Shown piece by piece: positions 1 to 64,000 of a stretch of 64,000 bases of DNA. The translations under genes and the position numbers were made by a program. The stretch's first letter is position 1. Every line of letters begins with the position of its first letter. The stretch covers positions 1 to 64,000 of the forward strand of contig CABJAP010000003.1 of assembly GCA_902363595.1 (NCBI GenBank), in the 5' to 3' direction. The stretch is from Clostridia bacterium (GTDB lineage Bacteria; Bacillota; Clostridia; Peptostreptococcales; Anaerovoracaceae). The notes below the pieces were generated by a model, which was not told the origin of the DNA, searched no databases, and saw only the letters and a program-made list of their open reading frames with translations.

Positions 1-248
1 TTAAATGGTTTCATGGGGTTGCGAGAGGACTTTTGCATAGCATGGTGGACTGATTTTTTAATCCGCTATGCGCGAAATGATTGGTGGGGGCTTGGTTTCG
101 ACTTTTTCAGTGGCCTCAAAACTTCAGATGCTTGTGATAAATCCCGTTGATTTTATCGACAAAGCTTAAGATCAGGGGATTTCTTCTGTTCCTCCTCCTT
201 TACATGCTCTAATATTAAAACATCAATTGCTTTTTTTCAACCAAAAAG

Positions 249-290
249 AAAAACCGGCAGCCGCCCTATAGGGTGTCCGCCGGTTTTTCT
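249..290 (-). terminator. Rho-independent terminator after the DUF1538 gene
   Basis: A hairpin with arms AAAACCGGC and GCCGGTTTT sits just past the stop codon of the DUF1538 gene. It is A/T-flanked on both sides, so it could work in both directions. Bases 1-248 to its left contain no gene I can support. They hold one AAAGGAGGAGG-like motif on the minus strand with no start codon at a useful distance. Confidence 0.8.
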
Positions 291-301
291 TTCGGTAAAA
301 T

Positions 302-1798
302 CTATGCCTGTTTTTTTGCAGCTTTCCTTTTATACACCAGCCCCAGCACTTGCAGGGCAATGATCGGAGTCAGCGCTACCATGGAAATGACGCCGAACCC
401 CTCTACCATCACATCTGCCCCATCGATCGATTCAGCTGCTCCTTGGGTAAAAGTAAGAATAAAGGTAGCTGTCATCGGTCCGGACGCAACGCCGCCGGAG
501 TCAAAGGCAATCCCCACAAAGAGCTTGGGTACAAGGTACATCAATCCCAGCGCAAGCGCGTATCCTGGCAGCAAGTAGTGCCACAGGAGCAGCTCGGGAA
601 TCAAAATCCGGACCACCGATAAGGCTACTGCGCTGCCCACTCCGATAGAAAGGGCCCCTAATACATAGCTTTGCTTCACATATCCTTCTGTGACATCTGC
701 GATTTGGTGAGTAAGCACATGGACCGCTGGTTCAGCCAAAATCGTCACCAAACCCACTGCGAACCCGATCGTTATCAGGAGCCAGCTGCTGTAATTTTCA
801 GCCAAGTAATGTCCAATATAACTTCCTGCGCTGAGAAATCCTGCGTTGACGCCTGTTAGAAACAAGGTGAGACCGATCCAGTTGCACAAAAGGCCGCTGC
901 AAACCTTTCCCAGCTTTCTCATCTTTAATTTAATGCAGGTGAAATTACAGATGAGGAAGATGGCTAAGATTGGAGCCACTGCCATGGCTGCTTCCACCGC
1001 AATGACCGAACATTCTTCAAGAAAAGGCCCTATGAGGGAAAGATCTTCGTCATGGACAAGGCTGATACTTCCATGAATTTCATCGATACCAAAGATTATG
1101 TTCATAATCATAACCGCCAGAATCGCTCCGGTGGATGCGATGGCTACCAAACCGAAACCGTCGTTTTCCGAGGTCTGAGCGCCTTTTTTCAAAGAAGAGA
1201 CACTGATCGCAAGGGCTATGATAAAAGGCACCGTCATGGCACCGGTTGTAGCGCCGGAAGCATCAAAGGATATGGCTAAAAATTCCTTGGATGTAAAAAT
1301 CGCAAGGCCAAATATAGCCAAATACAAAACCATGAGCAGTTTGTAAAGGGAAATGCCCTTTACGATTCTCGCCAGTCCCAAGCTGAGCATGACCGCAATG
1401 CCGACGGATACCACAAGGACGATGGAGAATTTCGATATGACGCCATCGGTCACACGATCCACTTGATTTGCAAGAATATGCAGGTCCGGCTCAGCTACAG
1501 AGATAAAAAATCCCAAAGCAAGGCCGGCTGCCACGACAATGATCACTTTTCCACTTTTGGTAATAACGGAACCCATCAGATTCCCAATTGGAGTAATCCC
1601 CAAATCAACGCCTATGAGAAAGATAGCAAGGCCGGCGATCAGAAGGGCCGCGCCGATCAGAAAACGAATGACCATGCTGCCTGGCATTGGGGTCAGAGTA
1701 AAATTTAAAACAAGGACAATAACGGTTATAGGTAGAACAGATATCAGCACTTCTTTTAATTTTTCGATCAATACATTCAAACACATCCCGCCTTTCAT
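302..1798 (-). CDS. DUF1538 family membrane protein
   Basis: This is a very hydrophobic integral membrane protein of about 498 residues. It is built from two tandem copies of the DUF1538 unit, roughly residues 15-250 and 255-490. Each copy carries an AEPxxHxLxxQxxxVT motif and a later FDxxGxxxGxMT motif, so the internal duplication is directly visible. The biochemical function of DUF1538 is not known; a transport role is inferred from the fold and from its neighbours, a cation/proton antiporter and a phosphate transporter. The start is uncertain. The first ATG has no ribosome site, and AAAGGCGGG lies six bases before an in-frame TTG six codons later. The gene has its own promoter at 1837-1865. 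Confidence 0.85.
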   Translation of the reverse strand: MKGGMCLNVLIEKLKEVLISVLPITVIVLVLNFTLTPMPGSMVIRFLIGAALLIAGLAIFLIGVDLGITPIGNLMGSVITKSGKVIIVVAAGLALGFFISVAEPDLHILANQVDRVTDGVISKFSIVLVVSVGIAVMLSLGLARIVKGISLYKLLMVLYLAIFGLAIFTSKEFLAISFDASGATTGAMTVPFIIALAISVSSLKKGAQTSENDGFGLVAIASTGAILAVMIMNIIFGIDEIHGSISLVHDEDLSLIGPFLEECSVIAVEAAMAVAPILAIFLICNFTCIKLKMRKLGKVCSGLLCNWIGLTLFLTGVNAGFLSAGSYIGHYLAENYSSWLLITIGFAVGLVTILAEPAVHVLTHQIADVTEGYVKQSYVLGALSIGVGSAVALSVVRILIPELLLWHYLLPGYALALGLMYLVPKLFVGIAFDSGGVASGPMTATFILTFTQGAAESIDGADVMVEGFGVISMVALTPIIALQVLGLVYKRKAAKKQA

Positions 1799-1836
1799 AT
1801 CATATATATAGGAAAGAAGTAACGAATTGTTCGAAT

Positions 1837-1865
1837 ATTATAACATAGATTTGTGTATTTAGCAA
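1837..1865 (-). promoter_or_regulatory. Sigma-A-type promoter of the DUF1538 gene
   Basis: On the minus strand TTGCTA (1860-1865) is followed after exactly 17 bases by a perfect TATAAT (1837-1842), about 40 bases before the coding start. It lies just beyond the antiporter terminator, so the DUF1538 gene is likely its own transcription unit. Confidence 0.65.
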
Positions 1866-1872
1866 ATTAATT

Positions 1873-1914
1873 TAAAAATCCCAGCAAGATTATAATGTCT
1901 TGCTGGGATTTTTC
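1873..1914 (-). terminator. Rho-independent terminator after the antiporter gene
   Basis: The arms AAAAATCCCAGCAAGA and TCTTGCTGGGATTTTT form a long hairpin ending in a T-run. It starts ten bases past the stop codon of the antiporter gene and separates that gene from the DUF1538 gene. Confidence 0.88.
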
Positions 1915-1923
1915 TCACATTTG

Positions 1924-4233
1924 CTATTCTTCTTCATCCAAAAAGTCCGCTTTCAATAAACTATTGGCCATCTTCTGTGTACCGATTACCCATAGCAGAT
2001 CCCCTTCTTCGATGACCATATCAATATCCGGGTTGACAATGGGCAGCATGCCCCGTTCAATCCCCAGAATATATCCTTTATACTTGGGCCGGAACCCAGA
2101 ATTTTTAATGGATTTTTTAATTAATATGGAGTCTTTTTCCACTTGAATCGGACAGCAGATAATCTGCTTTTCCGGTTCGATTTCGTAGAATATCTGTCCG
2201 TATATATATTCCCGCAGCGTAACCATCGGCTCCTGAGGTTCTTGGATATGATCGGCCTTTTCCAACATGAGAATACAGGATTCTATTTCATTTTTGGTAC
2301 CGATGGCATGAATGATATCGCCTTCAATAACGCGGAATTTTCCGTTGGGCATGTTGAAGTGCTTTCCATCGCGGATAATTTTGATAATCGTTACATGGAA
2401 AAAACGACTCTGGCAGAATTCGAGGATTGTATTTTGTTTAATGGTTTGGGTGACCTTAAATTCAACCACATAAAAGGATTCATCCAGCCAATGATATTCT
2501 CCCTTGATTCCCCGCTCTTTTTTCTGCCTTACCAAGGTTGTCTCATAAAAATTCTCGACAAACCGCATTTCCATCTTTAACGTTTTACCTTTAATGTAAT
2601 CTGATTTGATAATAAAGACGATAACGGCAAAAGAAAGAACCGCCAGCAGAATATATGGCAGGCGCAAAAGCACCCTCAAGGTCATGACAATAAATCCACA
2701 AGAAATGATGATCCGTACACCCGTGAATGCCAGCAGCGGCATCCGATTGGCCTGATTCTTCAGCCACAGCTTCGTATATAGAACGCTTTTTTTTGAGCAC
2801 ATGATACTAATGAGCGGGATCATGAATATGCAAGTGACCACAGCTGTAAGAATATTTGCCGCCAAACCCTGGATATATTGCTGCACAAATCCTTGAAGAA
2901 AACGAGTTCCTCCAATGTAAACCACAAAGATACCAGCTGTACAGATGCTGGACCGTATAAAAAACTTAATAATATAGCGCTGCCAATCCCAGTCTTTGTC
3001 AGCAGTGCTTTGCTGTTCCGACGTATGGCGGTTGAGAAACTTGTAGAGCTTGGGAGACAAGTGATGTTTTGCGAAATCATAAACTTTTTCCGAATGTTTG
3101 ATAAAAATCGGTGTCGTGAAGGTGGTAATCACGGAAACGCAGACCACAATCGGATAGAGGAAGTCACTGGTTACGCCCAGATTCATGCCCAGCGTAGCCA
3201 CGATAAAAGAAAATTCTCCGATCTGGACCATGCTGAATCCCCCTCGAATAGCGGTATGAAGCGATTGACCGGAAAAGAGAATTCCCAGGGTGGCAAAGGT
3301 CATCTGTCCCAGAATGGTGACGACGGTAATGATTAAAATAGGGCCCAGATACTCAATCAAAAGCTGTGGTTCAATCATCATTCCCACGGACACGAAAAAG
3401 ACCGCACCAAAGAGATCTTTGATCGGTTTGACCAGCTTTTCGATCCTTTTTGCTTGAAGGGTTCCCGCCAGGATGGAGCCGGCCAGAAAGGCGCCCAGCG
3501 CTGAAGAAAAGCCGATCAAATTGGCGATCACCACCATGCCTAGACATAAAGCGATGGAGATGATTAACAGCAGCTCGTCGCTGATATGGTCGGATACTTT
3601 TTTAAGAAAGGTCGGGATCAAATAAATTCCCAGCACCAGCCAGATCATCAGGCACAGGATAAGCATTCCGATATCTTTGAACAGCCCCAGCCCGGAGGTG
3701 CTCTGCCCTACGGCCACCGTGGAAAGAATAATCATCATAAAAATGCCCCCGATATCCTCCAGAACCAAAGTTCCCAATACCAGTTGGGCAAATTTTTCCT
3801 TTTTTAGTTTGTATTCCTCATAAGCTTTTAAAATGATCATGGTTGAGGACATGGAGAGCATACCTCCAAGAAATACACTGTCCATTTTGGCCCAGCCTAA
3901 AAGCTGTCCGGCCGTATAGCCGATTAAAATCATTACCATCATTACGGTCATGGCCGTGACAAATGCGCTGCCCCCGACTGTGGCGATCTTTTTAAAACTG
4001 AATTCCAGCCCCAAACCGAACATTAGGAACACGATGCCGATATTGGCCCAGACATGTATGTCCTCCACATCCACCACCGTAGGTAAATATCGAAAGTTGG
4101 GGCTGATCAAAAATCCGGCGATAATATAAGCTAAAACCACCGGCTGTTTGAGTTTTTTAAAAATCAAAGTCATGATTCCGGCAACCACCAAAATCAGGGC
4201 CAGGTCGCTTATCAAATAATCCAGTTGCTCCAT
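1924..4233 (-). CDS. CPA2-family cation/proton antiporter with two RCK_C-like domains
   Basis: The product (769 residues) resembles KefB/NapA-type monovalent cation/proton antiporters. Residues about 10-385 form the Na_H_Exchanger membrane domain. Residues about 415-555 add a second membrane block of roughly four segments that classic KefB proteins lack. The C-terminus has two TrkA_C/RCK_C-like modules (about 600-670 and 690-765), each ending in a GDxIHxIGT or GDLLWVIGT type strand. No Rossmann TrkA_N domain is visible between membrane and tail, so regulation by NAD(H) in the Kef manner is unlikely; the RCK_C modules may bind a small ligand such as a cyclic dinucleotide, which is inference. 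It begins eight bases past the histidine kinase stop and is probably co-transcribed with phoPR-like genes. Confidence 0.85.
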   Translation of the reverse strand: MEQLDYLISDLALILVVAGIMTLIFKKLKQPVVLAYIIAGFLISPNFRYLPTVVDVEDIHVWANIGIVFLMFGLGLEFSFKKIATVGGSAFVTAMTVMMVMILIGYTAGQLLGWAKMDSVFLGGMLSMSSTMIILKAYEEYKLKKEKFAQLVLGTLVLEDIGGIFMMIILSTVAVGQSTSGLGLFKDIGMLILCLMIWLVLGIYLIPTFLKKVSDHISDELLLIISIALCLGMVVIANLIGFSSALGAFLAGSILAGTLQAKRIEKLVKPIKDLFGAVFFVSVGMMIEPQLLIEYLGPILIITVVTILGQMTFATLGILFSGQSLHTAIRGGFSMVQIGEFSFIVATLGMNLGVTSDFLYPIVVCVSVITTFTTPIFIKHSEKVYDFAKHHLSPKLYKFLNRHTSEQQSTADKDWDWQRYIIKFFIRSSICTAGIFVVYIGGTRFLQGFVQQYIQGLAANILTAVVTCIFMIPLISIMCSKKSVLYTKLWLKNQANRMPLLAFTGVRIIISCGFIVMTLRVLLRLPYILLAVLSFAVIVFIIKSDYIKGKTLKMEMRFVENFYETTLVRQKKERGIKGEYHWLDESFYVVEFKVTQTIKQNTILEFCQSRFFHVTIIKIIRDGKHFNMPNGKFRVIEGDIIHAIGTKNEIESCILMLEKADHIQEPQEPMVTLREYIYGQIFYEIEPEKQIICCPIQVEKDSILIKKSIKNSGFRPKYKGYILGIERGMLPIVNPDIDMVIEEGDLLWVIGTQKMANSLLKADFLDEEE

Positions 4234-4241
4234 TTATCGTC

Positions 4242-5183
4242 CTACCTTTCAAACGTCACATAAAATGTACTCCCCTCCCCTACTTCGCTTTCCACGTTCA
4301 ATTCCGCACCAAATAACGCCGCGATATGTTTGACAATAGACAATCCCAGGCCGGTTCCTCCGGCCTTTGTGGATCTGGATTTATCGACCCGATAAAAACG
4401 TTCGAACAAGCGCTCCAAATGTTCTTTGGCGATTCCGATTCCTTCGTCTTTGACCGCCACCTGGACCTTTTCTTCCGTGAGCCGCACGATGACCCAAACC
4501 CGTCCGCCCGGTTCGGAATATTTGATTGCGTTTTCGATCAAGTTTACCATCATTTGACGAAAACGATCCGGGCTCCCATAGATCCACGCATCTTCGTCAT
4601 ATTCTGTGATCAGCCGAACCTCTTTATCCTCGGCGATGGGCTCCAGCGCTTCCACCGTCCTTTCCAGAACCGTTTTCACGCAGAATTCTTTTGCATCGGC
4701 CGACTCTTTCTTATTTTCAATATCCGACAGAACCAGCAGGTCCTCGATTAAACGTTTTAATCTGGCCGTTTCAATGGCAATAATATCGATAAATTTTGTT
4801 CTTATCTCCGGATCCTCCGCCGCACCCTGCTGCAGAGTATCGATAAATCCAAAAATAGATGTAAGGGGAGTTTTCAATTCGTGGCTGACATTGGCCACGA
4901 ACTCTTTTCGAATAATTTCAGCTTTTTTGCTTTCTTCAGCCGCCTTTTTCAATTCTTCCTGGGCCTTTGCCGCTGGCTTTATCATGGTTATATATATGTG
5001 AAACCCGATCACAATCATTCCAGCCAAATAAATGCCGACAAAGATCATCAGCCCGGTTTCTACCGGGCCGCCGTCAGAAACAACTGCCAGCCTGGGCAGA
5101 ATATAGAGCTTATACACCAGAAATAACGCCAGCAGATTAAAACCGACAATTTCTACAGCAGCTGCTAAAAATTTGTTTTTCAT
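4242..5183 (-). CDS. phoR: PhoR-like membrane sensor histidine kinase
   Basis: A 313-residue kinase with two N-terminal membrane segments (about 7-29 and 44-67) and only a very short external loop. A HisKA domain carries the phosphoacceptor His101 in FVANVSHELKTPL. The HATPase_c domain has an N box (NLIENAIKYS), a G1 box (DEGIGIA) and a G2 box (GTGLGLSIVKHI). It overlaps the response regulator gene by four bases, so the two are translationally coupled. The PhoR name rests on the H-box type, the partner and the nearby Na/Pi transporter with a Pho box; the short sensor suggests indirect sensing, perhaps through the PhoU-like domain of the transporter. Confidence 0.85.
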   Translation of the reverse strand: MKNKFLAAAVEIVGFNLLALFLVYKLYILPRLAVVSDGGPVETGLMIFVGIYLAGMIVIGFHIYITMIKPAAKAQEELKKAAEESKKAEIIRKEFVANVSHELKTPLTSIFGFIDTLQQGAAEDPEIRTKFIDIIAIETARLKRLIEDLLVLSDIENKKESADAKEFCVKTVLERTVEALEPIAEDKEVRLITEYDEDAWIYGSPDRFRQMMVNLIENAIKYSEPGGRVWVIVRLTEEKVQVAVKDEGIGIAKEHLERLFERFYRVDKSRSTKAGGTGLGLSIVKHIAALFGAELNVESEVGEGSTFYVTFER

Positions 5184-5869
5184 TTTATTTTATATCCTTT
5201 GCCTCTGATGGTTTCAATATGTTTTTCTTCGTCTCCGCCCTGCCCAAGTTTTTTTCTCAGATAACGGATATGCACATCGACTGTCCTGGTCTCCCCGGCA
5301 TATTCAATTCCCCATACTTTATCCAAAAGCTGGTCTCTTGTCAGTACATGCCCTCTGTTTTCGGCCAGATAGCAAAGCAGTTCGAATTCTTTCAGCGTCA
5401 GATCCACAAGCCGATCGCCGACCTTAACCTGATGCCGCTCAATATTGATCTCAAGCTCATCGATTCTCAGGATATGTTCACCAGGCGGCAAATCCTCGTG
5501 GGTATGATCATAACGTCTGAGCACAGCTTTGATTCTAGCCATCAGCTCCCGAATACCAAAGGGTTTTGATATGTAATCATCCGCTCCAAATTCCAGACCC
5601 AGCACTTTATCGATCTCTTCTGTCTTGGCTGTCAGCATGATAATTGGGGTTTCATTCCCTTCCTCGCGAAGCTCTTTACAGATATCATAGCCGTTTTTTC
5701 CCGGCAGCATGATGTCCAGAAGAATCAAATCCGGTTTTTCCTTATGAACCATGGTCACGCCCATATAACCGTCCTCTGCTTCAATGCCTTCGTATCCGTT
5801 TGCTTTTAGGTTATAGAGCACCAGCTCGCGAATATTGGGCTCATCTTCAATGATCAGGATTTTTTTCAT
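5180..5869 (-). CDS. phoP: OmpR/PhoB-family response regulator
   Basis: This 229-residue protein has an N-terminal receiver domain with phosphoacceptor Asp52 (LLDIMLPGKNG), acidic residues near positions 9-10 and a conserved Lys in ISKPFG. A C-terminal winged helix ends in the usual VDVHIRYLRKKL and TIRGKGYKI motifs. It is the partner of the adjacent histidine kinase. The Na/Pi cotransporter gene lies 43 bases upstream on the same strand, and its promoter region carries the TTAACA repeats that PhoP-type regulators bind in Bacillus. I infer an autoregulated phosphate-starvation unit running from the transporter into phoPR. Confidence 0.88.
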   Translation of the reverse strand: MKKILIIEDEPNIRELVLYNLKANGYEGIEAEDGYMGVTMVHKEKPDLILLDIMLPGKNGYDICKELREEGNETPIIMLTAKTEEIDKVLGLEFGADDYISKPFGIRELMARIKAVLRRYDHTHEDLPPGEHILRIDELEINIERHQVKVGDRLVDLTLKEFELLCYLAENRGHVLTRDQLLDKVWGIEYAGETRTVDVHIRYLRKKLGQGGDEEKHIETIRGKGYKIK

Positions 5870-5912
5870 GTTTTACCACCTTGTTCTATTTTACCATACT
5901 TTAGCCGCAGCT

Positions 5913-7604
5913 TCAATTTGCAGCTTCATCCATAGCCTTAAAATCTACATTATCCAAAACGGCATTGGCAATATTATCACAGCAATCGCCGATTCGTTCA
6001 ATGTTATGAATTACATCTGTATAAATTACTGTAAATTCCGGAGAGCAGGTCTTTTCATTGAGCCGTTTCATATGCTGTTTACGCAAAAGCACCTCAATAT
6101 GATTCAACTCTTTTTCCTGTTCTTTCACATCGTCGGCCAAACCGTGATCACCCGTTTCCAGGGCCTGAATACTGTCCCGCATCATTCGCCCCGCATGATC
6201 AAAGCATTCATAAATTTCCGCACAGGCCGAGTCGGAAAATTCGTATTTGTTCTTAGTCTTTTCTCTGGCAAAGACTGCGATGTTTTCACAATAATCGCCT
6301 ACATGTTCAATATCGGCTGCTACATGCATCAGCCCCGATACCTGACTGGCTTGTTTTTCTGTCAGCGTTTCCGCAGAGGATATGGAGGCCAGATAGCTGA
6401 CCGTTTTCTTCTGCAGCTCGTTAACCGCATCTTCCATATCTAAAACTTCTTTTACTGCCGTCAGATCATTGCCCAGGAACGCTTTTTTGGAGGAAACAAT
6501 CATACCGGCCGCAAATCCCGCCAGTCTGGAAAGCTCTTTTTTCGCCAAATGGATGGCCGCAAAAGGTCTTTCCAGCACATTATAATCCAAGTAAATCGGC
6601 TCTGAAGGCAGCCGGTCGGAGTCTTTTCCCGGAACCAGCTTGGTCACCACTTTGACCAGTATGCCGATCAGAGGCAGGAAGAGAATGGTATTGAAAATAT
6701 TAAAACACATGTGCGCATTGGCAATCTGCCGTGCGATCACTGCTACCTCCGGACCGCTGGGCGAAATAATCTGTATGAACTTTGCATACCAAGGGATAAA
6801 CCAGATAAAAATAAAGGTACCTGTCATATTAAAAATCACATGGGCCGCCGCTGTACGCTTGGCGTTTACGGAAGCGCCGATTGACGCTAGAAGGGCCGTG
6901 ATCGTCGTACCGATGTTGTCACCAAAGAGAATGGGCAAAGCTCCCTGCAAGCCGATAATGCTGCTGATTCCATCCGGCCCTGCTGTTGAAGCCAGATTCT
7001 GAAGTACTGCGATGGTGGCTGAACTGCTCTGTACTACAACCGTCATAATCGTTCCCAGCAGAACACCTAGAACCGGAATGTCCTGCACCTGCATCATCAG
7101 ATCCACGAAAAACTGCGAGCCTGCCAAAGGCTTCATTGTTTCCCCCATGATATTAATACCTACGAAGAGAAGTCCGAAGGCAAAAAGAGTCTGACCTATG
7201 CTGATCACTTTTTCTTGCTTTAAAAAGAAATAAAGTACAAAACCAATAGCCACGAACAGCCACGCATAGTCGCCGATCTTAAAAGCAATCAACTGTGCAG
7301 TAATGGTTGTACCAATATTGGCTCCTAAAATAATGCTGATCGCCTGAGGCAGCTTCATTAGGCCCGCACTGACGAATCCAAGAACCATAACCGTAGTAGC
7401 ACTGCTGCTCTGCAGAACCGCTGTACAAAGGGCACCGGCAAGAACGCCCAGCACGGGATTTCTGGTAAGAAGGGCTAAAATTTTCTGCATCTTCTCGCCT
7501 GCCGCTTTCTGCAGACCATCGCTCATCAAGTTCATACCATAAATGAACATGGCGAGGCCGCCAAGCAGGGTAATGATCATCTGGAATACTTCTGCATTCA
7601 TCAT
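5913..7604 (-). CDS. Na/Pi cotransporter family protein with PhoU-like C-terminal domain
   Basis: This 563-residue protein has the two inverted Na_Pi_cotrans repeats. Each holds the hallmark QSSSAT sequence (VLQSSSATTVM and VVQSSSATIAV) and a matching G-NIGTTITA sequence, which bind sodium and phosphate in this family. Residues about 340-555 form a helical PhoU-like domain. Bacterial members import phosphate at the cytoplasmic membrane, and the PhoU-like tail is thought to report to the PhoR/PhoB pathway. The gene leads the unit that contains the PhoP/PhoR-like pair and follows a three-repeat Pho box. The start ATG has an AAAGGAG site seven bases upstream. Confidence 0.92.
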   Translation of the reverse strand: MMNAEVFQMIITLLGGLAMFIYGMNLMSDGLQKAAGEKMQKILALLTRNPVLGVLAGALCTAVLQSSSATTVMVLGFVSAGLMKLPQAISIILGANIGTTITAQLIAFKIGDYAWLFVAIGFVLYFFLKQEKVISIGQTLFAFGLLFVGINIMGETMKPLAGSQFFVDLMMQVQDIPVLGVLLGTIMTVVVQSSSATIAVLQNLASTAGPDGISSIIGLQGALPILFGDNIGTTITALLASIGASVNAKRTAAAHVIFNMTGTFIFIWFIPWYAKFIQIISPSGPEVAVIARQIANAHMCFNIFNTILFLPLIGILVKVVTKLVPGKDSDRLPSEPIYLDYNVLERPFAAIHLAKKELSRLAGFAAGMIVSSKKAFLGNDLTAVKEVLDMEDAVNELQKKTVSYLASISSAETLTEKQASQVSGLMHVAADIEHVGDYCENIAVFAREKTKNKYEFSDSACAEIYECFDHAGRMMRDSIQALETGDHGLADDVKEQEKELNHIEVLLRKQHMKRLNEKTCSPEFTVIYTDVIHNIERIGDCCDNIANAVLDNVDFKAMDEAAN

Positions 7605-7638
7605 TTTTCTCCTTTTATAAACATAATTAGATAAGTTT

Positions 7639-7703
7639 ATTATAAAGGTTAAGGTTATGTAAAAAAGCAGAAGTATGTTAAGCGATTGTTAAATCTATGT
7701 TAA
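7639..7703 (-). promoter_or_regulatory. Pho box (three TTAACA repeats) and -10 element of the Na/Pi transporter
   Basis: On the minus strand TTAACA occurs at 7698-7703, 7687-7692 and 7676-7681, spaced exactly 11 bases apart (six bases plus N5). This matches the Bacillus PhoP-box form TTaACA-N5-TTaACA. A TATAAT lies at 7639-7644 downstream and no good -35 box is present, as expected for an activated promoter. Binding by the adjacent PhoP-like regulator is inferred. Confidence 0.8.
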
Positions 7704-7714
7704 GTAATCGAATT

Positions 7715-8818
7715 TTAAACGAGAGCATTGTTTAAAATTGCGTCTGTCAATTTTTTGATTCCGCTGCCGTATGGGCTATCCAGGCTGATTTTACGGATAC
7801 CTTCTCGAAGGGTAAAGCTCGCAGGATCAAACGGCAGGACTGCCGCCGTTGTCAGAAGTTCCTCATCATGAGATTTGTTTTCAGGTTCAGCGTCAGCCTC
7901 TTCTATGGAGGAAGGCGCCGCCCGATTCAGAATTTTAGCCATACGGTCTATGATTAGCTCACCTTTTAAAAAAGTCAAGTATTCCAGCATCCGCTCTTCT
8001 TTATAACAGCTTTGCGGCCGCAGGGAAACCAGGCAAATGTGGTTCGCCAGCTCATAGGTGCAGAGGGCACTTTTTCCCAGATCACATCCAACATCAATGA
8101 TTAAAAAATCATACCGGCCCGTATCCATGATTGCACCGATGAAGGATTGCATTTCTTCTCCATTCAGCCCTTTAAGCAGATTGCGTCCGGGCGCAGGCAA
8201 AAAACCGTCTACCCCATAATCATCAAATACTAGAAAACTTTCAATAAAAGGCATTCGCTGCCCGGCATCATCATTGAACAGATAATAGAGGTATTCGCTG
8301 ATGCTTTTTCCCTCTGGAAAAGGCTGCATAAATTCCAATGTTGATTCCAATTCTTCAAGACTCAGATACAAGACTCGCTTTCCGTGAAACCGTTTCAGTT
8401 CCTGGGCCAATGCCATGGCTGCACTGGTGCATCCGGCCCCGCCCTCCGCTGCTCCGAAGGCAATTACCTTTACACTGTGGTTTTTAATGGGCACTGCCTT
8501 GCGTCCTGTTAGAAAACTGTAAATAAACAGCAGCTCCCCCGCAAGTTGGCGGACATTGGTGTATTTGTAAAGGGAAAAGGCTTTTTTCTCATAATCTCGG
8601 TCGGCCAGAGAAGGCTTTTCCGCCAGGCCGATAAATTTTCCGCCGATCCCTTCTTCCGAATCCATCAGAACCAAGTCAAAGCTTTCCAGTTGATTATGTA
8701 AGGGATCACTTTGATATAAAGTGATCGTAAAGGTTTTGTATGCGTCCACCAGCGCTAGACTCAGCGCTCTCCCGTAATCCCGGTCCTTGGTTACGATTGC
8801 CAGTTTAATATTTTCCAT
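7715..8818 (-). CDS. TadZ/CpaE-like P-loop protein with a lysine-less Walker A motif
   Basis: The N-terminus (about 1-60) looks like a degenerate receiver domain (LAIVTKDRDYGRALSL, then FDLVLMDSEE). It is followed by a MinD/ParA-type region from about residue 115. This arrangement is typical of CpaE/TadZ proteins, which place pilus-secretion machines at the pole. The Walker A equivalent reads AAEGGAGCTS, so both the signature lysine and the phosphate-binding lysine of KGGxGKT are replaced. ATP hydrolysis is therefore doubtful and a scaffold role is possible. No tad, cpa or flp pilus genes lie nearby, so the partner is unknown. AGAGGA lies nine bases before the ATG. Confidence 0.65.
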   Translation of the reverse strand: MENIKLAIVTKDRDYGRALSLALVDAYKTFTITLYQSDPLHNQLESFDLVLMDSEEGIGGKFIGLAEKPSLADRDYEKKAFSLYKYTNVRQLAGELLFIYSFLTGRKAVPIKNHSVKVIAFGAAEGGAGCTSAAMALAQELKRFHGKRVLYLSLEELESTLEFMQPFPEGKSISEYLYYLFNDDAGQRMPFIESFLVFDDYGVDGFLPAPGRNLLKGLNGEEMQSFIGAIMDTGRYDFLIIDVGCDLGKSALCTYELANHICLVSLRPQSCYKEERMLEYLTFLKGELIIDRMAKILNRAAPSSIEEADAEPENKSHDEELLTTAAVLPFDPASFTLREGIRKISLDSPYGSGIKKLTDAILNNALV

Positions 8819-8891
8819 GATCGATATTCCTCTTATTTCTATTTGTAAATATTTTCCTTATTGTTTATCATACCGAAAATGTAAATAATTG

Positions 8892-9584
8892 TCAATCATT
8901 TTTTTCAATTTCACTTCTCAATTTTTTAAGAGCCTGGCTCAGACCGCCCACTTCATCGATAATTCCGATCTCCACAGCCTCGTGTCCGAAAAGGATGGTT
9001 CCCACGTCATTGGGCATGTTGTCCGTACGGTTCATCAGCTTGGTAATGGTATCCCGGTCAGCCTTGGAATGGTTTTCGATGAAATTAATCACTCGGTCCT
9101 GAGTTTTGCGCAGATAATCAAAGGTCGTTTCTGCTGTAATAACCAAACCGTTGGTGCGGATCGGATGCAGAGTCATGGTTGCTGTTTGTGCAATGAACGA
9201 GTAATCTGTCGATGTTGCCAAAGGAATGCCAATACTATGGCCTCCGCCCAGTACCAACGACACCGTCGGCTTGGAGAGGGTTGAAATCATTTCAGACAGA
9301 GCCAGCCCCGCCTCAACATCTCCTCCTACGGTATTTAGAATGATTAACAGCCCTTTTAATTTTGGATTCTCTTCCACTGCCACCAGCTGCGGAATCAGAT
9401 GCTCATACTTGGTGGTCTTGTTTTCTGCCGGCAGCACCATGTGTCCTTCTACGCTGCCAATGATATTGATATATTGAATATCGCTTTCAAAATCTGTCCC
9501 AGTTGCTAAAAGGCCCAATTCTTTTATGATGTCTTTGCTTTTATCTTCTTCTGATGGCAGGCTCTTTTCATTATCTTTATTCAT
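8892..9584 (-). CDS. tepA: ClpP-family serine protease, TepA-like
   Basis: A 230-residue ClpP/crotonase-fold protein. The likely catalytic Ser117 lies in GGGHSIGIPLA and His140 in MTLHPIRTNG, with an acidic residue expected in the TDNMPNDVG region. A glycine-rich NTVGGDVEAGLAL segment precedes them, and the ending GHEAVEIGIIDEVGG is typical of this group. In Bacillus TepA was described as a translocation-enhancing, ClpP-like peptidase of the cytoplasm. The first 25 residues are charged and not a signal peptide. It is divergent from the ylmC-type gene and, as in other sporulating Firmicutes, sits near sporulation genes. The true substrate is not known. Confidence 0.85.
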   Translation of the reverse strand: MNKDNEKSLPSEEDKSKDIIKELGLLATGTDFESDIQYINIIGSVEGHMVLPAENKTTKYEHLIPQLVAVEENPKLKGLLIILNTVGGDVEAGLALSEMISTLSKPTVSLVLGGGHSIGIPLATSTDYSFIAQTATMTLHPIRTNGLVITAETTFDYLRKTQDRVINFIENHSKADRDTITKLMNRTDNMPNDVGTILFGHEAVEIGIIDEVGGLSQALKKLRSEIEKND

Positions 9585-9644
9585 AATTCGCTCCTTTATC
9601 TAATAGATTTATAACATGTAGTATTTACGCTTTAGGAGGTCATT

Positions 9645-9893
9645 ATGCGGCTTAGCGAGATCGGAAGTAAAGAAATCGTAGATTTATCAAAAGGAAGCAG
9701 CCACGGGCAGTTATGGGATACGGAAATGCTCTTTGAGCGAAAGACAGGCGTCATAAAAGCAGTTCTAATTCCCAGTTATCAAAGCAAGGGACCGTTCAAG
9801 GCCTCTTCTGAACAATGGATCCAGCTGCCTTGGAACAGTATTGTCAAGATCGGTGAAGACATGATTATCTTCAAATCAGAAGAAGACGACTGA
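9645..9893 (+). CDS. YlmC/YmxH family sporulation protein (PRC-barrel)
   Basis: An 82-residue PRC-barrel-like protein. It opens with MRLSEIGSKEIVDL, continues with a central LWDTEMLFERKTGVIKAVLIP segment and ends in W-NSIVKIGEDMIIF, the pattern of the YlmC/YmxH family found in endospore formers. The molecular role is not established. A perfect AGGAGG lies five bases before the ATG. Transcription diverges from the TepA-like gene, and a shared bidirectional terminator follows. Its presence supports a spore-forming Clostridia host. Confidence 0.88.
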   Translation: MRLSEIGSKEIVDLSKGSSHGQLWDTEMLFERKTGVIKAVLIPSYQSKGPFKASSEQWIQLPWNSIVKIGEDMIIFKSEEDD

Positions 9894-9914
9894 AAGCTGT
9901 CAGTCAGTCGTCTT
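9883..9914. terminator. Bidirectional terminator between convergent genes
   Basis: The perfect 11-base arms AAGACGACTGA and TCAGTCGTCTT overlap the stop codons of the plus-strand ylmC-type gene and the minus-strand phosphoesterase gene. T-runs follow in both directions. Confidence 0.85.
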
Positions 9915-11108
9915 TTGTTTGAAATTTATATTGATAACCGCGATTTCACTATCGGTACCCACCCGCATGGCAGGTCCCCAAATTCCCACGCCCGAAGTAA
10001 CGATGGAATGCATATTATCCTTTTTCAAATATCCGCAGGCATTTTCCCATAGCAGGCGGATTGTCAGATTACCGGGGAAAATCTGTCCGTCATGGGTATG
10101 CCCGGACAAGTCCACATCCACTCCTGCGTCTGCGACTTCCTGCAAATCCTTTGGCTGATGATCAATCAAAAGCACCGGCTTTGTCCGATCCACCCCTTCC
10201 ATCAGGTCTTTGATCGATTTGCGCGATCCGTTTTCTGTTCCAGGCTTTGAATAATCCCTCCGGCCGATGACATAAAAGGCCTGGTCCACGAGCTGGGTTT
10301 GATCCTGTAATAATTTGATATTTGCCTTCTCCAGAAAATCATTCATTTCAGTCTCATTTTTTTGAACATCGCCAAAAGGCACGGTGAACCCGCCAACTAA
10401 ATTTTCAACCACATCATGATTGCCGTAACAGGCATATACACCGTATTTACTTTTTATGGAGCGGTAAATTTCGATCAGCTTGTCCGGGTTTTGCAAAGCG
10501 CTGTAATCGTTGTCAAAGATATCTCCTGCAATGCAGACAAGGTCGGGATTCTGATCATTGATTCGCCGCACCATCTTTGTCATCTGCTCCTCGCCGATGC
10601 TGTATCCCATATGCATATCCGCAATCAGAACCACTTTCAGCTCATTTCCTGCCGCGCAGGCTTTATTGACGGTAATATCATAGGTGCTGGTCTTTATGTT
10701 TCCCACATGAACCATTCCATATGTACTAAATCCGATAATCAATACGGCAACAACCGCTCCCCGGATTACTACAAACCGTCGTCTGAGCGGATCGCCCTTT
10801 TTAATCCTCCTGGCCAGCCGCCCTGCCACTGTCACCAGAAGGGAAAGGACCATGAAGAACATCGCATAAATGAAAATCCCGATCCAGATGTTACTGATAT
10901 ATTTAATCGCGAACTTGATGGCCGCATTGCTGAACAGCGCGTAGGCGGCTGGCGAAACTGCCAGCAGGATATGAACCGCCGTAAACAGAATGGTAAACCA
11001 TTTGGCGTGAAATATGCCGTGCAGATTGTGAAGCCAGTTGACAGACCGCTTCCAAATAAACAGGTTCAAGCCTAGATATACGAGAATCAAGCAGATAAAA
11101 AACAGCAT
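9900..11108 (-). CDS. Membrane-anchored metallophosphoesterase (YkuE/YaeI-like)
   Basis: The N-terminal ~150 residues contain about five membrane segments. The C-terminal half is a calcineurin-like phosphoesterase with all metal-binding blocks: ADMHMG, GDIFDND, YGNHD, a histidine in LIDHQPKDL and SGHTHDGQ. Relatives include Bacillus YkuE and lipid-active enzymes such as LpxH-like and YaeI proteins, so a membrane lipid-linked phosphate substrate is possible but not shown. An earlier in-frame GTG at 11135 lacks a ribosome site; the ATG at 11108 has GGA eight bases upstream and is preferred. It converges on the ylmC-type gene. Confidence 0.85.
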   Translation of the reverse strand: MLFFICLILVYLGLNLFIWKRSVNWLHNLHGIFHAKWFTILFTAVHILLAVSPAAYALFSNAAIKFAIKYISNIWIGIFIYAMFFMVLSLLVTVAGRLARRIKKGDPLRRRFVVIRGAVVAVLIIGFSTYGMVHVGNIKTSTYDITVNKACAAGNELKVVLIADMHMGYSIGEEQMTKMVRRINDQNPDLVCIAGDIFDNDYSALQNPDKLIEIYRSIKSKYGVYACYGNHDVVENLVGGFTVPFGDVQKNETEMNDFLEKANIKLLQDQTQLVDQAFYVIGRRDYSKPGTENGSRKSIKDLMEGVDRTKPVLLIDHQPKDLQEVADAGVDVDLSGHTHDGQIFPGNLTIRLLWENACGYLKKDNMHSIVTSGVGIWGPAMRVGTDSEIAVININFKQKTTD

Positions 11109-11165
11109 ATTAGAGTTCCGTATTCCTTTCGTCACATTCTTATCTATAAATTCCGGGCAGTCGCA

Positions 11166-11243
11166 TTAATTTTTTTGTGCCGGCTCAAATAAGCGGCTTT
11201 GTATATCACAAAGCTGGCGTTTTTCAAGGGTAAGCTCTGCCAT
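11166..11243 (-). CDS. Unrecognised 25-residue ORF overlapping the one upstream
   Basis: A short reading frame (MAELTLEKRQLCDIQ...) starts one base past the TAA of the ORF at 11245-11565, in the arrangement TAAAATG, with GGTGA as a weak ribosome site. It could be a coupled micro-gene or the frameshifted tail of the upstream ORF. No family was recognised. Confidence 0.3.
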   Translation of the reverse strand: MAELTLEKRQLCDIQSRLFEPAQKN

Positions 11244-11244
11244 T

Positions 11245-11565
11245 TTATTCACCGGCCTTTAGTATTTCATCAAAAAATCGCCCTTCACGACGATACGTTC
11301 GGCAGATTTCTTCTGCCATCTCAATACCTTTCAAACGGTTTGTCTCGCTTTCCCGTTTCAGTTCATTTCGATCAGCTTCAGACAGCTCCTGTTCGTCGAG
11401 AATGGTTATGTTTTTGCAAGCTTTCTCCGTAAGAGCCAGATACTGTTTACCAAGTTGAAGCGCAGAAAGGCTATTGACCAGCGCAAGGTCAGTAATTTCT
11501 CCATTGAAAAACCGGTCAAGAGTTAAATTATAACATATGCCCACCAAAAATACAATTCTATGCAT
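11245..11565 (-). CDS. Unrecognised small charged protein, possibly a gene remnant
   Basis: A 106-residue frame with a hydrophobic start and an acidic, helical second half (about residues 45-100, rich in E, K and R). I do not recognise a family. The ribosome site is poor: AGGA lies 13 bases before the ATG. The frame ends next to a second tiny ORF, which would fit a gene broken by a frameshift. It is divergent from the XRE operon and shares a 60-base intergenic region with it. A short real protein or a decayed gene are both possible. Confidence 0.4.
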   Translation of the reverse strand: MHRIVFLVGICYNLTLDRFFNGEITDLALVNSLSALQLGKQYLALTEKACKNITILDEQELSEADRNELKRESETNRLKGIEMAEEICRTYRREGRFFDEILKAGE

Positions 11566-11583
11566 TGCCCAAGAGTTTCCTGT

Positions 11584-11648
11584 AAGTTGATTTTTTCAAC
11601 TTAAATCAACTATAAATCGATTGTAGCTTTGCTGCCAGCCGGTATAAT
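11584..11648 (+). promoter_or_regulatory. Promoter and palindromic operator of the XRE-ABC operon
   Basis: TTGTAG (11621-11626) and TATAAT (11643-11648) are 16 bases apart, about 20 bases before the XRE gene. Just upstream is a perfect inverted repeat, AAGTTGA-N5-TCAACTT (11584-11602), and a further AAATCAACT (11603-11611) that also pairs with the first arm. The position suggests an operator for the XRE protein; this is inferred. Confidence 0.6.
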
Positions 11649-11667
11649 AAAGGTAGAGGTGATGAAA

Positions 11668-12777
11668 ATGAAAGAAATCAATATTGGAAAAATGATTATA
11701 ACCAAACGTAAAGAAAAAGGGATCACGCAGGATGAACTGGCGGCCTACATGGGCGTCTCCAAAGCATCCGTCTCCAAATGGGAAACGGGACAGAGCTATC
11801 CGGATATCACATTCCTGCCCCAGCTGGCGGCCTATTTTAATATTTCCATAGATGATCTGATGGGCTATACGCCCCAAATGACCAAAGAGGAAATCAAAAA
11901 TCAATACCACCGACTGGCCGATCAGTTCTCTTCCCGCCCTTTCGACGAAACCTATTCGGCATGCAGCCAGATTGTCCGCAAGTATTACTGCTGTTTCCCT
12001 CTGCTGCTGCAAATGGCGGTGCTCTATATCAATCATTCCATGCTGGCGCCTCAGGGCAAACAAAAAGAGGTTCTGGAAGAGGCTCTGGCTTTGTGCAGCA
12101 GGGTCAAAGAAGAAAGCGGCGATGTCTTTTTATCCAAGGATGCGGCAATGGTGGAAGCGGCCGCTCATATGATGATGGGCCAGCCTCAGGAAGTCCTTCA
12201 TCTCTTCGGGGAAACGCTGCGCCCCATTCCCCAGGAAACCGAGTGCATGGCGCAGGCTTACCTGATGATGGGAAAAACAGACCAAGGGCGGGAAGCACTC
12301 CAGGCAGCCATCTATCAGCATTTGATCGCATTGGAAGGTAATATGGCCCAGCTCCTTACCCTGCCCGATCAGAGCCCTGAGCGGCTGGATGAAATTCTAA
12401 GGCGCCTCCTTGGCGTAGCCGAGCTCTTTGAACTGGAAAGGCTTCATCCCAATGTGATGGCCCAATCCGCCCTCACTGCGGCCCATACATTCTGCGGCTT
12501 GGAAAATCGGGAAAAAGCCCTTCAGATGCTGGAGCTTTATGTAAAAGTTTGTGAGCATTTCGCACCTTTTACGCTGCACGGGGATGCCTTTTTCGATTCC
12601 ATCGATCCCTGGCTTGCTGATTTTGATCTGGGTAACCAGGCTCCCCGCAGCGAAGAGGTAATAAAAAAGAGCTTGATCCAGAACATTGAACAAAACCCGG
12701 CGCTGTCCATCCTGACAGATACTCCGGAGTTTCAAACCATTGTCACAAAACTGAAAGCAATCTTAGGAGGTAACTGA
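11668..12777 (+). CDS. XRE-family transcriptional regulator with helical C-terminal domain
   Basis: The first ~65 residues are a classic HTH_3 domain (GKMIITKRKEKGITQDELA, then VSKASVSKWETGQSYPD). They are followed by a spacer and about 290 residues of helical, TPR-like repeats. Proteins of this architecture commonly sit in front of ABC exporters in Firmicutes and control them, so autoregulation of this operon is the simplest reading. GAGGTG lies six bases before the chosen ATG; another ATG two codons earlier is possible. A PLDc_N protein, an ABC ATPase and a permease follow almost without gaps. Confidence 0.85.
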   Translation: MKEINIGKMIITKRKEKGITQDELAAYMGVSKASVSKWETGQSYPDITFLPQLAAYFNISIDDLMGYTPQMTKEEIKNQYHRLADQFSSRPFDETYSACSQIVRKYYCCFPLLLQMAVLYINHSMLAPQGKQKEVLEEALALCSRVKEESGDVFLSKDAAMVEAAAHMMMGQPQEVLHLFGETLRPIPQETECMAQAYLMMGKTDQGREALQAAIYQHLIALEGNMAQLLTLPDQSPERLDEILRRLLGVAELFELERLHPNVMAQSALTAAHTFCGLENREKALQMLELYVKVCEHFAPFTLHGDAFFDSIDPWLADFDLGNQAPRSEEVIKKSLIQNIEQNPALSILTDTPEFQTIVTKLKAILGGN

Positions 12778-12778
12778 T

Positions 12779-12979
12779 ATGAACGATTATACAGAATACA
12801 TGCCCTTTCTCATTCCCCTGGCTATTTTAGAAATTATTTTGGCCGTGGTAGCCCTGGTTCATGTTCTCAGGCATCCCCATTATCGGTTCGGAAACCGCCC
12901 TCTCTGGATCCTGATCGTGGTGCTGGTGCAAATCATCGGGCCGGTCGTCTATTTTGCCTTTGGAAGAGGTGATGAATAA
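12779..12979 (+). CDS. Small two-helix membrane protein, PLDc_N domain
   Basis: A 66-residue protein with two membrane segments (about 8-29 and 40-60) and the YRFGNRPLWILIV...GPVVYFAFGR pattern of the PLDc_N domain. It has no phospholipase catalytic domain. AGGAGG lies within the end of the XRE gene, and its stop overlaps the start of the ABC ATPase gene. It is probably an accessory subunit of this ABC exporter; the role is inferred from the conserved neighbourhood only. Confidence 0.8.
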   Translation: MNDYTEYMPFLIPLAILEIILAVVALVHVLRHPHYRFGNRPLWILIVVLVQIIGPVVYFAFGRGDE

Positions 12980-13896
12980 TGGATACCCTGTGCATCGACG
13001 GGCTGACAAAGAAGTTCGGGGCGCAGACGGTCCTCGACCGAATTTCTCTTTCTGTGCCTGAGCATTCCATTTTCGGATTTTTAGGTCAGAACGGAGCCGG
13101 AAAAACGACTACCATGAAATTGATTCTAGGTTTATTAAAAGCCGATGAGGGGCAGATTACAATCCTGGGCGAGACGGCCTGCTACGGCCAGACGCCAACC
13201 AACCGGCTGGTGGGATACCTGCCCGATGTGCCGGAGTTTTACGGATACATGCGGCCAGCGGAGTATCTGAAGCTATGCGGAAAGATAGCCGGGCTTCCGA
13301 AAGAGGAAATTCGCCTTCGTACAGAAGAACTTTTGCATTTGGTAGGTTTGGAGGATACTAAGAAAAAAATCCACGGCTTCTCCAGGGGAATGAAACAGCG
13401 GCTGGGAGTTGCTCAGGCACTGCTTGGAAAGCCAAAACTGTTGATCTGTGATGAACCTACATCTGCTCTGGATCCAGTCGGCAGACGGGAACTATTGGAT
13501 ATTCTCAGTCAAGTCAGAGGGCAGACAACCGTCCTCTTTTCGACCCATATTCTATCCGATGCGGAACAAATATGCGACCGCATCGCTATCCTCCATCATG
13601 GACGGCTGGCACTCTGCGGAGAGCTAAATGAGCTCAAAGCAAAAAAGGCTCAAAATGCACTTTTCGTCAGCTTTTCATCGGCTTCCCAGGTCTCTGAACT
13701 GACCTCGTCCCCATATTTGCTGCCCTACTTGGAACAGATGGAAGTTCAGAGCACTTCTGTGACCATCCGCTGTACCAGGATTAAGGAGCTAAAGCAGGCT
13801 GTCTTATCCGCTCTTTATGGAAAGAGCTTATTTCCTGTCAAAATGGAGATCCAGGAACCGACTTTAGAAAGCATTTTTATGGAGGTGGTACAATGA
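12979..13896 (+). CDS. ABC transporter ATP-binding protein (ABC-2 exporter type)
   Basis: The 305-residue ATPase has a Walker A (GQNGAGKTTT), a signature motif of the degenerate exporter kind (GFSRGMKQRLG) and a Walker B (LLICDEPTSALDP). A switch histidine follows in STHILSD, and a C-terminal extension of about 90 residues follows as in DrrA/BcrA/NatA-type proteins. It forms a pair with the permease gene, which starts four bases before this gene ends. Substrate is unknown; drug, peptide or sodium export are typical of the group. Confidence 0.92.
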   Translation: MDTLCIDGLTKKFGAQTVLDRISLSVPEHSIFGFLGQNGAGKTTTMKLILGLLKADEGQITILGETACYGQTPTNRLVGYLPDVPEFYGYMRPAEYLKLCGKIAGLPKEEIRLRTEELLHLVGLEDTKKKIHGFSRGMKQRLGVAQALLGKPKLLICDEPTSALDPVGRRELLDILSQVRGQTTVLFSTHILSDAEQICDRIAILHHGRLALCGELNELKAKKAQNALFVSFSSASQVSELTSSPYLLPYLEQMEVQSTSVTIRCTRIKELKQAVLSALYGKSLFPVKMEIQEPTLESIFMEVVQ

Positions 13897-14654
13897 ATGG
13901 ATTGATTGCCTTTACTGGCAAAGAGCTTTGCGAATCCTTTCGGACTTACAAATTGATTATTCTGGGGATCGTCTTTCTTCTCCTGGGAATCATGAATCCC
14001 CTTTCCGCTAAATTAATGCCGGAGCTGATGGGTTCTTTCCTCCCTGAGGGTATGTCCATGTCCCTGGCCGAGCCTGCGGCTATCGACTCCTGGATGCAGT
14101 TTTTTAAAAACGTGCCGCAGGTTGGGCTGATCGTCATGGCAATCCTGTTCAGCACCATGCTTTCAGGTGAGCTGAACCGCGGAACTCTGGTAAACATGCT
14201 GACCAAAGGGCTCTCCAGAAGCAGTGTGATTCTGGCAAAGTTCATCTCCGCTGCCGTAACTTTTTCAGCGGCCTATCTGCTATGCTTCGGGGTTTCCTTT
14301 GGCTACACTGTCTATTATTGGAGCGATCCTGTCAGCCGCCTGCCGCTGTCCATTGCCGCCCTTTGGGCCTTTGGAATTTTGTTGATCGCCTCGCTCCTTT
14401 TGGGCGGTGTCTTGTTTCGGTCCGGCTATGGAGCCTTGCTCTTCACCGGCGGTTTTACTGTCTTGCTGTTTCTCCTCAATCTGATCTATGATCTAAAACG
14501 ATTTAATCCGATCCGGCTGGCATCGGACAACGTATCGCTGCTCAATGGTCAGATGACCGGATCGGATTTTACCGCTGCCTTTATCATCTGCGGGCTGCTG
14601 GCTGCAGGGTTTCTTTTGGCGGCAATCGCCATCTTTAACCGCAAGCAGATTTAG
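13893..14654 (+). CDS. ABC-2 type transporter permease
   Basis: A 253-residue permease with six predicted membrane segments and the ABC2_membrane features: a long external loop after the first segment (about 40-75), then FSTMLSGELNRGTLVNMLTKG as the coupling region. It overlaps the ATPase gene by four bases and is its partner. The operon ends here. The next 200 bases to the convergent SDR gene contain no gene and only a weak A/T-rich hairpin near 14,699-14,717. Confidence 0.88.
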   Translation: MNGLIAFTGKELCESFRTYKLIILGIVFLLLGIMNPLSAKLMPELMGSFLPEGMSMSLAEPAAIDSWMQFFKNVPQVGLIVMAILFSTMLSGELNRGTLVNMLTKGLSRSSVILAKFISAAVTFSAAYLLCFGVSFGYTVYYWSDPVSRLPLSIAALWAFGILLIASLLLGGVLFRSGYGALLFTGGFTVLLFLLNLIYDLKRFNPIRLASDNVSLLNGQMTGSDFTAAFIICGLLAAGFLLAAIAIFNRKQI

Positions 14655-14856
14655 ATGGAAAGATTGCACCTTCAGGCAGCCTATTGACTTAAATCGGGAA
14701 ACTTTTATTGAAAGTTTTCATCTTTTACGCAAAGTTGTGGGTTTACGGGACCTGATTTAGAAAAAAAGGAAGCCTGGACGCTGCAAAGCCGATCTGAGGG
14801 GCCGCAACCGTTGAAAATTGCGTAAATTTCACATGATTTTCTAAATTTTTTCTTTC

Positions 14857-15615
14857 TTAAAAGAACACCGCTCCGCCGTTGGGGCTTACAAACTGGCCGC
14901 AGAAGAAGTTTCCTTCATCCGATACCAGGAGCACCGCGGCGGCGCTGATTTCTTCCACTTTTCCCAGCCTTTGCAGCGGAATATCCTTTTCTTTTTCCAC
15001 CCATTCCGGTTCCATGTCCGCCAGAATCATATCCGTTTCAATGGGGCCTGGGGCTATGATGTTCACTAGAATCTCGGGAGCCAGCTCCAGCGCCAGACAC
15101 ATGGTAAAGGAATTGATCGCGCCCTTGGCGGCGGCGTAATGACCGTACCCGGCCCTGCCTTTCTTGGAAAGCTCGGAAGAAATGTTGATCATCTTGCCCA
15201 CCGGCTTTTCCGGACCTGTTTCAATCAAGGGGATAAAATGCTTGCAGCTGAGGAACACGCCCCGCAGATCGGTGTTGATTACCCGGTCCCATTCGCTGGT
15301 TTCCATCTCCGTAACCGGCACTTCCAAACCGATGGTCCCTGCGTTGTTGACTAAAATATTGATCCCACCAAATGCCTCTTTCACCGATTGAGCCATTCTC
15401 TTTACATCCTCTTCCTTGCCTGCATCCGCCTGAACAGCCAGCGCCTTTACACCGTATGCCTCGATCTCCTTTACGGTTTTTTGCGCCGCCTTTTCATTGC
15501 TGCGGAAGGAAAAGGCAATGTCCGCACCTTCCGCGGCCAAGGCCAGAGCGATCCCTCTGCCGATTCCCCTGCTGCCGCCGGTGATAACGGCGACTCTGTT
15601 TTCCAATTTTCTCAT
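14857..15615 (-). CDS. SDR-family oxidoreductase (FabG-like)
   Basis: A 252-residue classical short-chain dehydrogenase. The NAD(P)-binding TGGSRGIG motif is at about residues 13-20, NNAG near 90, the catalytic serine in INISSE, and Tyr and Lys in YAAAK. It is the last gene of a six-gene operon with an arginase-fold hydrolase, a creatininase and a permease. The substrate is not evident. Within this operon it could act on a hydroxy or keto intermediate produced after the hydrolases, but FabG-type motifs alone do not decide this. Confidence 0.85.
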   Translation of the reverse strand: MRKLENRVAVITGGSRGIGRGIALALAAEGADIAFSFRSNEKAAQKTVKEIEAYGVKALAVQADAGKEEDVKRMAQSVKEAFGGINILVNNAGTIGLEVPVTEMETSEWDRVINTDLRGVFLSCKHFIPLIETGPEKPVGKMINISSELSKKGRAGYGHYAAAKGAINSFTMCLALELAPEILVNIIAPGPIETDMILADMEPEWVEKEKDIPLQRLGKVEEISAAAVLLVSDEGNFFCGQFVSPNGGAVFF

Positions 15616-15631
15616 TTTACTTACCTCGATT

Positions 15632-16411
15632 CTATAGATAATACGGCGTGCAGCGATATTCTCCGCCGCTGACCGTCACATGCCGCCCGCTGAAAGCCCG
15701 GCCCCCAGCCTCAGTTGCCATAAAAGCGGCCATGCTCGCGATTTCATCGGGACGGGCGATTCGCTGCATAGCGATATCCTTTGCATACATCGCTCTGACT
15801 TCATCCAGAGAAATTCCCAGATCGTCAGCATCCACATTGAGCTGAGGCGTATCGATCACCCCTGGTACAATAGTACAGACTCGGATGTTATCCTTTTCAT
15901 AAGCCCTGGCCAGATACTGGCCCATGGTCAGAATGCCCGATTTGGAAGAGCCGTAGCCTGTGGCGTTGTTCCAGCCCACGGTTCCGAAAAAGGAGCTGAT
16001 GAGAACGATCGTGCCGCCGCCCCTTTGCCGCATCTTAGGGATTGCTTTGCGGATACAGGCCATATGTCCGGTCAAATTGATCTTAATCTGCTGCCACCAA
16101 CTGCTTTCTTCGCTCTCTAAAAATGGCGACATACTCATACCGGCTGCGTTGCAGACCAATACATCCAGCTTTCCATAATGCCGGCATGCTTCCTCGACCA
16201 CCTGCTCCGCAGCCGCCGGCTCCTGTAAATCGCCCATGGCGGTTTTGGCTCCCGTCTGTTCTGCAACCCGCCTTACCTTATCATTGAGCCTTCGTCCATT
16301 GATGATTACCTTTGCCTTTTCCCGGGCAAACTCCCGCGCCATCGCTTCACCGATGCCCTGTGTTCCGCCGGTGATAAAAACGACGTTTCCTTCCAATTCC
16401 TTATACCTCAT
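15632..16411 (-). CDS. SDR-family oxidoreductase
   Basis: A 259-residue short-chain dehydrogenase with TGGTQGIG at the N-terminus, CNAAG in place of NNAG, serine in LISSFFG, and YGSSK as the catalytic Tyr/Lys motif. It ends in a distinctive SGGEYRCTPYYL tail. It overlaps the start of the downstream-transcribed neighbour region by a few bases and is co-transcribed with the other operon genes. It is only distantly similar to the adjacent SDR, so the pair is probably two different enzymes and not a recent duplication. Confidence 0.85.
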   Translation of the reverse strand: MRYKELEGNVVFITGGTQGIGEAMAREFAREKAKVIINGRRLNDKVRRVAEQTGAKTAMGDLQEPAAAEQVVEEACRHYGKLDVLVCNAAGMSMSPFLESEESSWWQQIKINLTGHMACIRKAIPKMRQRGGGTIVLISSFFGTVGWNNATGYGSSKSGILTMGQYLARAYEKDNIRVCTIVPGVIDTPQLNVDADDLGISLDEVRAMYAKDIAMQRIARPDEIASMAAFMATEAGGRAFSGRHVTVSGGEYRCTPYYL

Positions 16412-17042
16412 CGCTTGTCACCTCCTGTTTCTTTGCGCCTCCGATGGAAATTACTTGCCCTGCCGTATATGTATCCTGGTCCGCAAGGTAAAATACCGTT
16501 TCCGTAAGGGCTGCCAAATCGATGGGAACATTGGGTGCCAAGGCGTTGACCAGCACATTGTCTTCCGCCACTTCCGCGCCAAAGCATTTGGCAAATCCGT
16601 GGAGCATGCCGGCGGCCGAAGCCTCCATGATACACTCCCGTTCTTCCCAGCGATAGTCGGGCGCCAGTAAAATGATTTTTCCTGATTTCCGTTTGACCAT
16701 ATAGGGCGCCTCTGCTCTGCATAGATTGGCTGCTCCGCCGAAGATGGTCTTCATAACCCGCTGCCACCCTTTCATATCGGTCTCTTCAAATCCGGTTTCC
16801 AGGGTAACTCCCGCGCTGTGAAATACCGCAGCCAAAGGCTGCTCCCCTTCGATGAGCCGGATCACTTCCAATACCGCTTTTGAGTCCCGCATATCGCATG
16901 GATAGCTGCGGTCCGCACTTGGGCAATCCCCAGTAAGATCAAGGCCGATGACGTTCCAGCCCCGCTGCCGGAATAACCGGGCCGCCGCTCCTCCGACTTT
17001 ACCGCCGCATCCTGAAATCAGGATTGATTTATTGGTTTTCAT
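16401..17042 (-). CDS. SDR-fold protein lacking the catalytic Tyr-Lys motif
   Basis: The 213-residue protein keeps the SDR nucleotide fold (SGCGGKVGGAAARLF near the N-terminus, HSAG in place of NNAG, and the AGQVISIGGA ending). The usual YxxxK is absent: the region reads ECIMEASAAGMLHG, without Tyr or Lys in place. It is shorter than normal SDRs. It is therefore likely catalytically dead or a partner subunit of one of the two adjacent SDRs. The start was set at the ATG preceded by AAAGGAGG; an ORF extending 13 codons upstream has no better site. Its start overlaps the end of the permease gene. Confidence 0.75.
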   Translation of the reverse strand: MKTNKSILISGCGGKVGGAAARLFRQRGWNVIGLDLTGDCPSADRSYPCDMRDSKAVLEVIRLIEGEQPLAAVFHSAGVTLETGFEETDMKGWQRVMKTIFGGAANLCRAEAPYMVKRKSGKIILLAPDYRWEERECIMEASAAGMLHGFAKCFGAEVAEDNVLVNALAPNVPIDLAALTETVFYLADQDTYTAGQVISIGGAKKQEVTSDEV

Positions 17043-18468
17043 CTTTTTCCTCCTTTCGGTCTCTCGGTCTGATATAGGCAAAATAGTAGATCAGCGCCAG
17101 TGCCAGCAAACCTCCCACAATGGCCAGATCCTTTGCCGTCTGCGAAGTGATCGCCACCACCAGAAACAGAATGACGATGATGGATGGTATGGGAAACAGC
17201 GGCATCTTGAATGGACGAGTGGATTCTTTGTCCCTCAGCCTGCTGTTGATGGATCCGATTGCGATCAAAAGATAAACCGTCGCTGCTGCCATCCCGCCGA
17301 ATGTAATCAAGGTTACGATATCGGAAGCAAAGACCAGAATGCAGTCAACTGCTGCGATGAGGATGGTAGCTGCCCACGGCACCTTTCCTTTTCCGGAAAC
17401 CTTCATCAGCGCGCTGTTCATTTTTCCCGGCCAGATGCGGTCCCGTGCTCCCGTGTAGAGCACCCTTGCCATATAGTTGATGATGACCACCAGGCAGCCA
17501 AAAGACGAAATGATGATTCCTGCATTGATGATGGTTGCGCCGATGGCTCCCATATAGGATTCCGCCGTGTAAAGAAGGGGGGATTCATTGCTCAGGAAAG
17601 CAAATAGATCGGGTGCCGCGACCATTCCCATAATCAGTACGACGACAATGATCACTGCTGTTGTAGCCGCTGAAATAAAGACCGCCTTTCCCACATTCCT
17701 GCAGGAACCCTTGGTTTCCTCTGAAAAGCCCAGGGATGCCGGATAACCGTCGATGGCTGCGCAGAGAATTCCGATTCCCATCAAAACCGCTGCGAAGGTC
17801 ACAGGAACCGTTCCCGTACCGCTCTCATTGAGCATTTCCGCGTTAAACAGCACGTCTCCCAGAGATCGCTGCGGGTTGGCGAAGCAAACATACAGGAAAA
17901 CAAAGATGACAGCCATTTGCAGAGCCAGAAAGATTTTCGCCACTCGATTGCTGGTCACTATGCTGTTAAGGCCGATGAGTAAAGCGATGATCAGCGTTAT
18001 GGCGGAAATGGCGCTGCAGGCCAACGCTCCTTGGGGAAGCTGGGGAAAGAGAATCTGCAGGTACTGGGCCACGCCCATGGCGATGGACGGCGGATAAATA
18101 AACGCCTGAATCATAAAGGTAAACACTGCGATAAAGACCAGGGGTTTGGGGAGCACATAGCTGACAATCGAATATAGGCCGCCTGATACCGGATACATGG
18201 ACCCCAGCTCACCCAATATGAGTCCGATTAAAATGACATTGATTCCCTGCAGGATCGCAGCCGGACCAGTGGCAATGCCCACTGTGGCAAAGGCGGCCAA
18301 TGCGTAAACGAAAGCGGCCATGACCGGCGATACATTGGAAAGAGCCATCACCACATTTCCGAACACCGACAGCTTCCGGTCCAGCTCCTGGGGATACCCC
18401 AGCTGTTCCAGCCTCCGCTGTGCTCCATCTTCTTTGGAATCCACAAAGGGAAGGTTACTTTTTTTCAT
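17029..18468 (-). CDS. APC-family amino acid/amine permease
   Basis: A 479-residue membrane protein with about twelve segments and the APC-superfamily start (FGNVVMALSNVSPVMAAF, then GELGSMYPVSGGLYSIV). These proteins import amino acids, amines or guanidino compounds with a coupling ion. It lies between the creatininase gene and the SDR genes, so it is the best candidate to take up the substrate of this pathway. The spacing to the creatininase gene is 12 bases, which supports one transcript. Confidence 0.88.
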   Translation of the reverse strand: MKKSNLPFVDSKEDGAQRRLEQLGYPQELDRKLSVFGNVVMALSNVSPVMAAFVYALAAFATVGIATGPAAILQGINVILIGLILGELGSMYPVSGGLYSIVSYVLPKPLVFIAVFTFMIQAFIYPPSIAMGVAQYLQILFPQLPQGALACSAISAITLIIALLIGLNSIVTSNRVAKIFLALQMAVIFVFLYVCFANPQRSLGDVLFNAEMLNESGTGTVPVTFAAVLMGIGILCAAIDGYPASLGFSEETKGSCRNVGKAVFISAATTAVIIVVVLIMGMVAAPDLFAFLSNESPLLYTAESYMGAIGATIINAGIIISSFGCLVVIINYMARVLYTGARDRIWPGKMNSALMKVSGKGKVPWAATILIAAVDCILVFASDIVTLITFGGMAAATVYLLIAIGSINSRLRDKESTRPFKMPLFPIPSIIVILFLVVAITSQTAKDLAIVGGLLALALIYYFAYIRPRDRKEEKDENQ

Positions 18469-18480
18469 GAGAGTGCCTCC

Positions 18481-19227
18481 TTACGTACGTTCTCTGAGAA
18501 TGTTTGCGTAGTTCTCTGCAATGTCGCGGGCCATCAGCTTTCCTTTGTCGGCGGAAGCGGTTCTGGCCGTTGCCAAAAGTCCGGTGGCCGGTACTTGACA
18601 CCTTTCTGCCGGGTAAATGCTGTACCCCAGCTCTTTTGCGGGAGCATCCTCTGTAAACCGGTCCATGTGAACCAGGTCGGGCCGAAAATACAGGGTCAAA
18701 GAAGTTTCTGCGATGGCTGCGTGCTCCAGCGCCCATCCTGGAAATTCAACTTCATCAAAGACCTGATCCATCACTGGCTGGGAAATCTGATCCCACCAGC
18801 TGCTTTCGATAAAGGTTACATCTTTGTATGTTCTGGACAACAGATCTACGGCTTCTAGGATAAAGGCTTCGTTTTCAAAGTGTCCGTTCAAAATGAATAT
18901 TTTTTTGATCCCGTCGCGGATCAGCTCCTCACAAACATCAAAAACAAGGGATGTCAGAGTTTCTCCGTTGAGATCCAAAGTTCCCGGAAACAGCGGGCCG
19001 CCCCCGGATAAAGGCGCTGATTTATATCCGTAGCAAATGGGAGGCGCTACGATTCCATCCACTTTCTCCGCCACCATCTCGGCCAAACCGGTGGAAATAA
19101 TGGCGTCTACCGACAGCGGCAGCATGGGTCCGTGCTGCTCTGTGGAACCCACCGGCAAGATTACGATAGCCTCCTCTTTTTTCTTTTGGAAATCCTGCCA
19201 GGTCATTTCCTGCATAAATACGCTCAT
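18481..19227 (-). CDS. Creatininase (creatinine amidohydrolase) family enzyme
   Basis: The 248-residue enzyme keeps the metal and catalytic residues of Pseudomonas creatininase in register: Glu30 and His32 (GSTEQHG), Asp41, and His116 and Glu118 (NGHFEN). The later WD, GWALEH and AETSLTLYFRPDLVHMDR segments correspond to the Trp and His residues that close over creatinine. The tail (TGLLATARTASADKG) also matches. The family contains other enzymes (MftE, formamide hydrolases, inosose hydrolases), but those lack the NGHxEN form, so a true creatininase is the best call. The reaction is creatinine plus water to creatine. It sits between the ureohydrolase and the permease genes. Confidence 0.82.
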   Translation of the reverse strand: MSVFMQEMTWQDFQKKKEEAIVILPVGSTEQHGPMLPLSVDAIISTGLAEMVAEKVDGIVAPPICYGYKSAPLSGGGPLFPGTLDLNGETLTSLVFDVCEELIRDGIKKIFILNGHFENEAFILEAVDLLSRTYKDVTFIESSWWDQISQPVMDQVFDEVEFPGWALEHAAIAETSLTLYFRPDLVHMDRFTEDAPAKELGYSIYPAERCQVPATGLLATARTASADKGKLMARDIAENYANILRERT

Positions 19228-19244
19228 CTTCTTACATCTCCTTT

Positions 19245-20192
19245 CTACTTGCCCGACTTTTTCAGAGCAATGAGGCTGATAAATTCAAAGACCAGATTGG
19301 CGGCCAGGAAGGCTGTGATCTGGGTGGGGTCGTAGGCCGGCAGAACTTCCACCAGGTCATAGCCGACAAAATTCAGTCCTTTCAGTTTGCGGACCATATC
19401 CAGGGATTCTGCGCTGGTGAACCCTCCCACCTCAATGGTACCCGTTCCCGGCGCATAAGCTGGATCCACAAAATCAATATCAAAGGTCAGGAAGGCCTTA
19501 TGATCGCCCACTCTTTCGATAATTCGGCGGATTACTTCCGCAAGCCCCAGCTCACGCATCTCAAAGCTGGTAATCACCTCAAAGCCCAGGTCCGCGGAAC
19601 CGTTGAGATCGTCTTCCGAATAGAAGGTCCCTCGCATACCGATCTGAATGGAATGGGTTACATCGATCAGCCCTTCCTCCAAAGCCCGTTTGAATACGGT
19701 TCCGTGGTTGTATTTCTTTCCGAAATATGAATCGATGGTGTCAAAGTGGGAATCGAAATGAACCAAAGCCACCGGTCCATGGACGCTTGCGATGGCCCGC
19801 AGTTCACCCAGGGTAATAGAGTGGTCCCCTCCCAGGCAGATGGGTATGACGCCGGCTTTGACAATCGGCATCAGGCCCCGGACCATTTGCTGGTACGTGT
19901 CTTCAATGAACCCTGGAATCACCGAAACATCTCCGTAATCTACGCCGGAAAGTTCATCTACCACATTGATCCGCTGAGGCACGTTATAAGGCTTGATCAG
20001 TGAGGAGATATCTCGGATGGCGGCGGGGCCGAATCTGGCTCCCGGCCGATAGGTGGTTCCTGTGTCGAAGGGTACGCCGATGACTGCATAGTCGATGTCC
20101 TCCGTTGTCTTAACATTGGGAAGACGCATAAAGGTTTTGATTTCCGCAAACCGCGGTGTCTCCAAAGAATTTAATGGAACATACTTTTTCAT
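19245..20192 (-). CDS. Arginase/agmatinase-fold ureohydrolase
   Basis: A 315-residue ureohydrolase with the complete binuclear metal site: His124 (GGDHS), Asp147, His149 and Asp151 (HFDSHFD), Asp238 and Asp240 (FDIDFVDP). Family members split a guanidino group into an amine and urea; substrates include agmatine, guanidinobutyrate, guanidinopropionate, arginine and guanidine. It is the first gene behind the sigma-54 promoter and is followed directly by creatininase. Given that context, creatine (to sarcosine and urea) is a plausible substrate, which would differ from the known M24-type creatinase. Agmatine or another guanidino acid remains possible. A strong AAAGGAGG precedes the ATG. Confidence 0.85.
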   Translation of the reverse strand: MKKYVPLNSLETPRFAEIKTFMRLPNVKTTEDIDYAVIGVPFDTGTTYRPGARFGPAAIRDISSLIKPYNVPQRINVVDELSGVDYGDVSVIPGFIEDTYQQMVRGLMPIVKAGVIPICLGGDHSITLGELRAIASVHGPVALVHFDSHFDTIDSYFGKKYNHGTVFKRALEEGLIDVTHSIQIGMRGTFYSEDDLNGSADLGFEVITSFEMRELGLAEVIRRIIERVGDHKAFLTFDIDFVDPAYAPGTGTIEVGGFTSAESLDMVRKLKGLNFVGYDLVEVLPAYDPTQITAFLAANLVFEFISLIALKKSGK

Positions 20193-20235
20193 AATAGCCT
20201 CCTTTAAGTCAGTTGTTGTGTTGCCATATTAAAAC

Positions 20236-20251
20236 AGCAAGTATTATGCCA
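20236..20251 (-). promoter_or_regulatory. Sigma-54 (-24/-12) promoter of the ureohydrolase-creatininase operon
   Basis: The minus strand reads TGGCATAATACTTGCT. This matches the sigma-54 consensus TGGCAyr-N4-TTGCw with correct GG-to-GC spacing, 44 bases before the ATG of the first gene. The neighbouring gene encodes a sigma-54 activator with the GAFTGA loop, which makes a chance match unlikely. Confidence 0.85.
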
Positions 20252-20274
20252 ATTGATTGAATAGATTGAAAATT

Positions 20275-20359
20275 TTGCATTCAGTTGCAATCAGCTGTTT
20301 TCCCGCCGCCTTTTCTTTTTTGTTTATAAAAAAGGAACACAAAAACGTGCAGTTTTGCA
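20275..20359. promoter_or_regulatory. TGCA-type inverted repeats, candidate activator sites
   Basis: A perfect inverted repeat TTGCA-N6-TGCAA lies at 20275-20290, about 24 bases upstream of the sigma-54 promoter. A second TGCA-N4-TGCA (20348-20359) forms the loop of a 15-base-pair perfect hairpin with arms 20333-20347 and 20361-20375. They lie at the usual enhancer distance between the activator gene and its likely target operon. Binding is inferred. Confidence 0.55.
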
Positions 20360-20424
20360 TCGTTTTTGTGTTCCTGTGTTGTTTTTCCATTAATTTCAAT
20401 GGATTTATCCGTTTTCGGAAAAAT

Positions 20425-20455
20425 GCAAAAATGCACGCAAATCGTGCATTTTTGC
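20425..20455 (-). terminator. Hairpin after the sigma-54 activator gene
   Basis: The perfect 13-base arms GCAAAAATGCACG and CGTGCATTTTTGC with a five-base loop start two bases past the stop codon of the activator gene. It may end that transcript. It also contains TGCA-N4-TGCA, so it could instead be part of the activator-binding array. Confidence 0.55.
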
Positions 20456-20456
20456 C

Positions 20457-21851
20457 CTATTTTAGTAAATTTTCATATTTGTCCAGTTTTCTTCGGATGG
20501 TGGTCGCATCAATTCCCAACCTGTCAGCGGCCTTGGGAATCGACCCTTCCCTTTCAATGGCCAGCTTTAACAGATGGTGGTCGTATTTTGCCAGAGCGGT
20601 TTTGTAATCCTCCGTTCCCATATCGTCGAAGGGAAATGCTCCTGTCTTTCCCCGCAAAAGATGTACGGGAAGGGACTTCACGTCGATTACATCTTCCTGG
20701 GTACTGACCAAAATTCGTTCAATCAAGTTTTCCAGCTCGCGGATATTTCCCGGCCATTCATATTCCAGCAGCAAATCTTTCACCTCTTCGGTAAGCTGCT
20801 TGCAAAATCCGTAATGTTTGTTGAGCTTTTCCGTAAGCCGTAATGTCAGCGGCAATATATCCTCTCGCCTTTCGCGAAGGGCCGGAATGCGGATCGGCAC
20901 CACGTTGAGGCGATAATACAGATCTTCCCGGAATTCTTTATCCCGTACTTTCTGCGTCAGTTCCACGTTGGTTGCGGCAATAATCCGCAGCTCCAGTTTC
21001 TTTACCAGCTTTCCTCCCACGGGAACAATTTCCCGGTGCTGAATGGCCCGCATGAGTTTGGGCTGCATGGACAGCGGCATTTCGCCAATCTCATCCAAAA
21101 ACACCGTACCTCCGTTGGCCAGTTCCAGCAGCCCGGCTTTTCCTGTTTTTTCCGCTCCTGTGAAGGCTCCCTTTTCGTAGCCGAACAGCTCTGATTCAAA
21201 CAGGGATTCTGGGATGCTGCTGCAATCGATTTTGATAAAAGGACCCTGGGCGCAATTGCTGTTATTGTGAATGAACTCGGCCAAAAGGCCCTTGCCTACG
21301 CCCGATTCCCCTGTAATGAGCACCGTCGAATCGACTTTAGCCACATTTAAGGCTAGGCGGATAATCTTCTGCATGGCCGGGCTTTTGGCGATGAAATCCG
21401 GCTGCTTGCCATGCTGCTGTTTCAGTAACTCCAACTCGATCTGATACTGTTTTGCCAGCTCTTCCTTTACTGATAATTCTCGTTTTAGTTCATTGAGATC
21501 GGTAATATCCCGTGAATTGACCACGATTTTATCGATCGATCCGTCTTCCTTGAACGTGGGAGTACCTGTGGACAAAAGCTGGTTTCCGTTTTTAGCAGTC
21601 TGTATGATGGTGGTCGGTTCCTTTGTTTCCAAAACTTTTAATGTCACGGATTCCGAGTAAACTCCGTTTGCTACAAGCTCCTTAATGGTTTTGGTCATCG
21701 CCTCTTCCCGCGATATGCCCTCAATTCTGGTACATGCATTATTTATATATAAGGTGTTTCCCTGGTTATCTAAAATATGAATCCCATCGTAAGACGATTC
21801 AAAGGCGGTTTTTAAAATTTCCACCTCTTTGTCCATATCCAGTCCTTTCAC
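20457..21851 (-). CDS. PAS-domain sigma-54-dependent transcriptional activator
   Basis: Residues about 5-115 form a PAS sensor domain. Residues about 155-385 form a sigma-54 AAA+ domain with Walker A GESGVGKG, the sigma-54 contact loop GAFTGA, and Walker [12 protein letters not shown]. Residues 420-464 form a Fis-type helix-turn-helix ([16 protein letters not shown]). A coiled linker at about 120-150 joins them. The PAS domain probably senses a small ligand or metabolite. Its likely target is the sigma-54 promoter 200 bases past its own stop codon. A GTG start with GGGAGG six bases upstream and an ATG five codons later with AAAGGA are both plausible. Confidence 0.9.
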
Positions 21852-21936
21852 GGCCTACCTCCCGGTTTATCGCAGTTTTTCTGCACATCGCTGAAGCGTC
21901 TTTGCCTTGTGTTTTGAGGTCTTTTTCATTGCCCTC

Positions 21937-22170
21937 TCAATCCGGCAGCATTTTTAAATAGGTATCCAAACGTTCATTTACATATCCTGCAAACAGCTTT
22001 TCCATTGCAGACAGATCACCTTTCACATGATACGCATCAAAGGCATTGTAGTAAGCAATTCGGTCGGTAAACTTGATGTCAATAGGCGGATACCCAGCCT
22101 TCATCAGTTCAAGGTTAACCAGCAGCCGTCCAGTTCTTCCATTCCCATCAGGCAATGCCACATTGAGACC
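21937..22170 (-). pseudogene. 3' remnant of a Fic-family gene, cut by element insertion
   Basis: The frame retains the DGNGRTGRLLVN part of the Fic motif and about 65 residues downstream (MKAGYPPIDIK, DRIAYYNAFDAYH), typical of the C-terminal end of Fic AMP-transferases. The conserved His and Phe that precede DGNGR are gone: the sequence upstream is NVALP and lies inside the recombinase gene. The gene therefore lost its 5' part when the element integrated into the Fic active-site codons. The 5' part is expected at the other end of the element, outside this window. Confidence 0.85.
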
Positions 22171-23761
22171 CCGCAAGAAAACGATAGTTAATTTCTACTT
22201 TTTGCTTACGATCTTTGCCGGTTCCCTCTGCCTGATACACATAAATGCTATCAATCAGTTCTACCAGCATAGAACGGTTCAGCTCTGTTACAGTTTCATA
22301 CTTGCGTATGGTTTCCAAAAATTGATTGGTGCTCTGGGTTTTCTTTTCCTCGGCTATGATCCTTGCTTTCAAATCATCCCTCTTTTGGGTGAGCTCTTTC
22401 TGCTCGTTCTCATAAGCTGATGACATTTTCTCGAAACGCTCGTCTGTAATCTTCCCCAAAGCATTCTGCTCAAAGAGTTTCATAATTACACTGTCAATTT
22501 CCCCGATCCGTTTTTCAGCTATTTCCAAGTCCTGCCTGAATTGCTTGATTTTCTGGCCACCGCCCTTTTCGCTCAATTCGTGCATTTCTTCAATGAACTG
22601 ATCGCCCAGGGCTTCCATGCTCTTAATGTGTTTCTGAATATCGCCCATAACAATCTGCTGTAATGCGTCATACGAAATTGCGTGTGTCGTACAAAGATTA
22701 CTGTTTCTCGCATAGGTTCTGCAGCGGAATCGGGGTTCCCTTCCATTTGGATTTGAGAACGCCATGTTACGGCCGCAATCCGGGCATTTCACAAGTCCTA
22801 CAAACATATTAGGGTGTCCTGTCTTGTTGGGTCGTTTCTTCACGCTGATAAATTTCTGTACCAGTTCAAAGGTTTCCTCGTCCACAATCGCCTCATGGGT
22901 ATTTCGGACTATGATCCATTCCTCTTTAGGAACCGATACCAGTTTTTTGTTCTTAAATGATTTTGTCTGTGTTTTATGGGACACCATGTGACCTAGATAC
23001 ACTTGATTCTCCAAAATCATTTTTACATTTTTCCCTACCCAGTCTGTCGGAAACTTGAATCCGGTGCTTGTGTCCAATGTACCGTTCTTCATTGCCCGGT
23101 ATGCCCGCGGGATTAAGATTCCATCCTCGCATAGAGCCCTTGCAATCTGATGTACGCTGTTGCCCTGCTTCGATAATTCAAAAATACGCTTGACGGTAGG
23201 CGCTGTTTCCGGGTCAACCAGTAACTGACGTTTGTTCTTTGGATCGACCATATAACCATATGGGGCAAAGGAACCGCAAAACCCGCCATTCAAAGCCATT
23301 GTTTTCTTGACGCTGCGGATTTTCTTTGATGTGTCACGGGCATAATACTCATTCATAATGGATTTGAACGGCATCATTTCGTTTTCATCGAATCTTGTGT
23401 CAACGTCGTCATTCAGGGCAATAAACAAAATGTCATTGTTGGGGAATATTTCTTCCACATAGTACATGAACATGGCATTATTTCGCCCGAAACGCGACAT
23501 ATCCTTAACCATGATACCGGTTGGCCTTGTATCTTCCATAGCATCCTTAATCATACGGTTCAGGTCTGGCCGATCAAAGGTCGTACCGGAAATTCCGTCG
23601 TCCACATATTCGCCAATCACTTCAAAGCCTTTTTCCTTTGCGTGATACCTTAACATCTGCAACTGATTGGTAATGCTGTTGCTTTCCTTATCAGCATCCC
23701 CGTCATCTTTGGATAAACGTGCATATAATCTAACTGGAAGTTTTGTCTGCTGTTTTAACAT
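22148..23761 (-). CDS. Large serine recombinase (TnpX/TndX-type integrase)
   Basis: The 537-residue protein has an N-terminal resolvase domain with the catalytic serine at position 17 (VRLYARLSKDD) and the conserved RPDLNRMIKDA and MVKDMSRFGRN segments. A Recombinase domain (about 170-290), a zinc ribbon (CPDCGRNM...CRTYARNSNLC) and a C-terminal coiled coil follow. Enzymes of this type excise and integrate conjugative transposons such as Tn4451 and Tn5397 through a circular form. The last codons lie at the element boundary: the TGA is created over the Fic sequence, so the stop codon may depend on the target site. Confidence 0.92.
   Translation of the reverse strand: MLKQQTKLPVRLYARLSKDDGDADKESNSITNQLQMLRYHAKEKGFEVIGEYVDDGISGTTFDRPDLNRMIKDAMEDTRPTGIMVKDMSRFGRNNAMFMYYVEEIFPNNDILFIALNDDVDTRFDENEMMPFKSIMNEYYARDTSKKIRSVKKTMALNGGFCGSFAPYGYMVDPKNKRQLLVDPETAPTVKRIFELSKQGNSVHQIARALCEDGILIPRAYRAMKNGTLDTSTGFKFPTDWVGKNVKMILENQVYLGHMVSHKTQTKSFKNKKLVSVPKEEWIIVRNTHEAIVDEETFELVQKFISVKKRPNKTGHPNMFVGLVKCPDCGRNMAFSNPNGREPRFRCRTYARNSNLCTTHAISYDALQQIVMGDIQKHIKSMEALGDQFIEEMHELSEKGGGQKIKQFRQDLEIAEKRIGEIDSVIMKLFEQNALGKITDERFEKMSSAYENEQKELTQKRDDLKARIIAEEKKTQSTNQFLETIRKYETVTELNRSMLVELIDSIYVYQAEGTGKDRKQKVEINYRFLAGSQCGIA
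22150..22172. mobile_element. Left attachment junction of the integrated element
   Basis: Within these bases the recombinase frame (ending GSQCGIA) and the fic frame (resuming at PDGNGRTGR) overlap out of phase. The crossover must lie here. The core dinucleotide cannot be fixed without the right junction or an empty site; TndX-type enzymes use GA, and a GA is present in the CCTGATGGG segment. Confidence 0.65.
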
Positions 23762-23858
23762 TTCTGCTCCTTTCCAACAGCAAACAAACTACTCTGTACT
23801 CTATGATTATACCATGTTTCCAAACTTTTTTCAGCCATTTGCTGCGTTATTTTTTCGG

Positions 23859-24006
23859 CTAACTGGCACTGTTCTCCTGCTCAATTTCCTTTTGTATCAG
23901 TCTTTTTATCAAATGCTGCAACTGGACCGTTCCAGAAAAAATTGCGGTTACATAAAATGTCGTGTTCCCGATCTGGATCGTGTCTGACTGCTTTTGGTTC
24001 TCCATG
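23859..24006 (-). CDS. TnpW-like small transposon-encoded protein
   Basis: A protein of about 48 residues (from MENQKQSDT) with IQIGNTTFYVTAIFSGTVQLQHLIKRLI, the pattern of small TnpW-type proteins often found directly upstream of the large serine recombinase in Clostridia elements. A start 12 codons earlier is open, but GAGGTGG lies before the chosen ATG. The function is unknown; a role as accessory to the recombinase is inferred from position. Confidence 0.7.
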
Positions 24007-24057
24007 TTCCACCTCTTTTCTGGGTAACAAAAAAGCACCATCGCTGGCGCTTTCCTG

Positions 24058-24909
24058 TCATTTTACATTTAAAATTTTCCGCGAATACTCCCTGTCCTGC
24101 AGGTCAAGCTCCGCATAGACCATATTGTTGTCATTAAGTTCTGTCTGGCCCGTCTGAATACAGGCTGTATCAAGTATCCGGTTTATCCATTTCCCTTTTT
24201 CTGTATCAGGGCTTTCGTGGATATGCCCGTGCAAGGAAAGCAGCGGCTGTTTCTCTTTCAGGAAATCATAAATATCCACAGAGCCTATATCCAAATCCTG
24301 ATACAAAAGCTGCCCCAGCCTCAATCCGGCAGGAGTCATGTGCATCACATAGACTGTCTGCCTGGGATTTTCCGGTTCCGGCAAATCTTTCAGAATATCA
24401 CACATAAGCGGAAGTTCTGTCCTTGAATACTCCAGCCAGTTATATATCCTGTCATAGCCGTATTCATTGGAAATACCGGCGACAGGGCTTAGCTGCCTCT
24501 GCGGGATATAATGCGTTTCTGTGACAACCCTGTCCTTGCACCCGAAAGGATGGTCTAAAATATGGTTCATTCCAATAAACTCATATTCACCGACACGGAC
24601 CTTTTTACCGGCTATATTATGGATATTTCCAAATTCCCCGCAGACTGCATCAAACAGTCCATCTACCGACAAAAGATCGTCATTCCCAAGCATGGCGAGA
24701 TATGTAATGCCGTGCTTTTCAAGTTCCGAAAAATAATCCCTTAAAAATCCATTGATAAACGACGGCTGCTCCAGATGTCTTTCTCCGAGTTTAGGAAGCA
24801 TATCCCCGCCATTCACAATGACACTGATATTTTTCTCAATAGCAATGTCCAGCGATTTCCTGTATTTATTTTTATCCCCATGCAAATCTGTAACATATAA
24901 TATTTTCAT
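24058..24909 (-). CDS. Cytoplasmic metallophosphoesterase
   Basis: A 283-residue calcineurin-like phosphoesterase with metal-binding blocks TDLHGD, NGGDML, GNDD, MHMTP and HGHIHE. The usual GNHD is GNDD, as in some class III phosphatase relatives. No signal peptide or membrane segment is visible. The start was set at the ATG eight bases after GAGGTGG; an in-frame GTG four codons earlier lacks a site. It is carried in the element next to the recombinase. Substrate and role are unknown; nucleotide or nucleic-acid cleavage are both seen in the superfamily. Confidence 0.8.
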   Translation of the reverse strand: MKILYVTDLHGDKNKYRKSLDIAIEKNISVIVNGGDMLPKLGERHLEQPSFINGFLRDYFSELEKHGITYLAMLGNDDLLSVDGLFDAVCGEFGNIHNIAGKKVRVGEYEFIGMNHILDHPFGCKDRVVTETHYIPQRQLSPVAGISNEYGYDRIYNWLEYSRTELPLMCDILKDLPEPENPRQTVYVMHMTPAGLRLGQLLYQDLDIGSVDIYDFLKEKQPLLSLHGHIHESPDTEKGKWINRILDTACIQTGQTELNDNNMVYAELDLQDREYSRKILNVK

Positions 24910-25623
24910 GCCGCATACCACCTCTTGTTAATTTCAAAAATCCGTCTTTCTGATTATACCATATCAGGTGACGACTTTCAGCGTATTACTTTGCCTTTAT
25001 CGGAGATATGCTGTATCGTCCCCCCTTTCCGTGATTTCTGTATTCTTTCATCAAAACCACATGAATAAGTCGGGCCTGCGCTCTTACAGTCACAGACCCG
25101 GCCCATTGTATCTGATTTCGATTAACTGCCGTATTTGCCACGCCCCCCGGCAAGCCCTGATCTACCAGGGCGGGGCTGTTACAGGCTGCGGATAGCGTCA
25201 CCGCATCATAGCCCCGCATACGCCGCCGCTTTGCCAGAGCTGGCGCACGCCGCAGGAACTCTCCCCAAGTCTTTAGGGAGCCGTGAAGAAGTACCATTAT
25301 GATCTGTGCCGTCGTCGCGTCCGGCCTGCCACAGCCGGTTTTGTGGGTTGCGTTTATCGCTCGGACAATCTGGATTCATCACCTCCTTAGGCTGCCTGTC
25401 GCCGCGCCGCCCCATCTGCCGCTCGGAACACAGAATGAAGTACCTGTAACAGCGTATATTCGGTTGTCAAGGAGCAAGCGAGGGGGTGTGGCAGTTATGA
25501 CAATATTTCAGTTGGGCGGGCCGGAGCATGTGCTGCACGGCCACACCCGCCAGGCTTGTCCTGCCTAAAAATATGTCCCTCTATTATTCATTTCATTTTT
25601 GAGGGTTATTTTCGGGGGCTGGA
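24910..25623. other. GC-rich stretch without a supported gene
   Basis: About 700 bases lie between the phosphoesterase and the sigma-like gene. Open frames exist on both strands (for example 24986-25297 minus and 25299-25568 plus), but they overlap each other, lack good ribosome sites and match no family I know. The high GC content and lack of coding bias suggest a control or origin region, or decayed sequence. Confidence 0.4.
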
Positions 25624-26043
25624 TCAAATTTCTTCCAAAATTTTTTTCAGACGCCGGAGCCCGCGCTGGATTCCTTCATGCACAGAGCTTACCGCCGAGT
25701 GTTCGCTTTTGGCAATTTCCGAAAGGCTCATGCCAAGCAGATAATGTGAGCATATCCGGTTCCTCTGCTTTTCAGGCAGCAAGGCAATGGCACGGTACAG
25801 CCTCGCATGTTCTTCCTCCTGGACCAGAATATCTTCCGGTGCCAGTACGAGCACAAGGGCATCATGTTCAACATTCTTGTCATAGTCCAAGGAAAAATAT
25901 GCTTTATGACGGTATGTACGCAGAAAATGCGCTGCCTCGCTTAATTTGTATTCCCGAAGCAGATCGGCCACTTCGTCCGGCACTTCAACCATAGCGTCCT
26001 GTGTATAAAACGGGTAGTAATCCCGCAGATTGATTTCTTTCAT
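25624..26043 (-). CDS. Sigma-70-like factor of conjugative elements
   Basis: A 139-residue protein resembling the small RNA polymerase sigma-like factors of Tn916/Tn1549-type elements. The C-terminal sigma-70 region 4 helix-turn-helix (LPEKQRNRICSHYLLGMSLSEIAKSEHSAVSSVHEGI) is clear. The N-terminal half (YYPFYTQDAMVEVPDEVADLL) is the usual element-specific part. The start was set at the ATG preceded by GGAGG; the open frame extends 91 codons further upstream, but that part is Pro/Cys-rich and non-coding in character. In relatives such factors help switch on transfer or excision genes. Confidence 0.85.
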   Translation of the reverse strand: MKEINLRDYYPFYTQDAMVEVPDEVADLLREYKLSEAAHFLRTYRHKAYFSLDYDKNVEHDALVLVLAPEDILVQEEEHARLYRAIALLPEKQRNRICSHYLLGMSLSEIAKSEHSAVSSVHEGIQRGLRRLKKILEEI

Positions 26044-26155
26044 GGGTAATTCCTCCAATTTCGATTTTTTAGGTTGGTAAGCATAATCGAAATCAGAGGG
26101 TGGGGAGCGGCAGCGCGGATAACCCTTGTTGTAACAGCCGCTTATATATGAAATA

Positions 26156-26179
26156 CGCGCCCATAGAAGAATGGGCGCG
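26156..26179. repeat. GC-rich hairpin upstream of the sigma-like gene
   Basis: The arms CGCGCCCAT and ATGGGCGCG pair perfectly around a six-base loop. No T-run follows, so it is not a standard terminator; it may be an attenuator or protein-binding site in the 500-base leader between the sigma-like gene and the winged-helix gene. Confidence 0.5.
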
Positions 26180-26224
26180 CAGGAAGGTGTATGATATAAA
26201 ACTATTGTAAATTCGGCCAAACTT

Positions 26225-26260
26225 AAAAACGCCGCAATCCACACCACATGGATTACGGCG
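26225..26260 (-). terminator. Candidate rho-independent terminator upstream of the sigma-like gene
   Basis: On the minus strand a 12-base stem with one mismatch (CGCCGTAATCCA with TGGATTGCGGCG) is followed by TTTTT. It would end or attenuate transcripts entering the sigma-like gene from the cargo side. Confidence 0.6.
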
Positions 26261-26504
26261 CATAAAGCTCTATATGTAAAATAACCATTCTGTTGAATAT
26301 TCCCCTTTGGCAGCATTTATCAGCCCTCCCCGAAAAGGAAGCGCAGAAGGCTTATCCCTCGTCAGCCTCCTTTTGGGGAGATTATACAGGGGCAAATGCT
26401 ATGTTCTTTCCTGAAACATCATAGTTTTGGTAAGGCTTATATAAAATGTGTTTTGAGGTAATCACGGTCTCGAACGGATTTTACAAAAGAGCCCATATTA
26501 TAAT

Positions 26505-26542
26505 AAAGGCCACAAGACAAATAAAATTGTCTCATGGCCTTT
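26505..26542 (-). terminator. Terminator after the first winged-helix paralogue
   Basis: Arms AAAGGCCACAAGACAA and TTGTCTCATGGCCTTT flank a six-base loop and begin at the stop codon of the winged-helix gene. A closely related AAAGGCCACAAGG hairpin follows the second paralogue at 33211-33250, so gene and terminator were duplicated together. Confidence 0.85.
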
Positions 26543-26543
26543 A

Positions 26544-27046
26544 TCACAATACTTCAAATTTATAACCAACGCCAATAATACTTTTGATGTAGTCCGGGGA
26601 ATCAGATGTAGTTTTCAGTTTCCTCCGCAGATTACTCACATGGTTATTGACGGCTTTACGGGAATAGTAGGAATAATCCTCATTCCAGACCAATTCCATA
26701 ATCAGTTCATAAGTAAATACCCACTTCGGGTGTGTGATTAATAAAGCAAGAATGTCAAATTCCTTAGCTGTTAATTTGATTTCCTGCTCACCAATATATA
26801 CAAGTCGCTGCTCTTGGCAGAAGTATAAATCACCCATGCGAATCTCTGTAAACGGTTCATCAATGACTGTCTGTCCCCTATTAGTTTCGGAAATGGCGAA
26901 TGGGCTGTCGGCAGGATTCTTCTGTTGCTTTTGAGAATCAAGAAGATAATTTACTAACTCCTGACGCTGACGGGCGCTTAACAACACAAGCAGCTTTTCC
27001 GCAATTCTGCCGCCAGATTCAGATATATCAAATACGGCTAATTTCC
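26544..27046 (-). CDS. Receiver-less OmpR-type winged-helix regulator, copy 1
   Basis: The C-terminal ~95 residues are a Trans_reg_C winged helix (EIKLTAKEFDILALLITHP, KAVNNHVSNLRRKLK, GVGYKFEVL) without a receiver domain. The safe frame starts at TTG 26987 or the GTG just before it. About 20 further residues (KLAVFDISESGGRIAEKL) are coded in the same frame upstream, but the only ATG with a ribosome site (about 27046) is in another frame and reads ATG-GGA-AAT-TAG. Either translation starts late without a strong site, or a -1 shift occurs on GGGAAAT, or one A was lost. Copy 2 at 33251 has the same feature. Confidence 0.7.
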
Positions 27047-27140
27047 CATATCACCACCCCTTTCACTACTGTATTCTAAAATTTATCTACAAAATGCTAC
27101 CCTTCTTGAGTTATAGATGTTGACTACATTCAGTATATAC

Positions 27141-27827
27141 TTAAAAAATCATACCGTCTTGTACGGTAATCACGCGGCTGCTACTCTTAGCTGCATCCGG
27201 TGAATGTGTTACCATAATGATTGTCTGGCCGCTATTTTGGTTAATCTCACGCAGCAGGTTCATAATCTCGGCCCCGGTCTTGCTGTCCAGATTGCCAGTC
27301 GGCTCGTCTGCAAATAGAATTTCGGGGTTTCCGATCAGAGCGCGGGCGATTGCCACGCGCTGCTGCTGACCGCCAGATAATTCGCGGGGCTTATGCTTAC
27401 GGCGATTAGCTAAGCCGACAATCTCTAAAATTCGATCAAGCTGCTGTTTGTAGCCGCCCATATTTTTGCCGTCCAGGAGCAGGGGCAGCATGATGTTTTC
27501 CTCTACATTCAGGTTGGGAATGAGGTTATAAAACTGAAAGACAAAGCCAATTTTCTGCCGCCTGATACGGCTCATTTTTTCATCCCCAAAACGCGAAATA
27601 TCCGTACCGTTCAAAAGGACATGGCCGCTGGTTGGAGCATCCAGACCTCCAAGAATATAGAGCAGCGTGCTCTTTCCTGAGCCGGACGGCCCCATAATAG
27701 ACACAAATTCCCCCTGCATGACCTGTAAGGAAATATCTTTGAGTACCTTTGTGGTGGTGTCACCAAGGCGAAAATCTTTTATGATATGTTTTCCCTCAAC
27801 GGCTATATTGCCAACGAATGATTTCAT
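27141..27827 (-). CDS. ABC transporter ATP-binding protein (LolD/MacB type)
   Basis: A 228-residue ATPase with Walker A (GPSGSGKST), signature LSGGQQQR, Walker B (ILFADEPTGNLD) and switch histidine in MVTHSPDAA. It belongs to the group that pairs with FtsX/MacB-type permeases, which drive mechanical transmembrane work such as antibiotic-peptide release, not classical import. The partner permease is encoded 26 bases upstream. GGGAGG precedes the ATG. Confidence 0.93.
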   Translation of the reverse strand: MKSFVGNIAVEGKHIIKDFRLGDTTTKVLKDISLQVMQGEFVSIMGPSGSGKSTLLYILGGLDAPTSGHVLLNGTDISRFGDEKMSRIRRQKIGFVFQFYNLIPNLNVEENIMLPLLLDGKNMGGYKQQLDRILEIVGLANRRKHKPRELSGGQQQRVAIARALIGNPEILFADEPTGNLDSKTGAEIMNLLREINQNSGQTIIMVTHSPDAAKSSSRVITVQDGMIF

Positions 27828-27853
27828 TTGAAAAAACCTCCCATCTTCTTGTA

Positions 27854-30328
27854 TTATTCAAATTTGATTTCTTCCACCAGCTTCATGCGGCGGCTTTTAA
27901 AGATCGGAACAGCAGAGCCAAGCAGGGTCACAATCATTCCCATGCCGCCAGCGATTAGGAATGTGACAGCATCCAGTTCCGGCACCATTGAGATTTTAGG
28001 TCCGGCCACAAGAAAAATCGTCTGAATTTCCATATAGGAAACAAAAATTGCTATAACAGCTCCGATCAGGCCAGAAGAAAGCCCCTCAATCAATGTCATT
28101 TTCATGTTCTGCCGATTGGAAAGTCCCACAGACTTATACATGGCAATGCTTCGTCGCTTTTGAATATAGTTAATCAACAGGTTATTGATAATCCCCACAG
28201 CAGCCAGTAAAAGGATAAAATAGGTCATGCTGTGCATAGGCCGTAAAAAAGCTCCCACAGTAGACAGGGCATCTGTGTTAAATTCCTCCACCGTCCTGCT
28301 CCAATTTGATGTTTCGCCAAACAGGTCCCGAATTTGTACCATAATAGCGTCCGGGTCTGCGGCGGTATAGGCGAGGAAGTCATAGGCAGAGACATCAAAA
28401 TCGGAAACTGCATAGGTGGAAGAAATCAACGCTTCCACATCCGTAGCCCTTGATTTGAAGCTGCCCACTACCAGATAATCGTTTTGTCCAGTGCCACAAT
28501 TCAGGGAAAGAGTATCACCTATGTCAAAACCGGTGCGCTCCATGCAGCTTTCACTTAACAAAATAGCTCTTTCCCCGTCAAAGGCCAAAACAGCTTTTTC
28601 TTCCATGCCTTTTTCCGTATAGTGGAGTGCCAGCATGGAGCTGTACCATTCCAGATTATCAGTTGCCTCCAGGCGGCTAAAGGTCATACCGTCTGCCTGC
28701 ATCCGATTTTCATATACAAAGACAGGAAGTACCTTTTCAATTCCATCCATATCCTTAACCCGCTCTACAAAGTCCGGCTCCATGTACCCGTCTGCAAAGC
28801 CTTGCAGCTCGGCCCCATTGAAAACATCGCTTACATAGGTGGTTACAAAATTCCCTATAACAGTAATAGCAATCACAGCAGAAATGCTGATAAACAGCAA
28901 TGTGATATTTTGCGAAGTGTTTTTGTTATCCCGCATATTTCGGGCGGCTAATCTGCCCTCATTACCCAAGACCGCGCCGTAGAAATATTCCAGTCCCACA
29001 GAGATCAAGTTCGTCAGCAGCGGAACAATCAAAATTGTAGCGGCAATCAGCCCCAGCAAAGAGAATCCACCGGCCAGATACAGCATATTTCCTGATGCCA
29101 GCTTTGGAAGAATAACCGAAATTACAAAAAGCACAACACCAGCGCCAACAATAAATCGCCTGGGGATATGTTTTTCTTCCACGTTGCCAAGAACCACATT
29201 CTTGATTGGCAGGCGGCTCGCCCGGCGTACCGGAAGCCATGCGGAAAGTAAAGACACGACTACTGCAATGGCAAAGGAAAAAATGATGCTGAATGGAGAA
29301 ATTACAATAGGAATCTCAATGCCCTGCGAAAGAGATTGACCCATCCCCTGTAAAATCAGTTTCAAGACCACCGTTCCCACTGGAATACCAATCAGGCCAC
29401 CCATAACACCATACAGTGCACTTTCCAGCAGAAGAATATGGGTCATAGCCTTTTGTGTAGCTCCAATACTGCGGAATGTTCCAATCACCGGCAGCCGGTC
29501 TAAGGTGATTACCTTGTAGCTGCTGTAAATGATAAAGACACTCATTGTCAGGGAGAAAAAGCTAATCAGGAAAAACGGCATGGATTTTTGTCTTGCATCT
29601 GCGGTGATCTGCGCCTCGTTTACTACTTCGGACACTTTATATTCACCGTCAGGAAGTGCCGCCGCCAGCTCATTTTTCAATTCAGCGGTAATCGTTCCCC
29701 CGGCCGGTTCAATGAGAATTTCTGTATATCCGTCTGTCTTTCCTAACAGCTCGGACAATGTAGATAAAGGCAAAAGGGCGGTTGCACCTCTTGTATGCCG
29801 GAGAAAAACCGTATCGTAGGCAGCAATCTCCGCCACCTCTAAAGTGATCGGCTGTCCACCAATTTGCAGCGTGATTGTATCACCTGCTTTAATTCCATAT
29901 TTTGAAGTAAAGCGGTCTGGCAAGATCACCTGATTGCCAGTAAAATCCGTAATTTCGCCGCCATTTGCTAAACGGGGAGGATTGATTTGATTGAGCTGGG
30001 TAAGGTCAGCCGCTATCAAGTCAATGGTTTCATAATAACCGTTTTCGTGGTAAAGAGCCGAACTCTCCAACATTCCAACGCTGGCGCTGATTGAGGATAA
30101 TTTCGGCAGGACGCTGAAATCAATCCCTCCATCTGCCGCACTTACAGATAGTGTCGCGCTACCAGCCATACCGCGAGCCATTTTCCTCTGTGCGTTCTCA
30201 TACGATGCACCAATGGAAAAGGATACGAACAACAGGGTTGTAGAAAGTAAAATTGACAGCAGCATAACAGCCGTTCGTGTTTTTCTCTCTTTGACATTTG
30301 TGAAAATGTATTTCAATATGATTTTCAA
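27854..30328 (-). CDS. FtsX/MacB-type ABC permease
   Basis: The 824-residue permease has an N-terminal membrane segment (about 17-40), a large external domain (about 45-250) and FtsX membrane blocks at about 255-385. A second external domain lies at about 500-690 and a final FtsX block at about 710-815, which is the ten-segment Bce/Vex-like duplicated layout. The start is TTG with GTAGGTG five bases upstream. With the ATPase and an upstream FMN-binding protein it forms one operon, likely under the two-component system encoded beyond the terminator at 30769. Peptide antibiotic sensing or resistance is the most common role of such sets; the substrate is unknown. Confidence 0.88.
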   Translation of the reverse strand: MKIILKYIFTNVKERKTRTAVMLLSILLSTTLLFVSFSIGASYENAQRKMARGMAGSATLSVSAADGGIDFSVLPKLSSISASVGMLESSALYHENGYYETIDLIAADLTQLNQINPPRLANGGEITDFTGNQVILPDRFTSKYGIKAGDTITLQIGGQPITLEVAEIAAYDTVFLRHTRGATALLPLSTLSELLGKTDGYTEILIEPAGGTITAELKNELAAALPDGEYKVSEVVNEAQITADARQKSMPFFLISFFSLTMSVFIIYSSYKVITLDRLPVIGTFRSIGATQKAMTHILLLESALYGVMGGLIGIPVGTVVLKLILQGMGQSLSQGIEIPIVISPFSIIFSFAIAVVVSLLSAWLPVRRASRLPIKNVVLGNVEEKHIPRRFIVGAGVVLFVISVILPKLASGNMLYLAGGFSLLGLIAATILIVPLLTNLISVGLEYFYGAVLGNEGRLAARNMRDNKNTSQNITLLFISISAVIAITVIGNFVTTYVSDVFNGAELQGFADGYMEPDFVERVKDMDGIEKVLPVFVYENRMQADGMTFSRLEATDNLEWYSSMLALHYTEKGMEEKAVLAFDGERAILLSESCMERTGFDIGDTLSLNCGTGQNDYLVVGSFKSRATDVEALISSTYAVSDFDVSAYDFLAYTAADPDAIMVQIRDLFGETSNWSRTVEEFNTDALSTVGAFLRPMHSMTYFILLLAAVGIINNLLINYIQKRRSIAMYKSVGLSNRQNMKMTLIEGLSSGLIGAVIAIFVSYMEIQTIFLVAGPKISMVPELDAVTFLIAGGMGMIVTLLGSAVPIFKSRRMKLVEEIKFE

Positions 30329-30336
30329 AATAACAC

Positions 30337-30741
30337 CTACTTTCTATCGGATAGACTTGCACCATCCACTAATGCGTTCTCGATTGCTTTTAACACGGTA
30401 TCGCTGGTAAGAGTAGCGCCAGAAATGGCGTCAACTTCTAATGACTGTTCGGAACATACCGCCCCGGCGATCTGTTCAGCCTGCTCCATATAGGAGGCTT
30501 TATGCTCCACAACATCAATACCGATAATTTTATGGTTTTGTATCTCAACTTTAACGACAGCAAATAGAATTTTGTTCTGGCATACCCCGATATACTCACC
30601 ATCTGCAATCGTGTTCAGATCAACTGTGCCTATATCCAAAACTTGCGGGCGTAATAAGAACGCCACAAGGATAAAGCCGACACAGAGTGTAGTCGCAATC
30701 GTCAGAAAATATGAAACAACCTTTTTTGTTTTTTCTTTCAC
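30337..30741 (-). CDS. Membrane-anchored FMN-binding domain protein
   Basis: A 134-residue protein with one N-terminal membrane anchor (about 9-31) and an extracytoplasmic FMN_bind domain. The domain holds DGEYIGVCQNKILFAVVKVEI and the SGATLTSDTVLKAI motif, whose Thr is the covalent flavin site in RnfG/NqrC-type proteins. It begins with GTG after GAGGGTG. It leads the ABC operon, which is unusual, since FMN_bind proteins normally serve redox chains such as Rnf or extracellular electron transfer. A link between flavin redox and the ABC exporter is suggested by position only. Confidence 0.85.
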   Translation of the reverse strand: MKEKTKKVVSYFLTIATTLCVGFILVAFLLRPQVLDIGTVDLNTIADGEYIGVCQNKILFAVVKVEIQNHKIIGIDVVEHKASYMEQAEQIAGAVCSEQSLEVDAISGATLTSDTVLKAIENALVDGASLSDRK

Positions 30742-30768
30742 GTTGTCACCCTCTTATAAATCAAGAAA

Positions 30769-30812
30769 AAGGTTGGTAGCTATCACTAAAACAATGATAG
30801 ACTACCAACCTT
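30769..30812 (-). terminator. Terminator between the two-component genes and the ABC operon
   Basis: Arms AAGGTTGGTAG and CTACCAACCTT with an inner TATCA/TGATA stem are followed on the minus strand by TTTTTC. It separates the kinase gene from the FMN-binding/ABC genes, so the latter have their own promoter just downstream. Confidence 0.85.
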
Positions 30813-30842
30813 AATCTAATTTTCAGGCAACCTTAATTAACC

Positions 30843-32255
30843 TTAACGGAGAGAAAATTCAATTTGAAATGCAGTCCCGACAGTAGGAATGCTGGAAACG
30901 GAAATTGTGCCGCTGTGTATCTCAATAATACCTTTGGCAATAGCCAGCCCCAATCCGCTTCCCTCTGGTTTTTGTTCGGTGTTGGTTCCACGATAATAGC
31001 GGTCAAAAAGATGTTCAGTTGTTTCTGGTTCCACTCCTTTTCCATTATCGGCAACATAAATTTCCAATGTGGAATCAGATACCGACAGACGCAGAGTAAC
31101 TTCGGTATGTTCTTCCCCATGCACAAAGGCGTTAATGATTAAATTCCGAAAGGCTCTTGTTAAAAGCGTCTGATCGAATGAGTACAAAACGATTTCTTCT
31201 GGACTTTCAAAATGAATGGTACGGTTTTCATATTCAGGGGTATTCAAAATATCAATCGCCAGTTCTTTAAAAAAACGCACGATATTCTTTTCCTCCCGGT
31301 TGATAGGGAGCATACCATTTTCTAATTGATAGGTCAGCTTCAAATCGTCAATAAGTGTTTCCATATAAGAAATATTTTTTAGCATAATTCCAGCATAACG
31401 TCTGCTCTGTTCCTGACTTTTCCCGCCGGTTTCCTGTAGGATCTCCGCATACCCTTTTATCGGGGAAAGCGGCGTTTTCAAGTCGTGGGTGATATTGGCG
31501 ATCCATTCTTCACGCATTTTGTCGGTCTGTACTCGCAGTTGATCGCTGGCCCTGATTTCTGAATCTAACGTGTTCAGACTATCATACAAATCATGGAACA
31601 TGCCGTGGTCTTGAACTGGAAGATAGCTGCGGACAGAAATTTCTTGAATGGATGTCGTCAGCCGCTTCATTGCTTTTGTTGTAAAGACTCCATAGAGAAC
31701 GCCCGAAATAAGGACAAGCAAAAGCATAGCCGAAAGGATAGGTAAAATGATGGTTTTACCTCCTGCAAACCATTCCCCGTTGACATACATTGTGACTTTA
31801 GAAACAACCACAGGAAAATACAGAATATAAATATAATCTGTTCCGGCGTTGGAAGCTATACCAACAAAGGTGGTAGTTTCGCTATTTTCTAACTTTCCCG
31901 TTTGAAAAAGCTGCAACAATTCCGCACTGGAATATGTCGTATTGGCCTGCTCCGGCTCCTGATAACTGAATACTTCACAGCCGGAGGGGTCTAAAATCTG
32001 GATGCCAACCCCATTGTCCCGTAACAATGCTATCCCTGCCTGCCTAATCTGCGGCGCAGCTTCTATGAAAATAATCTGATTTTTGAAATCTTCTGTAAAT
32101 GTTTTAGGCCAGTCGCTTCTTGCGATTATGCCATCTGGTGTCTGAATGGAAATCGTCATAAAAATAAGACATCCTGCCAATAAAACAGCTCCCAGCAACG
32201 ACAGAAAGAAAATCAGGTAAATATGAAATATCGTGCGATAGCCTGATCGTTTCAT
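30843..32255 (-). CDS. Sensor histidine kinase
   Basis: A 470-residue kinase with two membrane segments (about 12-34 and 172-195) enclosing an external sensor of about 135 residues. A HAMP-like linker, a HisKA domain with the phosphoacceptor in NITHDLKTPLSPI, and an HATPase_c domain with NLIINAFVHG, DNGKGV and GSGLGLAIAKGI follow. It is the partner of the response regulator, whose TAA is directly followed by this ATG. It is likely the sensor for the ABC module; the large external domain suggests extracellular ligand sensing. Confidence 0.9.
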   Translation of the reverse strand: MKRSGYRTIFHIYLIFFLSLLGAVLLAGCLIFMTISIQTPDGIIARSDWPKTFTEDFKNQIIFIEAAPQIRQAGIALLRDNGVGIQILDPSGCEVFSYQEPEQANTTYSSAELLQLFQTGKLENSETTTFVGIASNAGTDYIYILYFPVVVSKVTMYVNGEWFAGGKTIILPILSAMLLLVLISGVLYGVFTTKAMKRLTTSIQEISVRSYLPVQDHGMFHDLYDSLNTLDSEIRASDQLRVQTDKMREEWIANITHDLKTPLSPIKGYAEILQETGGKSQEQSRRYAGIMLKNISYMETLIDDLKLTYQLENGMLPINREEKNIVRFFKELAIDILNTPEYENRTIHFESPEEIVLYSFDQTLLTRAFRNLIINAFVHGEEHTEVTLRLSVSDSTLEIYVADNGKGVEPETTEHLFDRYYRGTNTEQKPEGSGLGLAIAKGIIEIHSGTISVSSIPTVGTAFQIEFSLR

Positions 32256-32960
32256 TTAATCAATCCTCTTTTTGAGCTTGTAGCCCAAACCTTTCACGGT
32301 GATAAGCTGCTGTGGGGCAGAGGGGTTATCCTCAATTTTTTCCCGCAAATGACGGATATGCACCATAATAGTGTTATCACAAATGCTGCTGTACTCACCC
32401 CATACCTGTTCATAAAGCCGTTCTTTACTGATAATTTTATCTGCATTTTCCATGAGGTAAGACAGTAGCAGAAATTCACGGCCAGTCAATCCGATTTCCT
32501 GTCCGGCTTTATAAGCCCGGCAGCTTTCTTTATCAATAGAAAGCGGTCCAGCGGTCAAACAGACCGCGTCATTCACGGCAAGAGCTGTTTGATATTGTTG
32601 GCGGCGTAGTTGGGCTTTGATACGGAACACCACTTCACGAGGGCTGAATGGTTTTGTAATGTAATCGTCGCCACCGTAAGACAGGCCGAGAATCTTATCA
32701 ATATCATCATTTTTTGAGGATAGAAACAGGATGGAGCAATAGGAAAATTCCCGGATTTGCTTGCAGACTTCCAGACCGTCAACATCAGGCAGCATAATGT
32801 CCAAAACAATCACATCCGGCTGATATTCCCGGCAAATGTTCAAAGCATCCAGCCCGGTATAGGCTTTCTGAACAGAGTGAAATCCCTCTTTTTGTAGTAT
32901 TTCCTCTAACAAATCAACAATATCCTTTTCATCATCAACCAGTAAAATTTTGCTTTCCAT
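32256..32960 (-). CDS. OmpR-family response regulator
   Basis: A 234-residue regulator with a receiver domain (ILLVDDEKDI, phosphoacceptor Asp in VIVLDIMLPDVDG, Lys in ITKPFSPRE) and a winged-helix domain (TGREFLLLSYL, MVHIRHLREKI, TVKGLGYKLK). The start was set at the ATG with AGGTG six bases upstream; ten extra codons upstream are open but lie inside the xis-like gene. It overlaps that gene by 26 bases, so expression is linked. Confidence 0.9.
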   Translation of the reverse strand: MESKILLVDDEKDIVDLLEEILQKEGFHSVQKAYTGLDALNICREYQPDVIVLDIMLPDVDGLEVCKQIREFSYCSILFLSSKNDDIDKILGLSYGGDDYITKPFSPREVVFRIKAQLRRQQYQTALAVNDAVCLTAGPLSIDKESCRAYKAGQEIGLTGREFLLLSYLMENADKIISKERLYEQVWGEYSSICDNTIMVHIRHLREKIEDNPSAPQQLITVKGLGYKLKKRID

Positions 32961-33138
32961 TTTGGCACCTGCTTTCTTTTCTTCGGCCATCCATAGGTTT
33001 TTGTGCTGTTTTTGGAATAAGCCATATTGTTGCCATCTTCATAGCTCCAGGAATACGTCCTGCGGTACATAGATAATTTATCCTTCGGGGAGTAATGCCC
33101 CATTTTTCACTTGCTTCTTTCAGAGTCATGTAATCCAT
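32935..33138 (-). CDS. Small excisionase-like helix-turn-helix protein
   Basis: A 67-residue protein with a MerR/Xis-type winged helix: TLKEASEKWGITPRRINYLCTAGRIPGA, then a positively charged wing and WLIPKTAQKP. Proteins of this type often accompany cargo modules in Clostridia elements and may act as excisionase or as a local repressor. The start was set at the ATG after CTGGAGG; 27 codons upstream are open but start without a site. It overlaps the response regulator gene. Confidence 0.75.
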   Translation of the reverse strand: MDYMTLKEASEKWGITPRRINYLCTAGRIPGAMKMATIWLIPKTAQKPMDGRRKESRCQNGKQNFTG

Positions 33139-33210
33139 ATCGCATACCTCCAGCATTCTTATTATAGTTCTTTTGCTCGAATAATACAACAGGAGATTGC
33201 AGTCTCTAAT

Positions 33211-33250
33211 AAAGGCCACAAGGAAAGCAGAATCTTACCTTGTGGCCTTT
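33211..33250 (-). terminator. Terminator after the second winged-helix paralogue
   Basis: Perfect 13-base arms AAAGGCCACAAGG and CCTTGTGGCCTTT lie directly at the stop codon of the winged-helix gene, with T-runs outside. Confidence 0.85.
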
Positions 33251-33756
33251 TTATGTCACTTCAAATTTGTAACCAACACCAACAACACTTTTGATGTAGT
33301 CCGGGGAACCAGATGTAGTTTTCAGTTTCCTCCGCAGATTACTCACATGGTTATTAACGGCTTTTCGGGAATAGAGCGAATAATCCTCATTCCAGACCAA
33401 TTCCATAATTAACTCATAAGTAAATACCCGCTTTGGGTGGGTGATCAACAAAGCAAGAATGTCAAATTCTTTAGCGGTTAATTCAATTACCTGCTCGCTA
33501 ATACATACAAGCCGTTGCTCCTGACAGAAGTATAAATCGCCCATTTGAATCTCTGTAAACGGTTCATCAATGGCTGTCTGCGCCCTATAAGTTTCAGGAA
33601 TGGCGCATGGGCTGTCAGCCGGATTATTCTGTTGCTTTTGGAAATCGAGAAGATAATCAACTAACTCCTGACGTTGGCGGGTGCTTAACAGCATGAACAG
33701 CTTCTCCGCAATTCTACCGCCCGGTTCAGATATATCAAATACAGCTAATTTCCCAT
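33251..33756 (-). CDS. Receiver-less OmpR-type winged-helix regulator, copy 2
   Basis: About 85-90 % identical to copy 1 at 26544, with the same Trans_reg_C domain and no receiver. The safe frame begins at ATG 33694, which has GGAG nine bases upstream. About 20 more residues (KLAVFDISEPGGRIAEKL) are coded in frame upstream. A strong GGAGGTG plus ATG at about 33756 opens the frame ATG-GGA-AAT-TAG, one base out of phase. One extra A would give MGKLAVFDIS. The two copies flank the 6-kb ABC/two-component module. Confidence 0.7.
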
Positions 33757-33879
33757 GTCGTCACCTCCATCAGTGTAGGTATTTGTGCTTTCATTTCGAC
33801 TGAATAAAGTTGTCATTCGTCACTGTTAGCTTGACTATATAAAAACATATCCCCTTATAATACGGAAACAGTTTCTTGT

Positions 33880-35208
33880 TTAATAAGAATATTTTTTCCT
33901 GTAATGTATCAGGCAGATGGCAGATACGACAAACATAATTCCCTCTGCGACAGGTACAGCCAGCCATACCCCCGTTATTCCCCAAATACGTGGCAGTAAC
34001 AAAATACCCCCAGCCAGTAGGCCGAATGTCCGCAAAAAGGAAAGAACTGCAGATACTTTTCCGTTTGACAATGCTGTAAACATTGCGGATGTAAAATTAT
34101 TCAAACCGCAGAATAGAAAGCTATATGAAAAAATAGTGAAACCATTCGCCGCAATTCGATAGACTTCTGATGTATCATTCGCAAACAGCCGTACAATATA
34201 GGAGCCGCCAAACATGGAAACCGCAAATATCAGCACCGATGCTGCCGCAATAAACCGCATACTGATAGAAAAAACTTTTTTTTGCTGAACCTCATTCCTG
34301 TTTCCATAGTTAAATCCGATGATAGGCGCTATTCCCATAGAGTAGCCGATATACAGCGTGTTCAGCAGGAATTGGGAGTAAATGATAATCGTGATTGCCG
34401 CAACGCCATCCTCTCCCAGCAGGTTCATCATAGTGCGGTTGAACAAAAATGTTGTGACGGCTGTTGCCAACTGGCCTACCATTTCGGAGGAACCGTTAAA
34501 ACAGCTTTCTCCGATGACTGCCAATTTCAATTTTGGCCTTGTGAAAGACAGCGTTCCTTTGCTCCGCGCAAAATATGCCAGCCCGGCGACCGTAGGGATC
34601 AGATAGCCGAAGCCTGTCCCCAAAGCAGCACCCTGGATGCCCAGGCCGCAGGGGACAATGAAGATATAATCCAAAATGATATTTGCCACGCCCGCCAGGA
34701 CAGACAGCCCAAAACCAAGACCCGGTTTCCCAGCCGTCACAAACAGGTTTGAAAACAGCGTTTGCAGGATATTGGCCGGAATGAATAGAAACAGCACCAT
34801 GAGATAATCTTTGCAATAGGGAAAGAGCAGATTACTGGCACCAAGAGCATAAATAATGTTGTCAATCCAGATCGTCCCACCCAAAAGAATGAGAAACCCA
34901 ATCACCGCACCTGTGATAATAAGCAAGGTGAAATTTTCCTTTGCCTCCTGATTTTTACCTGCCCCCATTTTTCGGGAAACAATCGCGTTTCCGCCCGTTG
35001 CAATCATGGTAGCCAGTCCCACCGTGATGTTGATAATGGGGCACACGATATTGATAGAAGAAAGCGCATCCGTATTCACAAACTGCGCCACAAAGATCGT
35101 ATCTACAATGGTGTATAGTCCCATAAAAATCATCATTACGATGGTAGGAAATGCAAATCGCAGAAGCGATGCTGCACTCCATTTCTGATCTAAAATGTTA
35201 TCGTTCAT
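33880..35208 (-). CDS. MATE-family multidrug efflux transporter
   Basis: A 442-residue protein with twelve predicted membrane segments and two MatE halves (SLLRFAFPTIVMMIFMGLY at the start of the first; a matching start near residue 230). It exports drugs or toxic cations in exchange for sodium or protons. The ATG at 35208 lies inside the end of the AraC-GNAT gene, with AAAGGCG upstream, so the two are co-expressed. Another 53 codons upstream are open but belong to that overlapping gene. Confidence 0.9.
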   Translation of the reverse strand: MNDNILDQKWSAASLLRFAFPTIVMMIFMGLYTIVDTIFVAQFVNTDALSSINIVCPIINITVGLATMIATGGNAIVSRKMGAGKNQEAKENFTLLIITGAVIGFLILLGGTIWIDNIIYALGASNLLFPYCKDYLMVLFLFIPANILQTLFSNLFVTAGKPGLGFGLSVLAGVANIILDYIFIVPCGLGIQGAALGTGFGYLIPTVAGLAYFARSKGTLSFTRPKLKLAVIGESCFNGSSEMVGQLATAVTTFLFNRTMMNLLGEDGVAAITIIIYSQFLLNTLYIGYSMGIAPIIGFNYGNRNEVQQKKVFSISMRFIAAASVLIFAVSMFGGSYIVRLFANDTSEVYRIAANGFTIFSYSFLFCGLNNFTSAMFTALSNGKVSAVLSFLRTFGLLAGGILLLPRIWGITGVWLAVPVAEGIMFVVSAICLIHYRKKYSY

Positions 35209-36052
35209 CGTCGCCTTTCTCCTGTTTTGGTGGTAGAATGAGCCGCTGGGTGGGATAGCCAAATTCAGTGAGAAGCTCTGACTCGGCAAAACCCAGACGT
35301 TTATAGTCCTCTCTCTGTCCCGTATCGGCTTTATCTCCCTCGCGGAAAGTAGTAATACTGATTTCACGATCTACAAATATATTGCACATCATAAAGTCAA
35401 GGAAAGCCTTTGCCACTCCATAATGCCGGTATTGCGGATGTACAGCCAGAAAGTCGATGCTTCCGGTCTGATGGGAAAATGCAGCGGCTCCAATTATGGT
35501 TGAGCCATCCCGCATAATAAGGGCTTGCCGCTGTCCAATATATTGCCTGACTTGTTCCAGATGGGAGCTTTCATCAAGGCAGGGAAAACCGTCAATGACA
35601 AGTTTTATAAAATTCATCCAGTCGGGAATATCTGCCAGCGTAGCATAAGAAATCTCTTGCATGATCGTATCAGGAACAGTTGGATTTTTGTTCAATGTAA
35701 ATTCCAGTTGCAAAGGATAAAAGACTTCGTTTTGTCTATATTCCAGCGGCGTTTGCTTATACATGGATTTGAAGATGGAAGTAAATGCCTGTTGACTCTC
35801 ATAGCCAGCAATCAGCGCAATTTCGATAATCGGCTTATTAGAAAACACCAATAGCTTTGCCGCCTCGGTCAGCTGCCTACGCTGGATATAGTCGTGAAGT
35901 GTGATCCCAACTGTATCTGTGAACATTCGGTGCAGATGGTACTTGGAATAGCAAACCGCATTTGCAACAGTGTCTAAATCTAATTTTTCATTGAGATGCG
36001 CTTCAATGTAAGAAATCACTGCCGCTATATTCTCAACTTTATAGCTGTTCAT
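35198..36052 (-). CDS. AraC-family regulator fused to a GNAT acetyltransferase domain
   Basis: The 284-residue product has an N-terminal AraC double helix-turn-helix (about 1-105; VANAVCYSKYHLHRMF, then AGYESQQAFTSIFKSMYKQTPLEYR). A GNAT domain with the acetyl-CoA loop region (IDFLAVHPQYRHYGVAKAFLDFM) follows at about 150-270. AAAGGAGG lies six bases before the ATG. It overlaps the start of the MATE gene and probably controls it, perhaps after sensing or acetylating the compound exported. The AraC domain is N-terminal, the reverse of classical AraC. Confidence 0.85.
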   Translation of the reverse strand: MNSYKVENIAAVISYIEAHLNEKLDLDTVANAVCYSKYHLHRMFTDTVGITLHDYIQRRQLTEAAKLLVFSNKPIIEIALIAGYESQQAFTSIFKSMYKQTPLEYRQNEVFYPLQLEFTLNKNPTVPDTIMQEISYATLADIPDWMNFIKLVIDGFPCLDESSHLEQVRQYIGQRQALIMRDGSTIIGAAAFSHQTGSIDFLAVHPQYRHYGVAKAFLDFMMCNIFVDREISITTFREGDKADTGQREDYKRLGFAESELLTEFGYPTQRLILPPKQEKGDDER

Positions 36053-36257
36053 GGTTTCCCTCCTTTCTGCTTTCATTATAACAAAGCGAATCATGCCGCT
36101 TTTCATTATTCTTGCTGTCTTTTCATATATCATATGCCCAGGAACATCTACTCCGGGACAGGTGACAATGATCTGTTTATCTCCCTGTGCCTGTCGTCAG
36201 AGCAGCATATTATCTTTGAACAAGGCGTTCACTCTGCCAGTATTCTTCAGCCAGGGC

Positions 36258-36402
36258 AGATTGGGGTTATATGAATTTAATTCTTTCAGAAAAAGCATTC
36301 ACAGTGCTCGTAAGGGGGTAGCCCCTTATCGGTGATTTCAATATCATCAGCTTTAATCATACCGTACAAATAGTAATCGCAGTATGTGTTTACCATTTTA
36401 CC
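36258..36402 (-). pseudogene. 3' fragment of a GNAT acetyltransferase gene
   Basis: About 145 bases are close to identical with the 3' end of the intact GNAT gene at 40118, including VNTYCDYYLYGM and TDKGLPPY. The frame meets an early TGA after CECFF, and nothing 5' of it is preserved. It is a duplicated scrap left by recombination between cargo cassettes. The region 36053-36257 beside it contains no gene I can support. Confidence 0.8.
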
Positions 36403-36424
36403 CTGAAGATCAATTTAAGCGGCT

Positions 36425-36661
36425 TCACAGAGCGAGATAAATACTGGCCGTTACTGCCCAAATAAGAAAAGGTGATGATTCTTCCAAAGAGATACCGCCG
36501 CCTTTTCCCTGTGCAGCATAAATTGGGATTCCTGCTGCACTAATGCTATCAAAATCTCTGTAAATGGTCCAAGTAGAAACCTCGAATTTTTTTGCCAGTT
36601 CAGAAGCCGAAGATTTTCCGTTTTCCAATAAATAGTAAACAATTTAAAACAGCCTGTTCAT
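36425..36661 (-). pseudogene. Remnant of a YafY/WYL-type transcriptional regulator
   Basis: The frame codes an N-terminal HTH_11 domain (YYLLENGKSSASELAKKFEVS, with W-TIYRDFDSISAAGIPIYAAQGKGGG) typical of WYL-domain regulators. Five codons after the natural ATG (36659-36661) a TAA replaces an expected Lys codon. The WYL sensor domain is missing because the sequence runs into the GNAT scrap. The gene is therefore non-functional unless an internal start yields a lone DNA-binding domain. Confidence 0.75.
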
Positions 36662-36742
36662 CTGTATACCGTACACCTCCGTCTTTATTATAACGCAAAA
36701 AACTTGACAAGTGTATGGCAGGCTAATCCATAATATTTCCTG

Positions 36743-37174
36743 TTATGACGGTATACGCTTTCTGAGATTGATGAGGCTAAATACATCATCCATAATTTCT
36801 CTATCCCTTATATCCAGCATCAACCATTTCTGTCCATTGCCGGTTTTCGTGTTTTTGAATACTGTCTGCACATAGTCGGAACATTGCGGCATAAGAAACT
36901 CTGCCTCCGTAAGTTCATGACTTCCTACAACCACGAGAGCGATAAAATAGCCTTGCATTGGATAGAGTGTACAAAGTGACTTTCCACCTTTTTTATACTT
37001 AATATTCCAGCCTGCCTGCATGGAACAACGGCTGTATTCCATGCAGGGCCTGGTCCGATAGGTGAACTGGATACGGTTATTAAAATCTGTCCATAACGGA
37101 TTGTTAATGTATTCCGTGACTTGCTCCAGCGATGGAGGTTGTTCATTTGAATATAGCGCATTCCAATCCATCAT
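36743..37174 (-). CDS. DUF3788 family protein
   Basis: A 143-residue soluble protein with the DUF3788 pattern: EQVTEYINNPLWTDF, YSRCSMQAGWNIKYKKGGKSLCTLYP, and an FIALVVVG strand. The fold resembles SRPBCC/YdhG-like small-molecule-binding proteins, but the function is unknown. The gene starts ten bases after an AraC-GyrI regulator and is translated from the same transcript, so it may share the ligand of that regulator. GGAGG precedes the ATG. Confidence 0.82.
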   Translation of the reverse strand: MMDWNALYSNEQPPSLEQVTEYINNPLWTDFNNRIQFTYRTRPCMEYSRCSMQAGWNIKYKKGGKSLCTLYPMQGYFIALVVVGSHELTEAEFLMPQCSDYVQTVFKNTKTGNGQKWLMLDIRDREIMDDVFSLINLRKRIPS

Positions 37175-37184
37175 AAATTCCTCC

Positions 37185-38114
37185 TTAGCTTTTATTTTTC
37201 AGCGGCAGGGGCTTAACCCAAATTTCCATACAAGCCATACCCTCTGAGCCACGATAATACTTTTCTGCTGAGAAAGGCTCCGTGGTTAAATTGTGGTGGG
37301 GCAGCCATATACCAAAAAGGTATTTGCTGGCCTGATCTAAAGCGACCGTCACCAAATCCTCAAAATTTTCTGCTTCGACTCTGCAAACGATGTATTCTCC
37401 TGCCGAGAGTTCTCTCTTAACAAAACCATCCTGTAGCCGATCCGGAATATTTTGAACAAGGCCGCCTGCAAAATAAGTGAAAAGGTTTTGTGAAGTACCT
37501 TCCGTATGGGACATTCCCATTTCTACAGTAGTATTTAGATTGGCTTCAATTGAAGCCTTCTCCATGTGATAACGCTTCCAAAGCTGTCCTGGCACATCTA
37601 CACCTGTGCTTTCACCAATCGGTATTTGTTCAGAAATGCGAACTTCCGTTTCCAGGCCGAGGTAAATTTCCGGTTTTTCCAATGTCTTTCTCTGGATTTC
37701 CAAGACGATATTTCCTACCACCAGCGGAACCCCTTCGTCTACTAAAACATAATTCATAGAAACTTCCGGCTTGTCAAATGTATTGAGCATTGGTAAATCC
37801 TTCTTGTAGTTTTCAGGCGTAATCCCATACGTTTCCTTGAAAGCCCGTGTAAAATTCGCATGGCTTGAAAAGCCATAGTCCAAGGCAGCGTCAAGAATCC
37901 TCTGGTCGGTACTTTTCAGATTTTCAATAACCTTTGCCAGACGGCGGAGCTTCACATATTCCTGAACCGGTTTATTTACCAGCCGCTTGAACAAGCGCTG
38001 AAAATAAAAGGGGGACAGACCTACAGTATTTGCCAGTTCTTCCGTTGAAATTTCTTTTGTCAAGTGTTCCTCGATAAAAGTCAAGGATTGTTCGATTGCT
38101 TCATATGCGTGCAT
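37185..38114 (-). CDS. AraC-family regulator with GyrI-like ligand-binding domain
   Basis: The 309-residue protein has an N-terminal AraC DNA-binding region (about 5-105; LANTVGLSPFYFQRLFKRLV and YGFSSHANFTRAFKETYG) and a C-terminal GyrI/Rob-like effector domain (about 125-305). The effector domain in Rob and BmrR binds lipophilic drugs. With the DUF3788 gene it forms a small module that may respond to a toxic compound. Confidence 0.88.
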   Translation of the reverse strand: MHAYEAIEQSLTFIEEHLTKEISTEELANTVGLSPFYFQRLFKRLVNKPVQEYVKLRRLAKVIENLKSTDQRILDAALDYGFSSHANFTRAFKETYGITPENYKKDLPMLNTFDKPEVSMNYVLVDEGVPLVVGNIVLEIQRKTLEKPEIYLGLETEVRISEQIPIGESTGVDVPGQLWKRYHMEKASIEANLNTTVEMGMSHTEGTSQNLFTYFAGGLVQNIPDRLQDGFVKRELSAGEYIVCRVEAENFEDLVTVALDQASKYLFGIWLPHHNLTTEPFSAEKYYRGSEGMACMEIWVKPLPLKNKS

Positions 38115-38258
38115 TGCGGCACCTCCTAAATTTGATGTTCAAATTATATCATTTAATTTTTTGCCGGGCTTTTCACGCAATGCGCTTTTTGATTAGGAAA
38201 ATGCACTTTGTAAAATAGAAACCTTAAACCACCTCAATTCGTAAAGAAATAATGTGTG

Positions 38259-38744
38259 TTACTTATTAACTGTTTCTGCTAATTTTTTTATTTCACTCTC
38301 GTTTATTTCTGGTTCAGTAAATCCCTCATTAAAGCCGTCAATCTTTTTCAAAGAATGAAACAATTTTCTATATAGAACATTCATTTTTTCGTAGTCCATC
38401 TTGCCGCCGACAGAGGTTACATAGGAAGCATGGTTTATTAGCTCTATTGGGTAAAGTGTTTCAAAAAATCCCTCTGTATCTTTCGGGGTATAGCAACAAA
38501 CGAACAATCCAATCTTCGTGTGTAATAGCTGTTTTAGATTGCGTTTACAAAATTGCGTAATTTCTTTTTGGATTTTACCCATATACACAGAACCGCCAAT
38601 AAAAACAGCGTCATATTGAGACAGATTGATTTTATCTGCTTTTGCTGAAAGTATGTTTACTTCACCATGAAGATAAGTCTTTAGGATTTCTGCGCATTCT
38701 TTTGTACAGCCGTATTTTGTGGCGTACACGATTGCAGTTTTCAT
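38259..38744 (-). CDS. Flavodoxin-domain protein
   Basis: A 161-residue protein with the flavodoxin_5 pattern: the FMN phosphate loop region ATKYGCTKECAEIL at the N-terminus, then YDAVFIGGSVYMGKI and GLFVCCYTP. Relatives include protoporphyrinogen oxidase HemG and redox partner flavodoxins; the role here is unknown. Its ATG overlaps the TAA of the TetR gene (TAATG), so the regulator and flavodoxin are coupled. Confidence 0.85.
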   Translation of the reverse strand: MKTAIVYATKYGCTKECAEILKTYLHGEVNILSAKADKINLSQYDAVFIGGSVYMGKIQKEITQFCKRNLKQLLHTKIGLFVCCYTPKDTEGFFETLYPIELINHASYVTSVGGKMDYEKMNVLYRKLFHSLKKIDGFNEGFTEPEINESEIKKLAETVNK

Positions 38745-39373
38745 TAAATTGCCTCCTTACGGTAAATCATGTCAAACTGTTCTATATGTTTTCCCAATAT
38801 TTCTTTTGCCTCTTTTTCCTTTTCAGCAATGCCGTCATATTTATTTAGCAAAAGAAAAATCGGCGAAAAGAATTGTAATGCCATGACTTCGGGACTGGCT
38901 TGCCGCATGAAGCCTTGTTTTATCATTTCTTCAAATAGTCTAGCTTGATACGAAATAGCAGTATCAATATAAACTTCTCGATATATGCGGTCTATTTCCT
39001 CATTTTTGTATTTCTCAATGGAAAGCATTTTACGAAACTGTGAGGCATAGGGGTCTTTCAAGTAAAAACAAAAAATATCACTACTAATTTTTTTCAAAAC
39101 CTCGTTGCCACTTGTTGCGTATTCCCTTGCCATTTCTCGCAATTCGCCATTTGGAAGCTGAAAAGAAGTAGCCGCATCCCTAAAACGTGATTGCATTGTG
39201 TCTACCAACGTATCAAAGATTTCTTGCTTGCTTTTGTAATGCTTGTATAAAGAGCTTTGCTTAATTCCGACTTCTGCCGCAATGTCACGCACTGTTACAC
39301 CGTCATAGCCTTTATCAGCAAACAGCTTTAGTGATTCAAATAAAATGGTTTCTTTCGTATTTCTTTTCGCCAT
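38744..39373 (-). CDS. TetR/AcrR-family regulator
   Basis: A 209-residue protein with an N-terminal TetR_N helix-turn-helix (DGVTVRDIAAEVGIKQSSLYKHYKS) and a helical ligand-binding C-terminus. It is encoded between a small membrane protein gene and a flavodoxin gene, and the three look like one operon. It probably represses them. Confidence 0.88.
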   Translation of the reverse strand: MAKRNTKETILFESLKLFADKGYDGVTVRDIAAEVGIKQSSLYKHYKSKQEIFDTLVDTMQSRFRDAATSFQLPNGELREMAREYATSGNEVLKKISSDIFCFYLKDPYASQFRKMLSIEKYKNEEIDRIYREVYIDTAISYQARLFEEMIKQGFMRQASPEVMALQFFSPIFLLLNKYDGIAEKEKEAKEILGKHIEQFDMIYRKEAI

Positions 39374-39386
39374 GCCAATACCTCAC

Positions 39387-39827
39387 TTACATATAATCAA
39401 AACGAGTAGGAACAGAATTGTAAAGCCATATACGAGACCCCTCAATAAATGCAATTTGAACAATACTCACAACAGCAATAATGAAAAAAATATTTTGCCT
39501 GTATACCGGTTTGAAGATTGATATTATCCCAAGCACCCATATAATCACACTTGCCACCCAAAAGACAATGGATTGAATGCTGCTAACGGAAAACAGCCCC
39601 ATTCCTACACTGCCATCAGTAGCATAGATAATAGAGTTGGAATACAGATCGCGGACGTTCGTAAAGTACCACAACGTACCGTGAAGCAGGATAAAGAGTA
39701 GAATAATCATACCCCATTTTTGGATTGCCGCTCGGTTTAAATATCCCCATATTATATAGCCGAGATTTGCCCCCAGCAAAAGCGTACTGATAATTGCAAC
39801 GCTGTTCCCAAAGTACAGTTTTAACAT
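39387..39827 (-). CDS. Four-helix membrane protein, unrecognised
   Basis: A 146-residue protein with four predicted membrane segments (about 8-28, 38-55, 80-103 and 110-132) and a short polar loop at 56-79. I do not recognise a family. It is the first gene of a module with a TetR regulator and a flavodoxin; a CAAGTTTAAG-type leader and AAAGGAG lie upstream. It may be a small transporter or sensor. Confidence 0.65.
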   Translation of the reverse strand: MLKLYFGNSVAIISTLLLGANLGYIIWGYLNRAAIQKWGMIILLFILLHGTLWYFTNVRDLYSNSIIYATDGSVGMGLFSVSSIQSIVFWVASVIIWVLGIISIFKPVYRQNIFFIIAVVSIVQIAFIEGSRIWLYNSVPTRFDYM

Positions 39828-40001
39828 AGTCTTAAACTCCTTTCTGTTTGGCTACCGTTTGTTCTCTTTTTATTTTAGCTACTTTTTGTTCGCCTGTCAA
39901 GTCCTTTGCAGAGATTATAGAAAACTCTTTGTGGATATATGCTCTATTCATGTCAATAATATAAGTGCCGCTAATGCGATTCAGACAATAGCTATTTTCA
40001 C

Positions 40002-40085
40002 TTTACGGCGGTCTTGATTTGTTCAAAACCGCCGTAAAAATCAGAACATGGGATAAAAGCTGCCGAACAGCGGCTTTTTTCTTTT
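40002..40085. repeat. Hairpin-rich spacer module, copy B
   Basis: A perfect 11-base stem TTTACGGCGGT/ACCGCCGTAAA (40002-40012, 40028-40038) is followed by a GCTGCCGAACAGCGGC segment and TTTTTTCTTTT. A related spacer (GGCGGTCTTGATTT, then AGCTGC and TTTTTCTTTTCC) occurs at 42487-42585. It probably ends plus-strand transcription and may mark cassette borders. Confidence 0.55.
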
Positions 40086-40117
40086 GCCGTCGTCCGGCAG
40101 ATTGGGGTTATATAGTT

Positions 40118-40723
40118 TCAGTTCTTTCGGAAAAAGCGTTCGCAGTGCCAATAAGGGGGTAGCCCCTTATCGGTGATTTCAATATAATCAGCTTTAGTCA
40201 TACCGTACAAATAGTAATCGCAGTATGTGTTTACCATTTTACCCTCATGGATAAGTCCCTCACGCTTGAAGCCTGCTTTTTCCAAAGTTTTATACGATGC
40301 AATATTTTGTACATGAACATCCGCCCATAAACGCTGTAATTCCGTTTCTTCAAAGCTGAAGATAGCTGCTCTCGCCAGTGCTTCTGTCATAAGTCTATTA
40401 CCTTGATAGGCAGGTGAAAGGCGAAATGCCACTTTTGCCATGCGGTCATTCTCAATGAGATATACCCACATATCGCCAATCACTTTATGATCCTGTTTGT
40501 GTACAACACCCCAATGAAAACTTTTCGTAGGTTTCTCTGGCTTTTGAAAAAGTAATTCTGGATTTAAGTCGCTTTTTCCGGGACGTTTGCCCCAATACCG
40601 GTAAACGGAACTGTCTCCCAGCCATTCTTTCAAATCCGCAACATCTTCTTTTCGCAAAGGGCGCAGGATAAGCTGCTCCGTTTCAAGAATAGGTTTATCC
40701 TGAACAAAATCCTGTAATTTCAT
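40118..40723 (-). CDS. GNAT-family N-acetyltransferase (RimJ/RimL type)
   Basis: A 201-residue acetyltransferase_3 protein: TEQLILRPLRKEDVADL at the start, the acetyl-CoA loop in AYQGNRLMTEALARAAIFSF, and the SYKTLEKAGFKREGLIHEG segment typical of RimJ/RimL-like enzymes. It may acetylate a protein N-terminus, a ribosomal protein or an antibiotic. AAGGGGG lies six bases before the ATG; an upstream extension overlaps the trmO gene and is rejected. A scrap of its 3' end is duplicated at 36258. Confidence 0.87.
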   Translation of the reverse strand: MKLQDFVQDKPILETEQLILRPLRKEDVADLKEWLGDSSVYRYWGKRPGKSDLNPELLFQKPEKPTKSFHWGVVHKQDHKVIGDMWVYLIENDRMAKVAFRLSPAYQGNRLMTEALARAAIFSFEETELQRLWADVHVQNIASYKTLEKAGFKREGLIHEGKMVNTYCDYYLYGMTKADYIEITDKGLPPYWHCERFFRKN

Positions 40724-40734
40724 AAGCCGCCCCC

Positions 40735-41208
40735 TTAAAAGTTGAACACCTGTCCCCAATCGAAACAGCCGGATGCTTCTGTGCTTTTCGGCCATTCTCT
40801 GCACCATGCAGGAACACCGGGCGTTTCAACTCTGTCAAAACTCGGGGTGTAAGGCTTGATGTCGAGTACGGGTGTATTATCGTTTGCGTCAATGAATGTA
40901 ACACGAATCGTGCCATTGGTGAAATCAATGCTAATAATTTCGGATGCTGTTAATGCAATGGGGTTCGGACGTGCAGGAGAGCGTGTCGCAAATACACCCA
41001 TGACTTCGGGTGCGCCTTTATAGGGTTGATTTGTCTGTAATTCATTCCGGTCTGCGTCGTTGTCGCAATCGCTGAACCACCAAAGGACATTGATATGGCT
41101 GAAGCCCTCTAAGGCTTGCAGTCCGGGAATGTACTCCGGCTCTAACTGAATAAATGTGCCGGTTTCATCATTCTTTACTTTGCCAATGATTTTTAATTGA
41201 TAGGTCAT
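40735..41208 (-). CDS. trmO: TrmO-like tRNA N6-methyltransferase
   Basis: A 157-residue TrmO/YaeB-family protein with the conserved start (LKIIGKVKND), HINVLWWFSDCD, the signature ATRSPARPNPIALT and the VLDIKPYTPSFD segment. TrmO uses S-adenosylmethionine to methylate N6-threonylcarbamoyladenosine at position 37 of tRNA-Thr. It is somewhat shorter than E. coli TrmO and lacks the C-terminal extension, as in many Firmicutes. It forms a two-gene module with the acetyltransferase. Confidence 0.85.
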   Translation of the reverse strand: MTYQLKIIGKVKNDETGTFIQLEPEYIPGLQALEGFSHINVLWWFSDCDNDADRNELQTNQPYKGAPEVMGVFATRSPARPNPIALTASEIISIDFTNGTIRVTFIDANDNTPVLDIKPYTPSFDRVETPGVPAWCREWPKSTEASGCFDWGQVFNF

Positions 41209-41326
41209 ATTTTTCCTCCTTGCTATGTTGGTAAATCCAGTATAATACCTCACATCATGTGAGATGCAACAGGGAAAAATATAAAATGCCCTGCATTTTT
41301 AGCAGGACATTTCAAAGCCTGCACAA

Positions 41327-42139
41327 TCATATGTGTTCCAGCGGTATTTGAAGCTCAATCAAATATTTTTCAGGATTACTTTCATTCCACGGGCCTCTAT
41401 GTACGATCTGACGCATCGGGTCAGACATTTTGTATTTGCTGTTTTTCTGTAGCCATTCGGCAAAGGCAAGGTAGGCTCCTTTTATATTTGCAAAATCTCC
41501 ATAGACCATTGTGCAAGCCATATACAGGACTGGTTCTGTCATGCGGAAACAAAATGGTTCTTTTGCCTTTCCCATTTTCTTTACCGGAGCACATAACTCA
41601 ATATCAACATCTGTCTCCCGAAATTCTGTATCGTGATAAATGGAAAATGTATTGCCTGTTATTTCTATTTTTTGCGCACCTGTAAAAGCAGAAAGTTTTT
41701 TCCATAAGTCGCCCTCGGAATAGTAGTTTGGTACAACTTTCCGCAAGGACAGTACCTGATACGCAGGGATTGACTTAACGGAGATGTTATAGTGCAGTTC
41801 TCCTTTGCCACCCTGTATTTCGCTTTTTGCAAGTTCGATCTTCCGCAGTTTTTCTCGTTCGGCCTGTATTGCATTTTCTATCTCTATGCGCTTTTTGTCA
41901 AGCTGCGCAAGGAGTGATTGCTCGTCCAGCGTCAGGGCAAGGGCGATTTCTGAAACATTCAGCCCACTATCCCGCAAATACAGGATTTTATTTAGACGCG
42001 GTATTTGCTCCACCGAATACAGTCGGTGTCCCGTCCACTTGTCAACCTCTGCTGGCGTCAAAATGCCCGCCTCATCATAATAGCGGAGCATACGAATAGA
42101 TACCTGCGTCAGCTTTGAAAATTCTCCTATCCGAAACAT
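41327..42139 (-). CDS. MerR-family regulator with GyrI-like effector domain
   Basis: A 270-residue BmrR-like protein. The N-terminal MerR helix-turn-helix (IGEFSKLTQVSIRMLRYYDEAGIL) is followed by a dimer coiled coil (about 75-118) and a GyrI-like drug-binding domain (about 120-270). Such proteins bind cationic or lipophilic drugs and activate efflux genes. No transporter is directly beside it, so the target may be elsewhere in the cargo, such as the MATE gene. Confidence 0.88.
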   Translation of the reverse strand: MFRIGEFSKLTQVSIRMLRYYDEAGILTPAEVDKWTGHRLYSVEQIPRLNKILYLRDSGLNVSEIALALTLDEQSLLAQLDKKRIEIENAIQAEREKLRKIELAKSEIQGGKGELHYNISVKSIPAYQVLSLRKVVPNYYSEGDLWKKLSAFTGAQKIEITGNTFSIYHDTEFRETDVDIELCAPVKKMGKAKEPFCFRMTEPVLYMACTMVYGDFANIKGAYLAFAEWLQKNSKYKMSDPMRQIVHRGPWNESNPEKYLIELQIPLEHI

Positions 42140-42295
42140 CGTTTCACCACCTACTCTAACTATATTTGTACTTTTATCTCATCACAGCTTTATATGTTAC
42201 TTGCTGCATCCTTATTGTACCGTCTTTCGTTTAGTCTATCAATGCTGTTCATGGTATGAGAACTTTTTCCTAGTCACCACAAAATGGCAAGCAAT

Positions 42296-42355
42296 GCAAT
42301 CTTCCGTAAGATTGCGTATTTTGGCAGGAATCCGTTTCCGGTATTCCTGCCAAAA
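42296..42355. repeat. Two adjacent perfect hairpins
   Basis: GCAATCTT/AAGATTGC (42296-42315, four-base loop) is followed by TTTTGGCAGGAAT/ATTCCTGCCAAAA (42319-42355, 11-base loop). The second has T-runs on both flanks and may work as a terminator. Both lie in the 460-base gene-free region between the two MerR genes. Confidence 0.65.
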
Positions 42356-42384
42356 TGCTTGTTGGTGACATGTCCCCAAACCCC

Positions 42385-42430
42385 TGAGATCATCACCTGC
42401 GGTGATGGCTGCGCGTTTCGTTGGAACGCT
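42385..42430. repeat. 46-base two-hairpin repeat, copy 1
   Basis: The segment contains ATCACC-TGC-GGTGAT and GCGTTTC-GTT-GGAACGC, two back-to-back palindromes. The same 46 bases with one change occur at 45208-45253, exactly at the junction of a truncated relaxase remnant. It may be a small mobile palindrome or a recombination scar. Confidence 0.8.
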
Positions 42431-42486
42431 GAAGTCTTTATATATGAAGATAGAAAAAGAAAAAACCTTATCATAGCTATAGTAAA

Positions 42487-42585
42487 ACGGCATGGCGGTC
42501 TTGATTTCTTAAAGCCACCGTCAGTAAAATGTAATAGGAGCGTGGGAAAGGAGCTGCTTAGCAACGTTTTTCTTTTCCGCCGCCA
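42487..42585. repeat. Hairpin-rich spacer module, copy C
   Basis: This spacer resembles copy B at 40002-40085 by eye. Both share GGCGGTCTTGATTT, a C-rich return arm, a GGAGCTGC or AAGCTGCC core and a TTTTTCTTTT tract. Here the arms are imperfect. Confidence 0.45.
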
Positions 42586-42603
42586 GGTAGATACAATAGG
42601 TTA

Positions 42604-43368
42604 TTAGCGATTACAGCAATAGACTTTAATTGCTTCACCAAAAAACTCTGCAACATTCCATGTAGCAAATCTGTTGATGTACTCGGCAAACCGTTCGTCT
42701 GTTTGATAGAGTTCGCCCAGATACATCAGCATATCATCCGAACAGGGATAGAAGTTTTCAGAAATATACTCTTGCCACTCTGCAACAATAGATTGGACGG
42801 CGGGTAAAGTAGGTGTTTCTGCCTTATATTCCGCCAGTCGTTCAAAGACATTTTGGGAATATATTAAAAAATCATTCCACTTCTGATTTCTCTCTTTTTC
42901 GGCTCTGGCTGAAAAAAAAGAAGAAAACTCTTGATACTCATGGGTGCTGCCCCAACGTTCGATAACTTCATTCCTATATTTTTCTTGTAGAGCAGAAATT
43001 TCTGCATTTGAAAATGCTGTAAACGAGTAATCACTCTTTCCGGCCAAAGTATCGTTGACTAAGCAAATAAGTCCCTCTATTTTCTTTTTTCTAAGATTAA
43101 GAAGTTCTAAATGTCTTTCTAGCGCTTCTCGTTTATTATATACGGGTGCTGATAATAATGCCTTGATCTCTTTTAGAGAAAACCCCACTTCACGGTAAAA
43201 TAGAATTTGTTGTAACTTTTCTAAATCATTTTCGGAATATAAACGATATTTTGTCTTATCTGCTTTGGTAGGTTCCAACAGACCGATTTCATCATAGTAA
43301 TGCAAAGTACGTATCGTAATACCGGTCAGCTTTGCAACCTCATGAATCATCATTTTTTTAGGATTCAT
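42604..43368 (-). CDS. MerR-family regulator with TipAS domain
   Basis: A 254-residue protein with a MerR N-terminus (MIHEVAKLTGITIRTLHYYDEIGLL), a coiled coil (about 80-110) and a C-terminal TipAS domain (about 135-250; NQKWNDFLIYSQNVFERLAEY, FATWNVAEFFGEAIKVYC). TipAS binds thiopeptide and similar antibiotics in Streptomyces TipA; here the ligand is unknown. It overlaps the peptidase gene by 11 bases and probably controls it. Confidence 0.88.
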   Translation of the reverse strand: MNPKKMMIHEVAKLTGITIRTLHYYDEIGLLEPTKADKTKYRLYSENDLEKLQQILFYREVGFSLKEIKALLSAPVYNKREALERHLELLNLRKKKIEGLICLVNDTLAGKSDYSFTAFSNAEISALQEKYRNEVIERWGSTHEYQEFSSFFSARAEKERNQKWNDFLIYSQNVFERLAEYKAETPTLPAVQSIVAEWQEYISENFYPCSDDMLMYLGELYQTDERFAEYINRFATWNVAEFFGEAIKVYCCNR

Positions 43369-44281
43369 TCCAAAATCCCTCCACTTCTTTTAATATTTCA
43401 TCAGCAGGTGTCATGGTAGCTTCAATGATAGATCTTCCTGTTTTTTTCAGATAATATTTTATCATATGATAGCCACAAGCATATCCAGCACAATAGGGTA
43501 AACCAACAGGAAAATAATTTTGCATTTGAGCCATTTCATCACCATATAGATATGCTGTCAGGTTATCTAAGCCTTGTACATCCAGCCCTTCCCGGATGAT
43601 GGGTTTAATATATCCGTTCAAAGTTTCCATATCTGTCTTGCTTACCCACGGTCCTACATTTTCCTCACCATATAGGTAAGTAGCAAAGTTTTCAGCAAGG
43701 CCCTCGCTTATCATCATTTCAGCAAGAGTAATGTCATTGTGCCATTTTATAAACTGGAAACGGACATTATGATTTGTTTCATGTGCCAACGCTACGGGAA
43801 GTCTGCTCTTAGTGTGTTCAGATGGAACAAGCCATGTAAAAATGTAGCCGGGAATACCTCCATCTCCACAGTAATTGTCATTCATTATCGAATAAGGATT
43901 TTGGGGGTCAGCCAGCAAAACAGTGTATAGATATTCTTTCACAGGAAATTCTATTCCAGCATCGGAAAAACACTTTAATGACCGCTCGATAGACTTTTGA
44001 CAGTTATCCCAAAATTGGTTGTCGTCCAACAGTATAATACTTTGGGCCCATGTTCCATCAATTTTTTCTGGCAGAAGAAAGCCCAACATACCACTTGCCA
44101 TAATAACATCATAGCCATTCGGTTGTGCAGCCTTCATTGGCACATTGTAGCAGGCCCATTTCTTTTCAAAAGGCTTCATCATTTCATAGCGATAAATATC
44201 ATTTTTTTTAGAAGCTGGCGCTTCCATGATTTTTCTGTAGATACCGTCAGAACGAACGGCCTGTACTTTTAGGATGTTCAT
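43358..44281 (-). CDS. DUF2268 putative zinc metallopeptidase
   Basis: A 307-residue soluble protein with a zinc-peptidase motif HETNH at about residues 185-189 and a downstream Glu in ISEGLAENFA, which is the gluzincin pattern of DUF2268. No signal peptide is present. It is encoded just ahead of, and overlaps, the TipAS regulator. It could degrade a peptide antibiotic that has entered the cell, which would fit the TipAS sensor; this is inference. Confidence 0.82.
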   Translation of the reverse strand: MNILKVQAVRSDGIYRKIMEAPASKKNDIYRYEMMKPFEKKWACYNVPMKAAQPNGYDVIMASGMLGFLLPEKIDGTWAQSIILLDDNQFWDNCQKSIERSLKCFSDAGIEFPVKEYLYTVLLADPQNPYSIMNDNYCGDGGIPGYIFTWLVPSEHTKSRLPVALAHETNHNVRFQFIKWHNDITLAEMMISEGLAENFATYLYGEENVGPWVSKTDMETLNGYIKPIIREGLDVQGLDNLTAYLYGDEMAQMQNYFPVGLPYCAGYACGYHMIKYYLKKTGRSIIEATMTPADEILKEVEGFWNES

Positions 44282-44464
44282 ATTTTGTACTTCCTTTCAA
44301 TATTTTGTAACCTTATTCTACGGTATGACGGAACGTCAAAGTCAATAGTTTTTGAAAAATTTCTTTCCTGAACATTGAATTATAATTTAAGCAATTGGAT
44401 TAAAAAACAAAGCTATCACTAGCGTGCATTATCCCGCTCCCGTTCCATCACAGACCCGCCCAAC

Positions 44465-45207
44465 AGATAGTCCACATTGGCTTTAACGTTATAAAGCTCT
44501 TTCATATCGGATCTGGCCTGCTTATAAGAAGAATAGGCTTTTCGTTTCTGTTCCAGAAGTCCGGCGTATTCCTCCCGCAGAGATTTGATGGAGGGCAGCT
44601 TTGTGATCCCCAGCTCGTCAAAGTGTTTCTTCGCCGCCTGGTGCAGAAGGATTTCCGTCTCATGCGCCGCGCGGAACTTTTTGCTGTATCCGGCTTTCCG
44701 GTACTCCACATAGACCGCCCGCGTCTTGGCATAATTTACGATCTGTTTCTGCAGCTCTCCGTTGGCGGTCATCTGTGATTCCAGTTCCTTGATCTGTACC
44801 GACAACGCATTGAAACTGGCGGTAGCGGCATCTGATTTTTTCTGCAAATCCTCATAGCTCATATCGCCATGCTCTTTGAGCCAGATCACCGCCTGGGAAA
44901 GCTGCTTTAAGTTGAACACCTTCGCCCAGCGTTCATACCCCGGCCCTTTGCCGGAACGGATCGCCGACTCAATATCCACCAGCAGGCCGACTTTGGAAAC
45001 CGGCTTTTGGGGAGAGGTACGAAGCGGCTTCACCGTCCGGGTGCCGGCGATCCGTTCTTTGATGGCCTGCTCGGTATAGTCGCCCTTTAGCGTGTCACAC
45101 CGGCTATATCGATCCTCCGGCGACAGGCGAAAACGGAGGTACTTCCGCTCTTGGTTGACTTCAATCCCAGCCGCCTCCAGCTTCTTCAAAAGTTCTTCAA
45201 AGTCTTT
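44465..45207. repeat. Direct repeat of the relaxase 3' end, distal copy
   Basis: About 740 bases match 50594-51337 in the same orientation. The two copies enclose the lantibiotic-immunity operon. Homology stops on one side at the 46-base hairpin repeat and on the other near the relaxase stop codon. Confidence 0.85.
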
Positions 45208-45253
45208 TGAGATCATCACCTGCGGTGATGGCTGCGCGTTCCGTTGGAACGCT
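45208..45253. repeat. 46-base two-hairpin repeat, copy 2
   Basis: Same sequence as 42385-42430 with one difference that makes the second stem perfect (GCGTTCC-GTT-GGAACGC). It forms the exact boundary between the relaxase remnant and the winged-helix scrap. Confidence 0.8.
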
Positions 45254-45392
45254 TGATTATAGGTTGCCGCCTCCAAATAAAAGGACAGCAATACCCGTTT
45301 TCGATTTGCAATGAGAAGATGGATGGCATCAAATTCTTTCACAGTCAACTCAAACCAATAATGGACGATACCGCAATACCGCCCACTACTTT

Positions 45393-46757
45393 CTAATATG
45401 GGATTTTTATAATGACCTGTGCGCCGTTTGTTATATCAGAATTTTCCAATATGAGCTGCCCGTTATGCTGCCTGGTAATGCAGCTTGTAATATAAAGTCC
45501 CATACCAAAATGCAGGTTAGAAGTCCGGCTATGGTCACTCATGAAAAATTGCTCGTGTGCATGATGCAGGGCTTCCGGGGTAAAACCGCTGCCCTCGTCC
45601 GTTATGGAGATTTGCAGAAAGTTGTCTGCCTTTTTCGTTACTATATAGATGGTTCCTTTTGTAGGAGAGTAGTCTAGCGCATTGGCAATCACATTCATAA
45701 TCGCCCGTTCCAGCAGCATTTTATCCGCTTTAAAAACACCTAAATCTATGCCGGTTTCCATGTGTAAGGAAATTCCTTTTGTAAGACACATAGAGCTTGC
45801 CCGGGCTTCTATCAGCTCCATATAATCAGCCATATCAAATTTTTCTAAATTAAGCTGATACCCTGCAACAGTCCGGGATATATCTATTAGCGTCCTAATA
45901 TAAACACCCATCTGTTCGGAGCTTTCTGTAATATACCCAGCATATAACCGCTGCTCGTCGTCAAGTTCCGTTTCACTTATCAGGTCAATATTTCCTTGAA
46001 TGACAGTCAACGGCGTTTTTAAGTCATGGGCAAGCGCCGCGATTTGTTCCCTTTGTAATCGCTCTGCGTCCCATTGTTTTTCTAAAGATGATTTCAGATT
46101 GTTTTTCATATCGGAAAAAGAACAAAGTACATCTTCAAATTCTTTGATTTTGGAGTGTCCCACTTCAAAATCGAGATTTTGTCCGGCAACCTGTTCTGTC
46201 GCTTCAAAAAGCGGTGAAAGCTGCACCCGTAGATTTTTTGCGAATTTTGCCGTTAAGATTATGCACACCATTATACAGTTTATGGCAATGAGAATATACA
46301 GCAGGATTTCCGGCGATGGGAAATGCTCATAAAGCCATTCGTTGGTAAACTGCGAACCGACATAGTATTGAAGCACCACATATTCGTTTTCACGGGTAAC
46401 AAATAAGTACTGCTTGTCCGGATTTTGATTTGCCTTCCCCGATATGGCATATTCCATAGCCGAGTCCAAATCTTCACCCTCTAAGGACGTTTTTACTACC
46501 CGATAATTCTTATCCAGCACCAGATACCTGCACCCCATAGGGATCTGAACATCTGCCAGATCCGGCGTTGCAGCGATAACCGGGGCGAGGTTTTTTACGC
46601 TGCTTTCCATATAATTGGCATAAGTAATAAAGCCCATATTTGTTCCGGCTAAAATAAGACCGAAGGGGATGGCTACCGCCCCCAGCAGTCCCACAAGCAG
46701 CATACATAAAAATTTCCAGAAAGACGCTTTCAGCGACGTTGTTTTCTTTATTCCCAT
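45393..46757 (-). CDS. Sensor histidine kinase of the lantibiotic-immunity operon
   Basis: A 454-residue kinase with two membrane segments (about 15-40 and 148-170), an external sensor of about 105 residues, a HAMP-like region, a phosphoacceptor histidine in AALAHDLKTPLTVI, and an HATPase domain with NVIANALDYS, DEGSGF and GMGLYITSCI. It overlaps the response regulator gene by ten bases. With the NisI-like lipoprotein and MutFEG-type genes upstream it probably senses a lantibiotic, as CprK or NisK do. Confidence 0.9.
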   Translation of the reverse strand: MGIKKTTSLKASFWKFLCMLLVGLLGAVAIPFGLILAGTNMGFITYANYMESSVKNLAPVIAATPDLADVQIPMGCRYLVLDKNYRVVKTSLEGEDLDSAMEYAISGKANQNPDKQYLFVTRENEYVVLQYYVGSQFTNEWLYEHFPSPEILLYILIAINCIMVCIILTAKFAKNLRVQLSPLFEATEQVAGQNLDFEVGHSKIKEFEDVLCSFSDMKNNLKSSLEKQWDAERLQREQIAALAHDLKTPLTVIQGNIDLISETELDDEQRLYAGYITESSEQMGVYIRTLIDISRTVAGYQLNLEKFDMADYMELIEARASSMCLTKGISLHMETGIDLGVFKADKMLLERAIMNVIANALDYSPTKGTIYIVTKKADNFLQISITDEGSGFTPEALHHAHEQFFMSDHSRTSNLHFGMGLYITSCITRQHNGQLILENSDITNGAQVIIKIPY

Positions 46758-47407
46758 TTATATCCAATCCCCCAGACAGTCATAATCGGCTGAATATTCC
46801 ACTTACTTAATTTCGCCCGGATATTTTTGATATGAGTGGAAATGGTGGAATTATCACTGTCGCCCTCTAAACTAAAAACCGCTTCGTAAATCTGTTCCTT
46901 TGAAAATACCTGTCCTTTGTTACGGGCAAGATATTCACAAATCAGGTATTCGCTTTTGGTCAGGGAAACAGGCGTATTGTCTACCCGTAATTCCTTTGCA
47001 GATAAATCTATTTTTATCCTGTCAAAAGCAAGAGCCGTATGCCGTTCTCTGTGCTCCCGGCGTAAGTGAGCGTTTACCCGTGCCCTGAGTTCTGCAATGC
47101 GGAAAGGTTTTGTCAGATAGTCATCTGCCCCCAGCCCCAGCCCAAATGTAATATCATTTTCCATTGTCTTTGCTGTTAGAAAGAGAATCGGACAGTCCAC
47201 AAGGGAACGGATTTTATCACAATAGGAAAAGCCGTCTATATCCGGCATCATAATATCCAGTATAATCAAGTCGTACCTATTCAGTTTATCAAGTGGCACC
47301 TGTGCAGCAGACGTATAGATGGTAACGAGATGTCCGTCTTTTTGCAGCCCGTTTTTGACAAGTTCTAAAATAGGCTGTTCATCATCAACCATAAGGATTG
47401 CTGCCAT
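46748..47407 (-). CDS. OmpR-family response regulator of the immunity operon
   Basis: A 219-residue regulator with a receiver (ILMVDDEQPI, Asp in LIILDIMMPDIDG, Lys in LTKPFRIAE) and a winged helix (LTKSEYLICEYL, STHIKNIRAKL, VWGIGYKWE). It lies between the immunity lipoprotein gene and the kinase gene in one transcription direction. GGAGGCG precedes the ATG. It probably activates the immunity operon. Confidence 0.9.
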   Translation of the reverse strand: MAAILMVDDEQPILELVKNGLQKDGHLVTIYTSAAQVPLDKLNRYDLIILDIMMPDIDGFSYCDKIRSLVDCPILFLTAKTMENDITFGLGLGADDYLTKPFRIAELRARVNAHLRREHRERHTALAFDRIKIDLSAKELRVDNTPVSLTKSEYLICEYLARNKGQVFSKEQIYEAVFSLEGDSDNSTISTHIKNIRAKLSKWNIQPIMTVWGIGYKWE

Positions 47408-47468
47408 ATTGTCGCCTCCTTTCGTTGTTCTTTTCAGTATAGCATAATCTTTAAGGGCAGAAAAACCA

Positions 47469-48284
47469 TCATTGCCGCTTTGCGATATGATAGCTGTTAT
47501 TTACTTTGACTGCAACTGCTTCGGTTGTATCGGTTCCATAAATCTCATAAACATCTGTGTAAAACCATTGCTCCCGCCCCTGCCCGGCATTCTCCCCGTT
47601 CCAGTCAATCTTGTTCAAATCTTCCTTTGACAAAGGAATTTTTGTTTCGGTATCGAATGTAACGCTTTCTGCGAGAATATCAATATATCTGCCTAAGTCA
47701 TCATTTGATACCACGTCAGACGTTACTTGATAAACCGTCCCATCGCAAAGAAGCTGCGTAGCATTTGCCGGGTTGACTTCAAAGCTGCCGTTTATAGATT
47801 GTTTCGTTTCTTTAAAGTCAAAGACAATATCCGTGTCTTTCAGTTTTTCATGTGTAATAGCTTTGTGGTATTCTCCATTTACATCTACAATCAGATAGGT
47901 GTCGGCATTGGGAGCTGCATACACATTCAAGAAAGGGATAATATAGGCGGTTTCCGGGGCTTTTTCCGCTAAATCTGCCAACGTGTGAAAGGTGGCAGAT
48001 TCCACATTTTCTTGAAGCAACACTTTTCCCGCTTCGTCTATGGCGGTAAGCTGCCGGATATATCCAACCCATTCCCCAAGCCCGCCGTTAGATACGGTGT
48101 CCTCTAAAATGATATAGTCATTTCCCTTATAAGAAAATTGCGTCACATTCTCCGCATCCAGATAGCATTGCTCCTTGTTACTGGAATATTCCTTGATTTT
48201 GTCCTGTAAAGAACAGCCTGCAAGAGAAAAGCAAACAACAAAAGCGACCAGTAATGCCGTCATCATTTTTCCACATTTATTCAT
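47469..48284 (-). CDS. NisI/SpaI-family lantibiotic immunity lipoprotein
   Basis: A 271-residue lipoprotein with a type II signal peptide ending in the lipobox LAGC (Cys24). Two repeats follow, at about 40-145 and 150-260. Each contains a pattern like VTQFSYKGNDYIILEDTVSNGGLGEWVGYI or ATQLLCDGTVYQVTSDVVSNDDLGRYI (given here only as landmarks), which is the NisI two-domain layout. NisI traps nisin at the outer face of the membrane. It overlaps the end of the permease gene upstream by eight bases, so it belongs to the ABC operon. No lantibiotic structural or modification genes are present, so this is resistance, not producer self-immunity. Confidence 0.82.
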   Translation of the reverse strand: MNKCGKMMTALLVAFVVCFSLAGCSLQDKIKEYSSNKEQCYLDAENVTQFSYKGNDYIILEDTVSNGGLGEWVGYIRQLTAIDEAGKVLLQENVESATFHTLADLAEKAPETAYIIPFLNVYAAPNADTYLIVDVNGEYHKAITHEKLKDTDIVFDFKETKQSINGSFEVNPANATQLLCDGTVYQVTSDVVSNDDLGRYIDILAESVTFDTETKIPLSKEDLNKIDWNGENAGQGREQWFYTDVYEIYGTDTTEAVAVKVNNSYHIAKRQ

Positions 48285-49008
48285 AATTTTTCCGTCCTTC
48301 CCAATGAGAAAACCATAATAAGGTTACCAGTAAGCTGCCTATTGTCAGTACAGCAATCCATACCCATTCTGTCCCATGAGCAAAAATCTGATGATTCAAA
48401 ATATCGCGCACCCAGTTCATAGACCATGCGAAGGGGATATACCGCGCTATGCCATTCAGCTCAATATTGCTATACAAAATACACTGCATACTTTCAAACA
48501 CGCCCCAAAACAGTGAGATACCCAAGCCAAATTTAAGGCTGAGAAACAGGTGCAGGACATAGATAATCAAATTGCAGAACGCTATTCCTACGGCTGCCCT
48601 GGTTAGTGTGCCAAGCTGCACTGTATCAGCTATTCCCAAAAATTGTATTCCAAATACGAATAGCAGGAACAGGCAGGATAACGAGGTGATCCCCGCGCCA
48701 TAAAGATAAGCTAATTTTGCAAGTATCATCTTGCGCCGGTTTGGTACGGCAAGCAATGGCTGGAAATGGGATGCCTTTTCTTCTAATGTAATATTCAAGC
48801 CAACAATAACGCTGATTAACAGAGGAAAAACCGTTGCTGTAAGTTCTAATATCATTTTTAGCTTTTTACCGTCTGCTGTGCTGCCATAAAGAAAATAGTA
48901 AACAACAAACAGCAACGCTCCCATAACAGGTATACATAAATGAATGATCCTAAGTGGCGTATGCTTTGTTTTGACCAGTTCGGAATGAACTGCACCAAGA
49001 AAGCCCAT
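48277..49008 (-). CDS. Lantibiotic-immunity ABC permease, MutG type
   Basis: A 243-residue permease with six membrane segments, beginning with LGAVHSELVKTKHTPLRIIHLCIP and holding NITLEEKASHFQPLLAVP in the first cytoplasmic loop, both typical of the MutG/SpaG/CprC group. It works with the MutE-type permease and the ATPase to expel lantibiotics from the membrane. The ATG at 49008 follows GGAGG with seven bases between; a longer frame starts inside the preceding gene. Confidence 0.88.
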   Translation of the reverse strand: MGFLGAVHSELVKTKHTPLRIIHLCIPVMGALLFVVYYFLYGSTADGKKLKMILELTATVFPLLISVIVGLNITLEEKASHFQPLLAVPNRRKMILAKLAYLYGAGITSLSCLFLLFVFGIQFLGIADTVQLGTLTRAAVGIAFCNLIIYVLHLFLSLKFGLGISLFWGVFESMQCILYSNIELNGIARYIPFAWSMNWVRDILNHQIFAHGTEWVWIAVLTIGSLLVTLLWFSHWEGRKNYE

Positions 49009-49012
49009 TTCG

Positions 49013-49732
49013 TTACCTCCTTTTTGAAAAATCCTTTGCGTCCACGAAAGACAAAACAAAAAACAGGAATATTGACAACACGAGAGAAATCAGAATAGTT
49101 ATAGAAAATCCCGTATTTCCCGCAAAGGTTCCCCTAAGTTCAATTCCCATAAGAGGCTCTGCCAATTTTGCCGCATAGCAATAAGGTACTAACCACCAGA
49201 CCGCCGTATTTCCCAATAGGATAGGGATAAATATACCAAGTATAGTATTTACTATGATCGGTACAAACAATCCTGCTTTGCGAGCATGGTATAAACACAA
49301 CGGAATCTGCCATACAGACGCAAGGATAATCGCTATACTGCCCGCTATGCTTTGTGGAACGGAATATACTGCCGTTCCTGGGGAAATAACACTGCTGACA
49401 GAGATAAGTACTGCTAAAAATATTCCTACGATAAGTAACTTTTCAATCAGAATAATCCCCTTTGCCAGTTCAAATTCTGAAAGATTCACAGGCATAGAAT
49501 ATATGGAATAGTATTTACCTGCGTTTTCTTCTTTCCGATGTGACAGCGAACATAAAATTGCGATTGCCCCCGGAAGCAGGAAAGCATACCACCAGTAAAG
49601 CGTCATGTACTGGAAACCATAAAAACCGCCGATAAGCCATGCAAAGATAGCTGTGATGAAAGGAATGATAAAAATCAATTTGTTTGATATTGTCCTTTTG
49701 AATTTTAAATGCTCTGATTTTAAGTAGTTCAT
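49013..49732 (-). CDS. Lantibiotic-immunity ABC permease, MutE/EpiE type
   Basis: A 239-residue permease with six membrane segments, beginning YLKSEHLKFKRTISNKLIFIIPF and carrying SHRKEENAGKYYSIYSMPVNLS, the MutE/EpiE pattern. It is four bases from the MutG-type gene and three from the ATPase gene, so the three are one unit. Confidence 0.88.
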   Translation of the reverse strand: MNYLKSEHLKFKRTISNKLIFIIPFITAIFAWLIGGFYGFQYMTLYWWYAFLLPGAIAILCSLSHRKEENAGKYYSIYSMPVNLSEFELAKGIILIEKLLIVGIFLAVLISVSSVISPGTAVYSVPQSIAGSIAIILASVWQIPLCLYHARKAGLFVPIIVNTILGIFIPILLGNTAVWWLVPYCYAAKLAEPLMGIELRGTFAGNTGFSITILISLVLSIFLFFVLSFVDAKDFSKRR

Positions 49733-49735
49733 ACC

Positions 49736-50437
49736 TTAACCCTCCCTGTGATTGCTCATTACAACGTCCATAAAAAGCTGTTCCAGATTTTCATTCGCAT
49801 TCAGTTTCCCCTCATATCCTAAAATACCGCCCGCAATAATGCCAATATGGTCGGCTGTCTGCTGCACTTCCGAAAGAATGTGACTGGACAAAATAACGGT
49901 AATGCCTTTTGCGGGGAAGGAACGGATCAGTTCCCTGAGTTCTTCAATTCCCACTGGGTCAAGACCGTTTGTAGGCTCGTCAAGAATGAGCAGCTTCGGA
50001 TGATTCAGTAATGCAATCGCAATTCCAAGCCGCTGCTTCATGCCAAGAGAAAACTGCCCGGCCCGTTTCTTGCCGGTATTTGTGAGCTGGACAATTTGCA
50101 ATACCTCGTTAATTCGTGCATCGTCCAGGCCGAGCAATGTAGTTCTGACTTTGAGATTTTCGTATGCAGTCAGATTTTCGTAAAGCGGGGGCATCTCAAT
50201 CAACGCGCCGATATGCTCCAGATCATTCCGCTTCCACAGGTGGCCGTCAAACTCTATACTTCCAGAGGTCGGTTTTAAAATGCCTGTAATCATTTTGAGC
50301 GTTGTAGACTTTCCAGCTCCGTTCGGTCCCAATAGTCCATAGACGGAATTTTTTTTAATGTTCAGCGATATATTATTTACGGCCATCTGCCCGCTGAAAG
50401 ATTTGCAGAGGTCAATCGTTTTAAAAATCATATCCAT
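49736..50437 (-). CDS. Lantibiotic-immunity ABC ATPase, MutF/CprA type
   Basis: A 233-residue ATPase with Walker A GPNGAGKST, signature FSLGMKQRLG, Walker B LLILDEPTNGLDP and switch SSHILSEV. It belongs to the BcrA/MutF/CprA group whose members confer resistance to nisin, gallidermin or related peptides. The ATG at 50437 lies nine bases after AAAGGA. It is the first gene of the immunity operon. The intact relaxase gene ends 109 bases upstream. Confidence 0.92.
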   Translation of the reverse strand: MDMIFKTIDLCKSFSGQMAVNNISLNIKKNSVYGLLGPNGAGKSTTLKMITGILKPTSGSIEFDGHLWKRNDLEHIGALIEMPPLYENLTAYENLKVRTTLLGLDDARINEVLQIVQLTNTGKKRAGQFSLGMKQRLGIAIALLNHPKLLILDEPTNGLDPVGIEELRELIRSFPAKGITVILSSHILSEVQQTADHIGIIAGGILGYEGKLNANENLEQLFMDVVMSNHREG

Positions 50438-50545
50438 ATAATCAAGTCCTTTCTTTGATTTTACGGATAGCATACCGGGCAATTTTGAAGATTCCATAAA
50501 GATTTTATACTTTTCTTAAAATACGCAAATGAATTTGGAATACTA

Positions 50546-51946
50546 TTATTGTCGTGTCTTATCTCGATTCTGCTCAGTGGTAGATACATTCAACAAGTAA
50601 TCCACATTCGCCCGGACATTGTAGAGCTCCTTCATATCGGCTCTGGCCTGCTTGTAAGCAGAATAGGCTTTCCGTTTCTGTTCCAGAAGTCCGGCATATT
50701 CCTCCCGCAGAGATTTGACGGAGGGCAGCTTTGTGATCCCAATCTCGTCAAAGTGTTTCTTCGCCGCCTGGTGCAGAAGGATTTCCGTCTCATGAGCCGC
50801 ACGGAATTTTTTGCTGTACCCGGCTTTCCGGTACTCCGCATAGACCGCCCGCGTCTTGGCATAATTTACAATCTGTTTCTGCAGCTCCCCGTTGGCGGCC
50901 ATCTGTGATTCCAGTTCCTTGATCTGTACCGACAACACATTGAAGCTGGCGGTAGCGGCGTCTGATTTTTTCTGCAAATCCTCATAGCTCATATCGCCAT
51001 GCTCTTTGAGATAGATTACCGCCTGGGAAAGCTGTTTTAAGTTAAAAACCTTCGCCCAGCGTTCATACCCCGGACCCTTGCCAGAACGGATTGCCGCCTC
51101 AATATCCACCAGCAGCCCGACTTTGGAAACCGGCTTTTGGGGAGAGGTACGGGGCGGCTTTACTGTCCGGGTGCCGGCAATCCGTTCTTTGATGGCCTGC
51201 TCGGTATAGTCGCCCTTTAGCGTGTCACACCGGGTATATCTATCTTCCGGTGACAGGCGAAAACGGAGGTACTTTCGCTCCCGGTTGACTTCAATCCCAG
51301 CCGCCTCCAGTTTCTTCAAAAGCTCTTCAAAGTCCTTCGGCTTTTCTTCCAGGGCTGCGTCGATAGCCCAACGTAGCTGCTCCTGGTGGGAAGGCTGTTT
51401 CTGACTTCCCATCCATGTGCCGTAATGGTCGCGGCTGGGTTTCGGATTCTCTACAATGGAAAGCCCATGCTCCAGGCACAGCTTGTCATTCATGCGCCGG
51501 ATTGCCCAGGTGGAGCCCCAGAAGTTGCGGAATTTTTTCTGACAGTCCAGCGTCGTAGAGTTTATGATGATGTGGTTATGGACATGGTGTTTATCCACAT
51601 GGGTGCAGACAACAAAAGCATGGTTTCCCTTCGTCAGCTTCAATGCCAGCTCCCGCCCGATCTGGTTCGCTTCTTCCGGCGTGACCTCGCCGGGCTTGAA
51701 CGCCTGCCGGAGATGGTAGGCAATCACATCATCCGCGCCCCGGTCACGTCCGGTCAAATTCGCATACTGCCGCTTGGATAAAAGAAACTCCGCATCAGCG
51801 GTCCGGGTGTCACACTCATAACCATAAATGAATTTTCCAAAATCGGTTTTCTGCGGATTCTCCACATAGTCAATGATGTCTGCTATGGCCGTGGAAATAT
51901 CCCGGCCTTTTCCAATGTGCAGCGGCATCAGCCGTGTGGTCGCCAT
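50546..51946 (-). CDS. MOBP-type relaxase/mobilisation nuclease
   Basis: The 466-residue protein has an N-terminal Relaxase (PF03432-like) domain, with IIDYVENPQKT near the start and the metal-binding histidine cluster HVDKHHVHNHIIINS at about 116-130. An all-helical C-terminal half follows. It nicks oriT and leads the transferred strand. The C-terminal half is duplicated at 44465-45207. MobC is encoded further upstream and is its relaxosome partner. Confidence 0.92.
   Translation of the reverse strand: MATTRLMPLHIGKGRDISTAIADIIDYVENPQKTDFGKFIYGYECDTRTADAEFLLSKRQYANLTGRDRGADDVIAYHLRQAFKPGEVTPEEANQIGRELALKLTKGNHAFVVCTHVDKHHVHNHIIINSTTLDCQKKFRNFWGSTWAIRRMNDKLCLEHGLSIVENPKPSRDHYGTWMGSQKQPSHQEQLRWAIDAALEEKPKDFEELLKKLEAAGIEVNRERKYLRFRLSPEDRYTRCDTLKGDYTEQAIKERIAGTRTVKPPRTSPQKPVSKVGLLVDIEAAIRSGKGPGYERWAKVFNLKQLSQAVIYLKEHGDMSYEDLQKKSDAATASFNVLSVQIKELESQMAANGELQKQIVNYAKTRAVYAEYRKAGYSKKFRAAHETEILLHQAAKKHFDEIGITKLPSVKSLREEYAGLLEQKRKAYSAYKQARADMKELYNVRANVDYLLNVSTTEQNRDKTRQ
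50594..51337. repeat. Direct repeat of the relaxase 3' end, proximal copy
   Basis: This segment of the intact relaxase gene is repeated at 44465-45207 in the same orientation, 6.1 kb away. Recombination between them would remove the immunity operon and leave one relaxase 3' end. Confidence 0.85.
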
Positions 51947-51978
51947 CCCATCACCCCCTTACTGTAAAATCAACTCTG

Positions 51979-52506
51979 TTATCGTGCCCGCTCTTTTTTC
52001 ATTTTCGATTTATCACTATGCGCCGCCTGTTGCCCGGTGGTTTTATTCAGACTGTCACGGACAGAAGGTTTCTCCTGTGCCAGCGCACACTCCCGTCTTG
52101 CCCGCGTGAGAAATAAATCCATCAGTCCTGTATGGCTGCGGTCTACAACAAAGTAAACATTCCGGTCATATCCGAAACCGCCTTTATCCTCACAGACTGG
52201 GATTGTCTGCGCCCATGCTTTATTATCACGGGAAATTCGCCCGTCATAGTCTTTCTGCCGGACCGTGTTGGCAAGGACATAGAAAATCCGGCCATAATCA
52301 AATTGCTGTAAGACCTGCTGCACACATGCGGAGCCTAAACGGTTGTCCCGATAGTTGTCCGCAATGGCCTGTTCGATTGCCTCCTTACACGCAATATTTG
52401 CCTTGTGGGAAGCGCGGTACTGATCCAGTTCCCCATGCTCATGCGCATAGGTGGCAGAATGAAAATAAATTGGTGTTGTATCTTTCAATCCAATCCCTCC
52501 AATCAA
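51979..52506 (-). CDS. DUF3849 family protein of conjugative elements
   Basis: A 175-residue protein with the DUF3849 pattern: PIYFHSATYAHEHGELDQYRASH, then a helical ACKEAIEQAIADNYRDN segment and FGYDRNVYFVVDRSHTGLMD. The C-terminal 40 residues are charged and low-complexity. The function is unknown, but the family is nearly always found between relaxase and MobC genes in Clostridia elements. The true start is probably the ATG/TTG close to LKDTTPIYF; GGAGG lies just upstream. Confidence 0.8.
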   Translation of the reverse strand: MIGGIGLKDTTPIYFHSATYAHEHGELDQYRASHKANIACKEAIEQAIADNYRDNRLGSACVQQVLQQFDYGRIFYVLANTVRQKDYDGRISRDNKAWAQTIPVCEDKGGFGYDRNVYFVVDRSHTGLMDLFLTRARRECALAQEKPSVRDSLNKTTGQQAAHSDKSKMKKERAR

Positions 52507-52577
52507 AAAGCTGCCATGACAGACAGCCCGAATTATAGAAAAAGGGCGAGGCCGTCAATGCGCCCCGCCGAAACTGT

Positions 52578-52868
52578 TTAACCAAATACAAAATCCTTTA
52601 ACGTGCTGTTTGCACCGCCGATGATCCCCACCAGCCAGGCCGCCGCCATCGGCAAACCATAAGGGCTGATTAAGAACGCAATCACCAGCCATGAAAGCCC
52701 CGGCCAGAATCCGGCAATGAAAAACAGCGCCAGCGCCGCCAGAAATATGATTCCTGATAAAGTTCCCAGCACGGAGCCGGAAACGACCACCAGGAATTTA
52801 CACACCAGATAGAGAATCCCCGTAACCACTACGAAGGGAAGTACCAGCAATTTACCAATCAGACGCAT
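52578..52868 (-). CDS. CD1845-type small membrane protein
   Basis: A 96-residue protein with about three membrane segments and a conserved end (SPYGLPMAAAWLVG-IIGG-NSTLKDFV). It matches the CD1845 family of conjugative elements from C. difficile and relatives. The function is unknown. AAAGGAGG lies six bases before the ATG. Confidence 0.8.
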   Translation of the reverse strand: MRLIGKLLVLPFVVVTGILYLVCKFLVVVSGSVLGTLSGIIFLAALALFFIAGFWPGLSWLVIAFLISPYGLPMAAAWLVGIIGGANSTLKDFVFG

Positions 52869-53050
52869 ACGCCCGCCTCCTTTCCGTTTCTATGTCCGTT
52901 TTTTCAGGACATTCAGGTATGCACCCCAGGGTGCCATCCCGCCCTGACGGGCTCCCCTTGCCCGAAAGGTGTTTCAAAGAGAAGCATATTTGCCCCTCTA
53001 TCAAAATTCTACCGTACCGGTTTCCGGAAAGCAACGGTGTTTTTTCCTGT
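52869..53050. other. Intergenic region near mobC, candidate oriT
   Basis: About 180 bases without a gene lie between mobC and the CD1845-type gene. They contain short GC-rich inverted repeats (for example CCCG-CCCTGA-CGGG near 52,948) and an A/T-rich stretch. oriT sites often sit beside mobC and relaxase genes, so this is a candidate only; no nick-site consensus was recognised. Confidence 0.3.
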
Positions 53051-53395
53051 TTACGAAATGTTCGCAAATCCCCGCAGCAGCTTATCCATGCCATCCCACA
53101 AACTGTCCAGGCGGGTGCGCAGATCGTCCATGTCGGCAGCGTAAATACTGCCGGTCTCATTGGCGCGTCTGGCGTACTGGTTTAAGTTATTGGAGCAGAT
53201 ACGAAGGAGCCGTATCATTTCCTGAATGTCGCTCATATCCAGATGGATGATATAACCGTCCACCGCCATCTTGCGCAGATATGCGGAGAGGTTGGTAATG
53301 TCGAGCTCCGCCATGCGCCCCTTTACCAGCTCCGCCTCCTGTTCAGACATGACGAATTCCACCCGGACGGATTTTTTGTCATGCCCGGCCTTCAT
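53051..53395 (-). CDS. mobC: MobC-family relaxosome protein
   Basis: A 114-residue protein with an N-terminal ribbon-helix-helix-like part (VRVEFVMSEQEAELVKGRMAELDITNLSAYLRKMAV) and a C-terminal MobC helix (LRICSNNLNQYARRANETGSIYA). MobC binds oriT DNA and helps the relaxase nick it. It overlaps the upstream gene by four bases. Confidence 0.9.
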   Translation of the reverse strand: MKAGHDKKSVRVEFVMSEQEAELVKGRMAELDITNLSAYLRKMAVDGYIIHLDMSDIQEMIRLLRICSNNLNQYARRANETGSIYAADMDDLRTRLDSLWDGMDKLLRGFANIS

Positions 53396-54093
53396 CGTTC
53401 CGGCTCCTTTTTATGTGAGGGCGGTTTAGGGGTGGAGGCGGCTGCCGTCTTTGCCTTTTCCAATTTTCCCCGCATGGTGTCTTTTTTCAAGCTGTCCATA
53501 TATTCCTGAATATTGCCGGGCTTTGCATGGTAATCCCGCTTAACATGCTCCCGCCGCAGGATTGTTTGTAATTCCCGCTCACTTTCCGGCAGCCAGGTCA
53601 CATATTTGGAAGTTCCATGCTCTGCCTTAAGCCTGTCAATCTGCTGCATATAGGAATCATGGGGGAAGGCCGCCTGTGTACCATCCTGGAACAATACCGA
53701 TACTTTTTCAATCGCACAGGAAAGCAGCTTGACCCGTTCCACATGGGCGCGATAATCGAGAGGCCAGATACAGCCGGTGACTTTCCCGTCCTGTATGCCA
53801 TCCAGCCGGATTGCATACGCCAGGATAGAATCTTTCGTCTGCTCATGGTAAAACCGCCACACCTTATTTTCGTGGCTGTCCTGCAGGTAAACATCCCTTT
53901 CCCATAAACAGTAGGTACCGCAGGTCCTGGACATCCATAAAAGCTGTTCATTCTCCCCATTTTTGCAAGCCGCAAGATTTTGTATCAGTTCCTTGTCAAT
54001 ATCAAAATCGTCCTTATAATGCTGTGTATGCAATTCTACAACCTGCCCCAGAAAGTCCAGTACGTCCACGCCCTCGAATTTTACCGCCGCCAT
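53392..54093 (-). CDS. Element-encoded protein of unknown function
   Basis: A 233-residue protein with a globular part (about 1-185; VDVLDFLGQVVELHTQHYKDDF, WMSRTCGTYCLWERDVYL) and a basic, Pro/Lys-rich tail. I do not recognise the family by number, but the gene starts at the last base of the preceding gene and overlaps mobC by four bases, so it is part of the mobilisation operon. The basic tail resembles those of the next three proteins. Confidence 0.7.
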   Translation of the reverse strand: MAAVKFEGVDVLDFLGQVVELHTQHYKDDFDIDKELIQNLAACKNGENEQLLWMSRTCGTYCLWERDVYLQDSHENKVWRFYHEQTKDSILAYAIRLDGIQDGKVTGCIWPLDYRAHVERVKLLSCAIEKVSVLFQDGTQAAFPHDSYMQQIDRLKAEHGTSKYVTWLPESERELQTILRREHVKRDYHAKPGNIQEYMDSLKKDTMRGKLEKAKTAAASTPKPPSHKKEPER

Positions 54094-55031
54094 CAGCGTT
54101 CCCTTTCCAGCGCAGGAGGCGCAACCTGCCTGGCCTCATGTTCCGGGCGGTCTGCTTTCAGCTTTTCCATGAGAGAGATTTTTTCCTCCGGCAACGTCTC
54201 CGGGGCAAGCTCCTGGATTTCCTCATAAGTCTGCCCGTCCGTTAAATCAGGGCGCTCCGGCGGCTCATTGTTGAGTCTGCCATCCAGCATATTGTAATTT
54301 CCGGTCTGTCCTTCCTCGTAAAGCTCCGCATTACGCAGATAGCTCTCCGGCGGCTGGAAGGGCTGCCCGGCGAACAGGATTTCACGGCTTGGTGTGAACT
54401 GTGAGAGCACGCCGTCCCGAAGCTTTGCAAATTCCTCATACTGGCGCAGGGTAAGGCCGCGCTCCAGCATTTCCGCCTGGGTATGCGCCCAGCCCTCCCC
54501 ATAAAGAAAATAGTACATATCCGGCTGGTCGCAGACAAAGCACAGGGAGCCGTCCTGATTGTCATAAAAAGACGCCTGCATATCCTGGTAGTGGCAGCGT
54601 TCCTCACGCCCCAGGTACACCCGGTTATCCGCGCCCAGCATGGCGACCATGCCCGCATAGTTGCTGTGGACCGCAGAGCGGATTTCCACCAATGGGTCCG
54701 CCTCCGGCATAACCTGTCTGCCGGGAATCTCGTTCCGCTTTTCTGCCGCGTCATTTCTCGGCGTCACTTCCTCATGGGTACGGGCATCCAAATCCGGCTG
54801 CACCTGTTCGGAAGTCTTTCTGACGGCGCCCGGCTCCGGTTCTTTCTCCTGTGCGTAATAATGGACATTAGCGGTGGTTTTACTGTTCATTTCCCTGGCG
54901 TAAGCCTCCGCAGCCTCGCGGGTGTCAAATTCCAAAGGTTTTCCATCCTCCTTGCACCACGCCTCGGCATGGCCGAAGATAGAAGCGCCGCTGCGCACCG
55001 CCCATACACCGTAGGTTGTTTCTTTTCCCAT
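54093..55031 (-). CDS. Element-encoded protein with a short N-terminal viroplasmin-like segment
   Basis: A 312-residue acidic protein. The first ~50 residues (TTYGVWAVRSGASIFGHAEAWCKEDGKPLEF, then TREAAEAYAREMNS) resemble a viroplasmin/RNase H N-terminal-like module. The middle (about 135-230) holds VEIRSAVHSNYAGMVAMLG, a segment seen in conjugative-element proteins. The tail carries PER-rich sequence. The start was set at the ATG preceded by AAGGAGG; the frame is open 51 codons further upstream but lies in the neighbouring gene. The function is unknown. Confidence 0.7.
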   Translation of the reverse strand: MGKETTYGVWAVRSGASIFGHAEAWCKEDGKPLEFDTREAAEAYAREMNSKTTANVHYYAQEKEPEPGAVRKTSEQVQPDLDARTHEEVTPRNDAAEKRNEIPGRQVMPEADPLVEIRSAVHSNYAGMVAMLGADNRVYLGREERCHYQDMQASFYDNQDGSLCFVCDQPDMYYFLYGEGWAHTQAEMLERGLTLRQYEEFAKLRDGVLSQFTPSREILFAGQPFQPPESYLRNAELYEEGQTGNYNMLDGRLNNEPPERPDLTDGQTYEEIQELAPETLPEEKISLMEKLKADRPEHEARQVAPPALERER

Positions 55032-55042
55032 TCTGATCCTCC

Positions 55043-55681
55043 TTATCGTTCCTGCTGTTTTGACGGTTTCTGCTTTTGGGGTGTCTCCGTCTGCTTTGCG
55101 TCTTTTATCTGCTGCCGGAGGGAAGGTCTGTGCTCCGGCTCCGCTTCGGAATCCGTGATATTGACATACTCGCCAATGATACAAAGCGCCTCCCCGTAAC
55201 TGCCACAGGCAAACACCCGGTCCTTCATTTCCTTTGCCTGGTCCTTCAGGTCATGCTCCCGCAGGGTACGGGCAGCAATGCCTACCAGATTGAAGATGTT
55301 GCCGTCCTGGCCGATCAGCGCACAATCCGGTTTTTCCGGCTCCGGCGAAGGTTCCCCGATAAAACCGCCCAAACGGTTCGGCACAAAATCGGACAGCCAT
55401 GTGCCGCCGAAAGTATCATGGGTCTGCAAACGCCACATGGCAAGTTTCCCGATGTCCAGCTTTACATCCTCGAAAGGATAGAGCAGACAGGTGAGTTCCC
55501 CATACTGGAAAGTGGAAACATCCTCAAATCTGCTACTGTCCTTCAAAATGCCCGCCTCGGTGAACATCTCATTGATCCCGTCCACCCATTCCTTCAAATC
55601 CCCGCCGCAGCCCTGCAGGATCAGGCCGTCTTTGCCCTCCATGCGCCGCAGGTCATCGGTTGTGATCGTATTGATATTCAA
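55043..55681 (-). CDS. Element-encoded protein of unknown function
   Basis: A 212-residue protein that begins MNINTITTDDLRRMEGKDGLILQGCGGD and has ... WVDGINEMFTEAGIL as a landmark. The C-terminus (about 185-212) is the Lys/Gln/Pro-rich RQQIKDAKQTETPQKQ tail also seen in neighbouring proteins (SVRRQLKKQPEAK, SVRDSLNK). The shared tail motif, RP/KPS-hRxxhK, recurs in four proteins of this operon and may be a common interaction or export tag; that is inference. Confidence 0.7.
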   Translation of the reverse strand: MNINTITTDDLRRMEGKDGLILQGCGGDLKEWVDGINEMFTEAGILKDSSRFEDVSTFQYGELTCLLYPFEDVKLDIGKLAMWRLQTHDTFGGTWLSDFVPNRLGGFIGEPSPEPEKPDCALIGQDGNIFNLVGIAARTLREHDLKDQAKEMKDRVFACGSYGEALCIIGEYVNITDSEAEPEHRPSLRQQIKDAKQTETPQKQKPSKQQER

Positions 55682-55693
55682 ATAAACCGCCTC

Positions 55694-56218
55694 CTATCGT
55701 TCCTGTTGATGATTGGTTTTCTGCCGGCTGGCTTTTGCCTCCGGCTGTTTCTTTAGCTGTCTGCGGACAGAGGGTTTCTGCTCCGGTTCCCGCATATCCG
55801 TAAAAATATCGGATAACGGCTGCTCCCAGCTTTCCCCGAAGCCACGGACCACCGTGCCCGCCAGTGCGCCGTTTTCCTGAAACATTTTCAGTGTGTCAAA
55901 AGCCCGGTCAAACAGCGTGATATTTCTCTTATCTACACAGGGGGCAAAGTGGATCACTCCTTTGGGGTAGCCCCCGCCAGTGCCGATCCAGCCCCGGACA
56001 AAATCGTCATAGCCTTTTGTGATCCCGGCGTCGGCCAGTTCGTTGGCATGGCTGGAAACCATTGTACTTGTAGCTGCATACTGATAACCTAAAACCAATA
56101 TGCCGGTTTTCGGGTTATACATAAAGCGCCGGTTATCAATCTGCTGCATATCGATCATCTGCCTCCTGGTATCAATCCGCATGAGTTCTTTTGTAATCGC
56201 TGTCTTTTCTATCCGCAT
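55694..56218 (-). CDS. Element-encoded protein of unknown function
   Basis: A protein of about 174 residues whose middle (NPKTGILVLGYQYAATSTMVSSHANELADAG, ITKGYDDFVRGWIGTG as landmarks) suggests a compact globular fold and whose tail (PSVRRQLKKQ) is shared with its neighbours. GGGAGG lies immediately before the ATG at 56218, which is too close to be ideal; a TTG nine codons earlier or an internal ATG 14 codons later are alternatives. No family recognised. Confidence 0.65.
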   Translation of the reverse strand: MRIEKTAITKELMRIDTRRQMIDMQQIDNRRFMYNPKTGILVLGYQYAATSTMVSSHANELADAGITKGYDDFVRGWIGTGGGYPKGVIHFAPCVDKRNITLFDRAFDTLKMFQENGALAGTVVRGFGESWEQPLSDIFTDMREPEQKPSVRRQLKKQPEAKASRQKTNHQQER

Positions 56219-56357
56219 CCCTCCCGTCCATTGATTTGTCCGCAACTTATACCCGTTTTGGGGCGTCAGAGTATTCTAATACAGCCGCCCTTCAAACCGG
56301 GTTCCCAAAGCCTTGAAAAGCAAGCCATTTTGGGGTAAAGTTGCGGACATATTAGCC

Positions 56358-56729
56358 TTAATTTTTTCTGCTCCGGCGCTTGCGTTCCCGCTCGGATTTC
56401 CGTCTGGCAAAGGCGCGGCAGGAATCCGAACAATACGCCTGGCTGGTGGTAGGAAGATATGCCTTGCCGCAGACCGGACAGATTTTTTGTTTCAGGGAAG
56501 TGTCCTCGCCGGTAATGGCAGATTCCAGCGCCGGGTCCACCGGCAGTACCGCCTCCCGAAAGTACCGGCAGAAAGAGCCGGTCCACCATTTTTGCAGCAT
56601 ATAACAGGGGCAGTCTAAGGGGAGGCAGAGCCTATCCTGATTGTCATGGTTGGCGCACAGGTCTGTTACCAGCCTTCGGACCCTTGCCCGTTCCTGCCTG
56701 GTTAATTCCCGTGAGGGCTGCCCGGTCAT
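56358..56729 (-). CDS. Cysteine-rich VLP-domain protein
   Basis: A 123-residue protein with a cysteine-rich core: LCANHDNQDRLCLPLDCPCYML, CRYFREAVLP, then CPVCGKAY and YCSDSCRAFARR, ending in a strongly basic tail. This is the cysteine-rich VLP family of Clostridia conjugative elements; the paired CxxC motifs suggest zinc binding and the tail suggests nucleic-acid contact. It overlaps the topB gene by four bases. Confidence 0.82.
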   Translation of the reverse strand: MTGQPSRELTRQERARVRRLVTDLCANHDNQDRLCLPLDCPCYMLQKWWTGSFCRYFREAVLPVDPALESAITGEDTSLKQKICPVCGKAYLPTTSQAYCSDSCRAFARRKSERERKRRSRKN

Positions 56730-58834
56730 TTCCTCCTGCCTTTCTTAGCCGGAAAATCCAGCTTGAAATTCACATATTTTCCGCCTGTATCATCCAGCAG
56801 CACCACCGCGTCATAGGTCTTTCCCGTCTTTTCGCTGTAAAGCCCGGACATAGAAATGCGGCCCTCTTTCAGAAGGGCCGCCGCCACGGATTTTGTTATG
56901 GATTTTTTCTTTCCGGAAAAGAATTTATTGTCTTTCCACAGCGCAAAGGCACAGTCCCGGTTATCACAAAAGAAGCCTTTTTTGCCCTCATATACGGTTC
57001 CGCCGCAGCGGGGGCAGGGGCCGACAGCCTCACGTCCGTTTTTCTTCGCATCCGGGAACAGGCAGGCAAAGCGTTCCTCCGGGGCGGTATGTTCCTTTAC
57101 CAGCGTCCGGCTCATATCCGCAATCTGCCCCATAAAGGATTCTGCGGCCAGCTCGCCGCGTTCCACCTGCTTCAACATAGATTCCCATTCCGCAGTGAGT
57201 GTAGGCGATTTGATATTGTCCGGCAGCACCAGGATCAGGTTCGTACCTTTTTCCGTAGGGATAAGCTGCTTTTTCTTCCGCTGTACAAATCCGGCAGAGA
57301 CCAGTTTTTCCAGTGTAGCCGCACGGGTGGCCGGGGTGCCTAATCCCTTGCGCTCGGCATCCTCCGGCATATCCCCGGCACCGGCGGTCTCCATAGCCGC
57401 CAGAAGGGAATCCTCCGTATAATGCTTCGGCGGGGAGGTTTTGCCTTCCCGGACACTGGCAGAGGCCGTTTCAAATATCTGCCCCTCCTGCAGCACGGGG
57501 AGGGAGGCGTCCGTGTTCCCGTCATCCTCTGGCTTGAATTCTTTTAATCCCATGCGGTAGAGGTGTTCCACTTCCTTCCATCCGGCCTGCAATATGGTTT
57601 TTCCTTTTGCCGTGAAGGAATGACCCCGGCAGTCCAGAACCGCCGTTACCGCCTCGAACCGGTGCGCCTGGGCCGTGGCAGAGAGCAGCCTTGCGGCGAT
57701 CAGCGTCAGTACATCCCGCTCCCCGGAAGGGAGCTCCGATAAATCCATCCGGGCAATCTCCACCGTAGGGATAATGGCATGGTGGTCGGTGACTTTGCTG
57801 CCGTCCGTTACGCGGTCTATATCTGGCTCGCCAACGCAGCACTTTCCAAAGGGCATATTGTCCCGCATCCAGAAAATCAGGGAGGCAGCGGTAGCCTGCA
57901 TATCCTCGGTCAGATACTGGCTGTCCGTCCGGGGATAGGTCGCCAGCTTTTTCTCATAGAGGGATTGCACATAGTCAAGGGTCTGCTGGGCCGTATAGCC
58001 ATAGATGCGGTTACATTCCCGCTGCAAAGTCGTCAGGTCATACAGGCGGGGCGGCTGCACCGTCTTGACCTGCTTTTCCACGGACAGCACTAAAGTACCC
58101 TGCCCATCACAGTCCATACGGATTTTTTCAGCTTCATGTTTCCCGGACAGCTTTTCCCCAGAGGCAGTAAAGCCGCCGCAGGTGATCTCCGGTACATAAA
58201 AGGGCCTGCTCGTAAATGCCTGAATATCTGCCTCCCGCTGTACCAGAAGGGCCAGTGTTGGTGACATGACGCGCCCCACATTGAGCGTGACGCCATACAG
58301 GACAGAGAAAAGCCGGGTGGCGTTAATACCGACCAGCCAGTCAGCCCCGGCCCGGCAGACCGCCGCGTCATAGAGCTTATCGTAGTCGCTGCCAGGGCGC
58401 AGGTGTTCAAACCCGTCACGGATCGCCGCATCCTCCATACTGGAAATCCAGAGGCGTTCCATCGGTTTCTTACATCCGGCGTGCTCATAGACCAGACGGA
58501 AGATCAGTTCGCCCTCACGCCCAGCGTCGGTAGCGCATACCACCGATTCCACCCGTTTGTCTTTCATCAGCCGGCACAGAAGGTCAAGCTGCTTTTTCTT
58601 GTCCTTCGGCACCTCATATTTCCATTCTTCCGGCAGGATCGGCAGATCACCATAGCGCCATCTGGCGTACTGTTCTCCATAAGCCTCCGGCTGCGCCAGT
58701 TCCAGAAGGTGCCCCACGCACCAGCTCACCAGGTACCCGCCGCCCTCCAGGTAGCCGTCTTTTTTCTCATTCGCGCCCAGGATCGCCGCCAGCGACATGG
58801 CGACAGAGGGCTTTTCCGCAATTACTAACTTCAT
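56726..58834 (-). CDS. topB: DNA topoisomerase III (type IA)
   Basis: The 702-residue enzyme has an N-terminal Toprim domain (LVIAEKPSVAMSLA, then VCATDAGREGELIFRLV), the active-site tyrosine in ATYPRTDSQYL near residue 310, and a C-terminal zinc finger (CPRCGGTVYEGKKG, CDNRDCAFALW). Element-borne TopB resolves DNA tangles during conjugative replication. The start is the ATG at 58834, eight bases after GGAGG; an upstream five-codon extension is less likely. Confidence 0.95.
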   Translation of the reverse strand: MKLVIAEKPSVAMSLAAILGANEKKDGYLEGGGYLVSWCVGHLLELAQPEAYGEQYARWRYGDLPILPEEWKYEVPKDKKKQLDLLCRLMKDKRVESVVCATDAGREGELIFRLVYEHAGCKKPMERLWISSMEDAAIRDGFEHLRPGSDYDKLYDAAVCRAGADWLVGINATRLFSVLYGVTLNVGRVMSPTLALLVQREADIQAFTSRPFYVPEITCGGFTASGEKLSGKHEAEKIRMDCDGQGTLVLSVEKQVKTVQPPRLYDLTTLQRECNRIYGYTAQQTLDYVQSLYEKKLATYPRTDSQYLTEDMQATAASLIFWMRDNMPFGKCCVGEPDIDRVTDGSKVTDHHAIIPTVEIARMDLSELPSGERDVLTLIAARLLSATAQAHRFEAVTAVLDCRGHSFTAKGKTILQAGWKEVEHLYRMGLKEFKPEDDGNTDASLPVLQEGQIFETASASVREGKTSPPKHYTEDSLLAAMETAGAGDMPEDAERKGLGTPATRAATLEKLVSAGFVQRKKKQLIPTEKGTNLILVLPDNIKSPTLTAEWESMLKQVERGELAAESFMGQIADMSRTLVKEHTAPEERFACLFPDAKKNGREAVGPCPRCGGTVYEGKKGFFCDNRDCAFALWKDNKFFSGKKKSITKSVAAALLKEGRISMSGLYSEKTGKTYDAVVLLDDTGGKYVNFKLDFPAKKGRRK

Positions 58835-58887
58835 TCCTGTAACCTCCATTTCTTTGAAATAGAAAAGGCAGCATAGCAGCTACCCCT

Positions 58888-59913
58888 TTATAAGCTCGGT
58901 TCCTGTTTGGTTTTCTGTCTTTCTTTTGGTGCTTTTGCTTCTCTTTCCTGTACCTGTGCTTTATTTTCGGAAAGACGTTCCAATAGTCCTTTTTCCTGTT
59001 TCCGCCCCAGGGTTTTTGCTGCCCGGTCATAATACTGTACTTTATCGGAAAGTAAATCCTCCGGCGCAACCTGGGTGGCGTTGACTTCCTTTACCATATC
59101 CTCCAGCTCTTTTGTCTGCATATTCCCGTTATCCGGTACAAGGATAACTTCATGGGTTGATGATGGAAGGACATAAAAATCGGAACCAAGCAGCTCGCCG
59201 ATTTTCTCCAGTACGCCGTCCCTTGCCAGAACCCCGGCTCCGTTTATTTTGCTTTGGTTTGTCAGGACATACATGGGGGCAGCGTCAGTTTCCAGCGACA
59301 CCGACTGTTCAAAAAGATTCGCAGGTTCAGCAGAAAACATAATCTCTGCCATCACATCCTCCATGCTGTAAAATCTGACGGAACTTCTGGTGTTTTCTGC
59401 CCGGATCGTGTCATCGTGCAGCTGCTCCAGTGTGATTCCCCAGGAATTTAGCATGTTATTTGTGATAACAGCAGAGGCAGTTCCTTCGCTGTTTTCCATG
59501 ACCTGAATCCGATAAACTGCCGCCAGTTCCCCACAGGCGGTATGAGGCTTATCTTTTAAGTATTCCTGATTCTTTTCTGGGTCGCACAGTTGGATAGAAA
59601 GAAGCGGTTGGACTATTTCATAGTCTGCCAAATCCTTCACATTGATTGGAAAATCCATGCTGCTTTCTGTTCTTATTTGTACGAGCTCTTTCATAATCTC
59701 GTTCATTGGCCGGCCTTTTTCAAATTGTTCCTCATAGGATTCCAGGTAGATGGAAGGCACCGTTGTTTCGTCGTCCTTTCGGATGATAAGCCCTGTCAGA
59801 GTACGATCATTTCCTTTTGTAATTTCTTCCAGAGTAATATTCGCATCCTGATAATCCTGCGGTAAATATTCCTGGATATGGTTTTTGATATATTGTGCAA
59901 ATTCCTGATTCAT
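58888..59913 (-). CDS. DUF5688 family protein
   Basis: A 341-residue protein with the DUF5688 pattern (FAQYIKNHIQEYLPQDYQDANI, SIYLESYEEQFEKGRPMNEIMKEL, LPSSTHEVILVPDN). It is found in most Tn1549-like elements of gut Clostridia; the function is unknown. The charged C-terminal tail (about 295-341) resembles a coiled coil. GGAGG lies before the ATG at 59913, and the gene overlaps the DUF3789 gene by four bases. Confidence 0.88.
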   Translation of the reverse strand: MNQEFAQYIKNHIQEYLPQDYQDANITLEEITKGNDRTLTGLIIRKDDETTVPSIYLESYEEQFEKGRPMNEIMKELVQIRTESSMDFPINVKDLADYEIVQPLLSIQLCDPEKNQEYLKDKPHTACGELAAVYRIQVMENSEGTASAVITNNMLNSWGITLEQLHDDTIRAENTRSSVRFYSMEDVMAEIMFSAEPANLFEQSVSLETDAAPMYVLTNQSKINGAGVLARDGVLEKIGELLGSDFYVLPSSTHEVILVPDNGNMQTKELEDMVKEVNATQVAPEDLLSDKVQYYDRAAKTLGRKQEKGLLERLSENKAQVQEREAKAPKERQKTKQEPSL

Positions 59914-60044
59914 TCGTTTTCCTCCCGTTTTCTGTTTTCTAACCATTCATCTTCCTGCTTTGCGGCCTGCAAAAGACACATCAGCACAACGCCGGCAGAC
60001 ATTCCTCCGGTAAAGGTCAGAAAGTGTGTTATAAGATTCCACAT
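59910..60044 (-). CDS. DUF3789-like single-span membrane peptide
   Basis: A 44-residue peptide with one membrane segment (ITHFLTFTGGMSAGVVLMCLL) and a charged tail. It matches the small DUF3789 proteins that precede DUF5688 genes in related elements. A strong AAGGAGG lies seven bases before the ATG. The 3' end of the group II intron is 30 bases upstream, so the intron sits directly in front of its ribosome site. Confidence 0.75.
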   Translation of the reverse strand: MWNLITHFLTFTGGMSAGVVLMCLLQAAKQEDEWLENRKREENE

Positions 60045-60104
60045 AAAAATCGCCTCCTTATTGAGTTTGGTTAATCGAGTAGGGGAGATTTTCTCTCCCC
60101 TCTC

Positions 60105-60141
60105 ACACCACCAGTACGTGCCGTTCGGCATACGGCGGTTC
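60105..60141 (-). ncRNA. Group II intron domain V (catalytic hairpin)
   Basis: Strands GAACCGCCGTATGCCG and CGGCACGTACTGGTGGT pair around a GAAC-type tetraloop with the expected bulge. The CGC triad marks subgroup IIC. Confidence 0.85.
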
Positions 60142-61423
60142 AACATAACTTCAAAGCATGACGCTCATTATAATAATCAAGACAGCTTACAAGTCCTGCT
60201 CTTCCCAGCACCTCTTTGGAGATTGCTCTGCTGACACATGTTTTGGTAGCAACCCAATAATAGCGGTTTCCACAGTATGCTGTCAGTCTTGCAAGGTCTT
60301 TTCCTATCCCAAGCTTCTCCAATCCCCATTGCCGTTTCTTCGGCACTTTCCACTGTTTCCAGATTATAATTCTGATTCTTGTCCTTAAATGTGCGTCAAT
60401 CTCTGTCATTGCCATTTTCATGGAGCCGAGGGCATAGTAGTTTATCCACCCTCTTGTCACCTGATTGATTTGCTCAATCTTGCTTGTGACTGTTCCGGGC
60501 TTTTTCCTACAAGTCAGTTCTTTCAGCTTTCCCTTGAATTTCTTCACAGAATCCTGATGGGGTCTGCATTTCCATTCTTTTGCCTTGCTGTCCTTGTAGA
60601 ATCCAAATCCGAGATATTTCAATTTCATCGGTCTTGCAATGTGGGTCTTGGTCATGTTGACCTTTAACCCCAGTTTCCTCTGAATCCAGTCCGTCACTGT
60701 CCGCATGACCCTCTTGGCGCTCGATCCGCTTCTTACTGCTATCACACAGTCATCCGCATATCTTGTGAACCGATGCCCTCTCGCTTCCAGTTCCTTATCC
60801 AGTTCGTTCAGCATAATGTTTGACAATAGCGGTGACAGATTTCCTCCCTGCGGTGTGCCCAGCTTTGTTTCTTCATACCCTTGCGGCGTCATGATTCCTG
60901 CTTTCAGGTATTTTCGGATAAGCGATTCCGTATCACCGTCTTTGATGATGTCGTGGACTAGGCTCATTAGTTTGTCCTGTGGTACATTGTCAAAGAATTT
61001 TTCCAGGTCGATATCCACTATCCACTCATATCCATCATTCAGGTATGCAAGCAACTGCCTGACAGCCATTTCACAGCTCCTGTTTGGTCTGAATCCATAG
61101 CTCCACTCCGAAAACATCGGTTCGCACATGGGGCTTATTATCTGTATGATGCCCTGCTGGATTACCCTGTCCATTACGGTTGGGATTCCGAGCTTTCTCA
61201 CTCCCCCGTCCGGCTTGGGTATTTCTACCCTCCTGACTGGCTGGGGTTTGTATTCCCTGCGCCTGATTTGCTCCCTGATACTTTCCCAGTTCTCTTTGAT
61301 GTAATCGCCGAGTTCTTCAACCGTCACATTGTCTACGCCGCCTGCGCCTTTATTGGCACAGACTTTCTTGTAGGCGGCGTTCATGTTGTTTTTGGATAGT
61401 ATCTTTTCTAACAGTTCTGACAT
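60140..61423 (-). CDS. ltrA: Group II intron reverse transcriptase/maturase (class C)
   Basis: The 427-residue protein carries RT blocks 0-7 with GVDNVTVEEL, YGFRPNRSC, VDIDLEKFFDNV and the catalytic YADD at 222-225, then GTPQGGNLSPLLSN and a maturase (X) domain around 300-390. No HNH endonuclease domain follows, as in group IIC enzymes. It splices and mobilises its host intron. The start was set at MSELLEKILS, the usual LtrA beginning; the frame is open 26 codons upstream. Confidence 0.93.
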   Translation of the reverse strand: MSELLEKILSKNNMNAAYKKVCANKGAGGVDNVTVEELGDYIKENWESIREQIRRREYKPQPVRRVEIPKPDGGVRKLGIPTVMDRVIQQGIIQIISPMCEPMFSEWSYGFRPNRSCEMAVRQLLAYLNDGYEWIVDIDLEKFFDNVPQDKLMSLVHDIIKDGDTESLIRKYLKAGIMTPQGYEETKLGTPQGGNLSPLLSNIMLNELDKELEARGHRFTRYADDCVIAVRSGSSAKRVMRTVTDWIQRKLGLKVNMTKTHIARPMKLKYLGFGFYKDSKAKEWKCRPHQDSVKKFKGKLKELTCRKKPGTVTSKIEQINQVTRGWINYYALGSMKMAMTEIDAHLRTRIRIIIWKQWKVPKKRQWGLEKLGIGKDLARLTAYCGNRYYWVATKTCVSRAISKEVLGRAGLVSCLDYYNERHALKLC

Positions 61424-61928
61424 TGCTTTGTGTGCTTTCTCCTTTCCGTTTTCATGGATTCGCCCTAAGTGATGCACTACCTGCTCATCTACGTTTCGCA
61501 CTTCCTGCTGTCAGGTATTCCATGAAGCATACATTTGATTACACGGTTACATTGTTCAGCCCTTTGGCAACACCCATTTCAGAGCCTTGCCTACTACGGC
61601 TTCTGCTGACTTCTCACAGTTCGTTGTTACTACGGCTAATGAGACCGTCTGTGAGACCTCACGGGATAAGCCTCCCAGTCTTTCCTCGTCTACCTGCCTG
61701 ATTTACGCACATAGGTTACGGTTGCCTTTTGGACTTCGCTGTCTTATGCCAGCTTATCCACCATGCACGCCTTATATCAGGTTTCTGTTCGTCAGGCTAC
61801 GGTTTCGCTATCCCTTCTTCTCGCCTACACCTCATGATGCAAACCTTGGGAGTCGCTCTGGGGTTCGTCGGCAACTACGCCCCTTGTGGACTTTCACCAC
61901 AGACTGACGGCATGCCCGTCATACATAA

Positions 61929-61962
61929 AAAACGCAAAGGCTTTCAATACCTTTGCGTTTTG
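61929..61962 (-). terminator. Terminator hairpin that forms the intron target
   Basis: On the minus strand the arms AAAACGCAAAGG and CCTTTGCGTTTT are followed by TTTTAT and then directly by the intron 5' end at 61924. It would end transcription of genes to the right before they reach DUF3789. With the intron removed, the sequence TTTTTTAT joins TAACCAAACTC. Confidence 0.88.
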
Positions 61963-62085
61963 TTACATAGAAAAAGCGCTACCCAAAACATGCAGCGCAA
62001 TTTCAAAAAATATTTAATTGAGAGAAGGGAAGATTAGATGATCTATAAGCATTGATTCATGTGTAAAAATCATAGCATATTCAAA

Positions 62086-62637
62086 TTATCCCTTTTTCTT
62101 ATGAAGTTTTAAATCGATATTTTTCGCTGCCGCTGCATCCTGCAGTAATCCAGCAACAAATGCGCTTTTTTCTTTGAGTGTCAGTGTGTCCATATCAGGT
62201 TTATGATTAATTTCATTAAGTACCGCTTGCAGGTCTTGTAGCTCCAACAGATTGACAGCTACACAAAAGAGTGTCTTTTTGCGGCCATCATTATAGCCTG
62301 ACAAGAAAATCTCCAGGATTTTTGTTTTTTCTGCCTGCTCTGCATTATAAGCATCTATCCCGAATCGTTTGGCCTTTTCTATATCGGATTTTCGGTTTTG
62401 GTGTGTTATAAATGAATCAAAATCGTCTATATGAGTGTATTTTCCGCAAGGGTATTCGCTGCATTGGAAACAGTATTCAATACCGCCATGCTCTATACTG
62501 CACCTTGCGATTTTGCACGACTGATTTCCTTCACCGCCACCGCAGCCAGGGCAGTTTTTATTCAAAAACATGGGGCAAAGCCCACAATTCAGCCCACATA
62601 GGGCAAATAATTGATTTGGTCGGTTAAATCCTTTCAT
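62086..62637 (-). CDS. DUF3795 cysteine-rich protein
   Basis: A 183-residue protein with the DUF3795 cysteine pattern: CGLNCGLCPMF, CPGCGG, CKIARCSIE, CFQCSEYPC. These clusters suggest metal or iron-sulfur binding; the function is unknown. The C-terminal helical half (about 110-180) is typical of the family. AAGGAGG lies before the ATG. It is often acquired cargo in Clostridia and here sits just upstream of the terminator used by the intron. Confidence 0.85.
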   Translation of the reverse strand: MKGFNRPNQLFALCGLNCGLCPMFLNKNCPGCGGGEGNQSCKIARCSIEHGGIEYCFQCSEYPCGKYTHIDDFDSFITHQNRKSDIEKAKRFGIDAYNAEQAEKTKILEIFLSGYNDGRKKTLFCVAVNLLELQDLQAVLNEINHKPDMDTLTLKEKSAFVAGLLQDAAAAKNIDLKLHKKKG

Positions 62638-62721
62638 GGAGCCTCCTTAAACAGCCCGCCTGCAAATATTCAAGACAAGCTCTGAGAATACTCGACATAG
62701 CAAAACAGAAAATTTGAAAAC

Positions 62722-62943
62722 TTAAAACTCATATCTTGTACCATGCGAGAGCAACAGGCCATCTGTTAATTCCACACGCAGAATGATAGTGTTTTCATCG
62801 TCAAAATCAGTATGGCCGTTATCGATCCATTCTGCAAAGACCTTTTTCGGCTTTTCAGCAATCACACAATTCTCTTTTTTTCTGAAACAACCCAGGCTAA
62901 CACCTTTCCCCTCATTCAAACTCTTTGCCTCCATTGGCTTCAA
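62722..62943 (-). CDS. Unrecognised small ORF, possibly a remnant
   Basis: A 73-residue frame (...VFAEWIDNGHTDFDDENTIILRVELTDGLLLSHGTRYEF as landmarks split by position) begins with TTG right after an in-frame stop, and no ribosome site is visible; an ATG three codons later is an alternative. The C-terminal half looks like the end of a beta-rich domain, so it may be the 3' remnant of a longer gene. No family recognised. Confidence 0.4.
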   Translation of the reverse strand: MKPMEAKSLNEGKGVSLGCFRKKENCVIAEKPKKVFAEWIDNGHTDFDDENTIILRVELTDGLLLSHGTRYEF

Positions 62944-63003
62944 CTACCCGGTTACAAAACTTCCATAGAGTTATTGCAAACGGGAAGTTATCGCTCTATC
63001 AAA

Positions 63004-63441
63004 TCAATCATTGAGAGCAAAAAGATAGGCATAGATACTTTCTTCATAGCCCTGTTCGCATCTTTTCATACATCTAAGAACAGGCCAGATAACAGTCTCA
63101 TTTCTTAACTTAACAGAAATATTTATTTCTCCTTGTGGGTCGCTGTCATCAGTAATCCATTCGCCACCGTATAGTTTAATAGCCGTTTCACCGATATATG
63201 AAGCTAAACTGAATAAAATCGTACCGCGATTTTTTGAAAGCAACCCTGTTTCGCCACTCTGCTCATCAAAAAATCTGTCAATTTCTTTCATGCTTTCTAA
63301 AGAATAATCAGCTTTATAGCCGGACGAGTTTAACGCTTTTACCACCCAATCTGAAGCTAAATGAATATCTTTTTCGAGCGTATTATTACTTTTTTTCTTG
63401 CTGCCATTATCTTTCTTTAAAATTTTATTGAGAAATCCCAT
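63004..63441 (-). CDS. Unrecognised small soluble protein
   Basis: A 145-residue protein with a basic N-terminal stretch (GFLNKILKKDNGSKKKSN) and a globular remainder (IHLASDWVVKALNSSGY, EIDRFFDEQSGETGLLSKN, LASYIGETAIKLYGGEW). The length, charge and position near other small orphan genes recall immunity proteins of toxin systems, but I cannot name a family. GGAGTGG lies before the ATG at 63441. Confidence 0.55.
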   Translation of the reverse strand: MGFLNKILKKDNGSKKKSNNTLEKDIHLASDWVVKALNSSGYKADYSLESMKEIDRFFDEQSGETGLLSKNRGTILFSLASYIGETAIKLYGGEWITDDSDPQGEINISVKLRNETVIWPVLRCMKRCEQGYEESIYAYLFALND

Positions 63442-63600
63442 ATTGACCACTCCATCCCGATTTGTCGCTTTTACTTCCCAGTATATTCATAAGCAGAAAT
63501 CAGCTTTTCAATCTTTATTTATTGTATCTATTATAATCTCAATCGCTTTATTTCCAAAATTGATTTTTCGTTTTGGAATTCCTGATAAACAAATTTATAT

Positions 63601-64000
63601 TCAAATGGAATTTCGTATTTTCTTTACATTTCTGTTCATAAGATGACGTCCTAAATTTCTATACGCAAATGCCTTTATAACAGATATTTCCTGCCGATGC
63701 TCTTTCAGCAAATCATCCGGACAGTCATATATTCCAAAATCCTGATTGATACCTTCACTTTGTATATAGGTGTTATTCCCGTCAAAATCAATGACAGGAT
63801 GCTGAAAGTCTTTTACGGCAACGCCATAGCCGCAGAATGCCCCGACACAATCACTGTGTACCTGCTGTAATTTAGAGAAATATTTGTTGTCTAAAATAAA
63901 TGCCTCCAATTCATACCAAATATCTTCAAAGAATACTTCTACCCAACTATGCAATACATTCTTTGGAGCTGACCTGTAAACCAATCCTGTCATTGCCCCT
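63601..64000 (-). CDS. Transglutaminase-like protein, 5' end outside the window
   Basis: The visible 130 residues contain the second and third elements of the transglutaminase-like papain fold: LHSWVEVFFEDIWYELEAFILD holds the catalytic His and, by position, the acidic partner; the catalytic Cys would lie upstream beyond the window. The remainder (DFGIYDCPDDLLKEHRQ, FAYRNLGRHLMNRNVKKIR) fits members that end in a helical tail. The frame is open to the window edge, so the first ATG visible is probably internal. Confidence 0.7.
   Translation of the reverse strand, partial: GAMTGLVYRSAPKNVLHSWVEVFFEDIWYELEAFILDNKYFSKLQQVHSDCVGAFCGYGVAVKDFQHPVIDFDGNNTYIQSEGINQDFGIYDCPDDLLKEHRQEISVIKAFAYRNLGRHLMNRNVKKIRNSI

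Follow-up and report, generated by a model that had tools for sequence, protein, structure and literature searches.

An operon that brings together a creatininase homologue, an arginase-fold ureohydrolase, an APC permease, and three SDR proteins raises the question of which compound these proteins handle, and whether they handle it together. The original prediction was that creatinine is opened to creatine, which the arginase-fold enzyme would split into sarcosine and urea to feed sarcosine reductase, with a modified or different guanidino substrate as the fallback. Here we examined the locus within a 64,000-nucleotide stretch of a Clostridia bacterium contig (the window), together with related loci in other genomes. 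Our best explanation, to which we give an even chance, is a sigma-54 catabolic cassette for one creatinine-related guanidino compound bearing a hydroxyl or keto group.

A conserved seven-gene cassette

The six genes form a tight minus-strand operon (positions 14857-20192; ureohydrolase, creatininase, APC permease, and three SDR proteins), with 12-17-base gaps or short overlaps between them, and gene content, strand, and coordinates agree with the original description. The gene next door, also on the minus strand, encodes a PAS-AAA+-Fis sigma-54 activator (20457..21851; PF00158, 224 bits; PAS_4; HTH_8, a Fis-type HTH), as had been proposed. Its best NCBIfam match is PrdR, at 399 bits against a cut-off of 795, hence the PrdR equivalog threshold is not reached. 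The interval between activator gene and operon contains a terminator-like hairpin identified by pattern matching (20425..20455, minus strand; a 13-pair stem, then a T run). This stem is the longest of the 10 terminator-type pattern matches in the region, compared to a mean of 8.8 in shuffled sequence. The -24/-12 sigma-54 promoter, previously described as near-consensus, is an exact match to TGGCAY-N5-TTGC (TGGCAT-N5-TTGC; 20237..20251, minus strand). It lies 44 bases 5' of the ureohydrolase start codon and is the single occurrence in the window when both strands are scanned, and an exact match is found in 9/9 cassette loci examined. No guanidine riboswitch or other Rfam element was detected at gathering score within positions 12700-24000.

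Together with the activator, the operon constitutes a seven-gene cassette present in several clostridial bacteria. A genome search for the conserved ureohydrolase-creatininase pair, suggested alongside the original prediction, recovered the order of all seven genes in seven other loci (L001-L007), and an activator relative sits directly 5' of the ureohydrolase in each of these and in L009. The flanks of these cassettes are otherwise mostly unrelated: sharing is confined to the window/L001 and L006/L007 pairs, while L002 and L004 have one upstream gene in common. Conservation of all seven genes in unchanged order between mostly unrelated flanks indicates that the cassette is real. Three loci (L009, L124, and L157) hold partial copies, contig-cut or rearranged. 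L009 retains the activator, creatininase, and permease, with a ureohydrolase that falls outside the main branch and has Leu at position 150. A further locus, L021, comprises the activator and a ureohydrolase (T150) before its contig ends, and L157, in the same genome, comprises permease and SDR genes on a contig that begins inside the permease. These may be two halves of another divergent cassette, although a creatininase was not found in the assembly. Neither the cassette, nor any pairing of a creatininase with a ureohydrolase, was found in titles and abstract starts of the open-access literature.

Two hydrolases with complete active sites

The creatininase-family amidohydrolase (18481..19227, minus strand; 248 aa) scores 201.6 bits against PF02633 and 317.4 against the NCBIfam equivalog TIGR04448 (cut-off 235), and is identical to P. 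putida creatininase at 97/245 aligned positions. As in that enzyme, all metal residues, Ser78, and His178 are in register, as originally claimed: P. putida positions E34, H36, D45, S78, H120, E122, H178, and E183, which we take to be the functional residues, are retained in 92/92 cassette-clade sequences listed (genomic context is known for 8 of these). The residue counts cover the best 120 of 952 proteins found plus 17 others, and the tree was built from 26 of those 120 together with 17 others. Cassette creatininases form one clade in this tree (support 98/97), which includes P0085, a sequence counted as non-cassette in the residue tally. The enzyme differs from that of P. putida in having Ala in place of Gln75 (92/92 clade sequences among the matches listed), and in positions 174-175, where the window protein has W-A and the clade as a whole varies between W-A, W-D, and I-E. 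Trp174, presumably the substrate flap residue, is Ile in 42/92 clade members among the matches listed, but Trp in all 45 other sequences compared (some near-identical to one another). Hydrolysis of creatinine by the cassette creatininases is a prediction from sequence, favored by the equivalog score and intact site and disfavored by the variation at Trp174 within the clade. L006 and L007 have the P. putida pair W174-D175, hence creatinine itself may be used there. Assignments of the window protein as a 3-dehydro-scyllo-inosose hydrolase (IolN; score 90, cut-off 245) or MftE (score 110, cut-off 172) were rejected.

The ureohydrolase (19245..20192, minus strand; 315 aa) scores 297.5 bits against PF00491, 308 versus 302 for PRK02190, and 212.8 versus 174.3 for TIGR01230, with PF00491 as its only domain match and no M24 domain. 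Its binuclear metal site is complete, in keeping with the original prediction. Ligands H124, H149, D151, D238, and D240 occur in 84/84 aligned rows, and D147 in 83/84 (80 loci kept of 253 found, the window, and three reference enzymes). The nearest solved relatives are a guanidinobutyrase and a guanidinopropionase (131/304 and 131/303 identical positions, respectively). Fold family and the complete metal site are shared with GbuA, GpuA, and Pah (42-43% identity), whereas near-site residues differ from those of all three, and the cassette enzymes are further set apart by a Phe (F150) flanked by two metal ligands, by T189-F190 in most members, and by creatininase and SDR genes in the operon. F150 is confined to 9/84 rows (the window, L001-L007, and L008), which form a clade with 100/98 support, and a ureohydrolase of this one branch with F150 is present in 8/9 cassette loci. 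T189 and F190 are each found in 7/8 cassette rows versus 1/71 others. Based on this distribution, the substrate pocket is probably shifted. L008 carries this signature residue in a genome that lacks SDR_B and a close creatininase (the sole creatininase relative is distant, at 29%), although such assemblies may be incomplete.

The kinship with guanidinobutyrase and guanidinopropionase bears on an alternative in which the two hydrolases do not act sequentially. The ureohydrolase would then cleave a linear guanidino acid (3-guanidinopropionate or 4-guanidinobutyrate), while the creatininase homologue and SDRs would act on a different, co-supplied compound. Residue Y156 matches a GpuA Tyr, rather than a GbuA Met, at what we take to be a known functional site (48/84 rows have Tyr), and other reactions are known in the creatininase family, of which the MftE and IolN models do match the homologue below cut-off. 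Moreover, at L012, L013, L018, and L057, relatives of the ureohydrolase occur behind a similar activator and a promoter of the same -24/-12 type, adjoining a transporter-like gene (identified by eye), with no creatininase and no SDRs. Nonetheless, the seven genes keep a constant order amid mostly unrelated flanks, and most cassette ureohydrolases share residues that set them apart. Both observations speak for a common task, and we consider separate substrates quite unlikely.

Creatinine as a possible substrate

In the known route from creatinine to sarcosine, a creatininase is followed by an M24-type creatinase. The first enzyme family is the same here, but the second hydrolase is arginase-fold rather than M24, and instead of an M24 creatinase, the operon contains SDRs and an APC permease. 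If creatinine were the substrate, the arginase-fold enzyme would represent a new type of creatinase, releasing sarcosine and urea, with the SDRs involved in a side reaction or in handling a co-substrate. Gene neighborhoods elsewhere lend this some support. In L062, genes for a creatininase and for a ureohydrolase from a separate branch are neighbors, with a PucR-like regulator (named by eye) next to them, and such a recurrence of the adjacency fits hydrolases working in sequence. Several loci in other clostridia likewise have a PucR-like gene (also by eye) near the creatininase gene, together with genes resembling cytosine/creatinine deaminases, the latter assignment being tested for L125 and L141. 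However, while L062 and L072/L138 contain a ureohydrolase relative at E<=1e-20, none was detected at that threshold in the stretches examined at 16 creatininase loci that lack the cassette (L125-L136, L141, L142, L163, and L164; for L131-L134, searches covered the ureohydrolase, SDR_B, and permease, and contexts were partly read by eye).

Tissierella creatinophila provides evidence on both sides. No creatine amidinohydrolase was found in its genome, despite its fermentation of creatinine (PMC5364220), leaving room for another type of creatinase. It is also an anaerobe with creatininases of the same family (the L142 copy scores 295 against the TIGR04448 cut-off of 235). However, the cassette is absent from its two creatininase loci and its ureohydrolase locus. 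Its creatininases instead lie near a cytosine-type permease, with an AGAT-like (amidinotransferase-like) gene at both loci, a cytosine-deaminase-like gene at one, and an arginine deiminase at one. In the tree, its lone ureohydrolase falls together with the T. praeacuta and Tissierella sp. P1 enzymes, and was accordingly rejected as proof of an arginase-fold creatinase. Characterized ureohydrolases are similarly divided. Metformin hydrolase is reported to yield a secondary amine (PMC11271267), whereas human GDAH and a guanidinase are described as inactive on creatine (PMC9772407, PMC11410670).

For the final step of the predicted pathway, six cassette genomes were searched (that of L002 left out). 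In none of them does a PF09338 protein exceed 53% identity to the T. creatinophila Grd subunit presumed to be of the sarcosine type (locus L150), and the family is wholly missing from two, including the 4.8 Mb genome of Sinanaerobacter. This comparison included 11 of 12 matches (L155 left out) and assumes that L150 is the sarcosine-type subunit; were the labels reversed, the protein would be present in 2/6 genomes. Creatinase_N matches occur in 5/6 of these genomes, where M24 proteins lie outside the operon, so an ordinary M24 creatinase could be encoded elsewhere. Hence, while the conserved pairing of a creatininase with an arginase-fold enzyme in a sigma-54 operon upholds one part of the original prediction, the feed into sarcosine reductase is not supported. 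The specific pathway from creatinine via creatine and sarcosine to sarcosine reductase is weakly supported, and we regard creatinine as the substrate of the cassette as doubtful, also given that the apparently active SDRs have no place in this route.

SDR proteins and a proposed pathway

The SDR genes belong to the cassette, and a modified or different guanidino substrate, the earlier fallback, thus fits best. SDR_B (15632..16411, minus strand; 259 aa), which overlaps SDR_A by 11 bases, has the N-S-Y-K tetrad and glycine-rich motif in 9/9 rows. Its relatives at E<=1e-50 were found in 1/391 class-level genomes, itself a cassette host (G001), and it therefore looks dedicated to the cassette. SDR_C (14857..15615, minus strand; 252 aa; FabG/glucose-dehydrogenase-like) has the S-Y-K triad and glycine motif in 9/9 rows, but Asp replaces the tetrad Asn in all nine, making its activity less sure than that of SDR_B. 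The pseudo-SDR, SDR_A (16401..17042, minus strand; 213 aa from ATG, or longer if the upstream TTG at 17081 is the start), lacks the tetrad Asn, Tyr, and Lys in 9/9 rows and has an altered glycine motif, so that two of the three SDRs appear active. It is nevertheless modelled as an SDR (pLDDT 83.5), with fold neighbors including the human heterotetrameric ketoacyl reductase (4cql/4cqm). With these residues lost and the fold kept, SDR_A may be a non-catalytic partner. BbsCD is a heteromeric SDR with an inactive subunit, and like BbsCD and the human reductase, the cassette has adjacent, paired SDR genes with one chain possibly non-catalytic. The subfamily differs, however, and the SDR_A/SDR_B complex is suggested here by gene arrangement and fold. 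The specificity of these SDRs is beyond the reach of sequence reading.

A biosynthetic or modifying role was also considered, by loose analogy with clavulanate biosynthesis, where a ureohydrolase (Pah) and an SDR work on the same scaffold. Sequence relatives do include Pah (1gq6) and clavulanic acid/clavaldehyde dehydrogenase (2jah), and the SDRs look FabG-like, a class that is usually NADPH-dependent. However, the operon encodes no synthetase, ligase, or exporter. Its APC-type permease (17029..18468, minus strand; 479 aa; PF13520, 109.8 bits; weak similarity to solved APC transporters) and PAS-bearing sigma-54 activator instead fit uptake and breakdown, making biosynthesis very improbable.

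We therefore favor catabolism of a single compound, best read as a creatinine-like molecule or a guanidino acid with a hydroxy or oxo substituent. The activator PAS domain would sense this compound and open the -24/-12 promoter, and the permease would import it. The creatininase homologue could then convert a cyclic creatinine-like amide to the free guanidino acid, from which the ureohydrolase would release urea and an amine. Before or after these hydrolyses, SDR_C and the SDR_A/SDR_B pair, with SDR_A as putative non-catalytic subunit, may oxidize or reduce an alcohol or ketone on the skeleton. This scheme builds on the observed gene content, gene order, conservation, promoter sequence, intact metal sites, and loss of the SDR_A tetrad residues, from which action on a single substrate, the sequence of steps, the SDR_A/SDR_B complex, and the class of substrate are inferred. 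A full-length urease match was found in 1/6 cassette genomes, suggesting that the benefit to the cell lies in the carbon skeleton and not in urea. Arginine-derived hydroimidazolones, 5-hydroxycreatinine, 4-guanidino-3-hydroxybutyrate, and argininic acid came into consideration, and none is claimed as the substrate.

With a little less confidence, we suggest that the cassette may encode an anaerobic pathway undescribed so far, starting from creatinine or a hydroxy/oxo analogue. A creatininase-type enzyme would open the ring, an arginase-fold ureohydrolase would act next, and a pseudo-SDR/SDR pair would carry out the redox chemistry. If so, the ureohydrolase would perhaps be the first arginase-fold enzyme that splits creatine or a guanidino acid resembling it. 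The identity of the anaerobic creatine-opening enzyme appears unsettled in print, given the lack of a creatine amidinohydrolase in the T. creatinophila genome (PMC5364220). The clostridial creatininase-ureohydrolase-SDR cassette offers a defined, cloneable enzyme set that could be tried on creatinine, creatine, and related guanidino compounds. Several creatinine-related guanidino compounds are uremic solutes, and should the cassette act on a modified form of creatinine, it would point to an unrecognized microbial sink for such compounds.

Operon architecture and conservation

Six genes follow one another on the minus strand, encoding in transcription order an arginase-family ureohydrolase (19245–20192), a creatininase-family protein (18481–19227), an APC permease (17029–18468) and three SDR proteins, SDR_A (16401–17042), SDR_B (15632–16411) and SDR_C (14857–15615). 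Because the joints within 14857–20192 are gaps of 17, 12 and 16 bases or overlaps of 14 and 11 bases, the genes likely form one transcript, in keeping with the single operon of the original prediction. Upstream on the same strand lies a sigma-54 activator gene (20457–21851). Between it and the ureohydrolase gene come a hairpin (20455–20425; stem of 13 pairs, then a T run) and, further downstream, TGGCAT-N5-TTGC (20251–20237). The latter is the sole exact TGGCAY-N5-TTGC on either strand of the window, and matches the near-consensus -24/-12 promoter predicted there. Transcription of the operon hence most probably begins at its own sigma-54 promoter, apart from the activator gene. Genes for a large serine recombinase (22148–23761), a MobA/VirD2-type relaxase (50546–51946), a topoisomerase (56726–58849) and a group II intron reverse transcriptase (60140–61501) suggest that an integrated mobile element (22148–61501) begins immediately upstream of the activator gene. 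In L001, one of the loci described next, no gene related to the recombinase was found on that side of the activator.

A genome collection was scanned with the ureohydrolase, and the best 80 of 253 relatives were kept. The full cassette (activator plus operon) occurred in identical order at seven of these 80 loci (L001–L007), and an eighth (L009) is cut by a contig end after the permease start. The nearest named relatives, among these 80 and in the creatininase search, were Anaerovorax odorimutans and Sinanaerobacter chloroacetimidivorans. Flanks were unrelated between the window and L001–L007 with three exceptions: an ABC-transporter flank common to the window and L001, common flanks at L006/L007, and one upstream gene in common at L002/L004. 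The exact -24/-12 element was present at all nine cassette loci (window, L001–L007, L009). Since it also occurs at seven of nine ureohydrolase loci without a cassette in view, L021 among them, the predicted promoter is a property of the wider ureohydrolase group. The contig of L021 terminates at the ureohydrolase, downstream of the activator, and another contig of that genome (L157) begins inside a permease followed by three SDRs; the two may be halves of one divergent cassette. A creatininase was not found in that assembly, and absences from genomes other than the window's are soft, several being perhaps incomplete. We conclude that the operon is real and conserved; no report of the cassette was found in the open-access papers searched.

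Active sites of the encoded enzymes

The creatininase homologue passes the TIGR04448 equivalog (317.4; cut-off 235) and aligns along its length with the solved Pseudomonas putida enzyme (97/245 identical). MftE and IolN were rejected as identities, scoring well below their cut-offs. Metal and catalytic positions, said in the original prediction to be in register, are intact throughout its clade (92 of 92 sequences). Residue 174 (P. putida numbering) is W in 50 of the 92 and I in the other 42; at residue 175, A occurs 46 times, E 42 times and D four times. W174 is invariant in 45 other creatininase sequences compared, including that of P. putida. L006 and L007 carry the P. putida pair W-D, and L002–L004 carry I-E. 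Placement in the family is firm; the predicted substrate, creatinine, is not. Separately, one creatininase (L124, 2665–3537) appears as a fusion with the beginning of an ABC transporter gene, perhaps through misassembly or rearrangement, with no ureohydrolase on the stretch fetched.

The nearest solved relatives of the ureohydrolase are guanidinobutyrase, guanidinopropionase and proclavaminate amidinohydrolase. Its NCBIfam agmatinase label says little about substrate, because the human enzyme of that name hydrolyses guanidino acids and not agmatine, creatine or guanidinoacetate (PMC9772407). The window, L001–L007 and L008 form one clade (100/98), with L009 outside it beside L013, L018 and L021. 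F150, between ligands H149 and D151, is confined to this main clade (9 of 84 aligned rows), the residue being L in L009 and T in L021. Most members of the clade also have T189-F190 where S-L is common elsewhere, and these differences suggest a pocket unlike that of ordinary relatives. Several of those relatives have a similar activator upstream and a transporter-like gene adjoining, with no creatininase. L008 has F150 but neither creatininase nor SDR adjoining, and the sole creatininase-family protein in its genome is a distant one. At L038, from Clostridium aminobutyricum, which ferments 4-aminobutyrate, a related ureohydrolase gene is flanked by a BCCT-type transporter-like gene (named by eye) and a sigma-54 activator gene, a context that hints at use of 4-guanidinobutyrate.

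In the joint SDR alignment, all nine rows of SDR_B hold the complete N-S-Y-K tetrad and all nine of SDR_C keep S-Y-K and have Asp where the tetrad has Asn. All nine SDR_A rows are without the Asn, Tyr and Lys, and the glycine motif is altered. SDR_A is also the most divergent (35–49% identity to the window copy), and its structure model (mean pLDDT 83.5) and fold search both give an SDR fold. An inactive SDR encoded beside an active one suggests an SDR_A–SDR_B heteromer. At E ≤ 1e-50, with at most six candidates scored per genome, SDR_B had one match among 391 genomes sampled from the class, in a cassette host (G001).

Creatinine as a possible substrate and the Tissierella creatinophila comparison

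Creatinine is converted to sarcosine by known chemistry in which SDRs are not needed, and we consider creatinine itself rather improbable as the substrate. Sarcosine reductase, into which the original prediction fed the pathway, gave little support. PF09338 proteins were found in four of six cassette genomes searched and not in G003 or G004 (Sinanaerobacter, 4.8 Mb). T. creatinophila has two, of which L150 is taken as the sarcosine type. The proteins of G005 and G006 match one T. creatinophila protein at 71–72% and L150 at 51–53%, and for G001 and G002 both comparisons give 43–48%; thus none of the six genomes holds a near relative of the presumed sarcosine type (none above 53%), although swapping the two labels would place it in two of six. 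An ordinary M24 creatinase encoded elsewhere is possible, with Creatinase_N matches in five of six cassette genomes.

The proposed search for genomes with a ureohydrolase–creatininase pair returned L001–L007 and L009 and, outside the cassette, L062 (PucR-like regulator, creatininase and ureohydrolase consecutive, the last from another branch of the tree) and L072 (both genes within about 3 kb). Because none of 16 other non-cassette creatininase stretches fetched has such a ureohydrolase, the pairing has more than one origin yet is rare outside the cassette. The genome of L062 (G008) also carries an unusual array on contig C145 (11662–17590), with six consecutive arginase-family matches that share a strand, two of them in open frames of 655 aa. 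PucR-like regulators with cytosine/creatinine deaminase-like genes are a second recurrent creatininase context (L125, L126, L130, L135, L164; deaminase identity confirmed for L125 alone).

T. creatinophila ferments creatinine by way of creatine and then sarcosine; its genome paper found no creatine amidinohydrolase (PMC5364220). Its two creatininases share 47 and 45% identity with that of the window; they are encoded at L141 and L142, and the L142 copy passes TIGR04448. Unlike the cassette, both loci have nearby a cytosine-type permease and an arginine:glycine amidinotransferase (AGAT)-like gene that the contig end truncates, with a cytosine-deaminase-like gene at one and an arginine deiminase at the other. 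L142/L158 comprises the AGAT-like gene (2–820, minus; E 8e-54 to human AGAT), arginine deiminase (1339–2559, plus; TIGR01078 544 vs 489) and creatininase region (3040–3816, plus); the copy at the L141 end has an identical start. The T. creatinophila ureohydrolase is encoded apart from these loci and in the tree clusters with the T. praeacuta and Tissierella sp. P1 enzymes. Given this arrangement, T. creatinophila may open creatine to sarcosine by amidino transfer, a route that, if true, could yield ATP.

A putative guanidino pathway

The best-supported reading of the sequences is that the cassette would break down a guanidino compound with a cyclic amide and an extra alcohol or ketone: the creatininase homologue would open the cyclic amide, the ureohydrolase would remove the guanidino group and the SDRs would handle the alcohol or ketone. 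A full-length urease match was found in just one of six cassette genomes; four others gave weak matches above cut-off (at most 52/121 positions covered) and the remaining one a weak match below it. Hence, what the organism gains from this compound is probably its carbon skeleton and not its urea.
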